NCBI GenBank assembly: GCA_001600495.1 | Contig: BCKE01000034.1 | Span: 286,186 to 350,185 of the forward strand | Length of the DNA: 64,000 nucleotides | Source of the DNA: Pilasporangium apinafurcum | Taxonomy: Eukaryota > Oomycota > Peronosporomycetes > Pythiales > Pythiaceae | Direction of reading: 5' to 3' | Shown here: one piece after another, positions 1 to 64,000 of the stretch | Numbering within the stretch: the stretch's first letter is position 1 | Layout of the letters: each line of letters opens with the position of its first letter | Made by a program: the position numbers and the translations under genes | The notes under the pieces: model-generated | What the model was told of the DNA's origin: nothing | The model's input: the letters and a program-made list of their open reading frames with translations, nothing else | Databases searched by the model: none

Positions 1-123
1 AGTCCGAGTTTGCACCAACGTTGCTGCGTCCATCATCCCATGCAGCTATAATGGAAGTCCGCAACTAAGGTTAGAATAATATCGAGTTTCATATAATAGC
101 TATGTGGCGAAAGTATATATCCT

Positions 124-1148
124 CTAGTCCTCTTTGGTATATTTGCTATTAAGAGGAAAATATTTACCTTCTATCATCAACACACTAGGGCTATGCATGG
201 GTATAAACCAGTACGGAAATTCACGGAACGTACCAAAGACTTGTTGGAAGTTGCCGATGATGCCAATGTTGTAGTAATTGATGTATTCAGGCTCTCGTCG
301 CTTCTCGCAATACTCCAATGTACTGTAATTGAAGGCCGTAAAGTATAGATGCATGAGATAGAAGCAGAAAAGCGCTGCACCCAGACAAACACTGACAAAG
401 AACACGAGCACAATCTGTACAACAAAAATTTTCAAAGTCACAATAGTGTGATACGTGTGATTAGAGATCACGAACTTACCTGCAATGATGGAGAAAGCAG
501 CCGAAGTTTACCGAAAACATACAGCCTCGCAGCGAGATCGATACTATCACCAAGCAAATACCGAAACAATAAACTGCTCATGTAGAGACACGCCGCTGCA
601 CTCCAGCCAAGGAATTGCAAAAAGAATTTGTAATTGTAGAAACCGATGCACCTACAAAATCATTCCATAGACAAAAGACAGAATGCAGTGAGTGTGAAAA
701 TAGATAATACTGTTGTGGAGAAGTGCTGACAACGCTACTTGTTGATGTAGACGCAGTGATGATCCATCTTCAACAGACAACGGCGGCATGTACTGCAATG
801 ATGCGCACGATCAGGTTTTTGCGCGCGGCATTTCCGACACACGCGTTTCTCACCGTTCATCTTGGACTCGATCATTCTGTTGTCTGCCGTTTTGTCAAAG
901 TTCTTCGTAAGGGTATTACGTGGGATAAATGATTCTTGAGAAAGTAGACATTGGGCCAACGACGCACAAAGTAGCCACACAAATATGTGGAAGCTCAGGA
1001 TCTCGTACCACGTCACACCAGCTACTAGCAAGAGTGTCTGTGCGTAGTATATGAAAGAGGTGTAAAGCCACAGGATGATGCCAAAGATCAGCGATGGCAG
1101 CATAAAGCGCAGCCATCGCGGTGGCCGCCAGTCACACCAACAACCCAT
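124..1148 (-). CDS. DHHC-type protein S-palmitoyltransferase, 3 exons, about 290 aa
   Basis: Predicted integral-membrane enzyme that transfers palmitate to cysteines of target proteins, probably at Golgi or endomembranes. Exons read 1148-739, 651-480 and 414-124, all with GT-AG introns and consistent phase. The N-terminus starts [12 protein letters not shown] and is followed by two hydrophobic segments. The cysteine-rich domain has the zinc-binding pattern CRKC..HHCSTC and the catalytic DHHC ends exon 1; the next conserved Cys-x-Gly ([11 protein letters not shown]) is only restored after splicing. Two further hydrophobic segments follow, with a TTxE-like motif (YSTLEYC) after the last one. 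The length fits the smaller members of the family. The start is the first ATG of the open frame. The family call is secure; the substrate is unknown. Confidence 0.87.
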
Positions 1149-1668
1149 TGCTGATGACGCTTGTGTAGAAATCTTCGAGTTTCACTGTTGAAGGAGGGAT
1201 CCTTCAATATTGCATATATTACCTTTATTAAATAATATTTTTATAAATTGATTACTTTAGAGAGATTAGAAATATTAAATAATAGAGTTCAATCGTGAGC
1301 ACACTGTGCAATTGGCGTTTGCGTATCATGCACACAGCAAATGGGTACCATTTGCTCTTGTGCCAGAACTCTGAGGCTACTCGATTAGATAGATGTTATG
1401 AGAATTGTGTGGCTCGTTCATATTGGTTTGCTATCACGAGCAAAGGCTTGACAACGCCACTGGTAAAAATTTCGGACACACTCAGGATCTTCGGAAGTGT
1501 ATCCTTCTTGGGGCCGAAACGCGCTGTGACATTCTTTGTCCGATTACATTATACAGTTGCAGAATGAACCCAGTTTTGGCACATTAAGCGCCGCGTACAG
1601 AGTCGAAGAAAGCACCCAAAAGAAGCTGAAGCGTTCGACGGAGTAATTACAAATTACAGGTTATTGAG
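1149..1668. other. Intergenic region
   Basis: About 520 bp between the DHHC gene (5' end) and the next gene (5' end), so it holds two divergent promoters. An AT-rich stretch lies at about 1205-1285. Open frames inside begin with non-ATG codons or are short and show no family resemblance. I see no RNA gene or repeat. Confidence 0.5.
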
Positions 1669-4125
1669 ATGATTCCACTTGCCAAGCGAACACCATCACT
1701 CCACAACGCGCTTCCAAGTGCCACAACTACCATGCTTCCTGTAGCAATGACGACCACCCAGGCGCTCGAGATCACGATGCAACCACCGGAGATATGGTAC
1801 AAGGACCAATTCGGACGGAAAGCGACATTCGAGGTGCACGTGCGACGGACCATCCAAGCCTGTGCGCGCTGCGCTGAGCAGCGCCATCTCACAGTACACC
1901 TACTCTACGAGAACGGGTATGTTGGAGCGACTGAAATGCGTTGTACACCTAAAGATGGACACAACCCAGTGCAACATGCACGTTCAATAAGTGATCACAT
2001 TGATGTTAATATTTTGGTGATGCTATAGGAAGATGGTCGAAAATCAGAGCATTTTGCGCGTCACTAGTGGTCTCTGTCTCAACAAAGACAATGAAAGCGT
2101 CATCGGGATCCGCATTATGGAAGTATCAAAGAACCACCAGAATCAGGTTTGTACCCTCATCAATCATTTGCAAATTTTATCACAAGCTCTAACTCAACAT
2201 ATCGCGTTTTGCAGCGTTATCGGATTCAAATCTCACTCGCACAGTGCCCGGATAAGTGCGCTTTGTTAAAACCAGCTACGACAGACGCGGTGCTTGTGCT
2301 GTCTAAAAAGGTAGATGCGAATTTACATGATGATCAATTTAAAATTTTGTTATAACACTACCATGGCATAGAATAAACGTCCGGTCAAGTTTGATCCAGA
2401 ACAGCCAATCGATAAGAGTCCAAAGCTGAAGAAATCAAAATATAACGACGCGTTTATCCCAGTTACTCCTGTGAAGCTACGTAACTTCGCAAGTGATTGC
2501 ACTTCGCCGAGCCCGAACAGAAGTGCCGATAACATTTCATCCAAAATGGATGATTTTGCAGATTCGATGGCAGAAGAATCCAACTGGGCCACACAGATCG
2601 TTCGTTTTAAAGTGCCAAGTGAAAGCGTCTGTCTGTGGGCTAATGCTGCGTACGACTTCTTGCACAAGCTGCAGTTTCAGCGGACTAGCAATGATGGACC
2701 AGATGTTGACATAGACAAATTGCGCACCCAGTCCACATGTAAACCCTATCAATGCCTAGTGTGCCAAGAATCGTACGGATCTGTCCCTTCGCACAGTCTG
2801 GACTGCGATTTAAATCTCCTGCTCCAGCAAAGCAGTACGTACATTTGCACTCTAAATACGTTGGCAACGACCTCGCTAATCGCCATTGTTGGATGCTTCT
2901 TGCCATATTCGTAGATCAATTTGATCAGCCAGTGAAGACAGCAGAAGAGACTCCACGCAAAATTAAAGAACAGGGCGGAAAAGATCAGGAGAAGGATGCA
3001 ATTGCACGACTATTTCCATCGCCTTTTATGTCAACGACAAAATTCTTCAAGCCCGAAAGTTCACCGGCAAAGTTCCCAACAAAGTACAATATTACTCAAG
3101 ATCTACTTCAATACTCGGATGAGGATGATTCCTCTGTTGCTCCAGCAGCTCCCGCATTCGACAGTACTTCCGTGGATATGCTGGCGAAAAATCTCACCTT
3201 GAACACATGGGAGGGGTACTCCACACTATCCAAGTTTATGATCAGGTATGTACTTACTGCTTTCCATTCTTGTAATGCTCACCGCTCATAATGTACTTTA
3301 TGTAACTTCCTGTCAATAGTATGGAGATGGATGGAAAATCATTTCCTGCTGGACCAAGCGCTGCTATGGCCAATTCTGGACGGGGACCAAGAGTCTTTCT
3401 TGACACAGGGAGTCGACAGAACGTGTTACCAGCAATACTTCCTACACTAGGCAATGCTTCAGCAATTCTACCCGAGTTTGAAGATTCGAACTTGAATAAG
3501 GGGGTATCAACTAGTTTTTCGAAGTTAATCTCTAGTGTGAAGGATATGCCTGCCGATGCTGCTGCACTTCTTCAGGAACAAGATACTGAGCTGAATGGCG
3601 ACACAAGTCTACTATCCACGTTAAGCCGGGTGAGTCTAAGCGACATTATGAATTCAGAGTCAACTACCTTGCAGAACGGCCAGAGCAATGGAATTCCCGA
3701 GTCTGCCTCCGCGCCCTCCTTTGCGTCAAACGTCTCTCAACCCAGTGAAGATGCAGTCGCTGCCATCGTCGCTGTGGACTTCCGTCATTGTGGATATCCA
3801 GCATTTGACCAGTCTTTCACTCTTCTAGGCTTTTACTTCCTCTCAGGATCGAAGGTAAGTTTCGAAAATGCATTATCGAATCTTTGAGTTGCATCAGAAG
3901 GTGACTCGAGTATTTTTGAATTTGTTGATGTAGGAGAAATCTACTTGTGAACTGCGGTATTTGCCCAATTTGTACCCTCTTCCCCCAGAAATGCTAGCTG
4001 AGCTGGATCAAAGCGTTGTCGGATGGAAACTAGATACATCAGTGCTCTTCTATCGGCAGGAAATGACGAAGAAGACGCTGAGCGACTTGAAATGTCGAGC
4101 CATCAAGTATTTAACGGCCAAATGA
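1669..4125 (+). CDS. Uncharacterised 7-exon gene with a CCHC-like finger and Ser-rich regions, about 660 aa
   Basis: I do not recognise the family. Exons fit 1669-1916, 2029-2146, 2215-2310, 2372-2834, 2915-3245, 3320-3854 and 3934-4125; every junction keeps phase and the sum is an exact multiple of three. The first about 155 residues look like a folded beta-rich domain (motifs EVHVRRTIQACARCAEQRHL, EVSKNHQNQRYRIQIS). A Cys2-His-Cys pattern (CLVC, then H and C of HSLDC) lies near residue 300, followed by long acidic and Ser/Thr-rich, probably disordered segments. The C-terminus (LPNLYPLPPEMLAELDQ) again looks structured. A regulatory or nucleic-acid-binding role is only a guess. Confidence 0.72.
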
Positions 4126-4387
4126 TCCGTCGCATAGCTCGTTGTAAGTTGACTCAAAAGTAATATTTAAAGGATGCCAAATCCATAAGTGGTAGTACAA
4201 TATTCCTGGGTTCTTGTCGTAAGTATTATTATCCTCTTTTGAAACTCAATGATACCAATACCAGCACCTTATCCTCTTCAACTTTCTGGTGTTACAATTA
4301 TACGTAACGGATATATCTGATATGTTTATTAGCACTAGTGACAATTTCGTTGACATTGGCAAAGAGCTCTAGAAGGAAAAGGAAGAC

Positions 4388-5893
4388 ATGGGGAAACATG
4401 ACTTTTTAACGCCGAAAGCCATCAGCAATCGCATGAAGGTGGGCGTCACGCCTAAATATCTAGTCTTGCCTTTGTGATCACCTATATTAACTCATATGCA
4501 CGTCGTTTATATTCAGTCCAAAGGACTTCAGAAGCTCCGATGGTTCTGTCAGGTCTGTCAGAAGCAATGTCGTGACGAGAATGGCTTCAAGTGTCACACT
4601 ACGTCTGAAAGCCACCAGCGACAGATGCTCATCGTCGCAAACGATCCAGATAAGTTTATTAGCGGCTACAGTGAAATGGTACGTGGCATTACACAATGTT
4701 TGGAATAAAAATCACGTTATCACCGGTGCTTAAATGTGTTGTAGTTTGAAAACACATTTTTAGAGAACTTACGACGTCGTCACGGCACCAAACGCATGCG
4801 AGCAAATATTGTTTATAACGAATACATTGCAGACAAACTTCACGTGCACATGAATGCCACCCAGTGGACTACATTGGGCAATTTTGTCCAGTATCTTGGT
4901 CGCACGGGCAAATGCGTCGTAGATGAGACGGAAAAAGTGGGTTCATATATTTTTTTATGGTTGATCGCTCTTAGTCTTGTGTGTTCTGATCGGCGTTATG
5001 TTGTGTATTTCTTATAGGGATGGTATATTCAATACATTGATCGTGATCCGCGCACAGTCGCTCGAAGGGAAGAATTGGAGAAGAAGAAGAAATCGGATCT
5101 GGATCATGAAGAGCGAAATCGTGCTTTTCTAGAGCGACAGTTGAAAGTCGCGAGTGAGAAGGATGGTACAATGGAAGTACAGCCGACAAATTTGCAACGC
5201 TCAAACAGCAGCGACAAGATCAAGATCTCTCTAGCTCCAAAGCCAGCATCGAAAGATAACAATGCGAGTTCCAAACCTTCATTCGAGATGAACGTGTTTG
5301 CTAGCAATGACAAGCGTGAAGACGATGCGGCTAATGCTACACGAGAAGATAACAGGAAACGCCACGCGGTGGACGAGATCATGGCTGAAGAGGAGCGACG
5401 GAAGAAGCAGCAGAAGCGGAAAGAAGAGGAGGAAGCACAAAACCAGCGGCTCGAGAACTGGATTACCAAGGGGATTGTCGTAAAGATCGTCAATAAAAAG
5501 CTCGATGGAGGAAACTACTACAAACGGAAGGGCGTAATCATAAAAGTAGAGGACAAATTTTGTGCTACTGTGGAGCTGGACTCAGGGGATGTTTTGCGAT
5601 TAGATCAGGATGATCTGGAGACGGTGATTCCTAAAATTGGGCGGAAGGTGAAGATTGTGAATGGAATTGGACGAGGTGCGATCGCGAAACTGCTCTCCAT
5701 ATCGGTCGATGACTATTGTGCGAGTATTCGAATTGAAAAGGGGCCGCAAAGGTTTGTTTGTTTGTGAGTGTTGGAATTGTTGAGTGAATAATAAGTAAAA
5801 CGTTCTGTGTGTGTTGTATTCATTGCCACCTATAGAGGAGAGATATTAGAGCGTGTGGAATATGAAGACATCTGCAAGTTGGCCGATGAGTGA
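4388..5893 (+). CDS. KIN17: KIN17-type DNA/RNA-binding protein, 5 exons, 398 aa
   Basis: Nuclear protein tied in other eukaryotes to DNA replication and damage response and to mRNA processing. Exons read 4388-4438, 4517-4678, 4745-4936, 5018-5751 and 5836-5893. The family signature is complete: start MGKHDFLTPKAISNRMK, a C2H2 finger CQVCQKQCRDENGFKCH, the winged-helix-like KIN17 domain (TTLGNFVQYLGRTGKCVVDE), a charged coiled-coil linker with a Lys/Glu run, and a C-terminal KOW/SH3-like region (KGVIIKVEDKFCATVELDSG; GRKVKIVNGIGRGAIAKLL). The length is close to the human protein (393 aa). The terminal exon encodes the last 20 or so residues. The 5' end sits about 260 bp after the preceding gene on the same strand. 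Confidence 0.95.
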
Positions 5894-5968
5894 GATTGTT
5901 GCGGAAAACTACGTTAAACAAATATTACCATCATGATCAGCACTATAGCAAGCTACGGCGAGTAAGTA

Positions 5969-7076
5969 TCATGGTGATCTAGGCGACCGGCTTGCTTCAT
6001 CTATACCTCGCAAAAGCACAAACACATGCACCCACCAATTCAGCACCAACAATGAAGTCATTGTCCACAATTAGCGAAGTAAAGTTACCTTCTTCTCCGG
6101 CCTCTGCTGTTGATATAGGAGACGTTTTTGGCACCTGACTCCCTTCTTCCATTTTCTCATCCTCGGCATCGGCCTCCTGCTTCTGCTGTTCCTCCTCCTC
6201 CATGGCGACGTCCTCGTCCAGCGTGGCCTTAAGATTTTGAATTGTGTTCATCAGTAGCGCAAACTGTTTTGTTCGAAGCGCCAGCTTGTTGTCCACAGCT
6301 TCAATCACGCTCGTTGCTTCGCTCAATCGTTTCTTTTCCACCGCAATCTCGCTGGATTTCAAAACACAAATTAGCTAAAAGTGTGAGCAGTTGCGTAGAG
6401 CAATACTGTTTCATCAGGCACTACGTACGCAGCAATTTCATTTCTCGATGGTAACTCGTTGATGACACGAGCAATCGATTCGTACTCTTCTTTGTATGCG
6501 CGAATGGTGCGTTCGACATGAACTTTGGTTTTCAGCTCTTCAATCTCCTTTGTCACTTTCTCAATCGACGTGTCTGTCAAAATCATATGAATCATCATGT
6601 CAGATCAATACTAAGTGCATGGATACAATTCCCAAGCATTACTTCCTCACCAATCTCTGCATTAAGAGTTTCATATGCCTCCAGTTCTCGCTGACACGTA
6701 AAACTCCCAATGTCTGTCTTGTTGGCTTCAAACTCCAGTTGCTCCATCTCCCAAAACAGCGTGTCGATGTCGTGCTTACTAGCCACCCATTCACCTCACG
6801 CACTCAGACATGTGATTATCTGCTATAATCTACTCAAAACGCAGGGATACCTCGTAGCGGGGTCCACACTTTCGTCCGCAAATGCTTCTAACAGCGTCAA
6901 CATGCTTTCGGCGCATTTCTTCAGTCCAGTTTTCCCGAGAGCACTCGTGCGTGTCAATAACCGCCTGCGGATCACCAAGTCTGCCAAATGCAATTCATAG
7001 AGGAGAGTGATGACAACATCGTGAGCCAGTATCCTATGGCGATCCAGCTTTCTTCCTACACACCTTCATCTGCCAT
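5969..7076 (-). CDS. THOC7: THO complex subunit 7 homologue, multi-exon
   Basis: THOC7 is a coiled-coil subunit of the THO/TREX complex that couples transcription to mRNA export. Recognisable blocks in order are VIRRRLLTRTSALGKTGLKK, then RTIRAYKEEYESIARVINEL, then DNKLALRTKQFALLMNTIQN with the acidic C-terminal tail (MEEEEQQKQEADAEDE). Internal introns lie near 6851-6786, 6638-6582 and 6426-6361. Two ends are uncertain. An ATG at 7076 (MADEG) fits the 5' end, but joining it to the downstream frame would need an intron of only about 30 nt. At the 3' end the frame either stops at 5997 or splices once more and stops at 5969. The mobile-element relic lies just upstream of its 5' end. Confidence 0.85.
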
Positions 7077-7182
7077 TATTGCTTGGACTGCTGGTGGAAA
7101 AGGAGAAATGTATAGTATACATATTACATTTATTAATAACCGGACATCCTCTTTGCTCTTGTGACTCTTCGATTATTATATA

Positions 7183-7392
7183 GAATATGGGCTGACCATG
7201 TGGATGCGATTGAAAGGTTGCTAGACTCTCCCGCTGTCCATGGATACTCTTCTTACACTCTATTCTGCTCATCGTAGCTCTTGTGGTCTTAGAAGTCTAC
7301 GCAGGAGACACATGAGGAATGTACGAGTGTTCTTTGACGCATTGATGTCTTGCTCCGAGGTGATACTACATTCGCTGTTGTTGTACCAGAGA
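7183..7392 (+). repeat. Left inverted arm of the composite element
   Basis: Matches the reverse complement of 8197-8404 over about 208 bp. The strongest stretch begins at the shared GCTAGACTCTCCCGCTGTCC and runs through the Fanzor C-terminal codons. The outer about 40 bp are less similar (about 10 differences), the inner part nearly identical. Confidence 0.85.
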
Positions 7393-7640
7393 ACCTGGTG
7401 GGAGAGCTTGACGTGCATGCTTCATCAGCCTTTTTTGTCGGGAATGGCATCTTCTCGAGGTGCTGATAGCATTCGGAGCACCGCTGGCTCGTGCGATACT
7501 CGTTGATCTGCAGCACAGTCGAGTGTCTTGCCAGTTCACATGCGAACCGCTTCACGGGTCCGTGCACATGGCCTTTCCTGAAGTCCTATCGACTCCAGTC
7601 ACCGAGACCAATGCAAACCTGAGGACTTGGTGTGGGCTAT
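7245..7640 (-). pseudogene. Fanzor1 (TnpB-like RNA-guided nuclease) C-terminal fragment
   Basis: Read on the minus strand, the segment gives IGLGDWSR, a TAG stop, then DFRKGHVHGPVKRF, matching the RuvC region of Fanzor/TnpB proteins that precedes the zinc ribbon. Next comes INEYRTSQRCSECYQHLEKM, the hallmark EyrTS..Cs.C half of the zinc ribbon. After a frame change near 7420 the second half appears as VLWYNNSECSITSEQDINAS, containing the D-[IV]-N-A motif that carries the last RuvC catalytic Asp, and the frame ends LLRRLLRPQELR-stop. The N-terminal wedge/REC and first RuvC parts are absent. The internal stop and frameshift show it is not functional. Fanzor1 proteins of oomycetes and fungi are known passengers of DNA transposons, which fits the neighbouring mariner tail. 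Confidence 0.78.
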
Positions 7641-7851
7641 GATGGCATGGTCGAATGTATTTACACAGTACGACACCATCCATGAGCCCTTTTTACTTGG
7701 CTATTTACCATATTTCACTGAAATCTACGTGATCTGGCAAGTCTAAAACACATACACAGATGATAATTTGCAGCTCTCTGTCAACCAGAAATCACCACGG
7801 GACATCATATATGTGTATGAATTTTACTGTTAGTATGCAGTCTGAATGCAA

Positions 7852-8160
7852 TTAGTCGCTATCCGACTCGGATAATCCCCCTCCGCTAGATTCTAGTTCA
7901 TTGTCACTCTCGCTGTTGTCGATATCTTCTGTCCTCTGCATATGCTCGTAAATATCCGCTAAGTGACCATTTGTTTTGCCAATACATCCCTGCACTTGTA
8001 TAGCAGTTGATTGTGAGAATACTGCTTGCAAGCTTTCCAGCATATCCTTGAAAGCAGTTGCTTTGATATATTGTCTTCCTACTTTCCCCTGCATGATAGC
8101 CCATATTGTTTCTATAGGCTAGAGACCTGAGTGATGTGGAGGCGTAAAGACTAGGTTATG
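7852..8160 (-). pseudogene. Tc1/mariner (DDE) transposase C-terminal fragment
   Basis: The minus-strand reading gives HNLVFTPPHHSGL, a TAG stop, then PIETIWAIMQGKVGRQY, a close match to the conserved tail of Tc1/mariner-type transposases (PPYHSDLQPIE.vWa.vKg.vgrqY), where the stop replaces the usual Gln codon. The frame continues with KDMLESLQAVFSQ and an acidic end (SESDNELESSGG) before a natural stop at 7852. The catalytic core upstream (first two DDE acids) is missing. It lies upstream of the Fanzor fragment on the same strand, consistent with one ancestral element that carried both. Confidence 0.75.
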
Positions 8161-8196
8161 TCCATCCTCCTTTGCCATTGCAACTGCTATAGGCAC

Positions 8197-8404
8197 TCCG
8201 GTGCAACAACAGCGAATGTAGTATCACCTCGGAGCAAGACGTCAATGCGTCAAAGAACACTCGTACATTCCTCATGTGTCTCTTGCGTAGACTTCCAAGA
8301 CCACAAGAGCTACGATGAGCAGAATAGAGTGTAGGAAGAGTGTCCATGGACAGCGGGAGAGTCTAGCAGCCCCTCAAATGTGTCCACACGGTTAGTCCAT
8401 ATTC
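8197..8404 (-). repeat. Right inverted arm of the composite element
   Basis: Inverted copy of 7183-7392. In the plus direction it encodes the same Fanzor tail as the left arm (NNSECSITSEQDVNASKN), with Val replacing Ile in the DxNA motif. No other Fanzor sequence is attached, so this is either a terminal repeat that includes coding sequence or the end of a second, inverted copy. Confidence 0.82.
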
Positions 8405-8455
8405 TGGTAACCGCCATTATACAATCGCCATATTTATCATTTGAATGCGGAAGCA

Positions 8456-10279
8456 ATGTGGTTTGGCGTCGCCCCTGCACCTAGTCCATCGCGTACAAGC
8501 AGGAAGGAATGGCATCCGAACCTCTGCACGTGTGCCAAACACCGTAAGGCAAATGAAAAGGTGTTGGACCAAAAAGTGTCAGCTACAGCAGTGATTTCCC
8601 CTCGCACGTCTGCTGGAATAGTATCTCCCACGAAAGAGCTTGTGTCACCACGAATGCGCGAGCAGCAGCACGTCAAGTCCTCTCCACGAGTACGTTCATC
8701 GCTTAAGAAAATCTCTCAGCCATTTGCGTGGAACACTCAGCTGCTTCCAATCCCACCACCTGCTAATTTTGCTGTACCAAACACGGAGCCGAGAGCCACG
8801 CTAAAACATGATGCCAATTATGCCCAATCACCCGAAATAACAAGGGACCGCCATGTCAAAGATAAATCAGATGTAGATGACACTTCTGGAGGTGAATTTA
8901 ACGTTAATACGCCAGCTAATACTGAGCCCACGCTACTAGCAAGTGCTGACAATGAACCACCGCAACGTGTGACAATGTCACGAAGAGCAAGCCGAGAGCG
9001 AAGAGGTACACCCAACTCGACAACAGTTGATGACAACCATGACGAGTTAAGGTAAGGAAATATCACACACGATCCTGATGTTAAAAAAGATGAACCACGT
9101 ATGTTCTCTGCTAGATTCGAGCCAACACTCCTATCATTGTCTCTTCCTCCACCATCGAGATCTCGGCGCTCCGGAAGCAGCTTTTCTATCATACTGCCAC
9201 AGTGTACAGAATTTGCCACGCGAACAGAGCGACCAGCATGCCCTTCGCCAATGCACATTCACCCGGAAAATCTCGTTGGCCATACATCCAGTGTGTGCGC
9301 TCTACATACAGAAGATGACCGTTACATTATCTCCTGCTCCATTGACGGGTCGGTCAAGATATGGTCAAAGACTACATTCGCCTGTCTTCATACGCTATAC
9401 GGTCACGAAGACAATGTTTCCTGTGTGGATTTAAATGGGCGGTGGCTGGTGTCTGGTTCACATGATACAACCCTGCGCGTCTACAGCTGTCACAACAACT
9501 TCAAGCATCTTCATATCCTCCGAGGCCATACAGCACATATCACCAAAGTTCTCATTGCTCTTTCAATCCCGACCCATGTTTTCAGCTGTTCAGATGACGC
9601 GTCCATTCGATTATGGGATGCTGACAAAGGGTCATGTTTGCTGATTCTACGTACCCATACGTCTCGAATCACGTGTTTCCTTTTACAAGGCGACCAAATT
9701 TGCTCTGGCGCTGCAGATGCTGCGATCTGCTTCTGGAGGCTGCACGATCACGATACACACAGCGGCCAGGAAATTAGATGCTCTAGAATCTTTTGTGTCC
9801 ACAAAGCAACAATCCAATGCATCGTACCAGCCTCCACGATGGTTAACCAGCCATTGCTGTTCACCGGTTCAAACGACGGCACAATTCAACTATTCAACTT
9901 CAAGACGATGCAGCACATAGGCCGTTTTGACACCGTCCACTCACCCATTTATACGCTTGTCCCACTTTTGAATGGCACACTCATTTGCTCCACGGGTGAC
10001 GGCAAATTACTCCTGTACAAAGAGCTCTTCCGGTCATATCCACATATGAAAACGGAGCTGCAATTAGCACCAAAGTGGATTTCGTCGCTCCAGTCGTGTG
10101 GGGAGATTGTGGCATGTAGCTCTGAAGATTTTCTCTATATCGTCAATGTGCATCAATTACGCATCAAAGCTGTTCTCGAGACTAATCACAGCTTCATTAA
10201 TTGTGTGCGATGGCTTCATTCCGAGACACTGATCACTGCTGGCCAGGACAACGTTATTAAGGTTTGGAACCTCACCTAA
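8456..10279 (+). CDS. WD40-repeat protein with disordered N-terminus, 2 exons, about 586 aa
   Basis: Exons 8456-9051 and 9115-10279 join in phase. The first about 200 residues are basic and Ser/Thr/Pro-rich with SP/TP sites (AGIVSPTKELVSP) and a short conserved-looking block (LCTCAKHRKANEK). The second exon encodes about seven WD40 units: GHTSSVCALHTEDDRYIISC, SIDGSVKIWSK, GHEDNVSCVDLNGRWLVSGS, RGHTAHITKV, and so on to GQDNVIKVWNLT at the very end, forming a beta-propeller scaffold. The ATG at 8456 is chosen; an in-frame TTG lies five codons upstream but is not a eukaryotic start. The partner and pathway cannot be told from sequence. Confidence 0.88.
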
Positions 10280-10293
10280 AGCATCGCTCGCCG

Positions 10294-11320
10294 TTAACCC
10301 GCTTCCTGTGCTTGAAGGTTTGCGAAATGCAACTTCGAAAGCTTTTCGTGGCGACTAAGGTCTTCAACCGTTGAAAATTTCCGACGACACAGCAGGCAGG
10401 CGATTATGCTCCGGTTTGGGTTTGATTGCGATGAGGATAACGACGGGGAAGTGGATGGTGCCTCCACTTTTGCAGAGGTCCATGCCGCCCATTTCTGCGC
10501 CTTTTCATCCAAATCCGAGTCAAGAACAATAATTTGGTTGGCAGTATGAGGGCGTTCAACCATTGAAGCTTCGTCGTCATGTTGGGTGTCATAACAACGG
10601 TCAAAGCCCCTTCGATGAAATTCGGCGCGTGCTTGCTCTTCCTCCTCCCGTTGGAACTCCTGCCAAATCTCCTCTGGTGTACGTTGCCTTCGCTTCACAT
10701 ATGACTGATGAGATGTGGCTACTTTGCGTTTGCGCTTGTATGGATGATATTTGGGGACACTTTGCTTGGTGGACTTTTCGCAGGTTGAGGATGATGATAC
10801 TGACGTGCTACTAGACTGGATAGTCATCAGGTACTGTCGCTGGGAATGCTCGTCCACAAGACACTCATATGCTTCACTCAGGCGCTTAAATGCCTCTGCA
10901 GCGTCTACAAACAGCCCATACACTCTATTATGCATGTCTGCTCATACAGGAAAATATAAACGAAACATCTCAATTACCATTGGATTTATTCTTGTCAGGA
11001 TGAACGAGAACAGCGATTTTCTTGTAGTGTCTGAGAGCAGCAGCAAGAATAAATTAATGCATGTTGCAAATGCAAGATGAGAAGCGTTTGTTCGATTGAC
11101 ATTCTGACCTGCGAACGTGGGTGCGGTCCACAAAAGTGGGTTGAATATCTGAGTCAAGAAACTGCAGCACCTGGTAGTGATTCCTACAATGAGAGCACAA
11201 ACGCGAGCGTGGAGGTCAGCAAATCGATGGTTAAGACAAGCACGTCACCAGAGCCATCGGCAATGCGAGAGCATATCACCTGCACGCAAGAATTCGCGTC
11301 ACATGTACCACGTCCGCCAT
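10294..11320 (-). CDS. DnaJ-domain co-chaperone with C-terminal C2H2 finger, 4 exons, 270 aa
   Basis: Exon 1 starts at 11320 (MADVVHVTRILAC). The exons join in phase to give a J domain with the HPD motif (HYKKIAVLVHPDKNKSN) and helix IV region DAAEAFKRLSEAYECL. After a basic, disordered middle (YHPYKRKRKV) and a charged helix (RRQRTPEEIWQEFQREEEEQ), the C-terminus carries a single C2H2 finger CLLCRRKFSTVEDLSRHEKL ending in H, of the type seen in RBM5/RBM10-like RNA-processing proteins. It would stimulate an Hsp70; the finger suggests a nuclear or RNA-linked role (inference). Its 3' end converges on the WD40 gene with only 14 bp between stops. Confidence 0.85.
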
Positions 11321-11415
11321 TGTTATCAAATAGTGAAGGAGACAAAAGTCCAATTTTCGGTTAATGTTACTATTTCCGTTATTATGTGTCACAAGCTCAT
11401 AAATATACCAACTAC

Positions 11416-12714
11416 TCAAGTCTCACCAGCAACTGGGGCTTGGACGGATTTGCTTGCATCCTCATGGTCTGCATCCATTCCTACCGCTACTTCTGCCTGT
11501 CTATCCCCTTCATGGTCCTCGATTCCATGTCTAGATTGCGCCGATTCGGTGTGCTGATTTTTGATCTTGGTGGCCAGAGCCTGCACGCGACGCACGAAAC
11601 TCCAGTCGCGTTGAAGTATTTCGGCATCAAAATGCTGTCACACAACATCCAACAATATAATTAGACACTTCATGTACATTTCATCGCTGCTAGTATATCT
11701 GAGCATGTACCTCTTCTTTCAGTGCCGCCAGAAGCTTCCCATAGTCCTCGATATTCACACCATCAGGAGTGACACCACTGAACTCCACACCATTCTCATC
11801 CGGTGGATAGTTTTCCAGAATATGCTCGATATCTTCATACAACTGTTGGTGTTCTAGCACTGTAAATTGGTTGAATTTGCGTTTTTTGCGTTCCTTTTCA
11901 ATAGCGAGCTCGAGTTGATCCACGCTCTTGAGATGGATGAAGCCATGTCCCCAAGGAAACAGCACGATACAAAAGCCGTCATCTGGGCGAAAGCCACGCA
12001 AATATCCAGCGCCAACTGGCGTTGCAATGAGATCGTCCATATGGAGACCGGCTGCAGTTGAAAGGGAAGCAACCAAAAAAAGTTAATATGTGTTTTAACA
12101 CTCAGTTGAAGCATGACAATCGATAATTTGAATAGCAAGTGAAGTACATAAACGCACCGACAACGTGCTCTTTGCGCAGCACGAATCCTTCAATCGGATC
12201 TGCGATCCATTCGCGCAATACTGCCGCCACTTTCTCTTTCAGCTTCAAGCCGATCATCGATCTCTCAGCGAAATCAAATTCATCCACACTCTCCAGCTCA
12301 TCAAGCAGTGGCATGAGCGTCTTCTCTAATCGTTGCTTGAAAACTGGTGACACAGTGAGCTTCATGCCCTGACGGGCACTCTCGACGATGGTGTCCACGT
12401 TGCGAGAGGGCACGAGGGCGATCGCTTGTAGCAGATGCAGCCACCGGCGATCGCGCTCTTCGTATGCGTGGCATTTAGGATTCAACAGCGGCAGCAGTGC
12501 GCTCGATTGCGCTGGAACCGAGAACAACAATGTATTGGTATTCTTGGCCTTGCGAAATCGTACTTCGCATGTGTCGAACGTTGGCAGGTCGCCCGACTTC
12601 CTTTTCGTGTCAGCATTCCCACTCAGCGGCTCCATCTCTCGTCCTTCCCAATTTGGTATGTGGTCAACATACCAAATCCCAAACACTAATTGGGTAATAT
12701 TCACCTGATGCCAT
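11416..12714 (-). CDS. Uncharacterised conserved-looking protein, 4 exons, about 351 aa
   Basis: No family recognised. The best model begins at ATG 12714 with a 10-nt first exon (MASG), then exons 12643-12158, 12051-11711 and 11634-11416; the total is an exact codon number. An alternative start is the internal Met at about 12635 (MEPLSGNADT). The N-terminal half is alpha-helical and charged. The middle has a small beta repeat-like unit (ATPVGAGYLRGFRPDDGFCI) of the TPxGxGxVxxxRxxDG type that I associate with oomycete and plastid-lineage proteins. The C-terminus is a charged helix plus a disordered tail. It diverges from the exonuclease gene across only about 60 bp. Confidence 0.7.
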
Positions 12715-12776
12715 TTGGGTTATTGGGTTATTTCGACATCATCGGACAATCACAGCAATTGCGGTGACGACAGAGA

Positions 12777-14033
12777 ATGCGATTGTGGCAGCGGACGTTC
12801 CCGCTCGCGCAGGAGGCGCTACATCCGTCCACATGGCCGCGCAACAACAAAGTCAGTGTCAGCGGTTTCAGTGGAGCTGCTTCGTTTGCGTTGTTCTCCA
12901 GCAAACGCCGTACACGTTACGGCAGTGAGGGTGAAAATCGCCGGACCACCAAACTCCTCTCGTTTGTGAAGCAGAAACAGCAGGCACAACTTCAGAAATT
13001 GAAGCAGGCATTGGCGCACGAAAAGCTTGCATGCATGTCTACTGATGGTGTGTCTACAGCGAACGGTGTGGCGCTATCACAAGAGAAAGATGATGATTTA
13101 GCGGAAGAACAGGATGCAGCTGTTGTCACTATCATCAACACTACCAATCACAACAAACAAAACAAGCGGATGTGGCGGCTGAAGGAGGAAAAGCGTGAGC
13201 GAGTGAAACATTTGCCGCTCTTCCGACCTGATTCACCTCTGGAGCGCCAATTTGGGCCAAAGACCCTCTGGAACTACGAGCACTTGCCTGTGACAGCATT
13301 CAACGGCGAGATCGCAGTCATCCATTCCCCCGACGAAGAAGCGACATTTGCGTCCTATTTGTTGGCACAAAAAGTTGTAGGCGTCGATACTGAATCAAAA
13401 CCAGATTTTCTAGCAAATTCAAAAAAGCCCAGTAACCCTGTGTGTCTCATCCAGATCGCCACTCTCGACCGCGCGTTTATCTACCGCCTCCAGCGCAATC
13501 AGCCGCTTCCACCCGTCCTCCAGCAGCTGTTTGCCGACCCAGAGGTGCTAAAAGTTGGTCATTCACTACACGACGATTTTCGGTTGCTGAAAGCTTCACA
13601 GCTTGTGCTGGCGATCAATTCAACTGTGGACACACTGCCAATCGCTCATAAACTTGGCTGTTTACGGCCAGGATTGAAGACGCTCTGCCAGATGTTCCTT
13701 GGCGAAAGTATCTCCAAGGAAATGCAGGTATCGAATTGGGAGGCACCGCAACTGAGTCACGCACAGATTCAGTACGCTGCGACTGATGCATGGGCTCCAT
13801 TGAGAGGTATGCGCTCCGTCTTATCTTCTCTGCGCATGCTGTAATCGTTGGTAACTTGTGGAGCGTGCGCTAATTTTGTTATTCCTGCAGTGTTGCTTAT
13901 GATGATTCAATTAGAGGACACGAGAGTGCACCTTCGTACGAAGAGTTACAATTCTGCTGCTCGAACCGTGGTAGATGATGACCACGACAAAGTTTTGGCG
14001 CGTTTACACTCGTTCGCCTTACACAGCCTGTGA
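12777..14033 (+). CDS. DEDDy-type 3'-5' exonuclease, 2 exons, about 390 aa
   Basis: RNase D/WRN-like exonuclease fold. Exons 12777-13806 and 13891-14033 join in phase. The first about 50 residues (MRLWQRTFPLAQEALHPSTW, then Arg/Ser-rich, few acids) look like a mitochondrial targeting sequence. The catalytic motifs are intact: Exo I VVGVDTES, Exo II VGHSLHDDFRLL, Exo III YAATDAWAPL (Y-x3-D). The splice restores the hydrophobic helix after Exo III (LRVLLMIQLE). It should release nucleotides from 3' ends of RNA or DNA using two metal ions; the substrate is not evident. An organellar location is inferred from the leader only. Confidence 0.86.
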
Positions 14034-14112
14034 ATAGCATAGAAATATTTGCGCATACGCAAGGTAACACTTGTTATATATCGTAGTTTCTAGACAGATT
14101 GATGGACAGTCT

Positions 14113-15883
14113 CTATTTTACTTTATCATCGTCGCTGGAATACACAATTGACTCTTCTTCGTCTGATGGCAAAGACGATGAAAACGAAGCAGCACCACTC
14201 GATGACGATGGTGATGATGATATCGAAGACGGTACGAATAGTGAATGTTGTGTCAGCTCTTCCATTGCGATCACATCTACTTGAATGAGCCATTCCATAG
14301 CGTTATAAAGGGCTCCTCATTTAATATGAGAGCAATGCATGGGACGCACGTACCTTCGCAGTCATTTTTCTCAACTTTTACTACATTCAACGAATTTACA
14401 CATAGTTCATCGGGTGACGGTTGTTCCAATGGCTTTCTTCCCTCGGACCCTAATTTGGATTCCTGTTGTGTGGATAGCAGATCTATCTCAGGGTCATTTA
14501 GAAACGGATGCAACAGCAACTCGGTTGCTGAGGAGCGAGTTTGTGGGTTTTTATCAAAGCATAATGAGAGAAACGAGTGTGCAGTGGGAGATAAATGTAC
14601 TGGAAATTCTGGGAAATGGTCATGTGAGGCAATGTGGAACATCGCAGTGAGCGGATTTGAGTGATAATGCTGTATGAGGAAATGCACTTCTATTTTTTTA
14701 GAATCCATCCACCAAATTATCCATACAACACGATAAAAACTTACCCATGGCGGCTTTCCTGTTGCCATCTCAAGCATAGTGCAGCCGATTCCCCAAATAT
14801 CCGCCTTCTGCCAACGATCTTCGCCTCGTTCGGCACGAATAATCTCTGGAGCCATCCAATATGGCGTTCCCACACCCTCTCGTACAGACCTACAGTAGTT
14901 CCTTATAAGCCAACAGGTGATAGTAAAAGGAGCACTTGGTGACCTACCTTGCTGTGTCAAGACGACTGTCGTCGTCATCTTCGTCTATCTCCTGCTGGGC
15001 ATCTACTCGCTTCGCCGTACCAAAGTCTCCAATTTTGATAATTCCATCGTCTGCGAGCAGTACGTTAGCGCATTTTAAGTCGCGATGCGCAATCCCCAGT
15101 CGATGTAGGTACTCCACTCCACATGTGAGTTGACGGATGTACGAGCAGATCGTCGCTTCCTCGAATGGCCCAAAGTCCTTCAGCAATCTATTGGAGTGTA
15201 GATCAAACCACCGCACACCAATTAAATCGTTTCATTTGGACGAGATAATGGAATATTGTACCAAACGTACTTGCTCAGAGATCCTGCGTGGAGATACTCC
15301 ATGAAGATATGAAAAGTTGGTCCGTATCGCTCTGTTTCCATACGTACATAACCAAAGTCATAAAGTACATCACCATTATTGAAGCTTATGCAGATCAGAT
15401 AGCCACACACCAGTTCCAAAAAATCGGACAATGTTTGGGTGGTCTAGACTCTGGATTATTTGGGCTTCTCGTTCTATTTGCTTCAGACTCACAACACGCT
15501 GAATCGAAAGCGAAGAGACATCATTGCCCTGGTCAACTTCTTCTTGAATAAAGACCTCTTTCACGGCCAGAAATTCTGCGCTTTAAGGATAAAAGCACAT
15601 AAGCTCAGTCATGGAGTCACCTTTCAGTACCAGGCAGCAAATCTTCAGCTATTACCTAGGAATGCGAAGAGCTACTAAGACTTGACCGAACCGTCCGTTG
15701 CCGATCACAGGACCCTTCTGCCACACAAGTGTCCTGTGCGGATATATAAAAGTTAAAAGATGTACGTTAATAATGGAGATACTGCGTATGCACGCACTCA
15801 TGTGTGAGGAAGGAGAGATGCAGCTCTGGATCTTGCGCAATTGCGACGTTTGATGTTGTTTCAGCACCAAGCACCATTTCCAT
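14113..15883 (-). CDS. MAP3K/STE11-like serine/threonine protein kinase, multi-exon
   Basis: Predicted kinase of the MEKK type that would phosphorylate a MAP2K. The model starts at ATG 15883 (MEMVLGAETTSNV). Domains in order: glycine loop GPVIGNGRFGQVLVAL; KEVFIQEE with the likely ATP-binding Lys; EREAQIIQSLDHPNIVRFFG with alphaC Glu; hinge FMEYLHAGSLSK; catalytic loop IAHRDLKCANVLL; DFGTAKR; activation segment VGTPYWMAPEII; KADIWGIGCTMLEMATGKPP; and FLSLCFDKNPQTRSSATELL. Several introns of about 50-110 nt must be removed; one splices FFGT directly to ERYGPTFHIF. The last exon adds an acidic/Ser-rich tail ending at 14113; without it the frame would stop at 14277. The activation segment carries an acidic insert (EIDEDDDD). 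Confidence 0.86.
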
Positions 15884-16195
15884 CTGATGAGGTTTTTGTG
15901 AAGCACTGTCATCCTATAAATTGTACTCCAGGGATACAATATCACAGTAATTTCGGAGTTCTATATAACATCAGTTTATGGCTGTGCCGTGGGAGGTATT
16001 TAGTAATAAAAATGGACATGAAAATGACGAAGGAATGCAGTGGAGTGATGTGTGTTTGGATTACGAAAAGGTTTGGAATCGAAGACTGGAAGTGGTATTT
16101 TATGTGACGTGAGTTGATTCTGAAGCCAACAGGATATAAACAAGCCCTTCAATGATGTTTGAGCAATCACACCATCGCGCAATCGGTTGTGAAGA
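15884..16195. other. Intergenic region upstream of the kinase
   Basis: Just over 300 bp, moderately AT-rich. A CAG directly precedes the chosen kinase ATG, so a further upstream exon of the kinase cannot be excluded. Nothing else is recognised. Confidence 0.4.
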
Positions 16196-16924
16196 TGGGA
16201 TCCGATTTGAGAGGGGAACTCCGCAATCTTGGGTCAAGATTGCGATCGATCAGTGATACAGTGGCTAGACATGTCTCGAGGCATTTTAAGAACCACAGGA
16301 ACGTGTGGAAGAAACTTCAATGACACGCCGGAACCGAAAGACCACAATCATCCAAATTACGACAGGAGAGGCACAACCGCTGAAGGAAAGTAACGCCTCC
16401 ACAGTGGACGAACAAGGTGCACTGAGCGAAACCATAGTCCAGGCAGGATACGGTATACAGAGGATCGTTCCCAAAAAAAAAGTGTATCGTTTTTGCAAGA
16501 TCAGAAACGGACACATTGCCGCCATTAACATTCGAACTCCTCATCTTGTGTGGAAATACTGCTTCAACACAGCTTCATACATACATCACCATGATCTACA
16601 CTTGTCTTGCATGTTCAAATACATTCGATAGTGTAGAAGCATCGTTTCCATTCAATCAACAAAAAATCAGCAAGGATGCGAAATAGTAGCAAAAAAAACT
16701 GACAAAGAAAACGGATCACAGATCCTGTACACCAATCGAATATTCAGTGAGACTGGATCGGACGCTGCTGATATCAAGCTAGTCGCAACGGTATTTCCCT
16801 TCGGAAACTCACGCTATCGAGCCGATCAGATCATGTGCAGTCTCTTGTCCCATCCACATCACATACAAAATACACAAGAAAATTCCCCGTCGCTCTTACA
16901 ATTTCAGCCAATGATAATGGTTAA
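16196..16924 (+). other. Possible coding or broken coding region, unknown
   Basis: Three separate open stretches lie in tandem but in different frames. 16196 onward reads MGSDLRGELRNLGSRLRSIS and ends HRNVWKKLQ-stop. 16305 onward contains SETIVQAGYGIQRIVPKKK. From about 16690 to 16924 runs a frame including ETGSDAADIKLVATVFPFGN. Each has reasonable composition, but I could not join them with convincing splice sites. They may be exons of a small gene, a frameshifted pseudogene, or chance. No family is recognised. The segment also forms the upstream region of the KARI gene. Confidence 0.3.
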
Positions 16925-16933
16925 ATAAAATAA

Positions 16934-18685
<1,752 letters not shown>

Positions 18686-19108
18686 GCAAATTCACAAGCA
18701 CTTTTGGTTTCATATGTGTGTGTCTGGCTGCAGAAGTAGCAGGATTCACTTATACTTAGCTCAGGGAAATTCAAAATGGTGGCGATTTGCAAGTTGCTCC
18801 GATAGGCGAGAGTTTGTTGTCGCTGTATATGGAGAATATACGTATGTTGTACCTTTCATAAGATATTCTTGTTTTTTTGCGTATCATGACGAGAAGGAAT
18901 GCAATGTGAGCAAAGATGATGAGGGAGAGAAATTTGCTGGATGTCGGATGCAGTTCATTTGAGGAGATGAAAGGAAGATGGCCACGAAGGAAGCATTAGA
19001 AAGTATGTACCAAATACTATTTATTGTATGTTAGCAGTGAAAAATAGTAAGGAGTGACTGGATGCAGCCATGGCTCTAATTGGCATGTTCGAGTTGCTTA
19101 TGTTTGTA
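18686..19108. other. Intergenic region between convergent genes
   Basis: About 420 bp between the stops of KARI and LETM1, so it holds both 3' untranslated regions. I see no coding, repeat or RNA structure that stands out. Confidence 0.45.
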
Positions 19109-21638
19109 CTAGTTTTTGCGGCTGTTGGCGCGCTTAACTGTCGCTTTAAGAGCTGGCTCTGCTTCTGCAGTCTCCGGGGTTTCTAGTGAAATCTGACCCG
19201 TGACTTCAAGAAGCTCGCGACACTTGGCGATCCAGGCCACAAATTCCTCCAGTTTAACTACAAAACAGCAAAACAAGTTAGTCAAATCATCCCCATCAAT
19301 ACAAACTAATAATGCAGGAAGGTAACGTACTACTGCCGTCTTTGTCTTCATCAATCTGCGAGATTAGCCACTCAACGTCTTCCTGTGTGTTGGTTTTCCG
19401 GAAGATCGTCATCACAGCATCACGCAACTCCTCGGCGGACAGCACACCATCACTGTCTCGATCCAGAATGTTGAGCTTGTCGCCGACATCGCGGTCAACC
19501 TTGTCCAGTTCAACCTCAAGCAACGAAAGCATATTGTCGAGCTTCTTCATCATCCGACCAGCCGTCTTGTTTTCACGCGACTGTGCACCAATACGGCCGG
19601 CGGCGAGCAAACCTTCAACGTCCATGTCTGACTTGTTCTGTTTCAGTTGATCCACCAATTGTCGCTCCTTCTCTACAATGGACTTGAACGCCAATGATTC
19701 CAAGGCGCTCAGCTCTTCTAAAGTCACAATGTTTTCAATCGTCTTTGCTGGAGGTGGCGGATGCGGCGCTTCCGTGACAATTGGTTCAGCTGCAGATGCT
19801 GGAGCGATGTCTGTCGCCAAGGACGGCTGTTCCGTAGCAATGGTGGAGATCACAGGCTCGGATGCTTCACCCGGTTCCTGCACTTTCATGGTCTCAGCTG
19901 CCACTGCAGCAGCCGCTTCTGCAGCAGCGGCTTCATCGTCGGTCTTCTTCTTCGCTTCAGCGCGAAACTTCTCTTCATCGGCGATCATCTCATTCTGGTA
20001 CCGAATACTCTCCAGCTTCAGTTCACGGAGCTTGTGAGTTTCCTTACTGGACGACGTAGCCGCCAAAGCAACTTCCGTCACGACTTCTTCATCCATGGAC
20101 GACATGGACGTTGCTAGTGCTGCTTCGGGGCTGTCCATGGCGGTGATGTTGAGCGCTCGAGACATGATCAAGAGCGAGGCTGGAACATTCTTGTTGATCG
20201 AGAGATCCAACCATTGGCGCATCTGGCGAACGTAGCCTGCCTTTGTAAGCCCTGTGGCACGCATGCCACGCTCCATGCACGCCTGTTGCAACTCATCCTT
20301 GTCGAGCGAGTCCAGTCCTTCCCAAATGATATCCTGGTCGTCTTTTTTTAGTTGACGGATGCGGTTCCGCAACTGGAAACGTAAAAAGTTGTCGTTCCCG
20401 TAGTGTTGCACGCCCATATAGCGACACATGGCGACGAGTTGGGGCCGGGAAACGTTATCCAACATCAGTTCATCATTGAAAAGTGTTGCGATCTTGAGTG
20501 TCTCCTCTGCAGTTAGAGGTTCTCCGCGCTGCGCTCGCTCAACGAAATCCATGACTTCTTGGGCGGTTGCCTTCCGCTCCTCCGTCACACCTTCCGTGTC
20601 GCGTGTGTCCTGCATGATCTCCTTCACTGTATCCTGCAAAAACTCTGCCAGCGCCACGCGCAACTGCAACTGCCGCTTCATGTCTTCTTCACGCTGAAAT
20701 GAGTCCTTGTACGTGCTAGGCAGCATGTTGGGGAACATTTTGAGCGCCACGGGCAGCAGCAGTTCCATGAACGGCACAATCACGAAGAACGCGAACGGCA
20801 CCAAGCGCAAGAGATCGGCAACTGTGCGCTGCAGCTGTTTCCGCTCACGACGCGAGAGTGCGTTACCACGCAACAGACGCCGCAGAATTCGTGTGGATGT
20901 GGTGACGTCCGCGTAAAGGAGCTTTGTGCCGAGCCAGTAGTGCTTTAACTCGTGCTTGACTTTGTCTTTTAGTTTGTCCCACCACGCCTTCACGGCCGCT
21001 GGATCCGTAAAAATGAGCGAAATGCCCCTGGCTAGCGCCTTCGCTCCATTAACTGTCAGTTGTGGAACGCGCTTGATCAGTGACACAGCTTGGCTCGACA
21101 CTTGTGGAAGTTGCTGATCCAGGTTTTCAACACGAATCATACGTCGTTCACCGCCTTTCTCCAGTGCTGTTTCCAATTTCTCTTCCTGTTTCACACCATC
21201 ACATGAGCAACAATCATATCACAGTAATCACTGCTATTCATTCGTTACCTGTGCTTTGATCTTGCTGCGTCGGCGGCGCGCAGCGGCGATTTTTTTCTTC
21301 GTCGCCGCAATCTGCTCGGGCGTCGGCGCCGTGGGCTCCGTTTGGCCCACAGAGGACGTCGATGTAAAGCTACGCGCCGAGTATTTCGTCAGTGGTACCG
21401 CAAAGAATGCGTCACGATAAACTACGGAGTGGTTATATCGCATGGTAGTAGCAGATGTCGAAGTGAGCCACAGCGGCTGTGGTCGGGGTTTTTGATGATC
21501 ATCATCAAAGCCTGTCGTGGCGAACGCTGCGATTGGGTTCGTGTGGCTGCGTAGTAGTGGATGAGGCTGCTGGGCGATCGCTGTGGAGCGCAGTAGACGC
21601 TGTGAGCGCGCGACATTGCGCAATCCGGAGCGGAGCAT
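19109..21638 (-). CDS. LETM1: LETM1-family mitochondrial inner-membrane cation/H+ exchanger with EF-hands, 3 exons, about 800 aa
   Basis: Maintains mitochondrial K+/Ca2+ and volume homeostasis. The Arg-rich start MLRSGLRNVARSQRLLRSTA (ATG 21638) is a mitochondrial leader; an upstream in-frame TTG is not used. The LETM1 core follows: VTTSTRILRRLLRGNALSRR, the signature membrane segment LLRLVPFAFFVIVPFMELLL with its central Pro, MFPNMLPSTY, then the ribosome-binding-like domain (VSRPQLVAMCRYMGVQHYGN). A low-complexity Ala/Glu-rich coiled-coil linker leads to two EF-hands: LDRDSDGVLSAEEL, and DEDKDGSIKLEEF, whose loop is completed only by splicing out the intron near 19320-19260. The C-terminus is basic. 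It is divergent with the PHP gene. Confidence 0.93.
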
Positions 21639-21825
21639 AATGGTCGTGTCTGTTTCGCGATTGACCTTCAGCAGCGAGATGAACAAGTGAGCTCTTCAGC
21701 CGGTGGTTCGTATTTCACAACAAACTCTGAAATCAAATAACGAAGACTAAATTGGGTTAAATAACCGCTATAAACTGTTATTTTGGGCACCTCGTAGCTT
21801 ATGACCTACATTCTGACACAAAAGA

Positions 21826-23569
21826 ATGTTGGTGACACCCAACAAACCCAATTATATACCGGTATTATACCGATTTTTAGCTGTTGACCCATGTCATTCC
21901 GAACGAGTGTTGGTTACGCGCTTGCCGCTGCTGGCGAAAATGGTGACGGCAAGTGCCAAGAAAAAGAAGAAGGTGAAAAAAAGCAGCAAGCGGAAGGCCG
22001 TGAACCTACAGTCGAATTTCAACCGTAAGTGCAACGGAAGTGGAAACAATAACTCTAGTACGGACATCTCTACCATGGAAATGTATGAGACGATACGTGC
22101 CGAGATGTTTCCCACCAATCATGATGATGACGGCCCGCAGCAGCATGATAACGTTGCCATTGATGCTGCAGGTGAATTTTGCTGCGGTGATTTCCATTTG
22201 CACAGGTACGTCACTTTCTTTGTTCAATACCAAATGCATCCCACTGGGCAGCAATATTCATATAGTTACTCTCCTATACACAGTGTCTGTAGCGATGGAA
22301 AGCTCCGACCAAGCGACGTGATTGCCAAAGCCGCTGCGAACGGAGTCGTGTACATGTCACTCACCGATCATGACACCATGGCAGGCGTGCAGGAGGCGAT
22401 TGATGCAGCCAAGAAACTAAACGTGCTCGTTTTCCCAGGTGTGGAGATCAGCGCCGAAGTGAAAGGAGGTGAGAACCTCCACATCCTTGGCTATTTCTCT
22501 CCAGGCTCAAACAGTATCGAGTTGGAAAACCAACTGCAAAAGATCCGAACGGGACGGCACAAACGCGGTAAAGGCATGTTGCAGAAACTGGTCAGTAGAT
22601 GGTGTAAATGGACGTGATGGTTTGGTAGACAAGAGCTGATATGGTTTGGACATATCAGGAGGCCATGGGGATCAAATTGCAATGGGAACGAGTACTGGAA
22701 ATCGCAGGTGAGGCTGCCCCTGGTCGCCCGCATGTAGCCCAAGCATTGGTCGAAGGAGGCTTTGTGTCCAGTTTTAAGGAAGCATTTGCTCGGTACCTTC
22801 ATAACGATGGTCCAGCGTATGTGGAGGTAGAACGTGTTCACTCCAGCCCATGTAACCTGCTAAATATTCATTGAGCATTTCTGTGCATTTTTTTAGGGCG
22901 AGCACTTCCCACCAGAAGAGGCGATCAAACTCATTGCAAGTACAGGAGGGATCTCTGTGCTTGCTCACCCGTGGTGTTGTAAAGTGCGTGAACTGGCGTA
23001 TTTGTATTCCTATTGTCAAGAGTTGGTAAACTGATGGCTGATATCTCCTTCAGAATCCTCTAACGCTCGTACCAGAGCTTGCAAGGTTCGGTATTCAAGG
23101 GCTCGAAGTGTACCACGATACGTCCAAGATTGACATGTATGGTGCGTTGGCGGCGGAGTCGGGGCTGTTAAAGGTACGCGAATTCCTTTATCATACAATT
23201 ATATAGATCCACTAAGGGTGCAAATTTCTAACGAATGGAACAGCTCGGTGGATCGGATTTCCATGGCATCGACGCCTCGACAGAGCACGCACCCGGCGAG
23301 ATTCCGTTGCCGCGGAAACACATTGACGCTTTCCTTGCGCACGCCAAGCAAGTATGGGCGGATCCACTCGTGAAGCGGCTGGAGGAAATGATGAAACAAG
23401 TGCAGAATGGGGAAGACGCAGGTGAGATGCTGATCTGGAGAGAGCAGGAAGAGCTGGTGCACACGACGCTGGCTGCAAAAGGCATGGAAATGTACTACAG
23501 CGATGGTAGCTCCGTGGAAGAGCGCGAGTGTAGCCATTACCGTACTTTACGGATTCGAGAGGTTATGTA
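21826..23569 (+). CDS. PHP-domain phosphoesterase (TrpH/RNase AM-like), multi-exon
   Basis: Metal-dependent hydrolase resembling bacterial TrpH/YciV, which removes 3' phosphate from nucleoside 3',5'-bisphosphates and acts as a 5'-3' exonuclease. PHP motifs are complete after splicing: CGDFHLHSVCSDGKLRP (motif I, rebuilt across the intron at 22207-22285), SLTDHDTM (II), FPGVEISAE (III), AHPW (IV), GLEVYHDTS, and GGSDFHG near the C-terminus. Introns separate GKGMLQKL/EAMGIK, AYVE/GEHFPPEE, PWCCK/NPLTLV and SGLLK/LGGSD. The N-terminus is Lys-rich. Two starts are possible, 21826 and 21940; the second (MVTASAKKKKKVKK) leaves a longer shared promoter with LETM1. A C-terminal helical extension follows the PHP domain. 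Confidence 0.85.
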
Positions 23570-23732
23570 ACACAGCTGCATTAGATTAGAGGCTGTGCTA
23601 TATTAAACATGTAGAAATTGTGTCAATGTTTCTTATTCTAGCGCTTTAGAAAATCGAACACAAATCAGATTATTCCATATCAGTTATATGTTAATTTTCT
23701 GGTTGAGCATTTCATTTAAGGAAGTGAGAATC

Positions 23733-26700
23733 ATGGAGAAGGATGCTGATGAACTCCATCGTCACTGGCGCTTCCAGCGGGAGCTGCCGTGGCCAGCGGT
23801 GCGTGGGGAGAAGCTGCTTCGTCTGTTCACGAGTGATAGACGCGCGTGTCCCTACGACATGGAGCTCTGCGTGCCCACGGCAGGGCATCTCGCGATTGTG
23901 CTGGTGCGCAGAAAAGAAGGAGGTGGTGGTGGTGGGCGAAATGCACCGAGTGTAACACGTCAGATGTCGACACCTGTGGCACCTAGTGCGAGCCAACTAC
24001 TGGTACCACGTGTGGTCTATGTGGTAGATGCCATGCCGCCACGCAGAGCTGTTCAGAGTCCATTGAGAAACAAAGGCAACACGTCAAGTATCAGCAATAC
24101 CAGCACTACCAGCAGCAGTAGCAGTTGTATACTCCCATCTCCTACTACTTCATCTCACACGAATGGCATTAGCAGCTCAAGACAAATGCAGGAAAACAGA
24201 AGTTTTTCTATTAATCCATTGCAACAAGACGTGGATGAACTGGAGCTGATTGACGAGCTCTTCCAATCTATGGGGAAAACAGGAAAAGACGGCAGTCTGC
24301 TGGCGAAGGCACCGTTACTCTGCGCACGATTTGATTGCAAAATCATCGCGATTAAATTCACACGCAGCAATACCAAAAGTAAACGTAACAACAGTGTGAG
24401 TTCTTCTTCGTCTTCTGCTCCACTCCGGTGCATCATCGCACGAGAGGACGGCATGGCGTATCTGTGGGAATGGGGCGCCGATCTCCACCAATGGACGTTC
24501 CTCAACCGCTTCTGTTTCCTGGAGAATCCGAATCTCAAGTGGACGCGGCCTGTTGTCTCATTCACAGCGACGGAGATGCCATGGAAGGACGAGACAACTG
24601 AACTAGCGTGGTGGTCGACCGAATCAAAGCAGGAACCGAAGCTGTCGTTGCGTAAGATCCAGTTCCAGCAGGACAAGAACACATTTCGCACCGAAATCGT
24701 CGTCGGTAATGCCTTCTCGGTTAAGTGCAACCGCGTGATTGATCTCTACGGCTCGAAACTGGGACTCTGGATCCTCACGGCGACGCAGGGTGTGCATTTC
24801 CGAAGCGCCGCGTCACTGTCGACGCTCTCACGCAGCTGGCAGCGTGTGCTGCAGTCGGCGGAGTCTATTGAACCAACAAAAGATCTTCTATCAACTGTGC
24901 ATAACGTCACGGGGGAACTACTCCTGTTAGAGAAAGAACGTGGAGCCGTATGGATGGTGACACCCAAAGCTGAAGAAGGAACGGGAAGTGGATTGACATC
25001 CAAACGACTTATTGAATTGGCTATGTGGTCGGCGGATGAAGCTGAGAGTGTCGATGCAATCGCCGGCCATCGCCACGCACTCTTGGCCGTGACGTCCGAA
25101 CAGCTTTTGGTGTTCAGTTTGGTCACTGGCGAGCGTTTAGAGGTCCTAGCGCTGCCATCAACTGGCGCTTCGATCTCTCGATCAATAGATATCTGGACGA
25201 TGACTGGCGCAGCAAGTGCCGTAGGACTATGGAATTCAAAAGGCTTTTGGGTGGTTCAGGCACCTCACGCCAAGGAAATTGGCGCGCACCACAACGTCAT
25301 CCAGCAAAACCCGCGAGCAGCGCTAACTGTTGTGAAAGACTATGGCAGCAGTTTGAAGTTCGATGCCGCATTCTTCGCTTTGGAAACACTCGCGAAGACC
25401 GTCAATGCCGTGGAGATGCCTCCACGAGACGCGTGGGAACTGGTTATGCGATCGGTTTCAAGTCCGTCGCTGCTGCTCGCCACTTTTTCCGATCGTACGA
25501 CACCGGCGACGCTTCTAGGCGACCTTGCGCAACTGATTTCTGCTCTGCACCGCGCTGTGCACGCTATTCTGGCGACCGGCCGTCTTGGCGTGTCATCTTT
25601 GGATAAGAAGCAGTCGACAGAGCTGCGGCGACTCACACCGGCCAACATTGAAGCGCTGCATCACCTGTCAAACTGGGTGCTGCTGGCGAAGCGCAAACTC
25701 GCGCGGTTGCAGTCGAGCACGTATTTCAAAGGGCGACACCAGCTGCGATCGCGGGCGATGAGTGAGTTGACAACCGTAGGCGGTGGTGACACAGGCTCCG
25801 CTGCTGCTGCTTCGTCGTCATTCAGCCCATTAAAAGACATCGCTGATACGTCCAACTTCCGTCTCAGTCGAAAATTACGCCCCATGAGCAGTCTGCGATT
25901 TGCAGCAGCGGTGACTTCATTACACCATGGGAAACAGTGGCTACAATTGCTGGAAACGTTTCTACTCGGTGATGTCTCATTGAGAGAACAACATAAATCA
26001 GATGATGATACAATGGCAGCTGGTGGTACTGTAAACGATGATGACGAGGAGCGCTACTCACGATCTGTTCCAAATCACCTGCTCTTCCACGAAGAGCGAG
26101 CACTCGCAGATTACCGGACATCCAACTCGCTCTTTTCCAAGCACATGTACTTGGAGTCCATGAGTCGGCTGTACTTTCATCACGAGCCGTCGTTGTTGCT
26201 TCCGTTCGTGCGGTGTGTCGTGCAGTACTGCCCGCGGAGTTTCTCGCTGACGGGGCGACGCATCATCATGCGCAGCCACGCTGAGCGCGCGCTATCACTC
26301 TTTCCCCCAATCGAACTGTTTGTTCAAAAGATCAAAGACGAGCAAGCGAAACAGGTCTCGATGACTAATAACAAGAAATTAAAGGTGCAGCAGCAGAAGA
26401 AGAAGCACCAGGTGGAGATGAGTGTTGCATCTTCAAGTGAGTCACTGCTAGTGTATGTTGACTTGCTTTGCTATTGTGGATACTATCGAGAGGCGTGTCG
26501 AACGATGCTTCAATGCGATATGTACGATGAATGCAAAGACAAACTGCTGTTGAATCCGCCATGGACCAAGGCTATTGGAATGGAAGAAGATGAGGAAACA
26601 GGGGAAGAATATGATGAAGAATATTTGAGAATCCAGAAGCGACAGACAGATGCAGTCACTGGTGCTGTTTACATTGCTCTGCTGGAGTACTGCATTAAGT

Positions 26701-26912
26701 ATCGCGATGCAGATGAATTAGCAAGTCTCATTCGTCTGAAACCAACGCATGTCGATGCGCTAAATGTTGTACGAGCACTGCGCGTGCTCCTAGCGCGAAA
26801 GTCCGAAACGCATGGAGAACGTGCGGATGCGACCGTGACTGTGGGGAAGTTACGCCCAGTGCTGCTCTCCCTTCTTCAGCAGCGGCAAGGAACGTTCACC
26901 ACGGTCAAATAA
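23733..26912 (+). CDS. Large uncharacterised protein, single exon, about 1059 aa
   Basis: Family not recognised. One uninterrupted frame; the start MEKDADELHRHWRFQRELPW at 23733 is preferred over an upstream ATG at 23688 that adds a hydrophobic stub. Residues about 80-170 are low-complexity Ser/Thr/Gly-rich. About 190-560 alternate short beta-strands in a WD/propeller-like manner (IIAREDGMAYLWEWG; SVDAIAGHRHALLAVTSEQL; VVQAPH). The rest is mostly helical with Ser- and Asp-rich inserts, resembling the propeller-plus-alpha-solenoid layout of trafficking-complex subunits; that resemblance is an inference. It is preceded on the same strand by the PHP gene and ends tail-to-tail with the dynein gene, 219 bp apart. 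Confidence 0.75.
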   Translation: MEKDADELHRHWRFQRELPWPAVRGEKLLRLFTSDRRACPYDMELCVPTAGHLAIVLVRRKEGGGGGGRNAPSVTRQMSTPVAPSASQLLVPRVVYVVDAMPPRRAVQSPLRNKGNTSSISNTSTTSSSSSCILPSPTTSSHTNGISSSRQMQENRSFSINPLQQDVDELELIDELFQSMGKTGKDGSLLAKAPLLCARFDCKIIAIKFTRSNTKSKRNNSVSSSSSSAPLRCIIAREDGMAYLWEWGADLHQWTFLNRFCFLENPNLKWTRPVVSFTATEMPWKDETTELAWWSTESKQEPKLSLRKIQFQQDKNTFRTEIVVGNAFSVKCNRVIDLYGSKLGLWILTATQGVHFRSAASLSTLSRSWQRVLQSAESIEPTKDLLSTVHNVTGELLLLEKERGAVWMVTPKAEEGTGSGLTSKRLIELAMWSADEAESVDAIAGHRHALLAVTSEQLLVFSLVTGERLEVLALPSTGASISRSIDIWTMTGAASAVGLWNSKGFWVVQAPHAKEIGAHHNVIQQNPRAALTVVKDYGSSLKFDAAFFALETLAKTVNAVEMPPRDAWELVMRSVSSPSLLLATFSDRTTPATLLGDLAQLISALHRAVHAILATGRLGVSSLDKKQSTELRRLTPANIEALHHLSNWVLLAKRKLARLQSSTYFKGRHQLRSRAMSELTTVGGGDTGSAAAASSSFSPLKDIADTSNFRLSRKLRPMSSLRFAAAVTSLHHGKQWLQLLETFLLGDVSLREQHKSDDDTMAAGGTVNDDDEERYSRSVPNHLLFHEERALADYRTSNSLFSKHMYLESMSRLYFHHEPSLLLPFVRCVVQYCPRSFSLTGRRIIMRSHAERALSLFPPIELFVQKIKDEQAKQVSMTNNKKLKVQQQKKKHQVEMSVASSSESLLVYVDLLCYCGYYREACRTMLQCDMYDECKDKLLLNPPWTKAIGMEEDEETGEEYDEEYLRIQKRQTDAVTGAVYIALLEYCIKYRDADELASLIRLKPTHVDALNVVRALRVLLARKSETHGERADATVTVGKLRPVLLSLLQQRQGTFTTVK

Positions 26913-27131
26913 ATGGAGTTGTCGTCATTGACTGTCCATTACGACATAAGAGCAGGATGGTCAAACTGAGTAAAACACAGGTAGATATGAATGTTATTGA
27001 ATTTTTAACCAGCGAATCGGTCTATGACCATCTATCTAGGCTAAATGAAATACGCAAATCACAAAGACAGCAAGTGAAGTGTAAAAACCGCCACATCCAC
27101 TCATCATTGTAAACAGCGAAGGTGTAATTAT

Positions 27132-30100
27132 TTACGCCATGAGCTGCCACAGCACCAACGCCACACAGCGTTGAACCCATTGTGTGGATGGAAACTTGGC
27201 TTCTTCGACCTCAACCGCAACTGAGAACAACAACAGGTCGCGTTTGGTGCTGGAGTACACAGGCAGACGACGGTATCCCATCGACGTCTCGCTTTCGCGC
27301 GCCCAGCGAAGTTGTACCATCGACAAGCTGTTGCGGATAACATCCGAAGGAGCAAAGCCATCGGCAGACCATTCCGCCCCTTCAAGCTTAAGACCACTCA
27401 CTCCAAAACTTCCGTTTTCACCTGTCGATCGAATATCGGCGATTAATTGCAGTTCATCAAGCGAACAATTGAGCTCAGCAGCCACACTTTGCCGTGCGGC
27501 AGTGACAAACGCCTCTGGCGAAAACAGCCCACCAAGCCAAATCCCGTTCTCTACTTGCAAGAGCTCAGTGGGGGAAACCACAGCCAATGAGCTGAGCTGA
27601 CGAATACGGAGCGAGAAATCTGTAAGCCATTCACTTAAACTCAGATCAATAGATACGCGGTACAACTGCGACCATTGTGTTGGGATTTTTTCTCGGTAAA
27701 GTGTTCGCATCGCCTCGCGAATATCGTTGGTTGGCTTGACTTTGTACGCACACACGTCCTTAATCGTCGAAAGTAATCCTGTCACCTTTGACAGAAAATC
27801 GGATGCCAATTCAACTTCACGGAACATGCAACGATAAATGGGGTTGGAAAAGTGCACCGGATCACGAGATAATGAAGGAAGTGCATGTGGGAACATAGAA
27901 AGCCACACTTGAACACGACGATCAAGTTCTTGGACCCATTTCGGACGAGAGTCTTCAGCATCTAAATTGCTTGATGCTGTCCCAAGCACCATGCTTTCCT
28001 CTTCAGTGTTACCATCAGCGCTTTCGCTTCCGTAAAAGTCTTGCAATAAGTGGAGATTCCGCAACATCCGAGAGCTCTGCGTGATAAGGAGCATTGTCTC
28101 AGCCGACCTTGGAAGCCCCATCCAAGAGGGAGGATTCGTACTTGGCAATCGATGGATCCACTCTAAGAACTGTTGCTTAGTCTTCCCCTCAGCAATGAGC
28201 AACTGTTCCTCACCTACGTTCACCAACTCAAAGCTATTTTGATAACTTTCGGGTGTGAAAACATGTTCAAGTAACGTATCCATCAGGTCCTGATCAAACT
28301 CGTTATCCACACGACCTCCATAGACGGATTCCTTTAAGGTTGTGCGAATAGCGGTCCATGGAATGTTATCTGGAGCCACATGAGCACGGTTGAGACCCAC
28401 AGAATTCACCCATCGATCAATCACATCGCATGCTCCTCGGAAATCTGACTGACTGAACTCGTATGCCTTAGACCAACCGACTGGAACGTATCGCAATCGC
28501 TCATGCACGAGTGCATGGAACCATGACAACAATAAATACAAACGGGCTCGTTCGGCTGGAGTCTTGTTCATTCTTTCTGCTGACACTGTGTCAAACGTAC
28601 GTAGCATGCTGAGTTTCATGCCACTTGGTGGTTCGAACACAAATATGTCACACATCCGAAGCAGATTTACTGGTAAATTGGGATTAATTTCGCTAGTCAA
28701 GAACAGTCGGAAGTTGGGATGAGCGCTATCGCGCGCATTGTAGATTTTCTTTTCCACTATAACAAGCCAAGAAGGACACAGATGCACGTTTCGGAGCAAT
28801 AACCACGTCCCGTTCTTCAATGCTGTATTCAGACCCTTCTCTGCAGCATCAAATCCTTCAGCAGAGCCCATTGAAACCGACGTATATTTCTTGTGTAGAG
28901 TCATTGCAAGATCATCGATCTGTGCACTGGCGTCAAAGCCCGTCGTCGAGCACAACAAAACAGCGCGAGTCGACTGTGTATCACTCTCAATGTTCTTACT
29001 CAATTCAATTTCTCCTCTCCATGGGAACTCCGCACCAAAAACGAGATCGATGTACAATTCGGCTGCAAAAATGACTCTGTCGGGGCGAAGGAAGTGGACA
29101 AGAACAAGGTTTCGGAACGCTCTCCGTCGTGGATTAACATTTCCATCCAGGTAAGTGGAATCCCAGTCTACAGGAATATTTCTTTCTGCCGCTGGGTGTT
29201 TCACAAATGCATTCCACTCAGAAGCATGATCTCTAGCATGTTGCTCAATGTGTTTGAAAGAAGGCAACTGCAAAAGTTTCAACAACTGATCCATCTCTGT
29301 CTTGGAGAAGGATGACAACAATGATTCGAGTTCATCACGAAGCTCTCCAACATTCGGACGTAGGAATGTTGACGCATTACCGAGGAGTGTATCAATTTCT
29401 TCTTCTACTGGCCCATCAAACGTAGCTTCTTTTCCTGATCCTGGCTTTGTCGCAGCAATTTGCTCTTGCTGCAGCTCCAGGTATATCTGAGATAGCCTCA
29501 ACACAAACATGAGCTTGTCATTCTCCGCTAATCCACGACTCACTCGACTTGCGAGCTGGGTAAACAGACCCTTGGAGAGATTTTCAAGTCGAATGCCTTC
29601 TTGAGTTTCATCAACTTCACGGGGTTGCGATAACAATTTCGTTAAGAGCGAAAGGAAAAAACTCAGCGAATACTGATATAAAAAGTGGATGGAAGACAGG
29701 CTTTCCAACGTGAAGAAGAGTCGAGAACAAGCCTTTGCTAACGGACGATACCGACTCGTGGCAGATTCCACCATAGCCATAGTTGTGTGAGTCTCTTCAA
29801 CTTGCTTCGAAATGTGAGCGGCTTCCGCTTTCGTACCTTCCAACGCGTTGATAACACTATCATCATCCAAAATATTTCCTTGAACATTGTTAATTTGCTG
29901 CAATAGCGAATCCTCGAGCTCGCGCAATTTGGCTTGGTATTCTCCTTGTAGTTTTAGTAGATTATTTCGCTTTTCCTCTGCTTCTGGTTGCTCACTCTTT
30001 AGCAAAATGCTTAATCCTTGACTTTCTAGCGAGCTTGGAGTAACCGTGAAATTAACAAACGTCACACGACTGCAAATGTCTGGTGTAAAGCGGCACGACG

Positions 30101-33100
30101 GATCTCTCGTGATTAAGAACAAGCGAAAATCTGGTGAGTAGTCGATCTCTTCGCCAGCAAGTCGAATCAAAACACGGCCACCAGTCTTGTACAGCTCACG
30201 GTTTAGAACTGGATTCAAAATTGGATCAATATTCTCCACCTCATGCACCAGCAACGCTGTGCCGAAACGAATAGCACTTGCCAGCACTTTCATGAACGAA
30301 CTATCCAAGAAAGATGTCTGCGCAATCTTCGTGTTGGTCTTTAATGCGTAGTATTTCATAATGAAGTTGTTTGCTTGTCCAGAAGGGTCGATAATCAACG
30401 GAAAACGATGGAAACGCTGCAAAATGATCGCATTCTCATAGCACAACTCATCCGAAGGTAGATCACTCATTTGCCATTCCAATTGTTGATTGGGTCGAGA
30501 TAAATAATCCACGAAACTCAGCTGCGGCTTTGTACTAATGCCCATAGTCGTCAAAATGTCGCGCCAATCCTGAACCAGAATCTTCCTTTGTTGAAAGTCT
30601 AGGAAGCCAATATAGGTGAGGAACGCTGAGCACAAAAGCGTATCTCCTACAAGCGTCTTCATCTGCGTTTCAAAGTCATTGGAGCCTACTTCCCAGCGTT
30701 GGCTTTCTTGTAGGAGACTCTTCAACAATGCCACAGAACGTTCCACTTTCTTGTTGACTTGGGCCATATCATTTGTGATAAGCTGAGCTTCGTTAATTAG
30801 CGCGGCATATTCGTGCTTGTAGTTGTCTATGCGCACTTCCAAGGCATCGATTGTCGTTTTCGCTTCCTCGTACCTCTTTCGTAGCTCACTTGATTTTTCC
30901 ACAAGGGTCTGCACTTCCTCACGCAGAGGTTGAATTTTGTGAAGGATAGAGGTATAGTTGAGTTGAGAAATTACCCACTTATATAGGGGTCCGCATGCTT
31001 TGGATGCACGATTGATTTTTTCATAGTCAAACTCGTCCGTATTGTCCACATAATTAGTCTGAACGATATGGCGCTGTTTTGCGGTGAGTTTCTCAGAGTC
31101 AAAGTTCACCACCTGAGAAATAAAATCATCTCTTCGAATAAACTTGCGAAGATCAGCCCATTCCAGACTTGTTTCACCGAGCATGACTGCCACAGCTTCC
31201 ATAATCAGCTTGACCGCGACAGGGGGTCGGGCAAGAGCCCGGATTTCATCCAACTGGGATTTACGAATCGAATTGACAGAGGCTTGAGCGTCCAAGAGAG
31301 CTGGCTCGGCTTCTGCAAGATCGGCTTCCACAACCTGCTTTCGAGTACTAATTTCCAAGTCCTTACTCGCGAGATCGGTAGCAAGCTTTTCAGTGTCCTT
31401 CTTCTTCTCTTGGGCCTCATTTTGCTCCTGAATCATTTGCTGCAGCTTTTCATTAGCCTCTGCATCCTTCTTCTTTAGTTCGTTTTCTTTGACACTCAGT
31501 TGGCCCTGTAGTTCTGCAACTTGTTCATGAGTAGCCTGTAATTTCTGCACACCAACATTCAAGTGCAGTTGTTGGTCTTCTAGCTGGGCTCGCTTTTCCA
31601 AATAAAGTGAAACGAAGTGCCGAATAAACTCTAAATAATCACGAGGTGAGATGTGATTGTATTTCATGTGACGCTTCTGCAGACGCCGCATATGCAATAG
31701 GACTGCATGGTGAATTTGGACAATGCTGCCCACCAAAACATCACGAAAAGTACCCGTTGCAATGTGCGGGATGAGCGCTGCTAAAATTTCTTGAGCCTCA
31801 GCCGGAATCGTAAAATCACCCGATCCTGGGAGATCCAGAGTGTTTGTGAACTCGTACGCGACCTGGGCGAGCGCATGATCATTCCATGTACCAAACCAAT
31901 CCACCACACAACGATTGAAGAGAGCAGGAGATGTATTGGTACGATTGGAGAAGTCTCCTGAGGCTGGATTCATGGTAAATACAACATGAAGATTTCGCTG
32001 TACTTGCTTCGTGAAGTAGCGGAAAAGTTCATCTTCGGTGTTCTCTACTATAACACCATCACGTTGGACTGCTTCGCGGCAAGCATGCATTAATGACGAA
32101 TATTCATCATCTTCAAAAAGACCAGGGACTTCTCCAGACGCCAGCAAAGCATTCATACGCTCCAAAAATGCTGAATTAAGCACGTTTGATTCGTCAAAGA
32201 TGAAGCAGATCTTTTCGCCGTCACATCCACACCTCTTGAGAACAACACGAAGGTCGTCATCGAAGTTCGCTAGCGTGTAATTTGACGTCAGTTTGATTTG
32301 AAATACAGACATGCCATTCATCCAACTCACAAAACGAGAAAGCACAGTTTTACCAGAACCACTTTCCCCAACTAGCAGCAAATGCCCCAGTGGTTGTCGA
32401 AGAACACGGTCAATACGAAGAACATGGTCAATGACTGAATCAAACACAACCAATTGAACATTCAGTTCTTCTTCATAAAAGACGCGCAATCGTGCTTCAA
32501 TATGTTTGCGCAATTCCATCGTCGAGACTTCTGTGTAGTTTTTGGACAGCCACGTGCTGAAAAGAATAGGCTGCTGGCTGTTATATTCCACAGACTGCAA
32601 TGCAGTAGCAATCTGAGGGAAGTGCGTGCGCATAATTTCTTTCACAGTATCAAAACACCACTTCTGCTCATCGGGTGTTACAAGACGATCCATAAACAAA
32701 CGCAACGCCTCATGGAACACCAACTTCACCAAAGTCTCCAGTTCAATCTCATACTCGAGTGGCTCAATCGCTTCATACAAAGCTCGCATCCATCTTGAGA
32801 GCTCTCTTGGACTGTAGATATAATGCGGTTCCATTTCTGCAGTAAACTTTGTCTGGTTACTATGGTAGACATCAACCATAGCATCAGTTAAGGGTTGCAC
32901 ATACGCCTTCAAAGACGGTGTGAGCTTGAGTAACGCTCGATTGAAGGTTCCGTAAATTTGCTTTAATGACGGATAAGATGGGAAATCCACAAGAAGAACA
33001 GGAGCATGACGCAAAAGACGCAAGGATAACGGCACACGACCAGGATCTGTAGGCGGATTGCATGCACCCACAAACTGAATTCGTTGCAACCGCACCCACA

Positions 33101-36100
33101 CGTTCTTCCCACCTAACCAAAAACCGCCTTGTTCAATGAGCTGCCTCAAGAACGTGATAACCCGTTGTGTTCCATATCGATCAGCTTCTGGTAGATTGAT
33201 TTCATCGCAAAAAACGACAAGCCACTTTTCAGGAGCATTTGGAGCAAGTATCATTCCATTCGGTGTTCTTTTGTATTCACAATATTGGCCAAAAGTCTTC
33301 AAAATCAAATCTGGAGAAGTTCCGGATGAAAAGTTTAGACTCGCAAACTCAAATTCCGGTAATGAGCTCAGTGTCGATGTTAATGTCATCGTCTTGCCAC
33401 TACCCGGTGGGCCACAAAGGATAAGTGGTCGATGCTGAGACAGCCAGCTTCGTAAAACTTCAACATGACGAATAGTATCCACTGTCGTTACCACAACATC
33501 TGTTGACAGCACACGATGACTTTCAAGATCCAGTTGTGGAATTGAGCGACTCCATTGACGCCATTCACCATCATCAATATTAACTTCATATTCGAGTAAG
33601 TTGTTGTCTGGGGTCGACGTAGATGATACCGGAAAGCTCATACGGCTTTCGAGCGTTTGCACAACGAAATCACATAGCTTGATGCGATTAACCGAGTCCA
33701 TCGAGCCGCCAAAACCCCAACATATAGAAAACGCCAACCACTTCGGAGCAAATGACATTGTTTGCTCTACCGTCATAGGAAAGTCTGGGTGACTTTCATT
33801 GTATTCACTGATTTTTGAGAGACCTCGTGCAAGTAACGAAAACATCGACATCAACAAACGCAGGCTAGTGACTTCCATTATATGAGTCAAGCACATTGCG
33901 TATTCCAGGCAGAGTTCAATCACGGATGGCATTCCATCACCTCGAGAGATCGCCTCACGAACTAGTGCGACGTAAGTGTGAGCACTTTTCTTCATCGTTT
34001 CTGTTTCGTTTATCTGCAGAGAAAATGATGAAATAATGGAAATATCATCTCGGATCTTTTGCAGATAATGCTCCACAATATGCTCAGTCTGCAGTGTGTC
34101 ATGCGAAAACCAGACCATACCACATCGACTAACCGTCGCGAGAGTTGCATAGCGTAACGTCTCAGTCTCCATGACAATCCATACATTTGCCGGGATCTCA
34201 AGGCGCTCTCCAGATGGAAGTGTAAGTAATCGATTATCATCAAGCACAGAGTTGAGATTTTCTGCCCATTCTGGATCGACATCACCATCAAAAATGATCC
34301 AATGTCTTTTCTCACTTTCCCCTCTCACGCTGTTCAGGACCTGGCGGAGAAGATGTGTAAATACCCCATCAGTCCACTCTAGGGTTGTATTATCCAATAC
34401 CCCATACAAGTGCTCTTTGGATAGTGCTTTGGGATCAATTACGTGTGCTTCACCTTTCTTTCCGTCGAACATTTCCAATCCATCCAATAAAGTTCGCCAC
34501 GCGCTTGACTTTCCACTACCGGATGGCCCAACCAACATAACACCATGGCGAAGTTGCATCACTTGGTACAATTGAAGTGCTTTCTCGACCCATTGCTCGT
34601 GAGCAACCAGATTTCTTTCCTTGGCTAATTTTACGACGCTCTCTCGAAGTGCGTCTTCTTGAATGCGATGAGTTTGAGTACCTGGAAACACGCCCTTCAA
34701 CAACGTCTCGAACACTGGCACATCGTGAGCGACTAACTTGGGTAGAATTGTGTCGCTGATAGAGCCAATAAGAGCTTTCGTTTCCAATTCCTCGATACCT
34801 GTTGATGAAGATGAATCCTGCAAGACTGAAATTTTACGCTTGAGTTGACCAGCGCTTACTAAAACACTCTTTAGTGCACGAAGACCAAAATCGTAATGAG
34901 GCTGCTTAGATAGCTGATCTTCGCACAAATTAAACAACAGCACCACCTTTGCAGAAATTTGCTCTGCCGTGGTAATACCCTGTGAAAAGAGCATGACCTG
35001 AGCGATCAACTCACGATCTGGTGCGACCATGGCAATACTGCGGAAGAGTTGCTTCAGATTGTCAGGTAAGTTCGAACGTCCAGCGTACCCAGGATTCATC
35101 GTCACAAAAATGCCAACATCTGGATGCAACCTCACGCTTTTCCCAAGAAGCTCAATAGTGGTTGTACTTGTCGGTGCAATAGCTTCAGTTTGTTTGTGGT
35201 TCTTAAGTGATGAAACGCCACTTTGTATGGCCAAAATTTGCTGCGAAACAGCAGATAGAACGCGTTCTTCTAGACGATTAAACTCATCAAAGCAGCCCCA
35301 TGCACCAACTTGACACAGACCAACAAAAATCCGACCCATTGCTTGGAAGTCAAAATGCTCATCACAATTAAATACCAGTACGAAACGTCCCAGCTGCGAC
35401 CCTAGTGCCTTCACAGACTCCGTTTTACCTGTTCCAGCAGGGCCGAAAGGGTTTCCACCCATACCAAAATCCAAGGCTTGAGTCAGAGTAAGGTAGCAGC
35501 GCTCAGTCAGTGGGGTCTGCACTAACCGTTCACCAACACCAAGATATTCAAACCCATAAGAGAAGCTCGCATTGGAGACCTTGATAATCAACTTTTTAAG
35601 AGGATCTGTCTCAGCAGCATGGAAGTAGTGACGCATATGGTACAACCACCGGAAGTCATCTATGCTGCTGACTTTAGATTGACTGAGTCGCTTGGTAACA
35701 CTCTTTTGATGGACAAGCTCTGTTATCAATTGCTCATACTTTTTTCGGACCTCGTTCTTTACATCCGAAAGTACACGCTCACTCAGTATCCGCAAGCATC
35801 CGTCTAGTTGTTGAAGTACCAGTCCTAAGTCACCACCACCTGCTTTTAAAGCCGTTTCCACAGAGCGCGACCACTGTACTTGTGTAGCCAGGATGATCAC
35901 TTGAGCAGGAAATTCAGAAACCCAGTTCAAATACGACTCGATGTCGTTTTCTGATGGATATGAGCGAACTGCTTCGTTCAGAAGCTGAGAAAGCGTTTGA
36001 CGCATTTGATCTTCCACTTTTCCAAGCCAAATATTGATCCGTGTATCTTCAGATACCTTTACTGGTTGTTTAAAACGAACAACTTCACCCTCGCGAGATA

Positions 36101-39100
36101 CCATGCCTAGAATGGTGCTATGGTCACCGTCCATCTCTAACGAAGAAACACCAGCAAACATCTTTGACAGATGACGTTGAATCTGAATAGGCTCTTTGCT
36201 GTTGCCAATCATTTCAAGTAAATCTTCATCACCAACAAAGTAGAACCGAGGAAAAGCAGCTCGTTGGCGCTCCAAGTATTCGCCTAATGCACGCTGAACA
36301 TTACCCATCATCTCTTGTTGGCGTTCAAGAGAGTGGTAAAGGTTGGGGATATTAACAACTTCCACAATCATTGGCTTATGAGCAACACGTTTCATAGTTG
36401 ACGTAAACTCATTGTCAATGCTTTGAAAACGGGCGAATTCCTTTGGTAATTGCTGCTTGATATCAGCCGATCCAAAGAATATACCTTCTAAATACACCCA
36501 TCGTCGTTGAACATCAATCCAAAAATCCAAAATTCCACGAATCCTTGTCAATTTGTCTTCCCAATTCGCCGCTTGTTCGCTGAAGACACGATAGTACGGT
36601 GACTGCTTCATGCTGCTCAAGCTATTCAAATGCTCTTCCAATTTAGCGAACATTTCATCCCATCCACGAATAATACGGCAGCGGTTCTGGTAATTGACCA
36701 AATCCAGCTGATAATTGGTCCAATAATCTGTAACTTGACGTAAAAACTCATCAAGTGCCATCTCACCTTGTGCAGTACGAATGATTGTTTTCAGTTCGGT
36801 GTCATTTGAGGATAAACGGGATTCCCAAAAGCTGCGCAGAGTCATTTCCGTGAACGGAGAGGTTATATGTAGCAAACGAAGAATTTGCTTCCAATGACGG
36901 TCACGAATAGCATCGGACTTTAACTCTGAAAGCAAGGAGTTCATGGACTTTTTGGCTTGAATTGATTGCATAAAATGCTCAAAAGCCTCATACTGCTGCA
37001 CTCTTGCAGGAAACCGACGCATTTCCTCAATAATTTCGTCCAATTGCTTCCGAATTTTTCGTGGCTGAGCAGCAGACCAAAGAGTTTCTTGTAATTCTTC
37101 TACGCGTGCCCACACTTTCGAAATGCATTTCCACACTTCCTCTAGACCAGCCAATTCTTCGATAGCACGAGACAGAGATGCGTTTCCATCATCTACAGAC
37201 ACACTTCCGACACCTGGAATGTATGAAATGCTTAACGCATTTAATGCCGCGCCCATTTTATCTTGGTCTGCTTGTAAAAGCTTAAAGCGAGTGTCATAGA
37301 TTATGAGTGTTTCGGTTGCCGATTTTGGCGATTGACCACCTTGCAATGGCTTAGCACCATCCCAATCAGCCACAGCTTTGGCAATCTTTTTGTCTAACGC
37401 CGATTTTTCTTCAAGGATTTTCGCCTGGAGCTGCGGTAATTGATTTTCCATGGCGGCACTTTTACGTTCCAATAGCTGAATGAATGCTTCCCATTCTCCC
37501 TCCACATTGGCTAGTGATGGCCAATCGGCCGAGAACCGATATCGTTGTTTTTTCAATAAGCGTTCACCCTGCGAAAACGAGTCAACTGCTTCTTGCCAGT
37601 CAATACGCATTACTCGCATTTCCTGGATTAGGGTAATAGCAGCAACAACTTGAGCAGTTGCAGCTTCGAGTCCGTGCTGTTCCAGTTGGGTTCTTTTAGT
37701 TGAGATCGTACTATAAAAGGAGTTAATTTGGTTGTACAAAATATCCCCAAAATGCGACAAAAACTCGTTATGCCAGGCATCATACTTGACATTGACTTGC
37801 GCTTGAATTTGCTGGTAGTTGATTATCAGAGGTCCAAAGCGCTTTGTATTGAATACGGCATCGAAACTGTTGCGCTCATTTTTTATTTCAACGAGAATTT
37901 GCTGCCATTTCTGAAGATCCTCCCCGACACTGTTTATGGCTGTCTGAGCATCCATATCCCACAGTGCTTGATATTGCAGCCAAGTAGATGCGTACTTTTC
38001 AACTTCATGTAGTGTCGTGTCCACAACCGTGTAAGCCTTCACCACCGTTTCTCTAGAGACGTGGGTTAATACTTCTTTAAAGACTGATTCTCTTCGCCGA
38101 GCGCTTGCACTCTTCCGAGAAGGAGAGCCTCCAGTCACTGTTGACTTCCCGTATACATTCTCATATGAAGTTGTTTGAATCTTCGGCAAATCGCACACAG
38201 AATTGAGCAAATACTGGAGCTGCACTAACCATAGGCTGCGAGCGTCTTCTACCGAAGGCTCAAGATAGAGGGTTTGATTCTTCAGCAGTATTTGGTGGGT
38301 TCTTGTTGTGATTTTCGCCGCCGTAACTGCGTTCTGAAGTACCTTTTCGTTTGCATGAGGTTCAAAGCAGGAAATCCAGTTAATGAGCATATTCTCTAGT
38401 TTCCTGCCCAATATCGCACTGATCATATTGTTCAAGTTTTTCACAAACACATTCAAGTTGGCGTATCCGGCCAAGCTTAAGTCATCAACAATAGCTTGAA
38501 GTTTTTTCAAAGCTTCCTGAACTTCCGCTTCCTGAAACTCATGGGTTCCTCTGATACTGTCCAAGAGCTGCTCGATATCATTAGTCTTTTGCAACAGATC
38601 TTCCACTTTATCATGGAGACGTTCAACTTTTGCTGCAAGATCCGTGACATATTCTCCAAGTCCGTCGGCATGCCATCTCATTTCGTTACCTTTCGTAAAG
38701 GTTTTGCCGATTGTTACACGTACTTCTCGGACATAATTAGCTGTTAATGCCTCAAACATGGGTTGGATGCGCCGACAACTACTTGTGTACGTCTTTAAAC
38801 TGGCATCCAGTGACATAGCGAACGGGTATTTGGCCTTCGCGTCCTCTGCAATCATTTTGAGAGTAAAAGGAACTCGATACCCCAGCCATTCAAGATTGCG
38901 CACTTCCTTAAAAAGAGTCACAATTTGTTGATTGAATGCAACCACCAACTTTTTGCGTTCCCCTTGAGGTGTCTCTTCTGTTACAATATTCAGAATGATA
39001 TTCTTGATATCAAAAATTGGCATGGAAGCAAGTTCATTGACCCATTGATCAAAGATAAGCTGTGGGTTCAACTTGGCAATAAATGCTTCTGCAGCCATTT

Positions 39101-41444
39101 TTAGTGCTTTTCCTTCAACGTGTTGTTCCCAGCCAAGCCCCAATACACTTTCAACTCGAGACAAGAGCATCTTCAATTTGCGTTCAATTTGCTTTGCCCA
39201 CATCACTGCACCGGCAATTGGGGGAATATCGCGAAGTTTACTCGTTCGTGAGGCCTCGGAGAAAGCATAATGAGCACGAAATTTTGCTTGTAGGTTACTG
39301 ACATCTTCCTTCACGTTTTCAATAAGTTGCATTTGAAATTGCTGCACTGCACTACGGATCCGCGGGCGAAAAAACAGCGCATTATATTTGGAGAATACTC
39401 GAAACATTTCGTCAGCGTTGGACGTGGCCTGTAGTCGGCTGGTTAGGCTGTTGATAATGCGACCTTCCACACGGTCAATGCAAAGGTCATAGGATTTCCG
39501 AACGTTCTTCCATGCAGTTGTTCCCTCTACCGAAACATCAAGTGGGTCCAACGCATTAAGCTGTGCATACGCTGCATTTATTTCCGTCAGAGCATCATCT
39601 GTGATCTCTCCACGTGTGTCGTTGGGTCCAGCCGTCGATGCACTCCCTAAGACTCGCTCAATCACCTGATGCAGCTTTTCATGCTGTTCTCTGAATTCAT
39701 ATAGCTCCAATAGTCTTTCTTCGATTACTGTGTGCTCCATTTGGAGCTCAGAAAGCAATGGAGGTTTGTCCGTATTCATTGATCCGCGTCGTTTCGATAA
39801 TTCTTTCGTAAGATCATATAATGCCGCCACTTGTCGGTGCCAGTTGGCGAAAAGCTCCTTACAAGATGCAAACAATAGCTCAAACTGATCGAATGGCATT
39901 TGAATGAGATTGTACGCACGCAACAAGCTGGCCACTTGCTGAGTCAAATCGCTTGAGATAACTTCCACGAGATGGAGCAGCCGCGAAAGCTTATATTCAT
40001 CGGCAACGCGAATCTTCTTTAAATGAGTAAACACCAGCGTGATACCTTGATTCAGTTGATTGATATCCGTTGCAGAAAGAATCGAATTCATTGGAAAATC
40101 CTTCATCAACATCATAACACTGGACACACGCTGAATTGCTGGTCCGAGACCATGATCAGCTGCAAAAGTAACTGTTGCAAGATATCGTTTCGCTCGCTTC
40201 AACAGCGCCAAAGTAATTTCAACTTCTGCGGAGCTCAATTTTTCTTGTGCTCCAAGCAGTGCCCGATTCAAATCGCACCAAAAATTGATCTCTTGCATGG
40301 CTGTACCTGGCAAAGGCTCACTGCCAAATGACAAGGATAGAAATAGTGTCTCATACAATAAGTACCTACGACTATAAGTTAAGTATAGTACAATTAATCA
40401 TGCACTACCTGATGAGTCTGGTTACTTTCTGGATTTCCTTGATCCATTTATTCACACCTCCTTGAATATCGTTCAAAAATGTGACGTCATTGACATACTC
40501 TTCCAATCCTAGCGCTTCGATATCAATCAGCACACCCTTTTCACGCACCTATCAACCGTTAACAAGATTGGTTAGTCTACTGATAATTGGAACCGTGTCA
40601 AAGCATCATGATCAGACCACTAACCAAACTCGCAGCACGCTGGATTACAGGATGAAACACTAAATTCACTTCCGGGATTTCAATATTCTGCTGGTATTGC
40701 AATAGCGCCAGCTCCAATTCCTTCATTCGTCGTCGGATTGCAGGTAAGCCTACGCAACAGTGCGATATCCTAAGCGTCTTCCCAAATCTTAGTATCGTCT
40801 TCAATAGCATCATTACGCCTACCTCTTGCTCCTTCATTCAAGTTCGTGATTTCATTCTGTGGTTGATGAACTTTTGAATACTCAGTAACCAGTGGGCCAA
40901 ACGACTGATGCACGTAGTTGTATACCACTGACAACAAATTTCCGTCCTGATCGTCATCGTCTTCTTCGGTATTATCACCACTGGTGCTGCTGGCACTACT
41001 GCTGACCGTGCCTGCCTCCGAGGGCTGCTGTTTCTCGCCATTTTTCTTCCCGAGGCCAAGTGTCATCACCTGTAATTGATGGTTCAGCGTCTGATCGCTC
41101 GTCAATGGTTCACTGAAGCGCTTGATAAAGCAGACGACGTCGTGACCCAGTTTCTTTGCGGCCACGTACTCGATGCCGAGATTGACGCGGATCCGGTACG
41201 CTAGTTCTTTGTCCTCTCCATCCGCTCCGCGCGACAAGAAGCAATGCACCTGCAACACACGCACCTGCGAGTCCGCCACGAATTGCTCCACGACTGCAGT
41301 CGCATGTTCCGTGCGAATATCAGCCGCAAATGTGTTCGCGTTCAACGCCGAGCTTTCCCAGAAGAGCGGACAACAGGTCGCCTGCAGATAACACTGGAAT
41401 GCGTCCGTAGGGACGAGATCCGCCGTCGCACTACTACTCGCCAT
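27132..41444 (-). CDS. DYNC1H1: Cytoplasmic dynein 1 heavy chain, 4 exons, about 4706 aa
   Basis: Minus-end-directed microtubule motor. Exons fit 41444-40823, 40749-40625, 40548-40409 and 40365-27132; the sum is an exact codon number and the last exon alone is 13.2 kb. The N-terminal tail resembles cytoplasmic dynein 1 ([38 protein letters not shown]) rather than axonemal chains. The motor has four P-loops: AAA1 [15 protein letters not shown] (about 35,440), AAA2 [15 protein letters not shown] (about 34,520), AAA3 [14 protein letters not shown] (about 33,400), AAA4 [14 protein letters not shown] (about 32,360). Walker B of AAA1 is [12 protein letters not shown]. The coiled-coil stalk with microtubule-binding tip spans about 31,600-30,700, and the C-terminal domain ends at 27132. 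An acidic Ser-rich insert ([17 protein letters not shown]) sits in the first exon. Confidence 0.95.
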
Positions 41445-41801
41445 TCGCACTCACACACGTCCACACACAACACCAACGATAAGAATCACGTCACCCGTCT
41501 CGTCCTCTTACACTCAATGCGGCGAACTTCACTCTGACGCTTTTCCCTGTTACAGCAAACCGAAAGGGGAGGATTTGCAGAGGTTGCACGAAGGTTACCA
41601 CAATCGCGACTTGAAGCTGCTGTGATACTGCCATTGCTCTGAATAGAGAGCGCAGTTGAGGAGATATGGCAGTGAAAGAACACAGAACACGATGATAGAT
41701 GAACGAACGAGTGTTTATATTGATGCAATGTTCACCACTTGACATACAAACGAAGGAACTGCAGCTTCAGCTGCTATATATATTTTTATATATGCTTGTT
41801 T
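41445..41801. other. Intergenic region
   Basis: About 357 bp between the dynein 5' end and the H2A.Z stop. It holds the dynein promoter and the H2A.Z 3' region, with an alternating TA-rich patch (tatatatttttatatat) near 41776-41792. No other feature seen. Confidence 0.45.
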
Positions 41802-42516
41802 TTACTGGGGAGTCTTCTTCTTTGATTGCTTGGTGATGAGGTTCTTGTGAATATGCGGAATCACACCACCCCCAGCAATCGTTGCCTTGATCAACGTATC
41901 TAACTCTTCGTCTCCTCGAATAGCTAATTGCAAATGGCGTGGGGTGATACGCTTGACTTTCAAATCTTTCGAAGCATTTCCAGCGAGTTCCAGTACTTCC
42001 GCAGTCAGATATTCCATGATTGCAGCGGTGTACACGGCAGCGGTCGCACCCACACGCTGGTTGTTAGCCACGCGTTTCTTCAGGAAGCGATGAATACGTC
42101 CAACAGGGAACTATAGTCGACAACATCAAAATCGATATCAGCATCCACATGTAGGACCAGCACGTTCGTTGTTATTTGGTTTCTGCTTCTCTACCTGCAG
42201 CCCTGCTCGTTGGGAACGCGATTGTGGTGCCTTCTTGGACGTCACACCCTTGCCACCTTTTCCACCTTTGCCTCCTTTACCACCTGCAATAATAGCCGAC
42301 TTTAATATGCATCGCATCGTTAGTTTGGATGTCATAATACCGCAGCATCAATGATTGCTTTAGCGAACGGACGCACCATGTTGTTCTTTCACGTGTTTTC
42401 CTTGCTCTACTCAAATCGCCAAATGACACCAAACCGATACCAAAGACAGTCATCTCTGTGCGATAGTCCATAAAACCTTGTCCATCGCCTGAGGTTTTAC
42501 CCGATTTTCCCTCCAT
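41802..42516 (-). CDS. H2A.Z: Histone variant H2A.Z, 3 exons
   Basis: Replacement histone of promoter-flanking nucleosomes. The histone-fold exons are unmistakable: SRSQRAGLQ splices to [20 protein letters not shown], then [20 protein letters not shown] and [20 protein letters not shown], with the H2A.Z-specific end [13 protein letters not shown]. The N-terminal tail is Gly/Lys-repeat ([13 protein letters not shown]). The start is less certain: the best model is ATG 42516 ([13 protein letters not shown]), joined over an intron of about 190 nt ending near 42285. Canonical H2A genes usually lack introns, and the two introns fit the variant. The gene is divergent with the kelch-BTB gene. Confidence 0.93.
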
Positions 42517-42748
42517 TTTCCTTTTTTTTTGAACAAGAAGAGGTTTATTCGAGCGCTTCTCTCTATACGTACAACTCTCAGTTAAAGAACAAATACCGGT
42601 TTTGAACCGATATGTGACTGAACAGTCTCGGAAAGTGAAACAAGAAAAAGGTCGAGCGAACGGACTGTCAGCATCAAGATCATCGATCGAATCCACCAGT
42701 GGTCGGATCGCTCTGCATTGATCTGTTGAGAGAGCGCGATCCATTTAC
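42517..42748. promoter_or_regulatory. Bidirectional promoter between H2A.Z and kelch-BTB genes
   Basis: The only 232 bp between two head-to-head start codons, so it must serve both. It contains a pyrimidine run at the H2A.Z side and an ACCGGT palindrome at 42595-42600 inside a short imperfect inverted repeat. No motif is proven. Confidence 0.45.
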
Positions 42749-45008
42749 ATGAGCAGCAACGCGTTACATTCAGCCGCGCGGTCGTGGGTGACCGTACCGT
42801 GTGAGAATCCGTCGGCCGCGCCGTGTCATCGCTCGCTCCATGTTTGTGCTATTCGCAAAGATTCGCTCTATATCTTTGGAGGTACGATCAATTAGTCATC
42901 CGAAGCGGTCAGTCTACAGCATTGATAACTTATATACGCATACTTGCAGGCTACGATGGATCCAATCGTATCAATGACTTTTACGAATTCAACTTCACAC
43001 GTAAGCAATGGTCTGTCGTGAATGCCAGCGGTGCTGCACCAAGTCCGCGCGACCGCCATGTTGCTGTGGTCTACAAGGACTCGTTCTACGTCTTTGCGGG
43101 CTTCGATGGTAGTTCTCGCGTTAGTGACTTTATTGAGTATAACTTCTGTATGTATGACTATGTTGCTTTGTTGAGATTGATTGGAAGTTGCATTACATAT
43201 AACTGACTGATGCTGTAATTTTCTAACATGTAGTGACGCAACGATGGAGTAAAGTAGTGGAGAACGCTGGTACCCCGCCCACTCCGCGCCATAGCCATGC
43301 TGCTGTAGTGTACGGTAAGCCTCTTACGTTGTGATCGAATGTATCTAAGATCTACTGGAAGTATTGAGTTCCCATCTCGTTCGGCTGTGTAGACAAATCC
43401 ATGTACTGCTTTGGAGGTTACGACGGAAGTTATCGCAACGACTTCCATGAATTCAGTTTTGGTAAGCGACCAGTCTTCCTTCGATCGGCCAAGTGAACGA
43501 TAAGGTCGCTAACAGGCGAAACGTGATCATTGGATGCAGAGACAAACTCTTGGTCACTTGTGGCGGCGACTGGAAGAGTGCCACGACCACGGTATGCAAT
43601 TACAAATGAGAACGATGAATCCAAGTATGTTTATCTAAACGTAATGATATTGTATGTCCTTAGATATCGGTCATCGCTGGTGGTGCACAAACACAGCTGC
43701 GTGCTCTTCGGTGGGCACGACGGCTCACGTCACCTCAACGACGTGCACGTGTTTAATTTTGGTAACGAAAGCTACAACCAGCAGTACTACTCTAAATCTT
43801 TCTCTTTTGCTAATACTAAGCTCAATGGTATGTTCTGCTATTGTTTAGCTCTACGTTCTTGGTCGTCATTGACAACGGAAGGTCCTGCTCCCATTGCGCG
43901 TGATAGTCATATCGCGGTCATTCATTCCAATTCCATGTATATCTTTGGCGGAAGCACAGGCACAGCTGTGAACGACTTTTATGAACTAAATCTTGGTACG
44001 ATGTGCGAGTGCCCACGACCAGTATTTATTGCAGTTAGGTTGCTAATCCGAGTGATTATTCTTTTTACTTCTTTAGAAACAAATGCGTGGCAGCCGGTGC
44101 AGTTTAACGGCCAGCCGCCTGGGCAACGTTTTTGTCATGTCGGAAGCGTCTATGACTCAAATTTGGTCATTTTCGGTGGCTACGATGGCAGTAGTCGGCT
44201 GAATGATTTTAAGCAGTTTCGATTCGGCGAGGAGGAATTCGAGATGGATATTCCGGAAAGTACCTTAATAAGTGATCTCCGTGCGCTGGTCAACACTGAG
44301 GTGATGAGTGACGTTACCTTTATCGGTGAGCTGTGCGAAATCACATTTTTTTTATAATCGATTGTGGTCATATTGAATGGGTATGTTTTTTTCAGTTGAA
44401 GGCATTCCTGTCTATGGGCACAAGATCCTTTGCATGCGATGCAACTACTTCAAAGCTATGCTCACCGGAGAGGTGCGTTGTGCGTGCCATCTACGTAACT
44501 GTTTTTTCGGAGAACTGGCTGATCACTTGTGTACTGCGCATTTGGTAGATGCTAGAAAGCCGTGCACGAGAGATTGAGATCACAGACGTCCGTCGTCCCA
44601 TTTTCATTTCCTTCCTGGAATATCTTTACAGCGACTACATTGACGTGACTGTAGACGTTGCCATGGAACTATTTGTCGCTGCGGATCGGGTACGTCACGT
44701 TCACTATACAAATAAGCATTCAATCCTTGTCTAATGCATATGTATATGTGTGTGTGATGTGCTTTGTTGATCAGTACGGCGTGGATCGGTTGAAGCGCAT
44801 TTGTGAGAGCAAGATGCTCGGCTCGCTCTGTATTGAAAACGCCGCCAGTATTTTGCACGCTGCAGACCTGCACAACGCGACAGTACTTCGTGACCAGTGT
44901 ATTGCATTCATGCTAAACAACTTTGATGATGTAACGAAGACACTCGCGTTCGAAGAAATGGGCCGCACAAACGTCGAGCTCGTCTTTGAGCTACTCAAGC
45001 GCCGTTGA
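42749..45008 (+). CDS. Kelch-repeat BTB/POZ protein, about 11 exons
   Basis: Six kelch units make a beta-propeller: DSLYIFGG-YDGSNRINDF, DSFYVFAGFDGSSRVSDF, KSMYCFGGYDGSYRNDFHEF, CVLFGGHDGSRHLNDV, SMYIFGGSTGTAVNDF and LVIFGGYDGSSRLNDF. A BTB domain follows (DVTF, VEGIPVYGHKILCMRCNYFK, FISFLEYLYSDYIDV, YGVDRLKRICESKML) with a short BACK-like helical end (NFDDVTKTLAFEEM). Kelch-then-BTB order is LZTR1-like; such proteins typically act as substrate receptors of Cullin-3 ubiquitin ligases (known for the family, inferred here). Introns are about 50-90 nt; several fall at the same point of successive kelch units. The start MSSNALHSAARSWVTV is the first ATG and leads straight into the first blade. 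Confidence 0.88.
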
Positions 45009-45154
45009 GGCTTTTTATTACATTTGAGAGCCTCAATTGTTTAACTTAATATATTTGTTTCTGATGATTGTGTTTGATTGATAATTTTATCCAATAGAAA
45101 GCTTTCAAGTGGTGCCAGCTCAGCACTTCGACTTGGCCCACACTAAGAGCGAAA

Positions 45155-46761
45155 ATGGGGGATCAAAGTGCAGCGGAGATGCTGCAGGAGGCGGCCGATG
45201 GCTTCTTCTTGGCGGCGGAATACGGACGATCTGATGTGATTAAAGCGCTCGCTGACCATGGGAAGGGGAGGATCAATCTTGGAGCAATCATTGACACGAA
45301 AACAGGCCGCACGCCGCTACACGTGGCTGTTGCCAATGGCAAAGCCGACGCACTGCGCGTGTTATTAGCAGCAGGTTTTCCTCCAGATCTCGAGACTTTT
45401 GAGAAGCAGGAAGTAAGAGAAGCAGGTAGCGAACAGAAACACGGTGATACTCCGCGTCGAAAGCGCACAGCGTACATGTTGGCACAGGATCTTAAGGCGA
45501 CGGATCTCGTGTTCGTTTTCCACCAGTTCATCATCCAGCAGATCGCTGGAAATGACGTGAAGGGCGTGCAGCGCATGCTGTCCGCAGGGATCGACGTAAC
45601 CATGACCGACGGCGTTGCGGAAAACACGCTTGTGCATTGGGCCGTTTCGTGTCAAGCGATTGATGTCTTAGAATTCTTGTTGGGCTGTGACGAAGTGCAA
45701 AAGCAGAAAGTATTCGATCGTCGAAACGCCGATGGTGCGACACCACTGCACATCGCGTGTCGAGGAAACCAACTCGAATGCGTACGTGCGCTGCTACGTA
45801 ATGGCGTCGATCCAACGATCCGTGGCAATAGGGGATCCAACAAATCCAAAACAGCCAAAGAATTGGCAACGTCACCTGCAGTGATTGCTGCGTTTGAGCA
45901 CAATGTGAATAGTGATGGCAGCAAAACTAACGGATCTGTGTCTGACAAAGAGCAGAGTAGAGAACCCGACACAAAAGCACAGGAAGCTATGACTAGATAT
46001 TCTGCAGGGAGTGACAAGTTGGCTAGTAAACTTAAGCTGCAACTAGAAGAAAAAGACCTACTCATCAATCAGCTCAAGCAAACGATTGAGACACTGGTTA
46101 TCGAATCTCAAGAAATCAGCAAACTGGGTGAAGAACGAGTGATGTTGGACTATGTACGCAAGTTACGGCAGGTAGGCAGTTTTCCCTAGGTATTTTCGAA
46201 TTGTGAATCGTAAGAGGGATGAAAATGTTTCCCTTTTTGTATTTAATGTAACAGGAAAAAGAGATCCTACAACGACAGTTTGAAGACGCAGAGGAGCATA
46301 TCAAGGCTCAGCAACAACAGTTGAAGGAGCTAAAAGATCAAATTCGCGAGCTGACTTTGGCTAAACAGGTACGTTGATAATCTATTTTTCGTTGCTGTGT
46401 GGCAGTCTATAACAAACACATCGGATTGGACTTTTGATCCCATGTGTAGGCTCAATCACCATCAAATATGCGAAGCGAATCAGTGGAGACATCAGACCAC
46501 GTACCCCAGAACAAAACAATCCATTCTGAAACAGATTCTACAGTCGAAGCAGATCCGCACAGTAACTCTACCATCAGTGAATCAGCAGAGATTGCCCCAG
46601 TTATTTTAAACTCAAGTAATTCAGTTGTTGCTCGAACAACAAGAGAACATACTATTGCTGGTAGTAGTGGAGATGCATGGGGATTGACGTGGAGCGGTAT
46701 CTGGCCGTTCGGAGATAATATGGAACGAGATGCTGATGGTGAAGTTATCATGACTGTGTAG
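45155..46761 (+). CDS. Ankyrin-repeat and coiled-coil protein, 3 exons
   Basis: Ankyrin units are clear: GRTPLHVAVANGKADALRVL, NTLVHWAVSCQAIDVLEFLL and GATPLHIACRGNQLECVRAL. A Ser/Lys-rich linker and a long coiled coil follow (KLKLQLEEKDLLINQLKQTI). The coil continues into a second exon starting KEILQRQFEDAEEHIKAQQQ (from about 46256) and then a third (from about 46450) of acidic Ser/Thr-rich sequence ending with the hydrophobic block WGLTWSGIWPFG. Without splicing the first exon would stop at 46189. The role is probably protein-protein scaffolding; no partner is evident. Confidence 0.83.
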
Positions 46762-46908
46762 AAATTAATAGCAACTTCATTAGAGCTTATAGTAGAGTGT
46801 GGCGTTTTTTAGTGAGAGAATGTATTGATTATAGTGCAAGAGAAGACACAAAGTTTTCGCAATCACTTCGCTTATGCTGCTGTGAGCTGCTAAGGCTGCT
46901 TAAATTTG

Positions 46909-47252
46909 CTAGAATTGCAGCTGCTGCTGTTGTTTACAAACACTTGTAATTAGTTTCTCTCGCTTTCGAGGCTGGTTGTAGAGAGAGCAGTTGTTAGCGC
47001 ACAGTCGCTGGCCAGATGGAGATGCTGACAGATTTCTGTTGCACGAACAGACTGCAGGAGTTCGCAGTTCTGATTGCAAGGCAGTCAAGAAGCGTTCGTG
47101 AGCTTGATTTTCTGGCTTTGTGCTGGATGAGGCGCTGGGTTTCTTCCTAAAAAAGCAATACTATAGACTGAGGATCATACGTTCAAACCTCAACTTTCTA
47201 GCGACTTGGACTACCTCCATGGTGTTGCTGACGTCGTTAGTGCCTTGTGCAT
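46909..47252 (-). CDS. Small uncharacterised two-exon protein, 91 aa
   Basis: Found by joining two short exons: 47252-47215 (MHKALTTSATPW) and 47146-46909, with a GT-AG intron of about 68 nt; the total is an exact codon number. The product is basic with a Cys-containing C-terminal half (AVCSCNRNLSASPSGQRLCA, then NNCSLYNQPRKREKLI). The CxxNCxxY-like tail looks conserved rather than random. It could alternatively be the last exons of the neighbouring upstream gene. Function unknown. Confidence 0.5.
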
Positions 47253-47426
47253 CTTCACCTCAGGCCCCGATGTGACATTGACGCTATTAGCAAACCAAAG
47301 ATATGAGAAATATCTGTAATCAAATTGCATAACTCAAGAAAGGGCGAACACACATTTTCACCCCTGAAATATCTCCACCAGCTTCCTTATTTTCGATGTT
47401 GCGGTGGGTAGCCGCCGTAGAAGTTG

Positions 47427-49075
47427 TTAAATCGCGCTCTTTCGCTCGAACTGCGTGGATTTGGTTCCTGTAAACCATTCCACACCGACTTTGTTTACGG
47501 TGATGCACATTCGCCCGTTCGCGCTCCATATATTGTCGTCGCACAGTTGCGTATAATAATACACGCTAATGAATCATAAGACGCCATCATCGTCAGAACT
47601 TCCTCCAAGTAAAGATGAACCCAGAAAACTTCACCAACCTGGCTAGGAAGCAGTTCTTTTGCTGTACGTTGCGCTATGTCTGCCTCACTACCAGTTTCTT
47701 GATCTTTTTCGTTATTCCATTCGTGCTGGTTATCATTGTCCCGCCACTCGTATCGAGAGTGTTGACCTTCAGCTGACGCGAGCAACAGTGCACGACTCTG
47801 AGCATCAAATCGAAGTGTCTGTACTCATATAAACTCTATTAACCCACTATATCATCTACTTATCAATAGTACCCGATCAAATAGCAGACTTACATTTTCG
47901 ATCAAGGTCAATAATTGGCACTCCTGCGAACATATACGCTTAGATTTAACCAACCACCCCCAATCGCCAAGAAAAGTACTTGCTTCTATACCTTAATAAT
48001 CGTCTTCTTTTCCTCGAGAAGAGCTTGAAAATGTGTTTGTGAAGCAAACATTGCACGCGCTCTTGTTGTTGAATTAGTGGTATGCGGTTGTTGCGGTTGC
48101 TTCATAGACGCGAAGAGTTTGGTATATTTTTCGTCCTTCATTGACCACAACGTCTAGTAAAATCACACAAAAGTATATTGACCAAACGCGTTTGTATTTG
48201 TATGTCGCACCAGATTCTTGGCCTCTTGCTGTGCCTGCATGCGTTTCTGTCGCTCCCGCTCAGTCACACGTATACAGATTTGATTGTGGAAATGGTTGAG
48301 CTGCTGCGTTTTCAGCCGGAGACGCTGCGTACTCGCGTGGCGCATCGCGTTCGTCTCAGCCTGATAACCAGGCCCAAATACCACGCTATTTCATAGTTTG
48401 GGAATGCTTTAAGTGAGAGGATGCTTTATAGACTTTTACCTTCACATCGACGCTATCAGTGTCTTCAGGCTGATATTCTGCCCATGCAGCCTTGTAGCCT
48501 CGTGCAGTTGGTTCTATGCCACAAGATTCTTCCTACGCATTCCATTTCATCAATCAGCTAAGAGAAGTGGTGGCTCTACACAGAGACGGATGTACAGAAG
48601 AGTGCTCATACGCTTACCATCTCCTGCTCACTTGACAAGATGATGATGTGGATGATAGGCCTTGAAAGGTCACACTGCACAAAAATCTTTCAAACTTGAT
48701 CGCTGATTGAATGAAAACATGTATAATCACAGCCAACTGTAACTTCATGTTGGTCACTATATCGTCCACGTCGTGATCGTCCTTCAATGTCCATCTTATC
48801 ATGCCCGAAAACCATTCACAGCCTCGCTCAGAGTCCGTCGCTTGCTCTCTGCAACGCAAGGATCATGGTGAATATCATAGCTTCTACATCACAGCCATCA
48901 TTGGTTCACGAATCAAGCAATATCAAGAGTAGCCATATCCGACTCCACGCAATGTTCAAATAGGATCCTCGTTGCAGTTCTCTTAGCTAAGTAGTGAATT
49001 CTACTTGATATAACGTTCGCTGTTCCTTGCGAGCAGATTTTCATCAGAACGTGGCAGCTTATCACGGATCAACAT
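47427..49075 (-). CDS. Uncharacterised multi-exon gene with charged helical segments
   Basis: The coding signal comes from a chain of open, spliceable exons: start MLIRDKLPRSDENLLARNSE (ATG 49075); a middle exon with SCGIEPTARGYKAAWAEYQP; a helical exon (LKTQQLNHFHNQICIRVTER, to about 48206) spliced to LWSMKDEKYTKLFASMKQPQ (from about 48154); ECQLLTLIEN; then LRFDAQSRALLLASAEGQHS through LPSQVGEVFWVHLYLEEVLT; and a possible last exon VNKVGVEWFTGTKSTQFERK stopping at 47427. Not every junction could be settled, especially around 48390-48700. No family is recognised. Its ATG lies only about 34 bp beyond the stop of the AXDND1-like gene on the same strand. Confidence 0.5.
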
Positions 49076-49108
49076 AAGATGCTGGGAGTACTAACTTGGT
49101 GACTGTGG

Positions 49109-52100
49109 TCAAACTTCCGAGTCGAAACCTCCATTCACTATTACTTGATCATACTTCTCACAGCCAAATGCGCCATTTTCAGTGGAAAGACTTATCACAT
49201 CAGCATTAACACAGCTAGCCGTGTGATTACTTTCCAGATTGTCCGCTTCACCTTTTAAGTGACGGGAAAGTAGCTCGTACACATCGTAAGCGCGTTGTAA
49301 CTTAGCTTTTCCGGACCGACATTTGAACAAGTCGTATAGCTCCTGTCGGAGCTGCAGTAGCCGCAAGGCTGCCGATTTGTCTGTGGTCAGTTCTTGGTAG
49401 AATTGTTCGATTTTCGACTCAAAAACGGTTTCCTGAGTGCGCCATTTCAACGCCAATGACATCCACGCCTTCTGTTCGTCCTGCTCGCGAATAGAAAGAG
49501 TTTGAGTGTTGCTACACAGCACTTCTTCATTCGAGTGTGTTAGTTGTCTGTGTTTCTTCTCCAATGGAGGATAACTATTGACGCTGAGTAATTTATTCCG
49601 CAACATGAGCAACACAACGGATATAAACACCCGGGACGGCATGAAAATCTGGAGATGCCGTTGCTTCAGCGCATTGTGGAAGACATTTCGTAGCTCTCGC
49701 TCTGTGGGACCAAGTGAAAATGGCCAGAGAGTTTCTACAAACGCCGCATCATCCAGCAATTTGTCATGCTTCTCCATGGTTGCATTACGACTTGATGCAT
49801 CCAATGCTGTGGTAAATAGCCCACGTATCCACTGCATAAGGATATGAAAGTGATTCATCTCAGATCGATACTTCTGCAGTATATCGATGAATTCATCAAA
49901 GGAGATCCACTTTGACGCACCAAACGACGCTGATGGCTGGATGGATGTTGCTTCTTGAGCAGATGGCCGTTGTGGTCGGAGAACGAGAGGACTCCGTGGT
50001 GCCGTTGAGTTGTACTGGCTGGAATGAAAGAGATTGAAATTCGTCGGTCGAATTAGGGAGCTGGATTGAGTAGAGTGTACAAAGTCAGTATGATCGTCTG
50101 TTGTGCTTGGATCAGAGCCCGAGCCGGTAGAGAATTCAACTGGCACAAGATACGTTGTAACAATAGTCTCGAACTGTTGGTACCCACTAGAGGGGATATG
50201 ACGTCGATACACAGAATTTTCCGGTTCGATGAATATGCTGTCGGTCTGCACAATACTCGGTTCATCGTCCACTCGAAAGAGAAACTTGGCGACTTCCAAC
50301 GCACGTGATATACTGATAGATTCTCGCATGGTATGAGGATGAAACACGGGGTGGCGAAATGAATTAGGAGAAGCTGATCTAGCTGTATCCAGGTGAGATG
50401 CGAGATATCGGCAGACAATGAAGAACAAAAATTCCGTCTGTGAACGCTCATGATGCAAAAAATCATGAAACCTCTTCACATCTGGGTCTATAGGTATGAA
50501 AAGTTCAATATTGGCGAAGAGGTTACTGATAGAATCGTCCATCAATTGCTTTAATCCGAGTTGGCAATGAAAGTGCTCTCGTATGATTCCCTCGAGATCA
50601 AAGGATTTTATGGATACTAGAGTTGGCCATTCTTCGATTGATCGTAAGTGCTCTTCCCATTCCGTAAATGATACGGCCAAGCCGCAATGGAGCTTGATAA
50701 ACTCGTGCAGCCTTGAACTTGAGATTTCCTTTAGCGTGCCCATGATTGTGTCATAAATGTCGCTGATGAACTGCTTCACCCTCGTGAGTTTCTTCCGCTT
50801 GTCTCGTGATGCGAGAATACGTTCTAGCTGCAAAACTGACTCATCATCAGCTCTACTGGGAAGATAGTAGGTGATAGAATCCCTTAAACAGTCATCCAGA
50901 TGGAAGTCACGATTGTGCATATCATCATCACTATCCAAGTAGTCCATGCTTGATCCCTGAAGTGGAACTTCCGGCAGTTCCGCTTGCATACATTTAGTTA
51001 GATCCATATTTGAGGTCCAAACTTGGTCATCTGGCTTCAGTTCGTATTCGGAGGAGCTCTTTAGAAGCGAAGTCGTGGACGTTGACTGAGAAATCAAAAT
51101 TGGAACCCCAATGTTCGAGTGAGCAGGCTGGCCAATTTCCGTCGCTCGCTCTTCTTCTCTGTTGTCACGGTCACCAGGGCCATCACCGTTTGTTGCCTTA
51201 TTCAGTTCCTTATAGGAAACGATTGCAGCGTGAACTAACTCTACGACATCCTCCACTTGTTGAATATGTTGCTTTGAGACGGTGTCATCTTCGTCTAAAC
51301 CTTCATCGCCATGGCTTCTATTACTGGTAGTGTCTTCAAATGTATCTGACCTGACTTGCGAATGGCGAGAAAATATCGCTGTCAGTTCCCTCAGTTTGTT
51401 GATCAACTCTATCAGCACTGTGGTCCTTGTAGTTTCACTACCATCCTTTTCTTCAATTTTGATTACTATATGAGATTGTTCAGCTGTCTCCTGCTTCGTA
51501 TTTACATTAATATCTTGGGAGGTTGGGGCAGTGCATCCATAACTCAGTGTTGGGTTCTCCGTCCAATGGCTCCTATCCAGAGTTTGCTGTTTTTTTACCT
51601 GGATCTTACGACTTCTTTCCATCCGACGCCGTTTTAATAAATATGCGCGAACGTTGGTCTGCAGTAGTTCAACTGCAGCATTTTCTTTCCGACGCTGATA
51701 AATTGTCTGCAGAATAGCGCGCCGATGCAGTGCTAACCTTCGCTCTCGAAATCCACGATACGATCGCTGGATATCCAACGCTGCGGTTTGTTTTTCTTGT
51801 CGAAAAGCTAATCGATGTTGTTCCTTACGTACTTTATACTTTTGGAACGCGTGTTGAACACAAGCAGCAGCCCAATTCTCCTCCATTTGCATATCCCGTC
51901 TATTGCCGCGAGTGACATCACTCATATACCGACGACCTCGCCGCTGTCTTCGCCATTCTGCTTCCCATGCGTCATCGCTGTCGATCTGATCTAAAACAAC
52001 TGGACGACGGAGTTGGAAACATGGAGAACGGCTCGGTGTGCCATCAGTGGAAACCATGTGATCCTGTCTCTCTTGTTTTTGCGATAATTTTCCCAATAGC

Positions 52101-52852
52101 TCGGCATTACGTCGAGTTGCTTCTTCATATCTGCTGGTGAGCTCATCGATTTCCTGCTGTTGCTTGGTCGAATTTGCATCCAATCGCTCTATTTCACCTA
52201 CTAATCGACGGAAGACAGCGTCAAAATGTTCACGAATCTCACACAAAAGTTCACTTTGCTCCTTGCAAATGAATTTCATCTGTCGAGTCAGCTCATGGAA
52301 ACATATCGAGTAGATTCGAACCTCTTCTTTCGAATATTCCAACATTTTGGCTCGGTCCGTGCGTAGCATTTTATCATCGTGGTGATTCGACACAACAATT
52401 GATGCTCGCAACTTCTCAAGTGCTTGACGTAGATACAACACCTGTTGACGTGTCTGTGGGGTCAATGCTGGGAAAACGATGGTTTCCCACAAGGCGCGTG
52501 GTGCATTGAAGGTAGACAGATATTGAGCTGAAGAATATTGATTATGTGGTAGCACGACGTTCGTTTCCACCACAAAAAACTCTCTCGGAATCATAGTAAT
52601 ATCATCTAGTGCTGTACTACTTACAACCATATCGCTTGTTGGGGATCTGGTACTACCATTGTCATCTGTGGCGACACGCGCTTCTACTGGTCTCGATGTG
52701 GTTGCGCCAGAATTTCTAGCCAAATGTTTTCTTGAACGGGGTGATGGTCCAATATTGCCCCTGCTACTGTCGCCGCTCACGCGAGCATCAATGCTCTTCC
52801 GAGAAAAGAAACTGCTTTTGTTATCAGCGATAGTGAGAGGAGGAAGCATCAT
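49109..52852 (-). CDS. Axonemal dynein light chain domain (AXDND1-like) protein with IQ motifs, single exon, 1247 aa
   Basis: A disordered Ser/Arg-rich start is followed by MIPREFFVVETNVVLPHNQY and a p28/axonemal-dynein-light-chain-like coiled coil (residues about 130-260) containing RIYSICFHELTRQMKFICKE, similar to the VYsqCFdELIRQVt signature. Three IQ-type calmodulin-binding helices come next: ACVQHAFQKYKVRKEQ, ALDIQRSYRGFRERRLALHR, VELLQTNVRAYLLKRRR. The rest is long, helical and acidic with no recognised domain. Relatives are flagellar proteins, so expression in zoospores is expected (inference). Confidence is higher for the light-chain-like domain than for strict AXDND1 orthology. Confidence 0.72.
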   Translation of the reverse strand: MMLPPLTIADNKSSFFSRKSIDARVSGDSSRGNIGPSPRSRKHLARNSGATTSRPVEARVATDDNGSTRSPTSDMVVSSTALDDITMIPREFFVVETNVVLPHNQYSSAQYLSTFNAPRALWETIVFPALTPQTRQQVLYLRQALEKLRASIVVSNHHDDKMLRTDRAKMLEYSKEEVRIYSICFHELTRQMKFICKEQSELLCEIREHFDAVFRRLVGEIERLDANSTKQQQEIDELTSRYEEATRRNAELLGKLSQKQERQDHMVSTDGTPSRSPCFQLRRPVVLDQIDSDDAWEAEWRRQRRGRRYMSDVTRGNRRDMQMEENWAAACVQHAFQKYKVRKEQHRLAFRQEKQTAALDIQRSYRGFRERRLALHRRAILQTIYQRRKENAAVELLQTNVRAYLLKRRRMERSRKIQVKKQQTLDRSHWTENPTLSYGCTAPTSQDINVNTKQETAEQSHIVIKIEEKDGSETTRTTVLIELINKLRELTAIFSRHSQVRSDTFEDTTSNRSHGDEGLDEDDTVSKQHIQQVEDVVELVHAAIVSYKELNKATNGDGPGDRDNREEERATEIGQPAHSNIGVPILISQSTSTTSLLKSSSEYELKPDDQVWTSNMDLTKCMQAELPEVPLQGSSMDYLDSDDDMHNRDFHLDDCLRDSITYYLPSRADDESVLQLERILASRDKRKKLTRVKQFISDIYDTIMGTLKEISSSRLHEFIKLHCGLAVSFTEWEEHLRSIEEWPTLVSIKSFDLEGIIREHFHCQLGLKQLMDDSISNLFANIELFIPIDPDVKRFHDFLHHERSQTEFLFFIVCRYLASHLDTARSASPNSFRHPVFHPHTMRESISISRALEVAKFLFRVDDEPSIVQTDSIFIEPENSVYRRHIPSSGYQQFETIVTTYLVPVEFSTGSGSDPSTTDDHTDFVHSTQSSSLIRPTNFNLFHSSQYNSTAPRSPLVLRPQRPSAQEATSIQPSASFGASKWISFDEFIDILQKYRSEMNHFHILMQWIRGLFTTALDASSRNATMEKHDKLLDDAAFVETLWPFSLGPTERELRNVFHNALKQRHLQIFMPSRVFISVVLLMLRNKLLSVNSYPPLEKKHRQLTHSNEEVLCSNTQTLSIREQDEQKAWMSLALKWRTQETVFESKIEQFYQELTTDKSAALRLLQLRQELYDLFKCRSGKAKLQRAYDVYELLSRHLKGEADNLESNHTASCVNADVISLSTENGAFGCEKYDQVIVNGGFDSEV

Positions 52853-52957
52853 GCGCAGGATAGCAATGCCAACAGAATCAAGTCGTTCAAACTAATTCCC
52901 TAACATGAAGCAAACTAGCGCATAGTTTATATATACTTACACACCATAGCGCTATAT

Positions 52958-55900
52958 TTACACAACATTGTCCGGTACTTCATCTGTCGGTTCATCGATA
53001 TGCATCGACATAACCCGAAGATGTTGTGGTGTAGTGACAAAGAGCTGCTTCATTTTCTGCTGAAATCGATTGGCGTACAGCTTTGGTGAAATAGCCGAAA
53101 TTCCACGAGGATCTTTTCGGAGCACATTGACTTTATACATGCGCTCCATCTGTTTTGCAAACGTCCATTTCTGTAGAATGTCCACAAGTCCGAAGTAATA
53201 CACACTTGGACCAGACACTTGATGCGCTGGATAGCAGTGGGAATGTGTGTCCTCCGATTGTGACCGAAGTGGCCTACTCGAATTCCTTTGGCATAATGCT
53301 TGTTCTTCATGTTCTTCACTAGTCTCAGTTTCGTCATGTGAAGACATGTGTGTAAACTCGTGGTGATCGCTATGAAATATCTCGGTGCCAGTTGGTTTTC
53401 GTGGCTGCGATTGGCTGATGTTGGTGATGGTAAAATGGGAATAATGCGTTCCGATGAGGAGACTGTAATCCATAATGCCCATGCTGGCGAGGAAGTTGCT
53501 ATCACGAGTGAGTTGCTTTAGCAGTTGTGTCGCAGTATTCACTTCAAGTTTCAGCCGTTTCTTCAAGTCATTGTCGCGCAATATAATGTCTGGATAGTGG
53601 TCTGCTCCTGTAGATTCACATGAGTCGCCATTTGTATCTCCAAACTTAAAGAATCGATAGCACTTCGAGCAACGATATTGTTCTCCCAGAATGCATGCTG
53701 GAGCGTTTCGATCCACCCATGAACCCTTAATATCGTAGCGACGATGGATGACCTCACTAGTGTTCAAAATATTACCCATGACGATAAAGTGAAAGATCTG
53801 ACCATACATTTTCATAGCATGGAAACCGAAAAACCGTGGCAATAGTGTTTTCGGGTTCCACTTCAGGTATCGCAAATAGGACGGTAACAGCTCAAGCAAT
53901 ACATCTTTCTCTTCTGCCGTCATACTTTTAACCAAGTATTTTCGATCACATGTGTTGAAGACAAACGCTCCACTTCGTCCTTCACTGATACGTTCGTTCA
54001 TAGTGTATCGAAATGCGTACATGTACTCACTATCATCGACCCCAAAAAGCTGACGAATAGAAGCAAACACACGCGGTTGAAAATCATAAAACTGGATTTC
54101 TGTCATTGCCATAGGTAGCAAGGTCATACGAGGCTGCGACGCTCTGTCTTTTGCCTCGACCACTTTGACAATTGAATTTGAACGGGTTTGCACCAATGGA
54201 CCCAATGGTGGAACTGAACGGCGCATTTGAAGGTCCTTCTGCTTCGAGCGATCCCAATCAAGATTAAAGGACTGGTTTGCCTCAACACGAGTATAAAGTC
54301 GATGGTAAAGTTCCACCGACTCGATGATTCCTGATGTCGCCATTTGAATCATCTGCTTTCGCAATGCCTTATTCAGCTCTGGTTTGATAAGTGGTTCTTT
54401 CTCCACTTCGGATCCCCTTGAAGCCGATGAGATAGACGATCCGTTCATATTCGGGGAAAAATGCAGTGATGAGGACTGTGAACGCGCAGATGACGGTCCA
54501 GCGACATAAAGTGCAGATAAATGGGGTGCATTAATTATCAACCAGACGATGATAGTGACGCATCCACGCGCAGAGTGCAGAAAGGCGTTGGCATCGATAA
54601 GCTTGTCAAAAATGGCAGCACCTAACCAAGACTCGACCACAGCCGAATTCGTCATAATGAACAAGAGAAGCACGATAAGCGCCCAGGAGATATAGATCGC
54701 GCACGTCATGATGCCATTTGAGAGCACACGTCGTCGGACGTCAAACGTTTCTTCAATCCCACGGCGTAGTCGACGTTTCACGTAGAGAATGCACGCCACA
54801 CCGAAGATCAGATATGCGAACACCCAGATGTGATACATGATCCAGCGATGCCAGAAGAAGCCAGGCATGTCGGTATTATGATGGAACCAGAAGAATCGCT
54901 CCTCGTCGTCCTTGCCCACGAACGAATGCGGATTCGCAGAGTCATCTAGGAACCATAATGCAAAGCCGCAGATCACGCCACTAAGTGTCGAATAAAACCA
55001 ATAAATGCGAAAATTGTATGAGTATGACGTAAATGGATTCGTGATGGACTGCACCATGTCGATCGGGATGGCGAAGAACCAGAATTCACCACATACAAGC
55101 AGCGCCTGTGTGAGTGCAGCGATTCGAAAAGGCAACTTCATGGGCGGGAATCGATACTCGGTTGCACAATACTGGAAGATGTAAAGTGCAGCGACTAGCA
55201 AGTCCACCAGGCTAGCCAACCAATACGTATTAGATCAAGTGCGTTTTCACAGCAACTTTGCAAGAAAGAAGCAACATTTTTCTCCTTACCTTTTACTAAA
55301 GATAAGTGGATTCGGATATGACCGTACGGTCAGACTCTTTATGTAGCACAAAATCACAACAAGCGAAAATGCAGCGGAAACCATCGCACCCACAAAAAGA
55401 TATTCGTCGGTCTTCAAGTGTCTCGAAATCGCAAATGCCACACCACTCATCCCCACAAGAATCAACAGCATAGCCACCACCACAAAGGGCCGTACCACCA
55501 CACGCTTTATATTGTGTTCATTGTGTCTCTTTAAACCACTAGTACAACAGCAACGCCATGCCGGCCAACAACAGTATGTACACCCGCTGCGTGGATGCAT
55601 AGGCCTTCGTAATTTGCCCTGCTGTCGTGTCTGGCGTTTCTGCTGTTTATCGATGAAGGTTTGAATTTTGACGAGGTCGTCGATGCCGCTTTTACTACCA
55701 CGAGGATCACTTGATAGAGAAATGGAACAAAATTTGTTGCTGTGCAGTGATTAAAATCAGCCATCACCCACAGAATGATAACAAAGTATACACATACACA
55801 AACAGCAACGTACTATCCTATGCCGCTGATTAGCGGATCTTGCTCACGTGCTGGTCGTGTTGGCCAACCCATGCCCAGTGCTTTATCAATCAGCTCCTCC

Positions 55901-55981
55901 TTCAGCTTCGCGTGCGTGGATGTCTGTCTCTGCCGTTCAGAAACAAAAAAGGAAACTAAGAGAAACTGCTGAAATTGACAT
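52958..55981 (-). CDS. GPCR-phosphatidylinositol phosphate kinase fusion (GPCR-PIPK, GK)
   Basis: A membrane receptor domain fused to a lipid kinase, an architecture known from oomycetes and Dictyostelium (RpkA). The N-terminal cytosolic part is assembled from short exons (KLKEELIDKALGMGWPTRPA; GSKSGIDDLVKIQTFIDKQQ) and a Cys-rich stretch just before the first helix. Seven to eight membrane helices follow, e.g. VVVAMLLILVGMSGVAFAI, LVDLLVAALYIFQYC and ALIVLLLFIM. The PIPK domain has the catalytic block RRYDIKGSWVDRNA, a C-x2-C pair (YRCSKC), SMGIMDYSLLIGTH with the metal Asp region, YYFGLVDILQKWTFAKQMER and the specificity-loop end ISAISPKLYANRFQQKM. It would make PIP2-type lipids. The intron at about 55285-55220 is clear. 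The 5' start (ATG 55981) is tentative. Confidence 0.88.
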
Positions 55982-56068
55982 GGGTATGTATAACTGAATA
56001 TTTATCAGTTATGAAACCAAGATATCAATGTTTATTACAGTACAATCAGGTTGTCCTCTACTTCAACA

Positions 56069-59000
56069 TCACCAAAACGAGCGTAGCCGCTGGAGGTTCT
56101 GCACGCGATGGGCGATACCTGCACCGATTGTGCAACCCACGATCAGCGCAGCGCCTACGCTCAGCCAATTCACAGGTGTCGAATGTGTCGGTATGGGCGA
56201 TGGCATTGTTGCTGTACTGAGTCCAGTGAGAGCATATAGTGGAGGCGACGAGGCTATGGAGACAGCTTTTGCTGGGTCGGGGGGCTCCGCAACAGATGGT
56301 GGTGCTTCCAATAGAAGCAATGAACGAATAAAATGCCGAGTAACAAGGTTTCCTTGTACGGCTTGAAAATGATCACGATAACTATGCTGATTGGCTATTT
56401 TGGAACGGGTCCGATCGAAACGAAGCTGTGGTGAAGAATGAGATAGTTACTATCTGTCGATGTGAGGAATTGATGGATGAAGCACACATACCCGAGTAGC
56501 AACGGCCTGGATGGCGGCAAGAATGTCGGATAGGCTATCCTGTAAGGATATAAACACACATTTTAGATACAAACAACGTAGCGGAAGTGGATTGGATACG
56601 AGACGAACCACGTAAGTTTTGGCACTGCTGGGTTTCATACCTACAGTACAGGTAATTACATGCTGAAGATGCGGTTCAGCTTCCGCAAGAGAGTGAAGCG
56701 CTGTTCAACATTTACATAAAGATTTGTGAGGAAATTGACAACACGTCGTATACCCAGAAGAGATAGCGATACCTTGGAAAGCCATTTCATCGGATTGGTC
56801 ATCACCCGCAATGAACGCAAAGTCGGGTATCCCCACTTTGTCTTTTAGATATCCCAAGATCAACGCAATTGCCGATGACTTGTTGACTCCAAACTGGTGA
56901 ACCTGCACAAATCCTTTCGCTCGATAAACCGTAGCTTCTCCTGGCTGAAAAACCATTAAAGCGATGGTGGTTATACAACGTCATACCAACAAAGTACGAC
57001 AAATTCCTTGCTTCAATCAAACCTTTAGTAGTTGACGCAGTTGGTCGTAGAGCTCTAGAGACTGAATTTCGCCATATTCGGGATCACTATTGCGATAATC
57101 GTACAGCAACGATACTTCACTCACGATAACATACGCTCCATTCGTTCGTGCAGCGTATGCCTGCATGATCTGCTTCACATCTTCCTTCCAATCCAAATAC
57201 AAGTCCTCTTCATTGTAAATGCATTCCCATTGGTCGTTTCCGGCTTTCTTTAGGTAGAATCCATTATCTGAAATGAGATTCAAGTTTGCAATTCCGTTAA
57301 ACTCGCCATCCAACTCCACACGGCGCCCAGTACTCATTACAAATACAATGTTGCGTGGATCATTACACAACGTCTGAATATTTTCACGTATGTCACTGGA
57401 AAGCGGAGTCCGTACTTGACCATCCATGTATCGGATAGTCGCTTGTCCAAACACAATCTTCTGATCTTCAATGTCGCTGCGCCGCCTTCCCTCCAACGTC
57501 CCCATACTATGATAATACACTGACCCACTTTCATCTACTACACTTGTGGTTGCGCTGAGCGTACCGCCGTAATCAAAGACGAAGAGACGTCGACTGGAGC
57601 TGACACATTTCTTCAGTAACTCATCCACGTCGAGTTTGACAAAACCAGATTGAAATTGCATCACTCGGTATTCGAAGCCAAAGCCCACTGCAACCGTTTC
57701 ACCTGCCTCTTCAGATTGCTTTGTGGTAGCTATAGCCTCGAAATCAGCTAACACGCGCTCTGTCCATTTCGTTTCCGCACGACTCGCCAGCAACTTGTAA
57801 TTGATGTGAAAGCGATTGTGTTTTTCGTAATAGCTCATCTCTGTGGTTTTTACAAAAGCATTCACCATATCATCCACCTTCCACGGATTCACCAACATGC
57901 AACCATTCATGACGCGACTATAGGACGCAAATTCTGACACGATCATGGTGCCGAATGGACGAGACGAGTCCATGTCATGATTCCTCTTCTGCCCAATAAT
58001 GTACTCGAATGGAAGTAGCGAGAGCCCACCTCGAACACAAGTATCCAAGTATACGTCACAGAGTCGCCAGAGTACCATTCTCTCTACACAGGTCGTCTTC
58101 GGTTTTTCTTCAAAGTATACCACTTGTTCCCCTTGAGGTGCCCACCGACGGTTGATTTCCGCCGTAAATTTTGTCACATAATCTCGTGTCTGGTGATAGT
58201 CATTCGGTCGAGAATCGAGTGAAAGTCCGATCTGCACTAATATAACCGAATTGCGTTTGTCTGGATGGAGTGCCAAGAATCGATCAAACGCACGCAATTT
58301 GAGCGGTATCGCTGTCAGTCCTTCCAGTCGATCAACTGATGCAAACACAAATTTCTTGTTCTGCTTACTGTCATAGATATGTTGCTCAAGATGTTTCTTG
58401 AAACTGACCGCGCACTCGTTCACCTCGTTCTGATCCATAATGCCGTAGAGATGACTTGTGTCGGGCTCGATATGAGAACACGAGATATTGATACTCCGAC
58501 CATTGTACTCGACCACGAGCATGCCATTCTGGCCAGTTTTGTAGTTGAGACCAAGAAGGCGCTTGCAGCTAGTCAGAAAATGACGGGCATGCTCAAAGAT
58601 GAGAAAACCAATGTGATCAGCGCTGAGCATGGCGCGAATGATCTCCGTCCGCATTGCCAAGCAGCGGAAGATTTCGCTGGATGGAAACGGCACGTGGAGA
58701 TAGATTGCGATGAGTGCCGTGAGTCGTAGCTTACGTAGCAAATAGGAAGGGAGCATAAGAAAATGAAAATCGTGAATCCAGATCAAGTTCCCTTCGTGAT
58801 AGCTCTCCACCACTCGGCGAGCAAACGTTCTAAGGTACAAGAAAGCAATCAACTCAATTCTTGCGCACACATCAATTACAATCCATTACAGCAATGTGCA
58901 CCTGTTAACACTGCAATAATCCGCCCAGCATTTATCCTGCGCCGCAGGATTCCACGACGCTTTTTCATACCACGCCTTGCACGACTGGTTGTTATGGGCA

Positions 59001-59506
59001 GCGCCTGCTTTGTGTTGAGGCTCTGTTAGTGGGTGAATCCGATCGCGCTTCGCTGCTTCATCCAAATCGTCCAGTGCGAACTTGGCAGAGTTATATACAT
59101 CAACGATATTGTGAAAGATTGGCCAAAGCACTCCTTTGCAGAAACCTTGGAAGTACCGATGCGCGACAGCTGGGTCCAGAAACACCGGTACGCAGTTGTA
59201 TGCGCGTAGTTGCTTCTCCACCGTGATTTCTTCTTCTTTCGCGATAAATACCTCCGGACAACCGATGTAGAGTGGTGTGTATTGCTCCAAATCGCCCAGC
59301 AGATTGCGGTAAAACATGCTAGTAGCACTGGTATTCCACTCAACGGTCCACCCGGTGTTCTCTGCATTCCGTTCAAAGATGAGTGGTAGCACATTCACCA
59401 CAAGCAGCACGGTTTTCGTGCGGCATGCACTGCGCACAGACGGCGATGCGAGATTTACACCAGCGGTCCCCGCTATATTCGATATTGTTGGTAATGATGT
59501 TGCCAT
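56069..59506 (-). CDS. Trehalose-6-phosphate synthase/phosphatase-like fusion with C-terminal membrane anchor, about 1000 aa
   Basis: GT20 synthase module then HAD phosphatase module. Start ATG 59506. The exon 1/2 splice rebuilds SVNRTFARRVVESYHEGNLI. IWIHDFHFLMLP and HVPFPSSEIFR are typical GT20. Three catalytic positions look altered: VDRLEGLTAIPLK has Thr where the family has the phosphate-binding Lys (..KGi..K); VRGGLSLLPFEYI has Gly where an acid precedes G-[ML]-N; the phosphatase motif reads FDYGGTL instead of DxDGT. Later motifs AGDDQSDEMAF and CTVGMKPSSAKTYV are kept. Downstream exons add about 125 residues ending with the hydrophobic anchor LSVGAALIVGCTIGAGIAH. That tail could in principle be a separate gene, but phase and splice sites fit. 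Inference: a regulatory pseudoenzyme, as for plant class II TPS. Confidence 0.83.
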
Positions 59507-59868
59507 GCTTTTCTTCCTTCGATTCTTGCAGGTGACTTTCCCTCTCGATAATGCGGTTGCCAGCTATTATTGCATCTTCAAGGGCCACACTTCAGGGTGA
59601 TGAAAAATACCGGCGGTTGTCCTGCGCTCTGGGGGACCTGGTCGGACCATTTTAAACCACCTTAGATCACCCTGTCACGACTGCTCCCACCGGTAACCTT
59701 TCCCAACAGTAGTTGTATAGTAGTGCATGTTGGTATACTGTATACACCTGAGAGAGACCAAGCCATCACTTCTTCAACATGCTCTCATTACTATTCATCC
59801 TTATCTTGCGCAGCATGAGGAGCCACAGCATCGTAAAACAAATGAAAAATAGGAAATTGATTGCTCGA
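59507..59868. other. Intergenic region
   Basis: About 360 bp holding the promoter of the trehalose-type gene and the 3' end of the next minus-strand gene. It contains a GC-richer patch at 59620-59700 with ACCGGT. No other feature seen. Confidence 0.4.
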
Positions 59869-60992
59869 TTATCTCTGGATGAAGAGCTGAAGTAATGTCT
59901 TTGAATGCTCAGCTATAGGATGCGTATAATATGGATTGAAGCTACGATCTTCACATTTTTTTCTTTCTCTGGCGGCATCTATTGAATGACGTGGTTCTGC
60001 TCTTCTCGCTAGAATGAGTGGCTATATAATCTCGATGATAGATGATGAATTGCTAAATATGTTGCGCTCTTTTAATCGACAGCGAAGACCGTTGTTGGTG
60101 ATGGGTAAACCGGAATGATGACTGGAGTAAATTTGTTGAAGATAGTTCTACTTACCCGGTATACTTCCTAGACGTTTTAATAGAGAATGTAGCTTCAGTA
60201 GGCGCGCTTTTGCCATTATGATAGGTGAAGGAAGACTGTCTAGAACAGAGAGAAGATTGTCCATTGGTGATGCTACCCCCGTACTCGCCGTTGATAGTGA
60301 TACTATTGGGTTATCTATGGCTGGTGTTGGAGTCCGGTTCTCTGTGGGTGCTGCAGCAACTGATTTCTCGATGATTGCTGTCGGTGATGATTTCACGATA
60401 AGTGCTACTACTGGTGTCATGATGGGCCCTGGTATTTTGGAATTCGCTGGGATTGCATTGGATGTGGCTGACGGTGGCACTGATACTGGTGTTTGGTTAC
60501 CCAGTACTGCTGCTCACGTCTCGGAATATTGCCAACTGTGCTTGAAATCGCATTGCATTGGGTGATGCTACCCCATCGTCCACGAAGTCTACTACTTGTT
60601 TTGAAAATTTTATCTTTTTGGTCATTACGAAAGGAAAGTGCACTATTGTGTGCACGTCACGTCGAAGATGTACACCCACAATTCTCGAAAAGCATAAGCC
60701 ACCACCATCATGACACTGTTACTTCGCATACAACATAAAACACTCCTCTCAGCGTTCTCAGCAAGTTTGTGCTTGTATTTGCTGATGCTGGGAGTACAGT
60801 AACACTGATCCACCTAACAGAAGAGTATCTGGTTTTATTCAAAAGCTTCAGAATCCATTCTATATGAGGAGCAATGAAGAAACAAGAGAGCAGAGAATCG
60901 GATCTCCGCAGCCCATGATACGCTAGTGTTGACGGAAATGCCCGCCTTGTCAGCGCCTTTTGAATATGTTGGCAAAGTTCCATTTGTTCCAT
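59869..60992 (-). CDS. Uncharacterised spliced gene with Pro/Thr/Ser-rich middle
   Basis: Start MEQMELCQHIQKALTRRAFP at 60992, followed by ILKLLNKTRYSSVRW. A middle exon reads SKQVVDFVDDGVASPNAMRF and QLAIFRDVSS. It appears to join, over a very short (about 40-nt) intron near 60515-60475, to a long frame of Pro/Thr/Ser-rich sequence (IIEKSVAAAPTENRTPTPAI) that ends in a helix (PIIMAKARLLKLHSLLKRLG). A clean GTAAGT donor at 60155 joins in phase to the last exon, 60008-59869 (RRAEPRHSIDAARERKKCED, ending LLQLFIQR). The first junction (60,800-60,650) is unresolved. No family is recognised. Confidence 0.5.
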
Positions 60993-61246
60993 TTTTGAAT
61001 TCAGAGATCCGATGGCAGAGTTATGGTACCTGTCAGCCCCATTTCTGTAATGTGCAAAATATTATAATACCTTGTTTTGATATATAAGTATACCTTTTTA
61101 TGGCATTGGAGTTCTTGAGTTATTTTCAGGTACAATGAACAATGCGAGAATCTCAATTACTTGAGTAAGGAAGCGACAAGCAGCTTCTCTGCACCTGTGG
61201 ATGGAAGAAGCAGGAACAGGAGTCTCGGTGGTGATTGCGTCTTAGC

Positions 61247-62142
61247 ATGGGGAACGTATGCTGCGGTACAGGCGACTCTGAGATGTTGCAGCGGCAAGAG
61301 CTGCTGAAGGAGGGCAATGATTTCAAGAAGAAAAGCACGTACCTTGGTGTGCTGAGCAAAACCGAGACGATTTACTTGCAATTGAACTCCACATCGTCGC
61401 GGTACGTGATGAGAAAATGGAGCTATAATGAGTGTATCTCTAGTAACAGACTTGGTATTGACTAATTATGCATTTTGGCTGCAGATTGGTGTGGCGCCAG
61501 ACACCCGGACCCAGTAAAACAGAAGAAATCCCCATTCACCGAATCGGGAAAGCCTGCTCTAATGGTATGACAAAAAGTTAAATTTGTGCAGCAAACCTTG
61601 GTTTGCGATTAAGTCTAAGTATTGATTTATATCGTTTGAATGTCTACTCTGTGCGAACCTGTGCTGTAGGTAGTCTAGAACTCGTTATTTTAGCCCGGAA
61701 CGGACAGAAACTCCTGGAGCTCACTGCACAAACCACTGCTGTGCGAGATCTATGGGTATGCTTGCTGTTTGTGAGAGCATCAATGAAGTACGTAACTAAT
61801 CCCCACATAATTGCCACTCTGCTTTGAATAACAGGCTCAGACGTTAGAAGAGATTTGCCAGACAATCCAATCCAACTCAAACGAGACAGATGCGAAGAGT
61901 TTGAGTCAAGAACTCGCTAAACAAGCTGAAAAGCAGAGAGAGGTCCGCTGATTAAACATATACGTTTTTGGTACATTTGTTTACTTTGCTAATGGTCATG
62001 ATTTTCTTATTCTGCTGAACAGAAATATTGGAAGGACCGAACGAACGAATTAGAACAGCGTCGATTAGATGCCGAAGAGGCAAAGAAAAGAATTGGTTTA
62101 GTTGGAATGAAATACACTGCACAAGCCATGGCGCGGAAGTAA
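61247..62142 (+). CDS. Predicted N-myristoylated PH-like domain protein with coiled-coil end, 5 exons
   Basis: The start MGNVCCGTGDSEML has Gly2 plus adjacent Cys residues, the classic dual myristoylation/palmitoylation signal, so membrane attachment is expected. The central part reads as a PH domain: FKKKSTYLGVLSKTETIYLQ, LVWRQTPGPSKTEEIPIHRI, SLELVILARNGQKLLELTAQ, ending with the PH helix Trp in TTAVRDLWAQTLEEI. A coiled coil follows (KYWKDRTNELEQRRLDAEEA) to a basic end (MARK). The four introns are about 70-110 nt and all joins keep phase. The DHHC enzyme at the left of the window is the kind that could act on such a Cys motif, but nothing links the two directly. Confidence 0.8.
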
Positions 62143-62283
62143 AGCAGATGGATTTAACGAAAGAAGAGGAAGCGCATTCTCGAGTTAGTTTTATTATTGA
62201 GCATCAATCAATCAAATGGAATGCTATTTGGATGCTCTGACATGCATAGTGTCACTGTTCTCTTGGGGTAATTTTCTTCATCT

Positions 62284-63214
62284 TCACAAGGTATCATGGA
62301 ACGAATCGGCTAATGTTAGCATGCTGGAAGTGTTCAGCGTTTGTCCATGCACAGGACCAATGGCACTGAGCACAGCAGCCCTCGCTACAGCTCCGACAGG
62401 GATCGCAGAGTGCATCGCCTCACCTAAGAGTGGAGTACGTGACACGATGGACGATACAGCGCCTAAATTGCGTGAGAGGACGGTCATAGGCACACCAGCA
62501 AGCTGCAAAGGGATACTGTAGGATTTCGTGCGCCGCCATCCATAAATGAAGCCTGGACGAAGCGATACACCCGTGTGTGGAAATCTAACACGCACAGTAA
62601 AGCCAGTGTTAACAATATGATACATCTTGCGCGCTTCAATGGAAGTAGACCAACGCACCTAACGTTAACGGCTGCCTCTGCGCGCTCTTTACCATGGAAG
62701 TATCCATACAATGGCAGCCAGGATGGATAATACAAACCCACACGTGAGCTCGAAATGAAAACAAACCGTTGAACTCCCGCTTTTTGTGCAGCACGTGCGG
62801 CTTCTATCGTGGCGTCTCCACACATCTTCTCCATATATTCATTGTTGCCAAACGCCCCCACAGTCGAGACTAACATAGACACCACATTATACGATAGTAA
62901 AAGGGTAAGATGAAGATAGCATAATTACCGTCTATTAATCACTTACTCACTCCAGTGACGCCATTGACCGCGGCAGCGAGCTGCTCGGCATTAAAGACAT
63001 CACCCTGGTGCCACTCGACTTGGTCGATCCATGGGACATCCTGCCATTGTGGCTTACCCGACGGGTTGAGACTCCGCACAGCAATGCCCTTCTGCACGGC
63101 ACGTTGAAGGATGTTGCTTCCCACGAACCCTCGGCCACCAATGATCAACAGATGGTGCTTGCTCTTCTCGTAAGCCTTGATGGTGGTCGTGTGGATACTC
63201 TTCTTCACAAACAT
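62284..63214 (-). CDS. Mitochondrial atypical SDR (NAD-dependent epimerase-like, Coq11/NDUFA9-related), 3 exons
   Basis: The start MFVKKSIHTTTIKAYEK resembles a mitochondrial leader. The Rossmann dinucleotide motif LLIIGGRGFVGSNI follows, then AVRSLNPSGKPQWQDVPWID and WHQGDVFNAEQLAAAVNGV, a pattern I associate with yeast Coq11 and NDUFA9 relatives. Splicing at a GTAAGT donor (about 62941) gives GVISTVGAFGNNEYMEKMCG, then ARAAQKAGVQRFVFISSSRV and YFHGKERAEAAV (the Y-x3-K pair becomes YFHGK). A second splice leads to GVSLRPGFIYGWRR. Coq11 proteins act in coenzyme Q synthesis and NDUFA9 in respiratory complex I; the sequence favours the former. Confidence 0.82.
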
Positions 63215-63595
63215 TTGCAGATCTAAACCTTCGCTCCGCTCTTAGTGTATTGTCACATTCCTCTAAATTAAGTATCCACTAAAAAAATCTGTGACGTGTG
63301 CATTAATGAATTTAGGCTGATATCTTGCATCGTTTGGATCCCAAGTAGTTATTGGCTGCTTCTACGAAATTGTATGCTATCATGATATTATAATAGGATT
63401 ATAAAAGAAAATAGGACATTTTAACAATAGTGGTTCTCAAGATTGGCAGCAAGTTAGGTGGCAGCTAAATTGTGCTGAACAAAAACATAACGAAATAGAT
63501 CTGATTGGTAGTTATTCATTTTCACTTTTAGCTGCCGTCTCTTCAATNCCTGCCACGAAAAACAGGCAATTAACGGAGGCTTGGCAGCTAAAAAA
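63215..63595. other. Intergenic, AT-rich, with GGCAGCTAA repeats and one ambiguous base
   Basis: About 380 bp, AT-rich. The word GGCAGCTAA occurs at about 63460 and 63582, and its reverse complement at about 63529, forming an inverted pair close to the next start codon. Base 63548 is N in the assembly. No gene recognised. Confidence 0.5.
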
Positions 63596-64000
63596 ATGGA
63601 AGCCAAGAGTGCCAAGGAATCCAAATGCATTGACCCAAAGAGTCAAGACTATGAACACTGCAGCCATGAGAATGACTCCCAAGAGACTCTCCCCGCTGTC
63701 CCTACAGAGAAACTGAAGAGAGCACGTCGTACAAGATGGCACAATGACGGCCCCGATGACTCCGTCAGTTCACTTAGCATTCTTTTAGAGTGGCTATCCA
63801 GCGAAGGGAATTACAACAGGTGGCGAGGAGGTGACAAGCAGTCGGGTGAAACAAAATGTGAACTAGCAAGTAAAATCGCTAGCCTGATTCAGAGTAGGGG
63901 GATTCCTTCGGTTCGGAAGCCAAAAGACATCATCACAAAAGTTAGTCAATTGGAACTAAGTTTCCGCGAAGCCGTGGACTTCTTGAGCAATACTGGTTCT
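63596..64000 (+). CDS. Partial repeat-family protein, SANT/Myb-like DNA-binding type, runs off the window
   Basis: Open from ATG 63596 to the window end with no stop. The N-terminus is charged (MEAKSAKESKCIDPKSQDYE), then basic (KLKRARRTRWHND). The ordered part reads SSLSILLEWLSSEGNYNRWR, GGDKQSGETKCELASKIASL, IQSRGIPSVRKPKDIITKVS and LELSFREAVDFLSNTG. That W..GNY.RWRGG..G.TK..L...I spacing matches, from memory, a helical DNA-binding-like domain very common in Phytophthora-type genomes and often linked to mobile or multicopy genes. I cannot tell a transposon protein from a host gene because the 3' half is missing. Confidence 0.6.
   Translation, partial: MEAKSAKESKCIDPKSQDYEHCSHENDSQETLPAVPTEKLKRARRTRWHNDGPDDSVSSLSILLEWLSSEGNYNRWRGGDKQSGETKCELASKIASLIQSRGIPSVRKPKDIITKVSQLELSFREAVDFLSNTGS

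Follow-up and report, generated by a model that had tools for sequence, protein, structure and literature searches.

Between positions 7182 and 8405 of the window (the whole 64,000-nucleotide stretch of Pilasporangium apinafurcum DNA analysed here) lies what is very probably the dead, internally deleted remnant of a transposable element of the Fanzor1-mariner kind. The remnant holds the 3' part of a Fanzor gene and, by a weak match, the 3' part of a transposase gene on the same strand. Both reading frames are broken, and the 3' end of the Fanzor gene is found on each side of the remnant, in opposite orientations. It encodes no complete nuclease and no complete transposase: parts are missing, stop codons and a frame change interrupt what is left, and neither protein can therefore be made whole. 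The earlier note on this DNA had described a Fanzor1 relic only. Its reading of Fanzor1 descent held up, but it overlooked both the second, inverted copy of the nuclease tail and the putative piece of a transposase, and the whole feature, at about 7182-8405, extends beyond the segment that it delimited. The features, with the evidence for each, are these:

6371..7076, minus strand: THOC7-like gene, a neighbour outside the element (PF05615, 6.3e-11 on 6371-6604)
7182..7396, minus strand: inverted-repeat arm 1, with the Fanzor's last ~41 codons, its stop codon and 87 nt beyond (repeat search)
7182..7268, minus strand: the 87 nt that follow the Fanzor stop codon, where an omega-RNA scaffold would be expected (position as in SpuFz1)
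7269..7636, minus strand: likely Fanzor1 C-terminal relic, with RuvC end, zinc ribbon and C-terminus (PF07282 with X at the breaks, profiles, motifs)
7637..7851, minus strand: spacer from the transposase stop to the recognisable Fanzor remnant (translation)
7852..8199, minus strand: putative C-terminal portion of a DDE transposase of the Tc1/mariner/IS630 type (TPPHHS..PIE..W, acidic tail), with one in-frame stop (PF13358, tblastn)
8191..8405, plus strand: inverted-repeat arm 2, with a second Fanzor C-terminus (ALRCNNSECSITSEQDVNASKN...), its outer end perhaps at 8428 (TnpB profile, E 1.7e-03)
8319..8405, plus strand: inverted twin of the post-stop stretch, different at 12 of 87 positions (arm alignment)
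8456..10279, plus strand: putative WD40 gene, a neighbour outside the element (PF00400, 3.7e-38 on the open piece 9056-10279)

Translation of the minus strand bears out the earlier note's account of three motifs in a fixed order, interrupted by one in-frame stop and one frame change. IGLGDWSR (7612-7589) is followed directly by an in-frame TAG (7588-7586), downstream of which DFRKGHVHGPVKRFACELARHSTVLQINEYRTSQRCSECYQHLEKMP, reaching 7445, includes the second motif, EYRTSQRCSECY (7501-7466). The reading frame shifts near 7425-7415, and HQVLWYNNSECSITSEQDINASKNTRTFLMCLLRRLLRPQELR, with the third motif, EQDINASKN (7355-7329), continues after the shift and terminates in the stop codon at 7271-7269. 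About 120 residues of the protein are left, the N-terminal domains and the first RuvC Asp are missing, and one zinc-binding Cys has been lost; with the stop and the frame change, these losses justify the word relic that the earlier note had used. In the spacer at 7637..7851, where GC is 0.38 for positions 7650-7851, the N-terminal and central coding parts of the Fanzor gene were not recognisable.

When the relic was written as a single protein with an X at each of its two breaks (the stop and the frame change), Pfam model PF07282 (TnpB zinc-ribbon, TNB) matched it with an E-value of 3.9e-07 and 30.6 bits, against a cut-off of 26.3. Without bridging, the 98-residue piece of the relic scored below the cut-off for PF07282 (0.022), the other Fanzor pieces had no Pfam match, and NCBIfam gave a weak match of the relic to TnpB (0.065). 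The low score of the 98-residue piece might suggest that the segment belongs to another zinc-ribbon family, or resembles TnpB by chance, as might the reversed version of the bridged relic, which matched a different zinc-binding family at 0.047. Such a reading is extremely unlikely. PF07282 was found in none of nine scrambled controls of the bridged relic (one reversed, eight shuffled), one shuffle of which matched a TPR family (0.12), and the C-terminal motif recurs in the inverted copy. Assignment to a different zinc-ribbon family was the outcome that the earlier note had named as telling against its interpretation, and searches of Pfam and NCBIfam with the Fanzor pieces reported no other family.

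Two profiles were also used. The TnpB profile was built from four bacterial TnpB C-termini that had been picked by similarity to the relic, and is not independent of it, as Pfam PF07282 is; the Fanzor1 profile was built from the C-termini of three solved Fanzor1 proteins. The relic matched the TnpB profile with an E-value of 1.4e-11 (best of 200 shuffles, 0.21) and the Fanzor1 profile with 2.3e-07 (best of 200 shuffles, 0.057). Both profiles were then run against 1974 pieces of the window, comprising all six-frame stop-to-stop translations of at least 20 residues, unbridged. The three top pieces for the TnpB profile were the two relic pieces (5.6e-05 and 4.2e-04) and the inverted copy (1.7e-03), with the fourth piece at 0.61. 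The search with a Fanzor1 profile that the earlier note had proposed ranked the larger relic piece, 7292-7585, first in the window at 0.0047, followed by a piece at 0.096; the second relic piece and the inverted copy were absent from this profile's best 8 of the 1974 pieces.

Among solved structures, a direct phmmer search of the PDB with the relic found no Fanzor chain; the unbridged relic gave a weak match to Cas12f (0.045), which bridging weakened to an E-value of 1. When the bacterial TnpB rows and the relic were combined in one profile, it retrieved 32 PDB sequences; these were chiefly chains of TnpB and Cas12, along with the mimivirus TnpB-like L79, and none of the 32 was a Fanzor1 chain. 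In tblastn searches the bridged Fanzor piece matched seven plasmid records (E 0.7-8) and seven phage records (E 3-10). Eight of these 14 are annotated as transposase, IS200/IS605 or zinc-ribbon proteins; the remainder are a GlxA regulator, GipA, three GDSL lipases and one unannotated record. Four of the 14 supplied the bacterial rows of our alignment, and PF07282 was present in all three of the four on which Pfam was run. The 98-residue piece found nothing at E 1 in phage records. Pattern searches for close relatives in viral contigs gave 13 and 3 matches, none of them confirmed, and a DNA pattern for GPVK..EYRTS had no match there. The only locus to emerge from 32 pattern matches in genome contigs (25 residues at 56%) was rejected as a chance resemblance, because it lies inside a 286-residue open reading frame antisense to one of 300 residues and its translation lacks a zinc ribbon.

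Within this broad family, the relic likely descends from Fanzor1, judging by its residues. The solved chains PpFz1 (Parasitella), SpuFz1 (Spizellomyces) and GtFz1 (Guillardia) have three C-terminal motifs in common: G[DN]W, E-x-x-TS-xx-C-xx-C and H-x-x-L-x-C-x4-C. At these places the relic reads GDW, EYRTS-QR-CSEC and H-Q-V-L-W-Y-NNSE-C. With L-R-C-NNSE-C, the inverted copy keeps the Cys that the relic lost: the third zinc-finger Cys is Tyr in arm 1 and Cys in arm 2. No single copy has all four Cys, since arm 2 stops short of the first two. The published zinc finger motif of Fanzor proteins, [TS][TS]xx followed by a C4 finger (PMC3627910), is found as TSQR-CSEC in the arm 1 copy. After the finger, where an RD dipeptide is expected, both copies have QD, with the Asp kept; GtFz1 has RN at this position, and the dipeptide is therefore not strict. 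Because RD is lacking here, we class the sequence as a Fanzor1-derived remnant and not as a Fanzor.

It is improbable that the relic descends from TnpB or Fanzor2 instead, even though the TnpB profile scores it at 38.3 bits against 24.6 bits for the three-sequence Fanzor1 profile. Given that difference, the assignment to Fanzor1 rests on the motifs and on the transposon context. The shapes H-x-x-L-x-C-x4-C and G[DN]W are found in three of three solved Fanzor1 chains, and are complete here only with both copies combined. The first of them occurs in none of the four bacterial rows, three of which have C-x2-C and one C-x-C at that place; for G[DN]W, one of the four rows was too short to score. 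The residue-by-residue comparison covered Fanzor1 and TnpB rows; beyond it, the same remnant holds a putative piece of a DDE-type transposase and not of a serine recombinase. The earlier note's claim of Fanzor1 descent thus draws on two lines of evidence, the PF07282 score above cut-off with X at the breaks and the signature of the three solved Fanzor1 chains.

The transposase piece reads TPPHHSGL*PIETIW... and matched PF13358 (DDE_3) with an E-value of 0.0011 and 19.3 bits, below that model's cut-off of 28.6. The match covers profile positions 99-138 of 146 and starts at about 8178, 13 nt inward from arm 2's inner edge. By tblastn the piece matched 35 plasmid records, all weakly, the best E-value among the 20 matches listed being 0.01; those 20 comprise 13 IS630 family transposases, six hypothetical proteins and one record without annotation.

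The two arms, 7182-7396 and 8191-8405, form an inverted repeat of 215 nt that is 91% complementary and has its halves 794 nt apart. In a scan of the window for inverted repeats of at least 40 nt within 3 kb, it was the only one. The tail of the Fanzor nuclease is thereby present twice, on opposite strands, and arm 1 continues inward into the Fanzor remnant. A comparison of the arms shows 19 differences over 215 positions (17 transitions): two fall in the first five bases, five in the 123 positions of coding sequence and stop codon, and 12 in the 87 post-stop positions. The outer 37 nt (7182-7218 and 8369-8405) differ at ten positions, against nine in the inner 178 (Fisher p 2e-4, for a boundary chosen after the data had been seen). 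Beyond 7182 and 8405 some similarity resumes after a gap of 10 nt, and the ends of the element blur over 7169-7182 and 8405-8428, where neither a clean terminus nor a clear TA target-site duplication could be seen by eye. No further copy of the element was found within the 64-kb window. Of the earlier note's statement that this genome has or had active Fanzor elements, the past tense agrees with the decayed relic, and the present tense gains nothing from a window without another copy.

In the general model for TnpB-type nucleases, cutting of the site emptied by excision leads to repair that restores the element. The parent of the present remnant would have been a DNA transposon of the Tc1/mariner type with the order transposase, Fanzor1 and, at its right end, a short omega-RNA scaffold, and its nuclease would have been guided to cut the excision-emptied site, whose repair copies the element back. 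A copy of the right end, in inverted orientation, may then have taken the place of the left end and of the first part of the transposase gene, for instance through strand switching during gap repair, after which most of the Fanzor gene would have been lost and the remnant would have decayed. The more diverged outer 37 nt would perhaps be the old left terminal repeat, joined to the copied right end. We consider it probable that the arms arose in this way, by inverted duplication of the right end; that the transposase match begins only at about 8178, with nothing but the end of the DDE profile, suggests that the left end and the preceding transposase sequence were replaced.

Two other origins of the arms deserve consideration, each compatible with, or silent on, the family reading given above. 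Were the arms two fragments of one Fanzor family that came to adjoin tail-outward, one of which brought the transposase piece with it, their 19 differences would be such as two family members might show, and two insertions of one family would likewise give matching outer ends. This is unlikely on grounds of parsimony, as it places two insertions within 1.2 kb when the other 62 kb hold no copy. Somewhat more doubtful is the proposal that the element naturally had long terminal inverted repeats, of 200 nt or more, which took in the 3' end of the Fanzor gene. Each terminus would then have borne the post-stop (omega-RNA) stretch, and the relic would be an ordinary internally deleted copy; this proposal, too, concerns the arms' origin and leaves the family untouched. 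The 91% likeness of the arms, the symmetrical layout and the similarity that resumes beyond the arms after the 10-nt gap all agree with it. Yet the terminal repeats of SPu-1 are short (30-33 nt), the transposase match that starts with the end of the DDE profile argues for a breakpoint at about 8178, and the divergence is uneven between the inner and outer parts, as divided at the boundary chosen after the fact. The inverted duplication of the right end is the origin that we prefer.

The post-stop stretch lies where an omega-RNA is expected. SpuFz1 has a non-coding RNA of 88-90 nt just downstream of its gene, and its 75-nt scaffold spans the right inverted repeat (PMC10432273). The suggestion in the earlier note that an omega-RNA scaffold once lay 3' of the relic thus agrees in position, and the 87 nt may have encoded one; folding and comparison of the two arms lent it no support. 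Four stretches folded no better than their shuffles (z 0.17, -0.05, 0.61 and -0.17), and Rfam at gathering scores gave no match. The last 80 nt of both arms yield a consensus hairpin of 22 pairs, one of them changed on both sides, four changed on one side and none broken. When a single arm was folded by itself, however, the opposite arm kept 24 of 26 and 22 of 27 pairs, and when the same changes were placed at random, the null was equal or better in 237-442 of 1000 placements across eight settings. We dropped the consensus hairpin as evidence for an omega-RNA, random placements having matched its consensus energy.

If the remnant is transcribed through, the arms of its RNA could form a computed duplex of about 207 base pairs. 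Read-through from a flanking promoter would yield a hairpin RNA of some 200 base pairs, and small RNAs of about 21 nt cut from it could restrain live Fanzor1-mariner elements, their target being the stretch around the Fanzor 3' end and the omega-RNA. By analogy, the remnant might have been retained as such a silencing locus, which we regard as very improbable. The analogy is with Mu killer of maize, another locus at which part of a DNA transposon is duplicated in inverted orientation, copies of the terminal region included (PMC3440606); Mu killer acts on MuDR, whereas the present remnant is known from its DNA sequence alone. In Phytophthora infestans, small-RNA output per Mbp is highest from inverted and tandem repeats, and at inverted repeats the 18-23-nt class is the more abundant one (PMC3804510). 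This output makes a host-made brake on a Fanzor element a testable idea.

The element sits between two divergent genes. The THOC7-like gene has a candidate ATG at 7076, a first intron at about 7063-6981 indicated by the exon join, and a possible extension to 5997. The putative WD40 gene has a candidate ATG at 8456, and an in-frame stop at 9053-9055 separates its two open pieces; from the donor-like GTAAGG there, we infer an intron across the stop. The candidate start codons are 1379 nt apart (7077-8455), and the remnant takes up 1224 nt of this interval (89%), or 1260 nt (91%) with its blurred ends. The upstream regulatory DNA of both genes may stem from the remnant or have been displaced by it, and if the remnant has any present effect, the likeliest is as the upstream DNA of these two neighbours.

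CpG observed/expected is 0.69 in the relic (7182-8405), against a median of 0.99 for windows of the same length; four of 1256 overlapping windows are as low, two of which overlap the relic. Two more regions, at about 45800-47200 and 59650-62000, are nearly as CpG-poor, and by eye no transposon was recognised in the ORF lists covering parts of them. We therefore do not conclude that methylation drove the decay of the relic. Elsewhere in the window, 5018-5767 (plus strand) is a KIN17-like C-terminal exon (PF18131, 5.2e-18), and 27132-40397 (minus strand) is a single stop-to-stop frame of 4421 residues with dynein heavy chain domains from end to end. At 52958-55234 (minus strand) is a PIP5K-domain protein whose long N-terminal part appears by eye to be membrane-spanning, as in the GPCR-PIPK type, a type common to oomycetes and not confined to them (PMC6033456); on this ground the oomycete origin named in the earlier note is plausible.

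Fanzor1 families have been described from Pythium ultimum, three Phytophthora species and Albugo laibachii (Bao and Jurka 2013, PMC3627910), a Fanzor of Phytophthora cactorum is named in a figure legend of PMC10711439, and two Fanzor passages of PMC11481859 do not deal with oomycete elements. A narrow search of the Fanzor literature on oomycetes and Phytophthora found no description of an inverted duplication of the Fanzor 3' end. In the element PUl-1 of Pythium ultimum, a mariner-like transposase and a Fanzor1 are carried together (PMC3627910), and the present remnant resembles PUl-1 and related Pythium ultimum elements in combining a putative mariner-type transposase with Fanzor1 in an oomycete, a likeness of description rather than of compared sequences. 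Unlike PUl-1, it is a broken element that retains little of either gene and has two Fanzor 3' ends, arranged as an inverted repeat. With SPu-1 and its nuclease SpuFz1 it shares a Fanzor1, and SpuFz1, too, has copies without an open reading frame, the "ghost" loci; the conserved region of those ghosts is about 550 nt long with 30-nt repeats, whereas the repeat here is 215 nt long and includes coding sequence (PMC10432273). A window that was read blind thus agrees with the published link between Fanzor1 and mariner elements in oomycetes. It also supplies one concrete example of a Fanzor 3' end that, adjoining the guide-RNA region, forms an intergenic inverted repeat. The remnant, a decayed single copy and otherwise ordinary, is one more case of the known Fanzor1-mariner kind, set apart by its paired, inverted nuclease tail.
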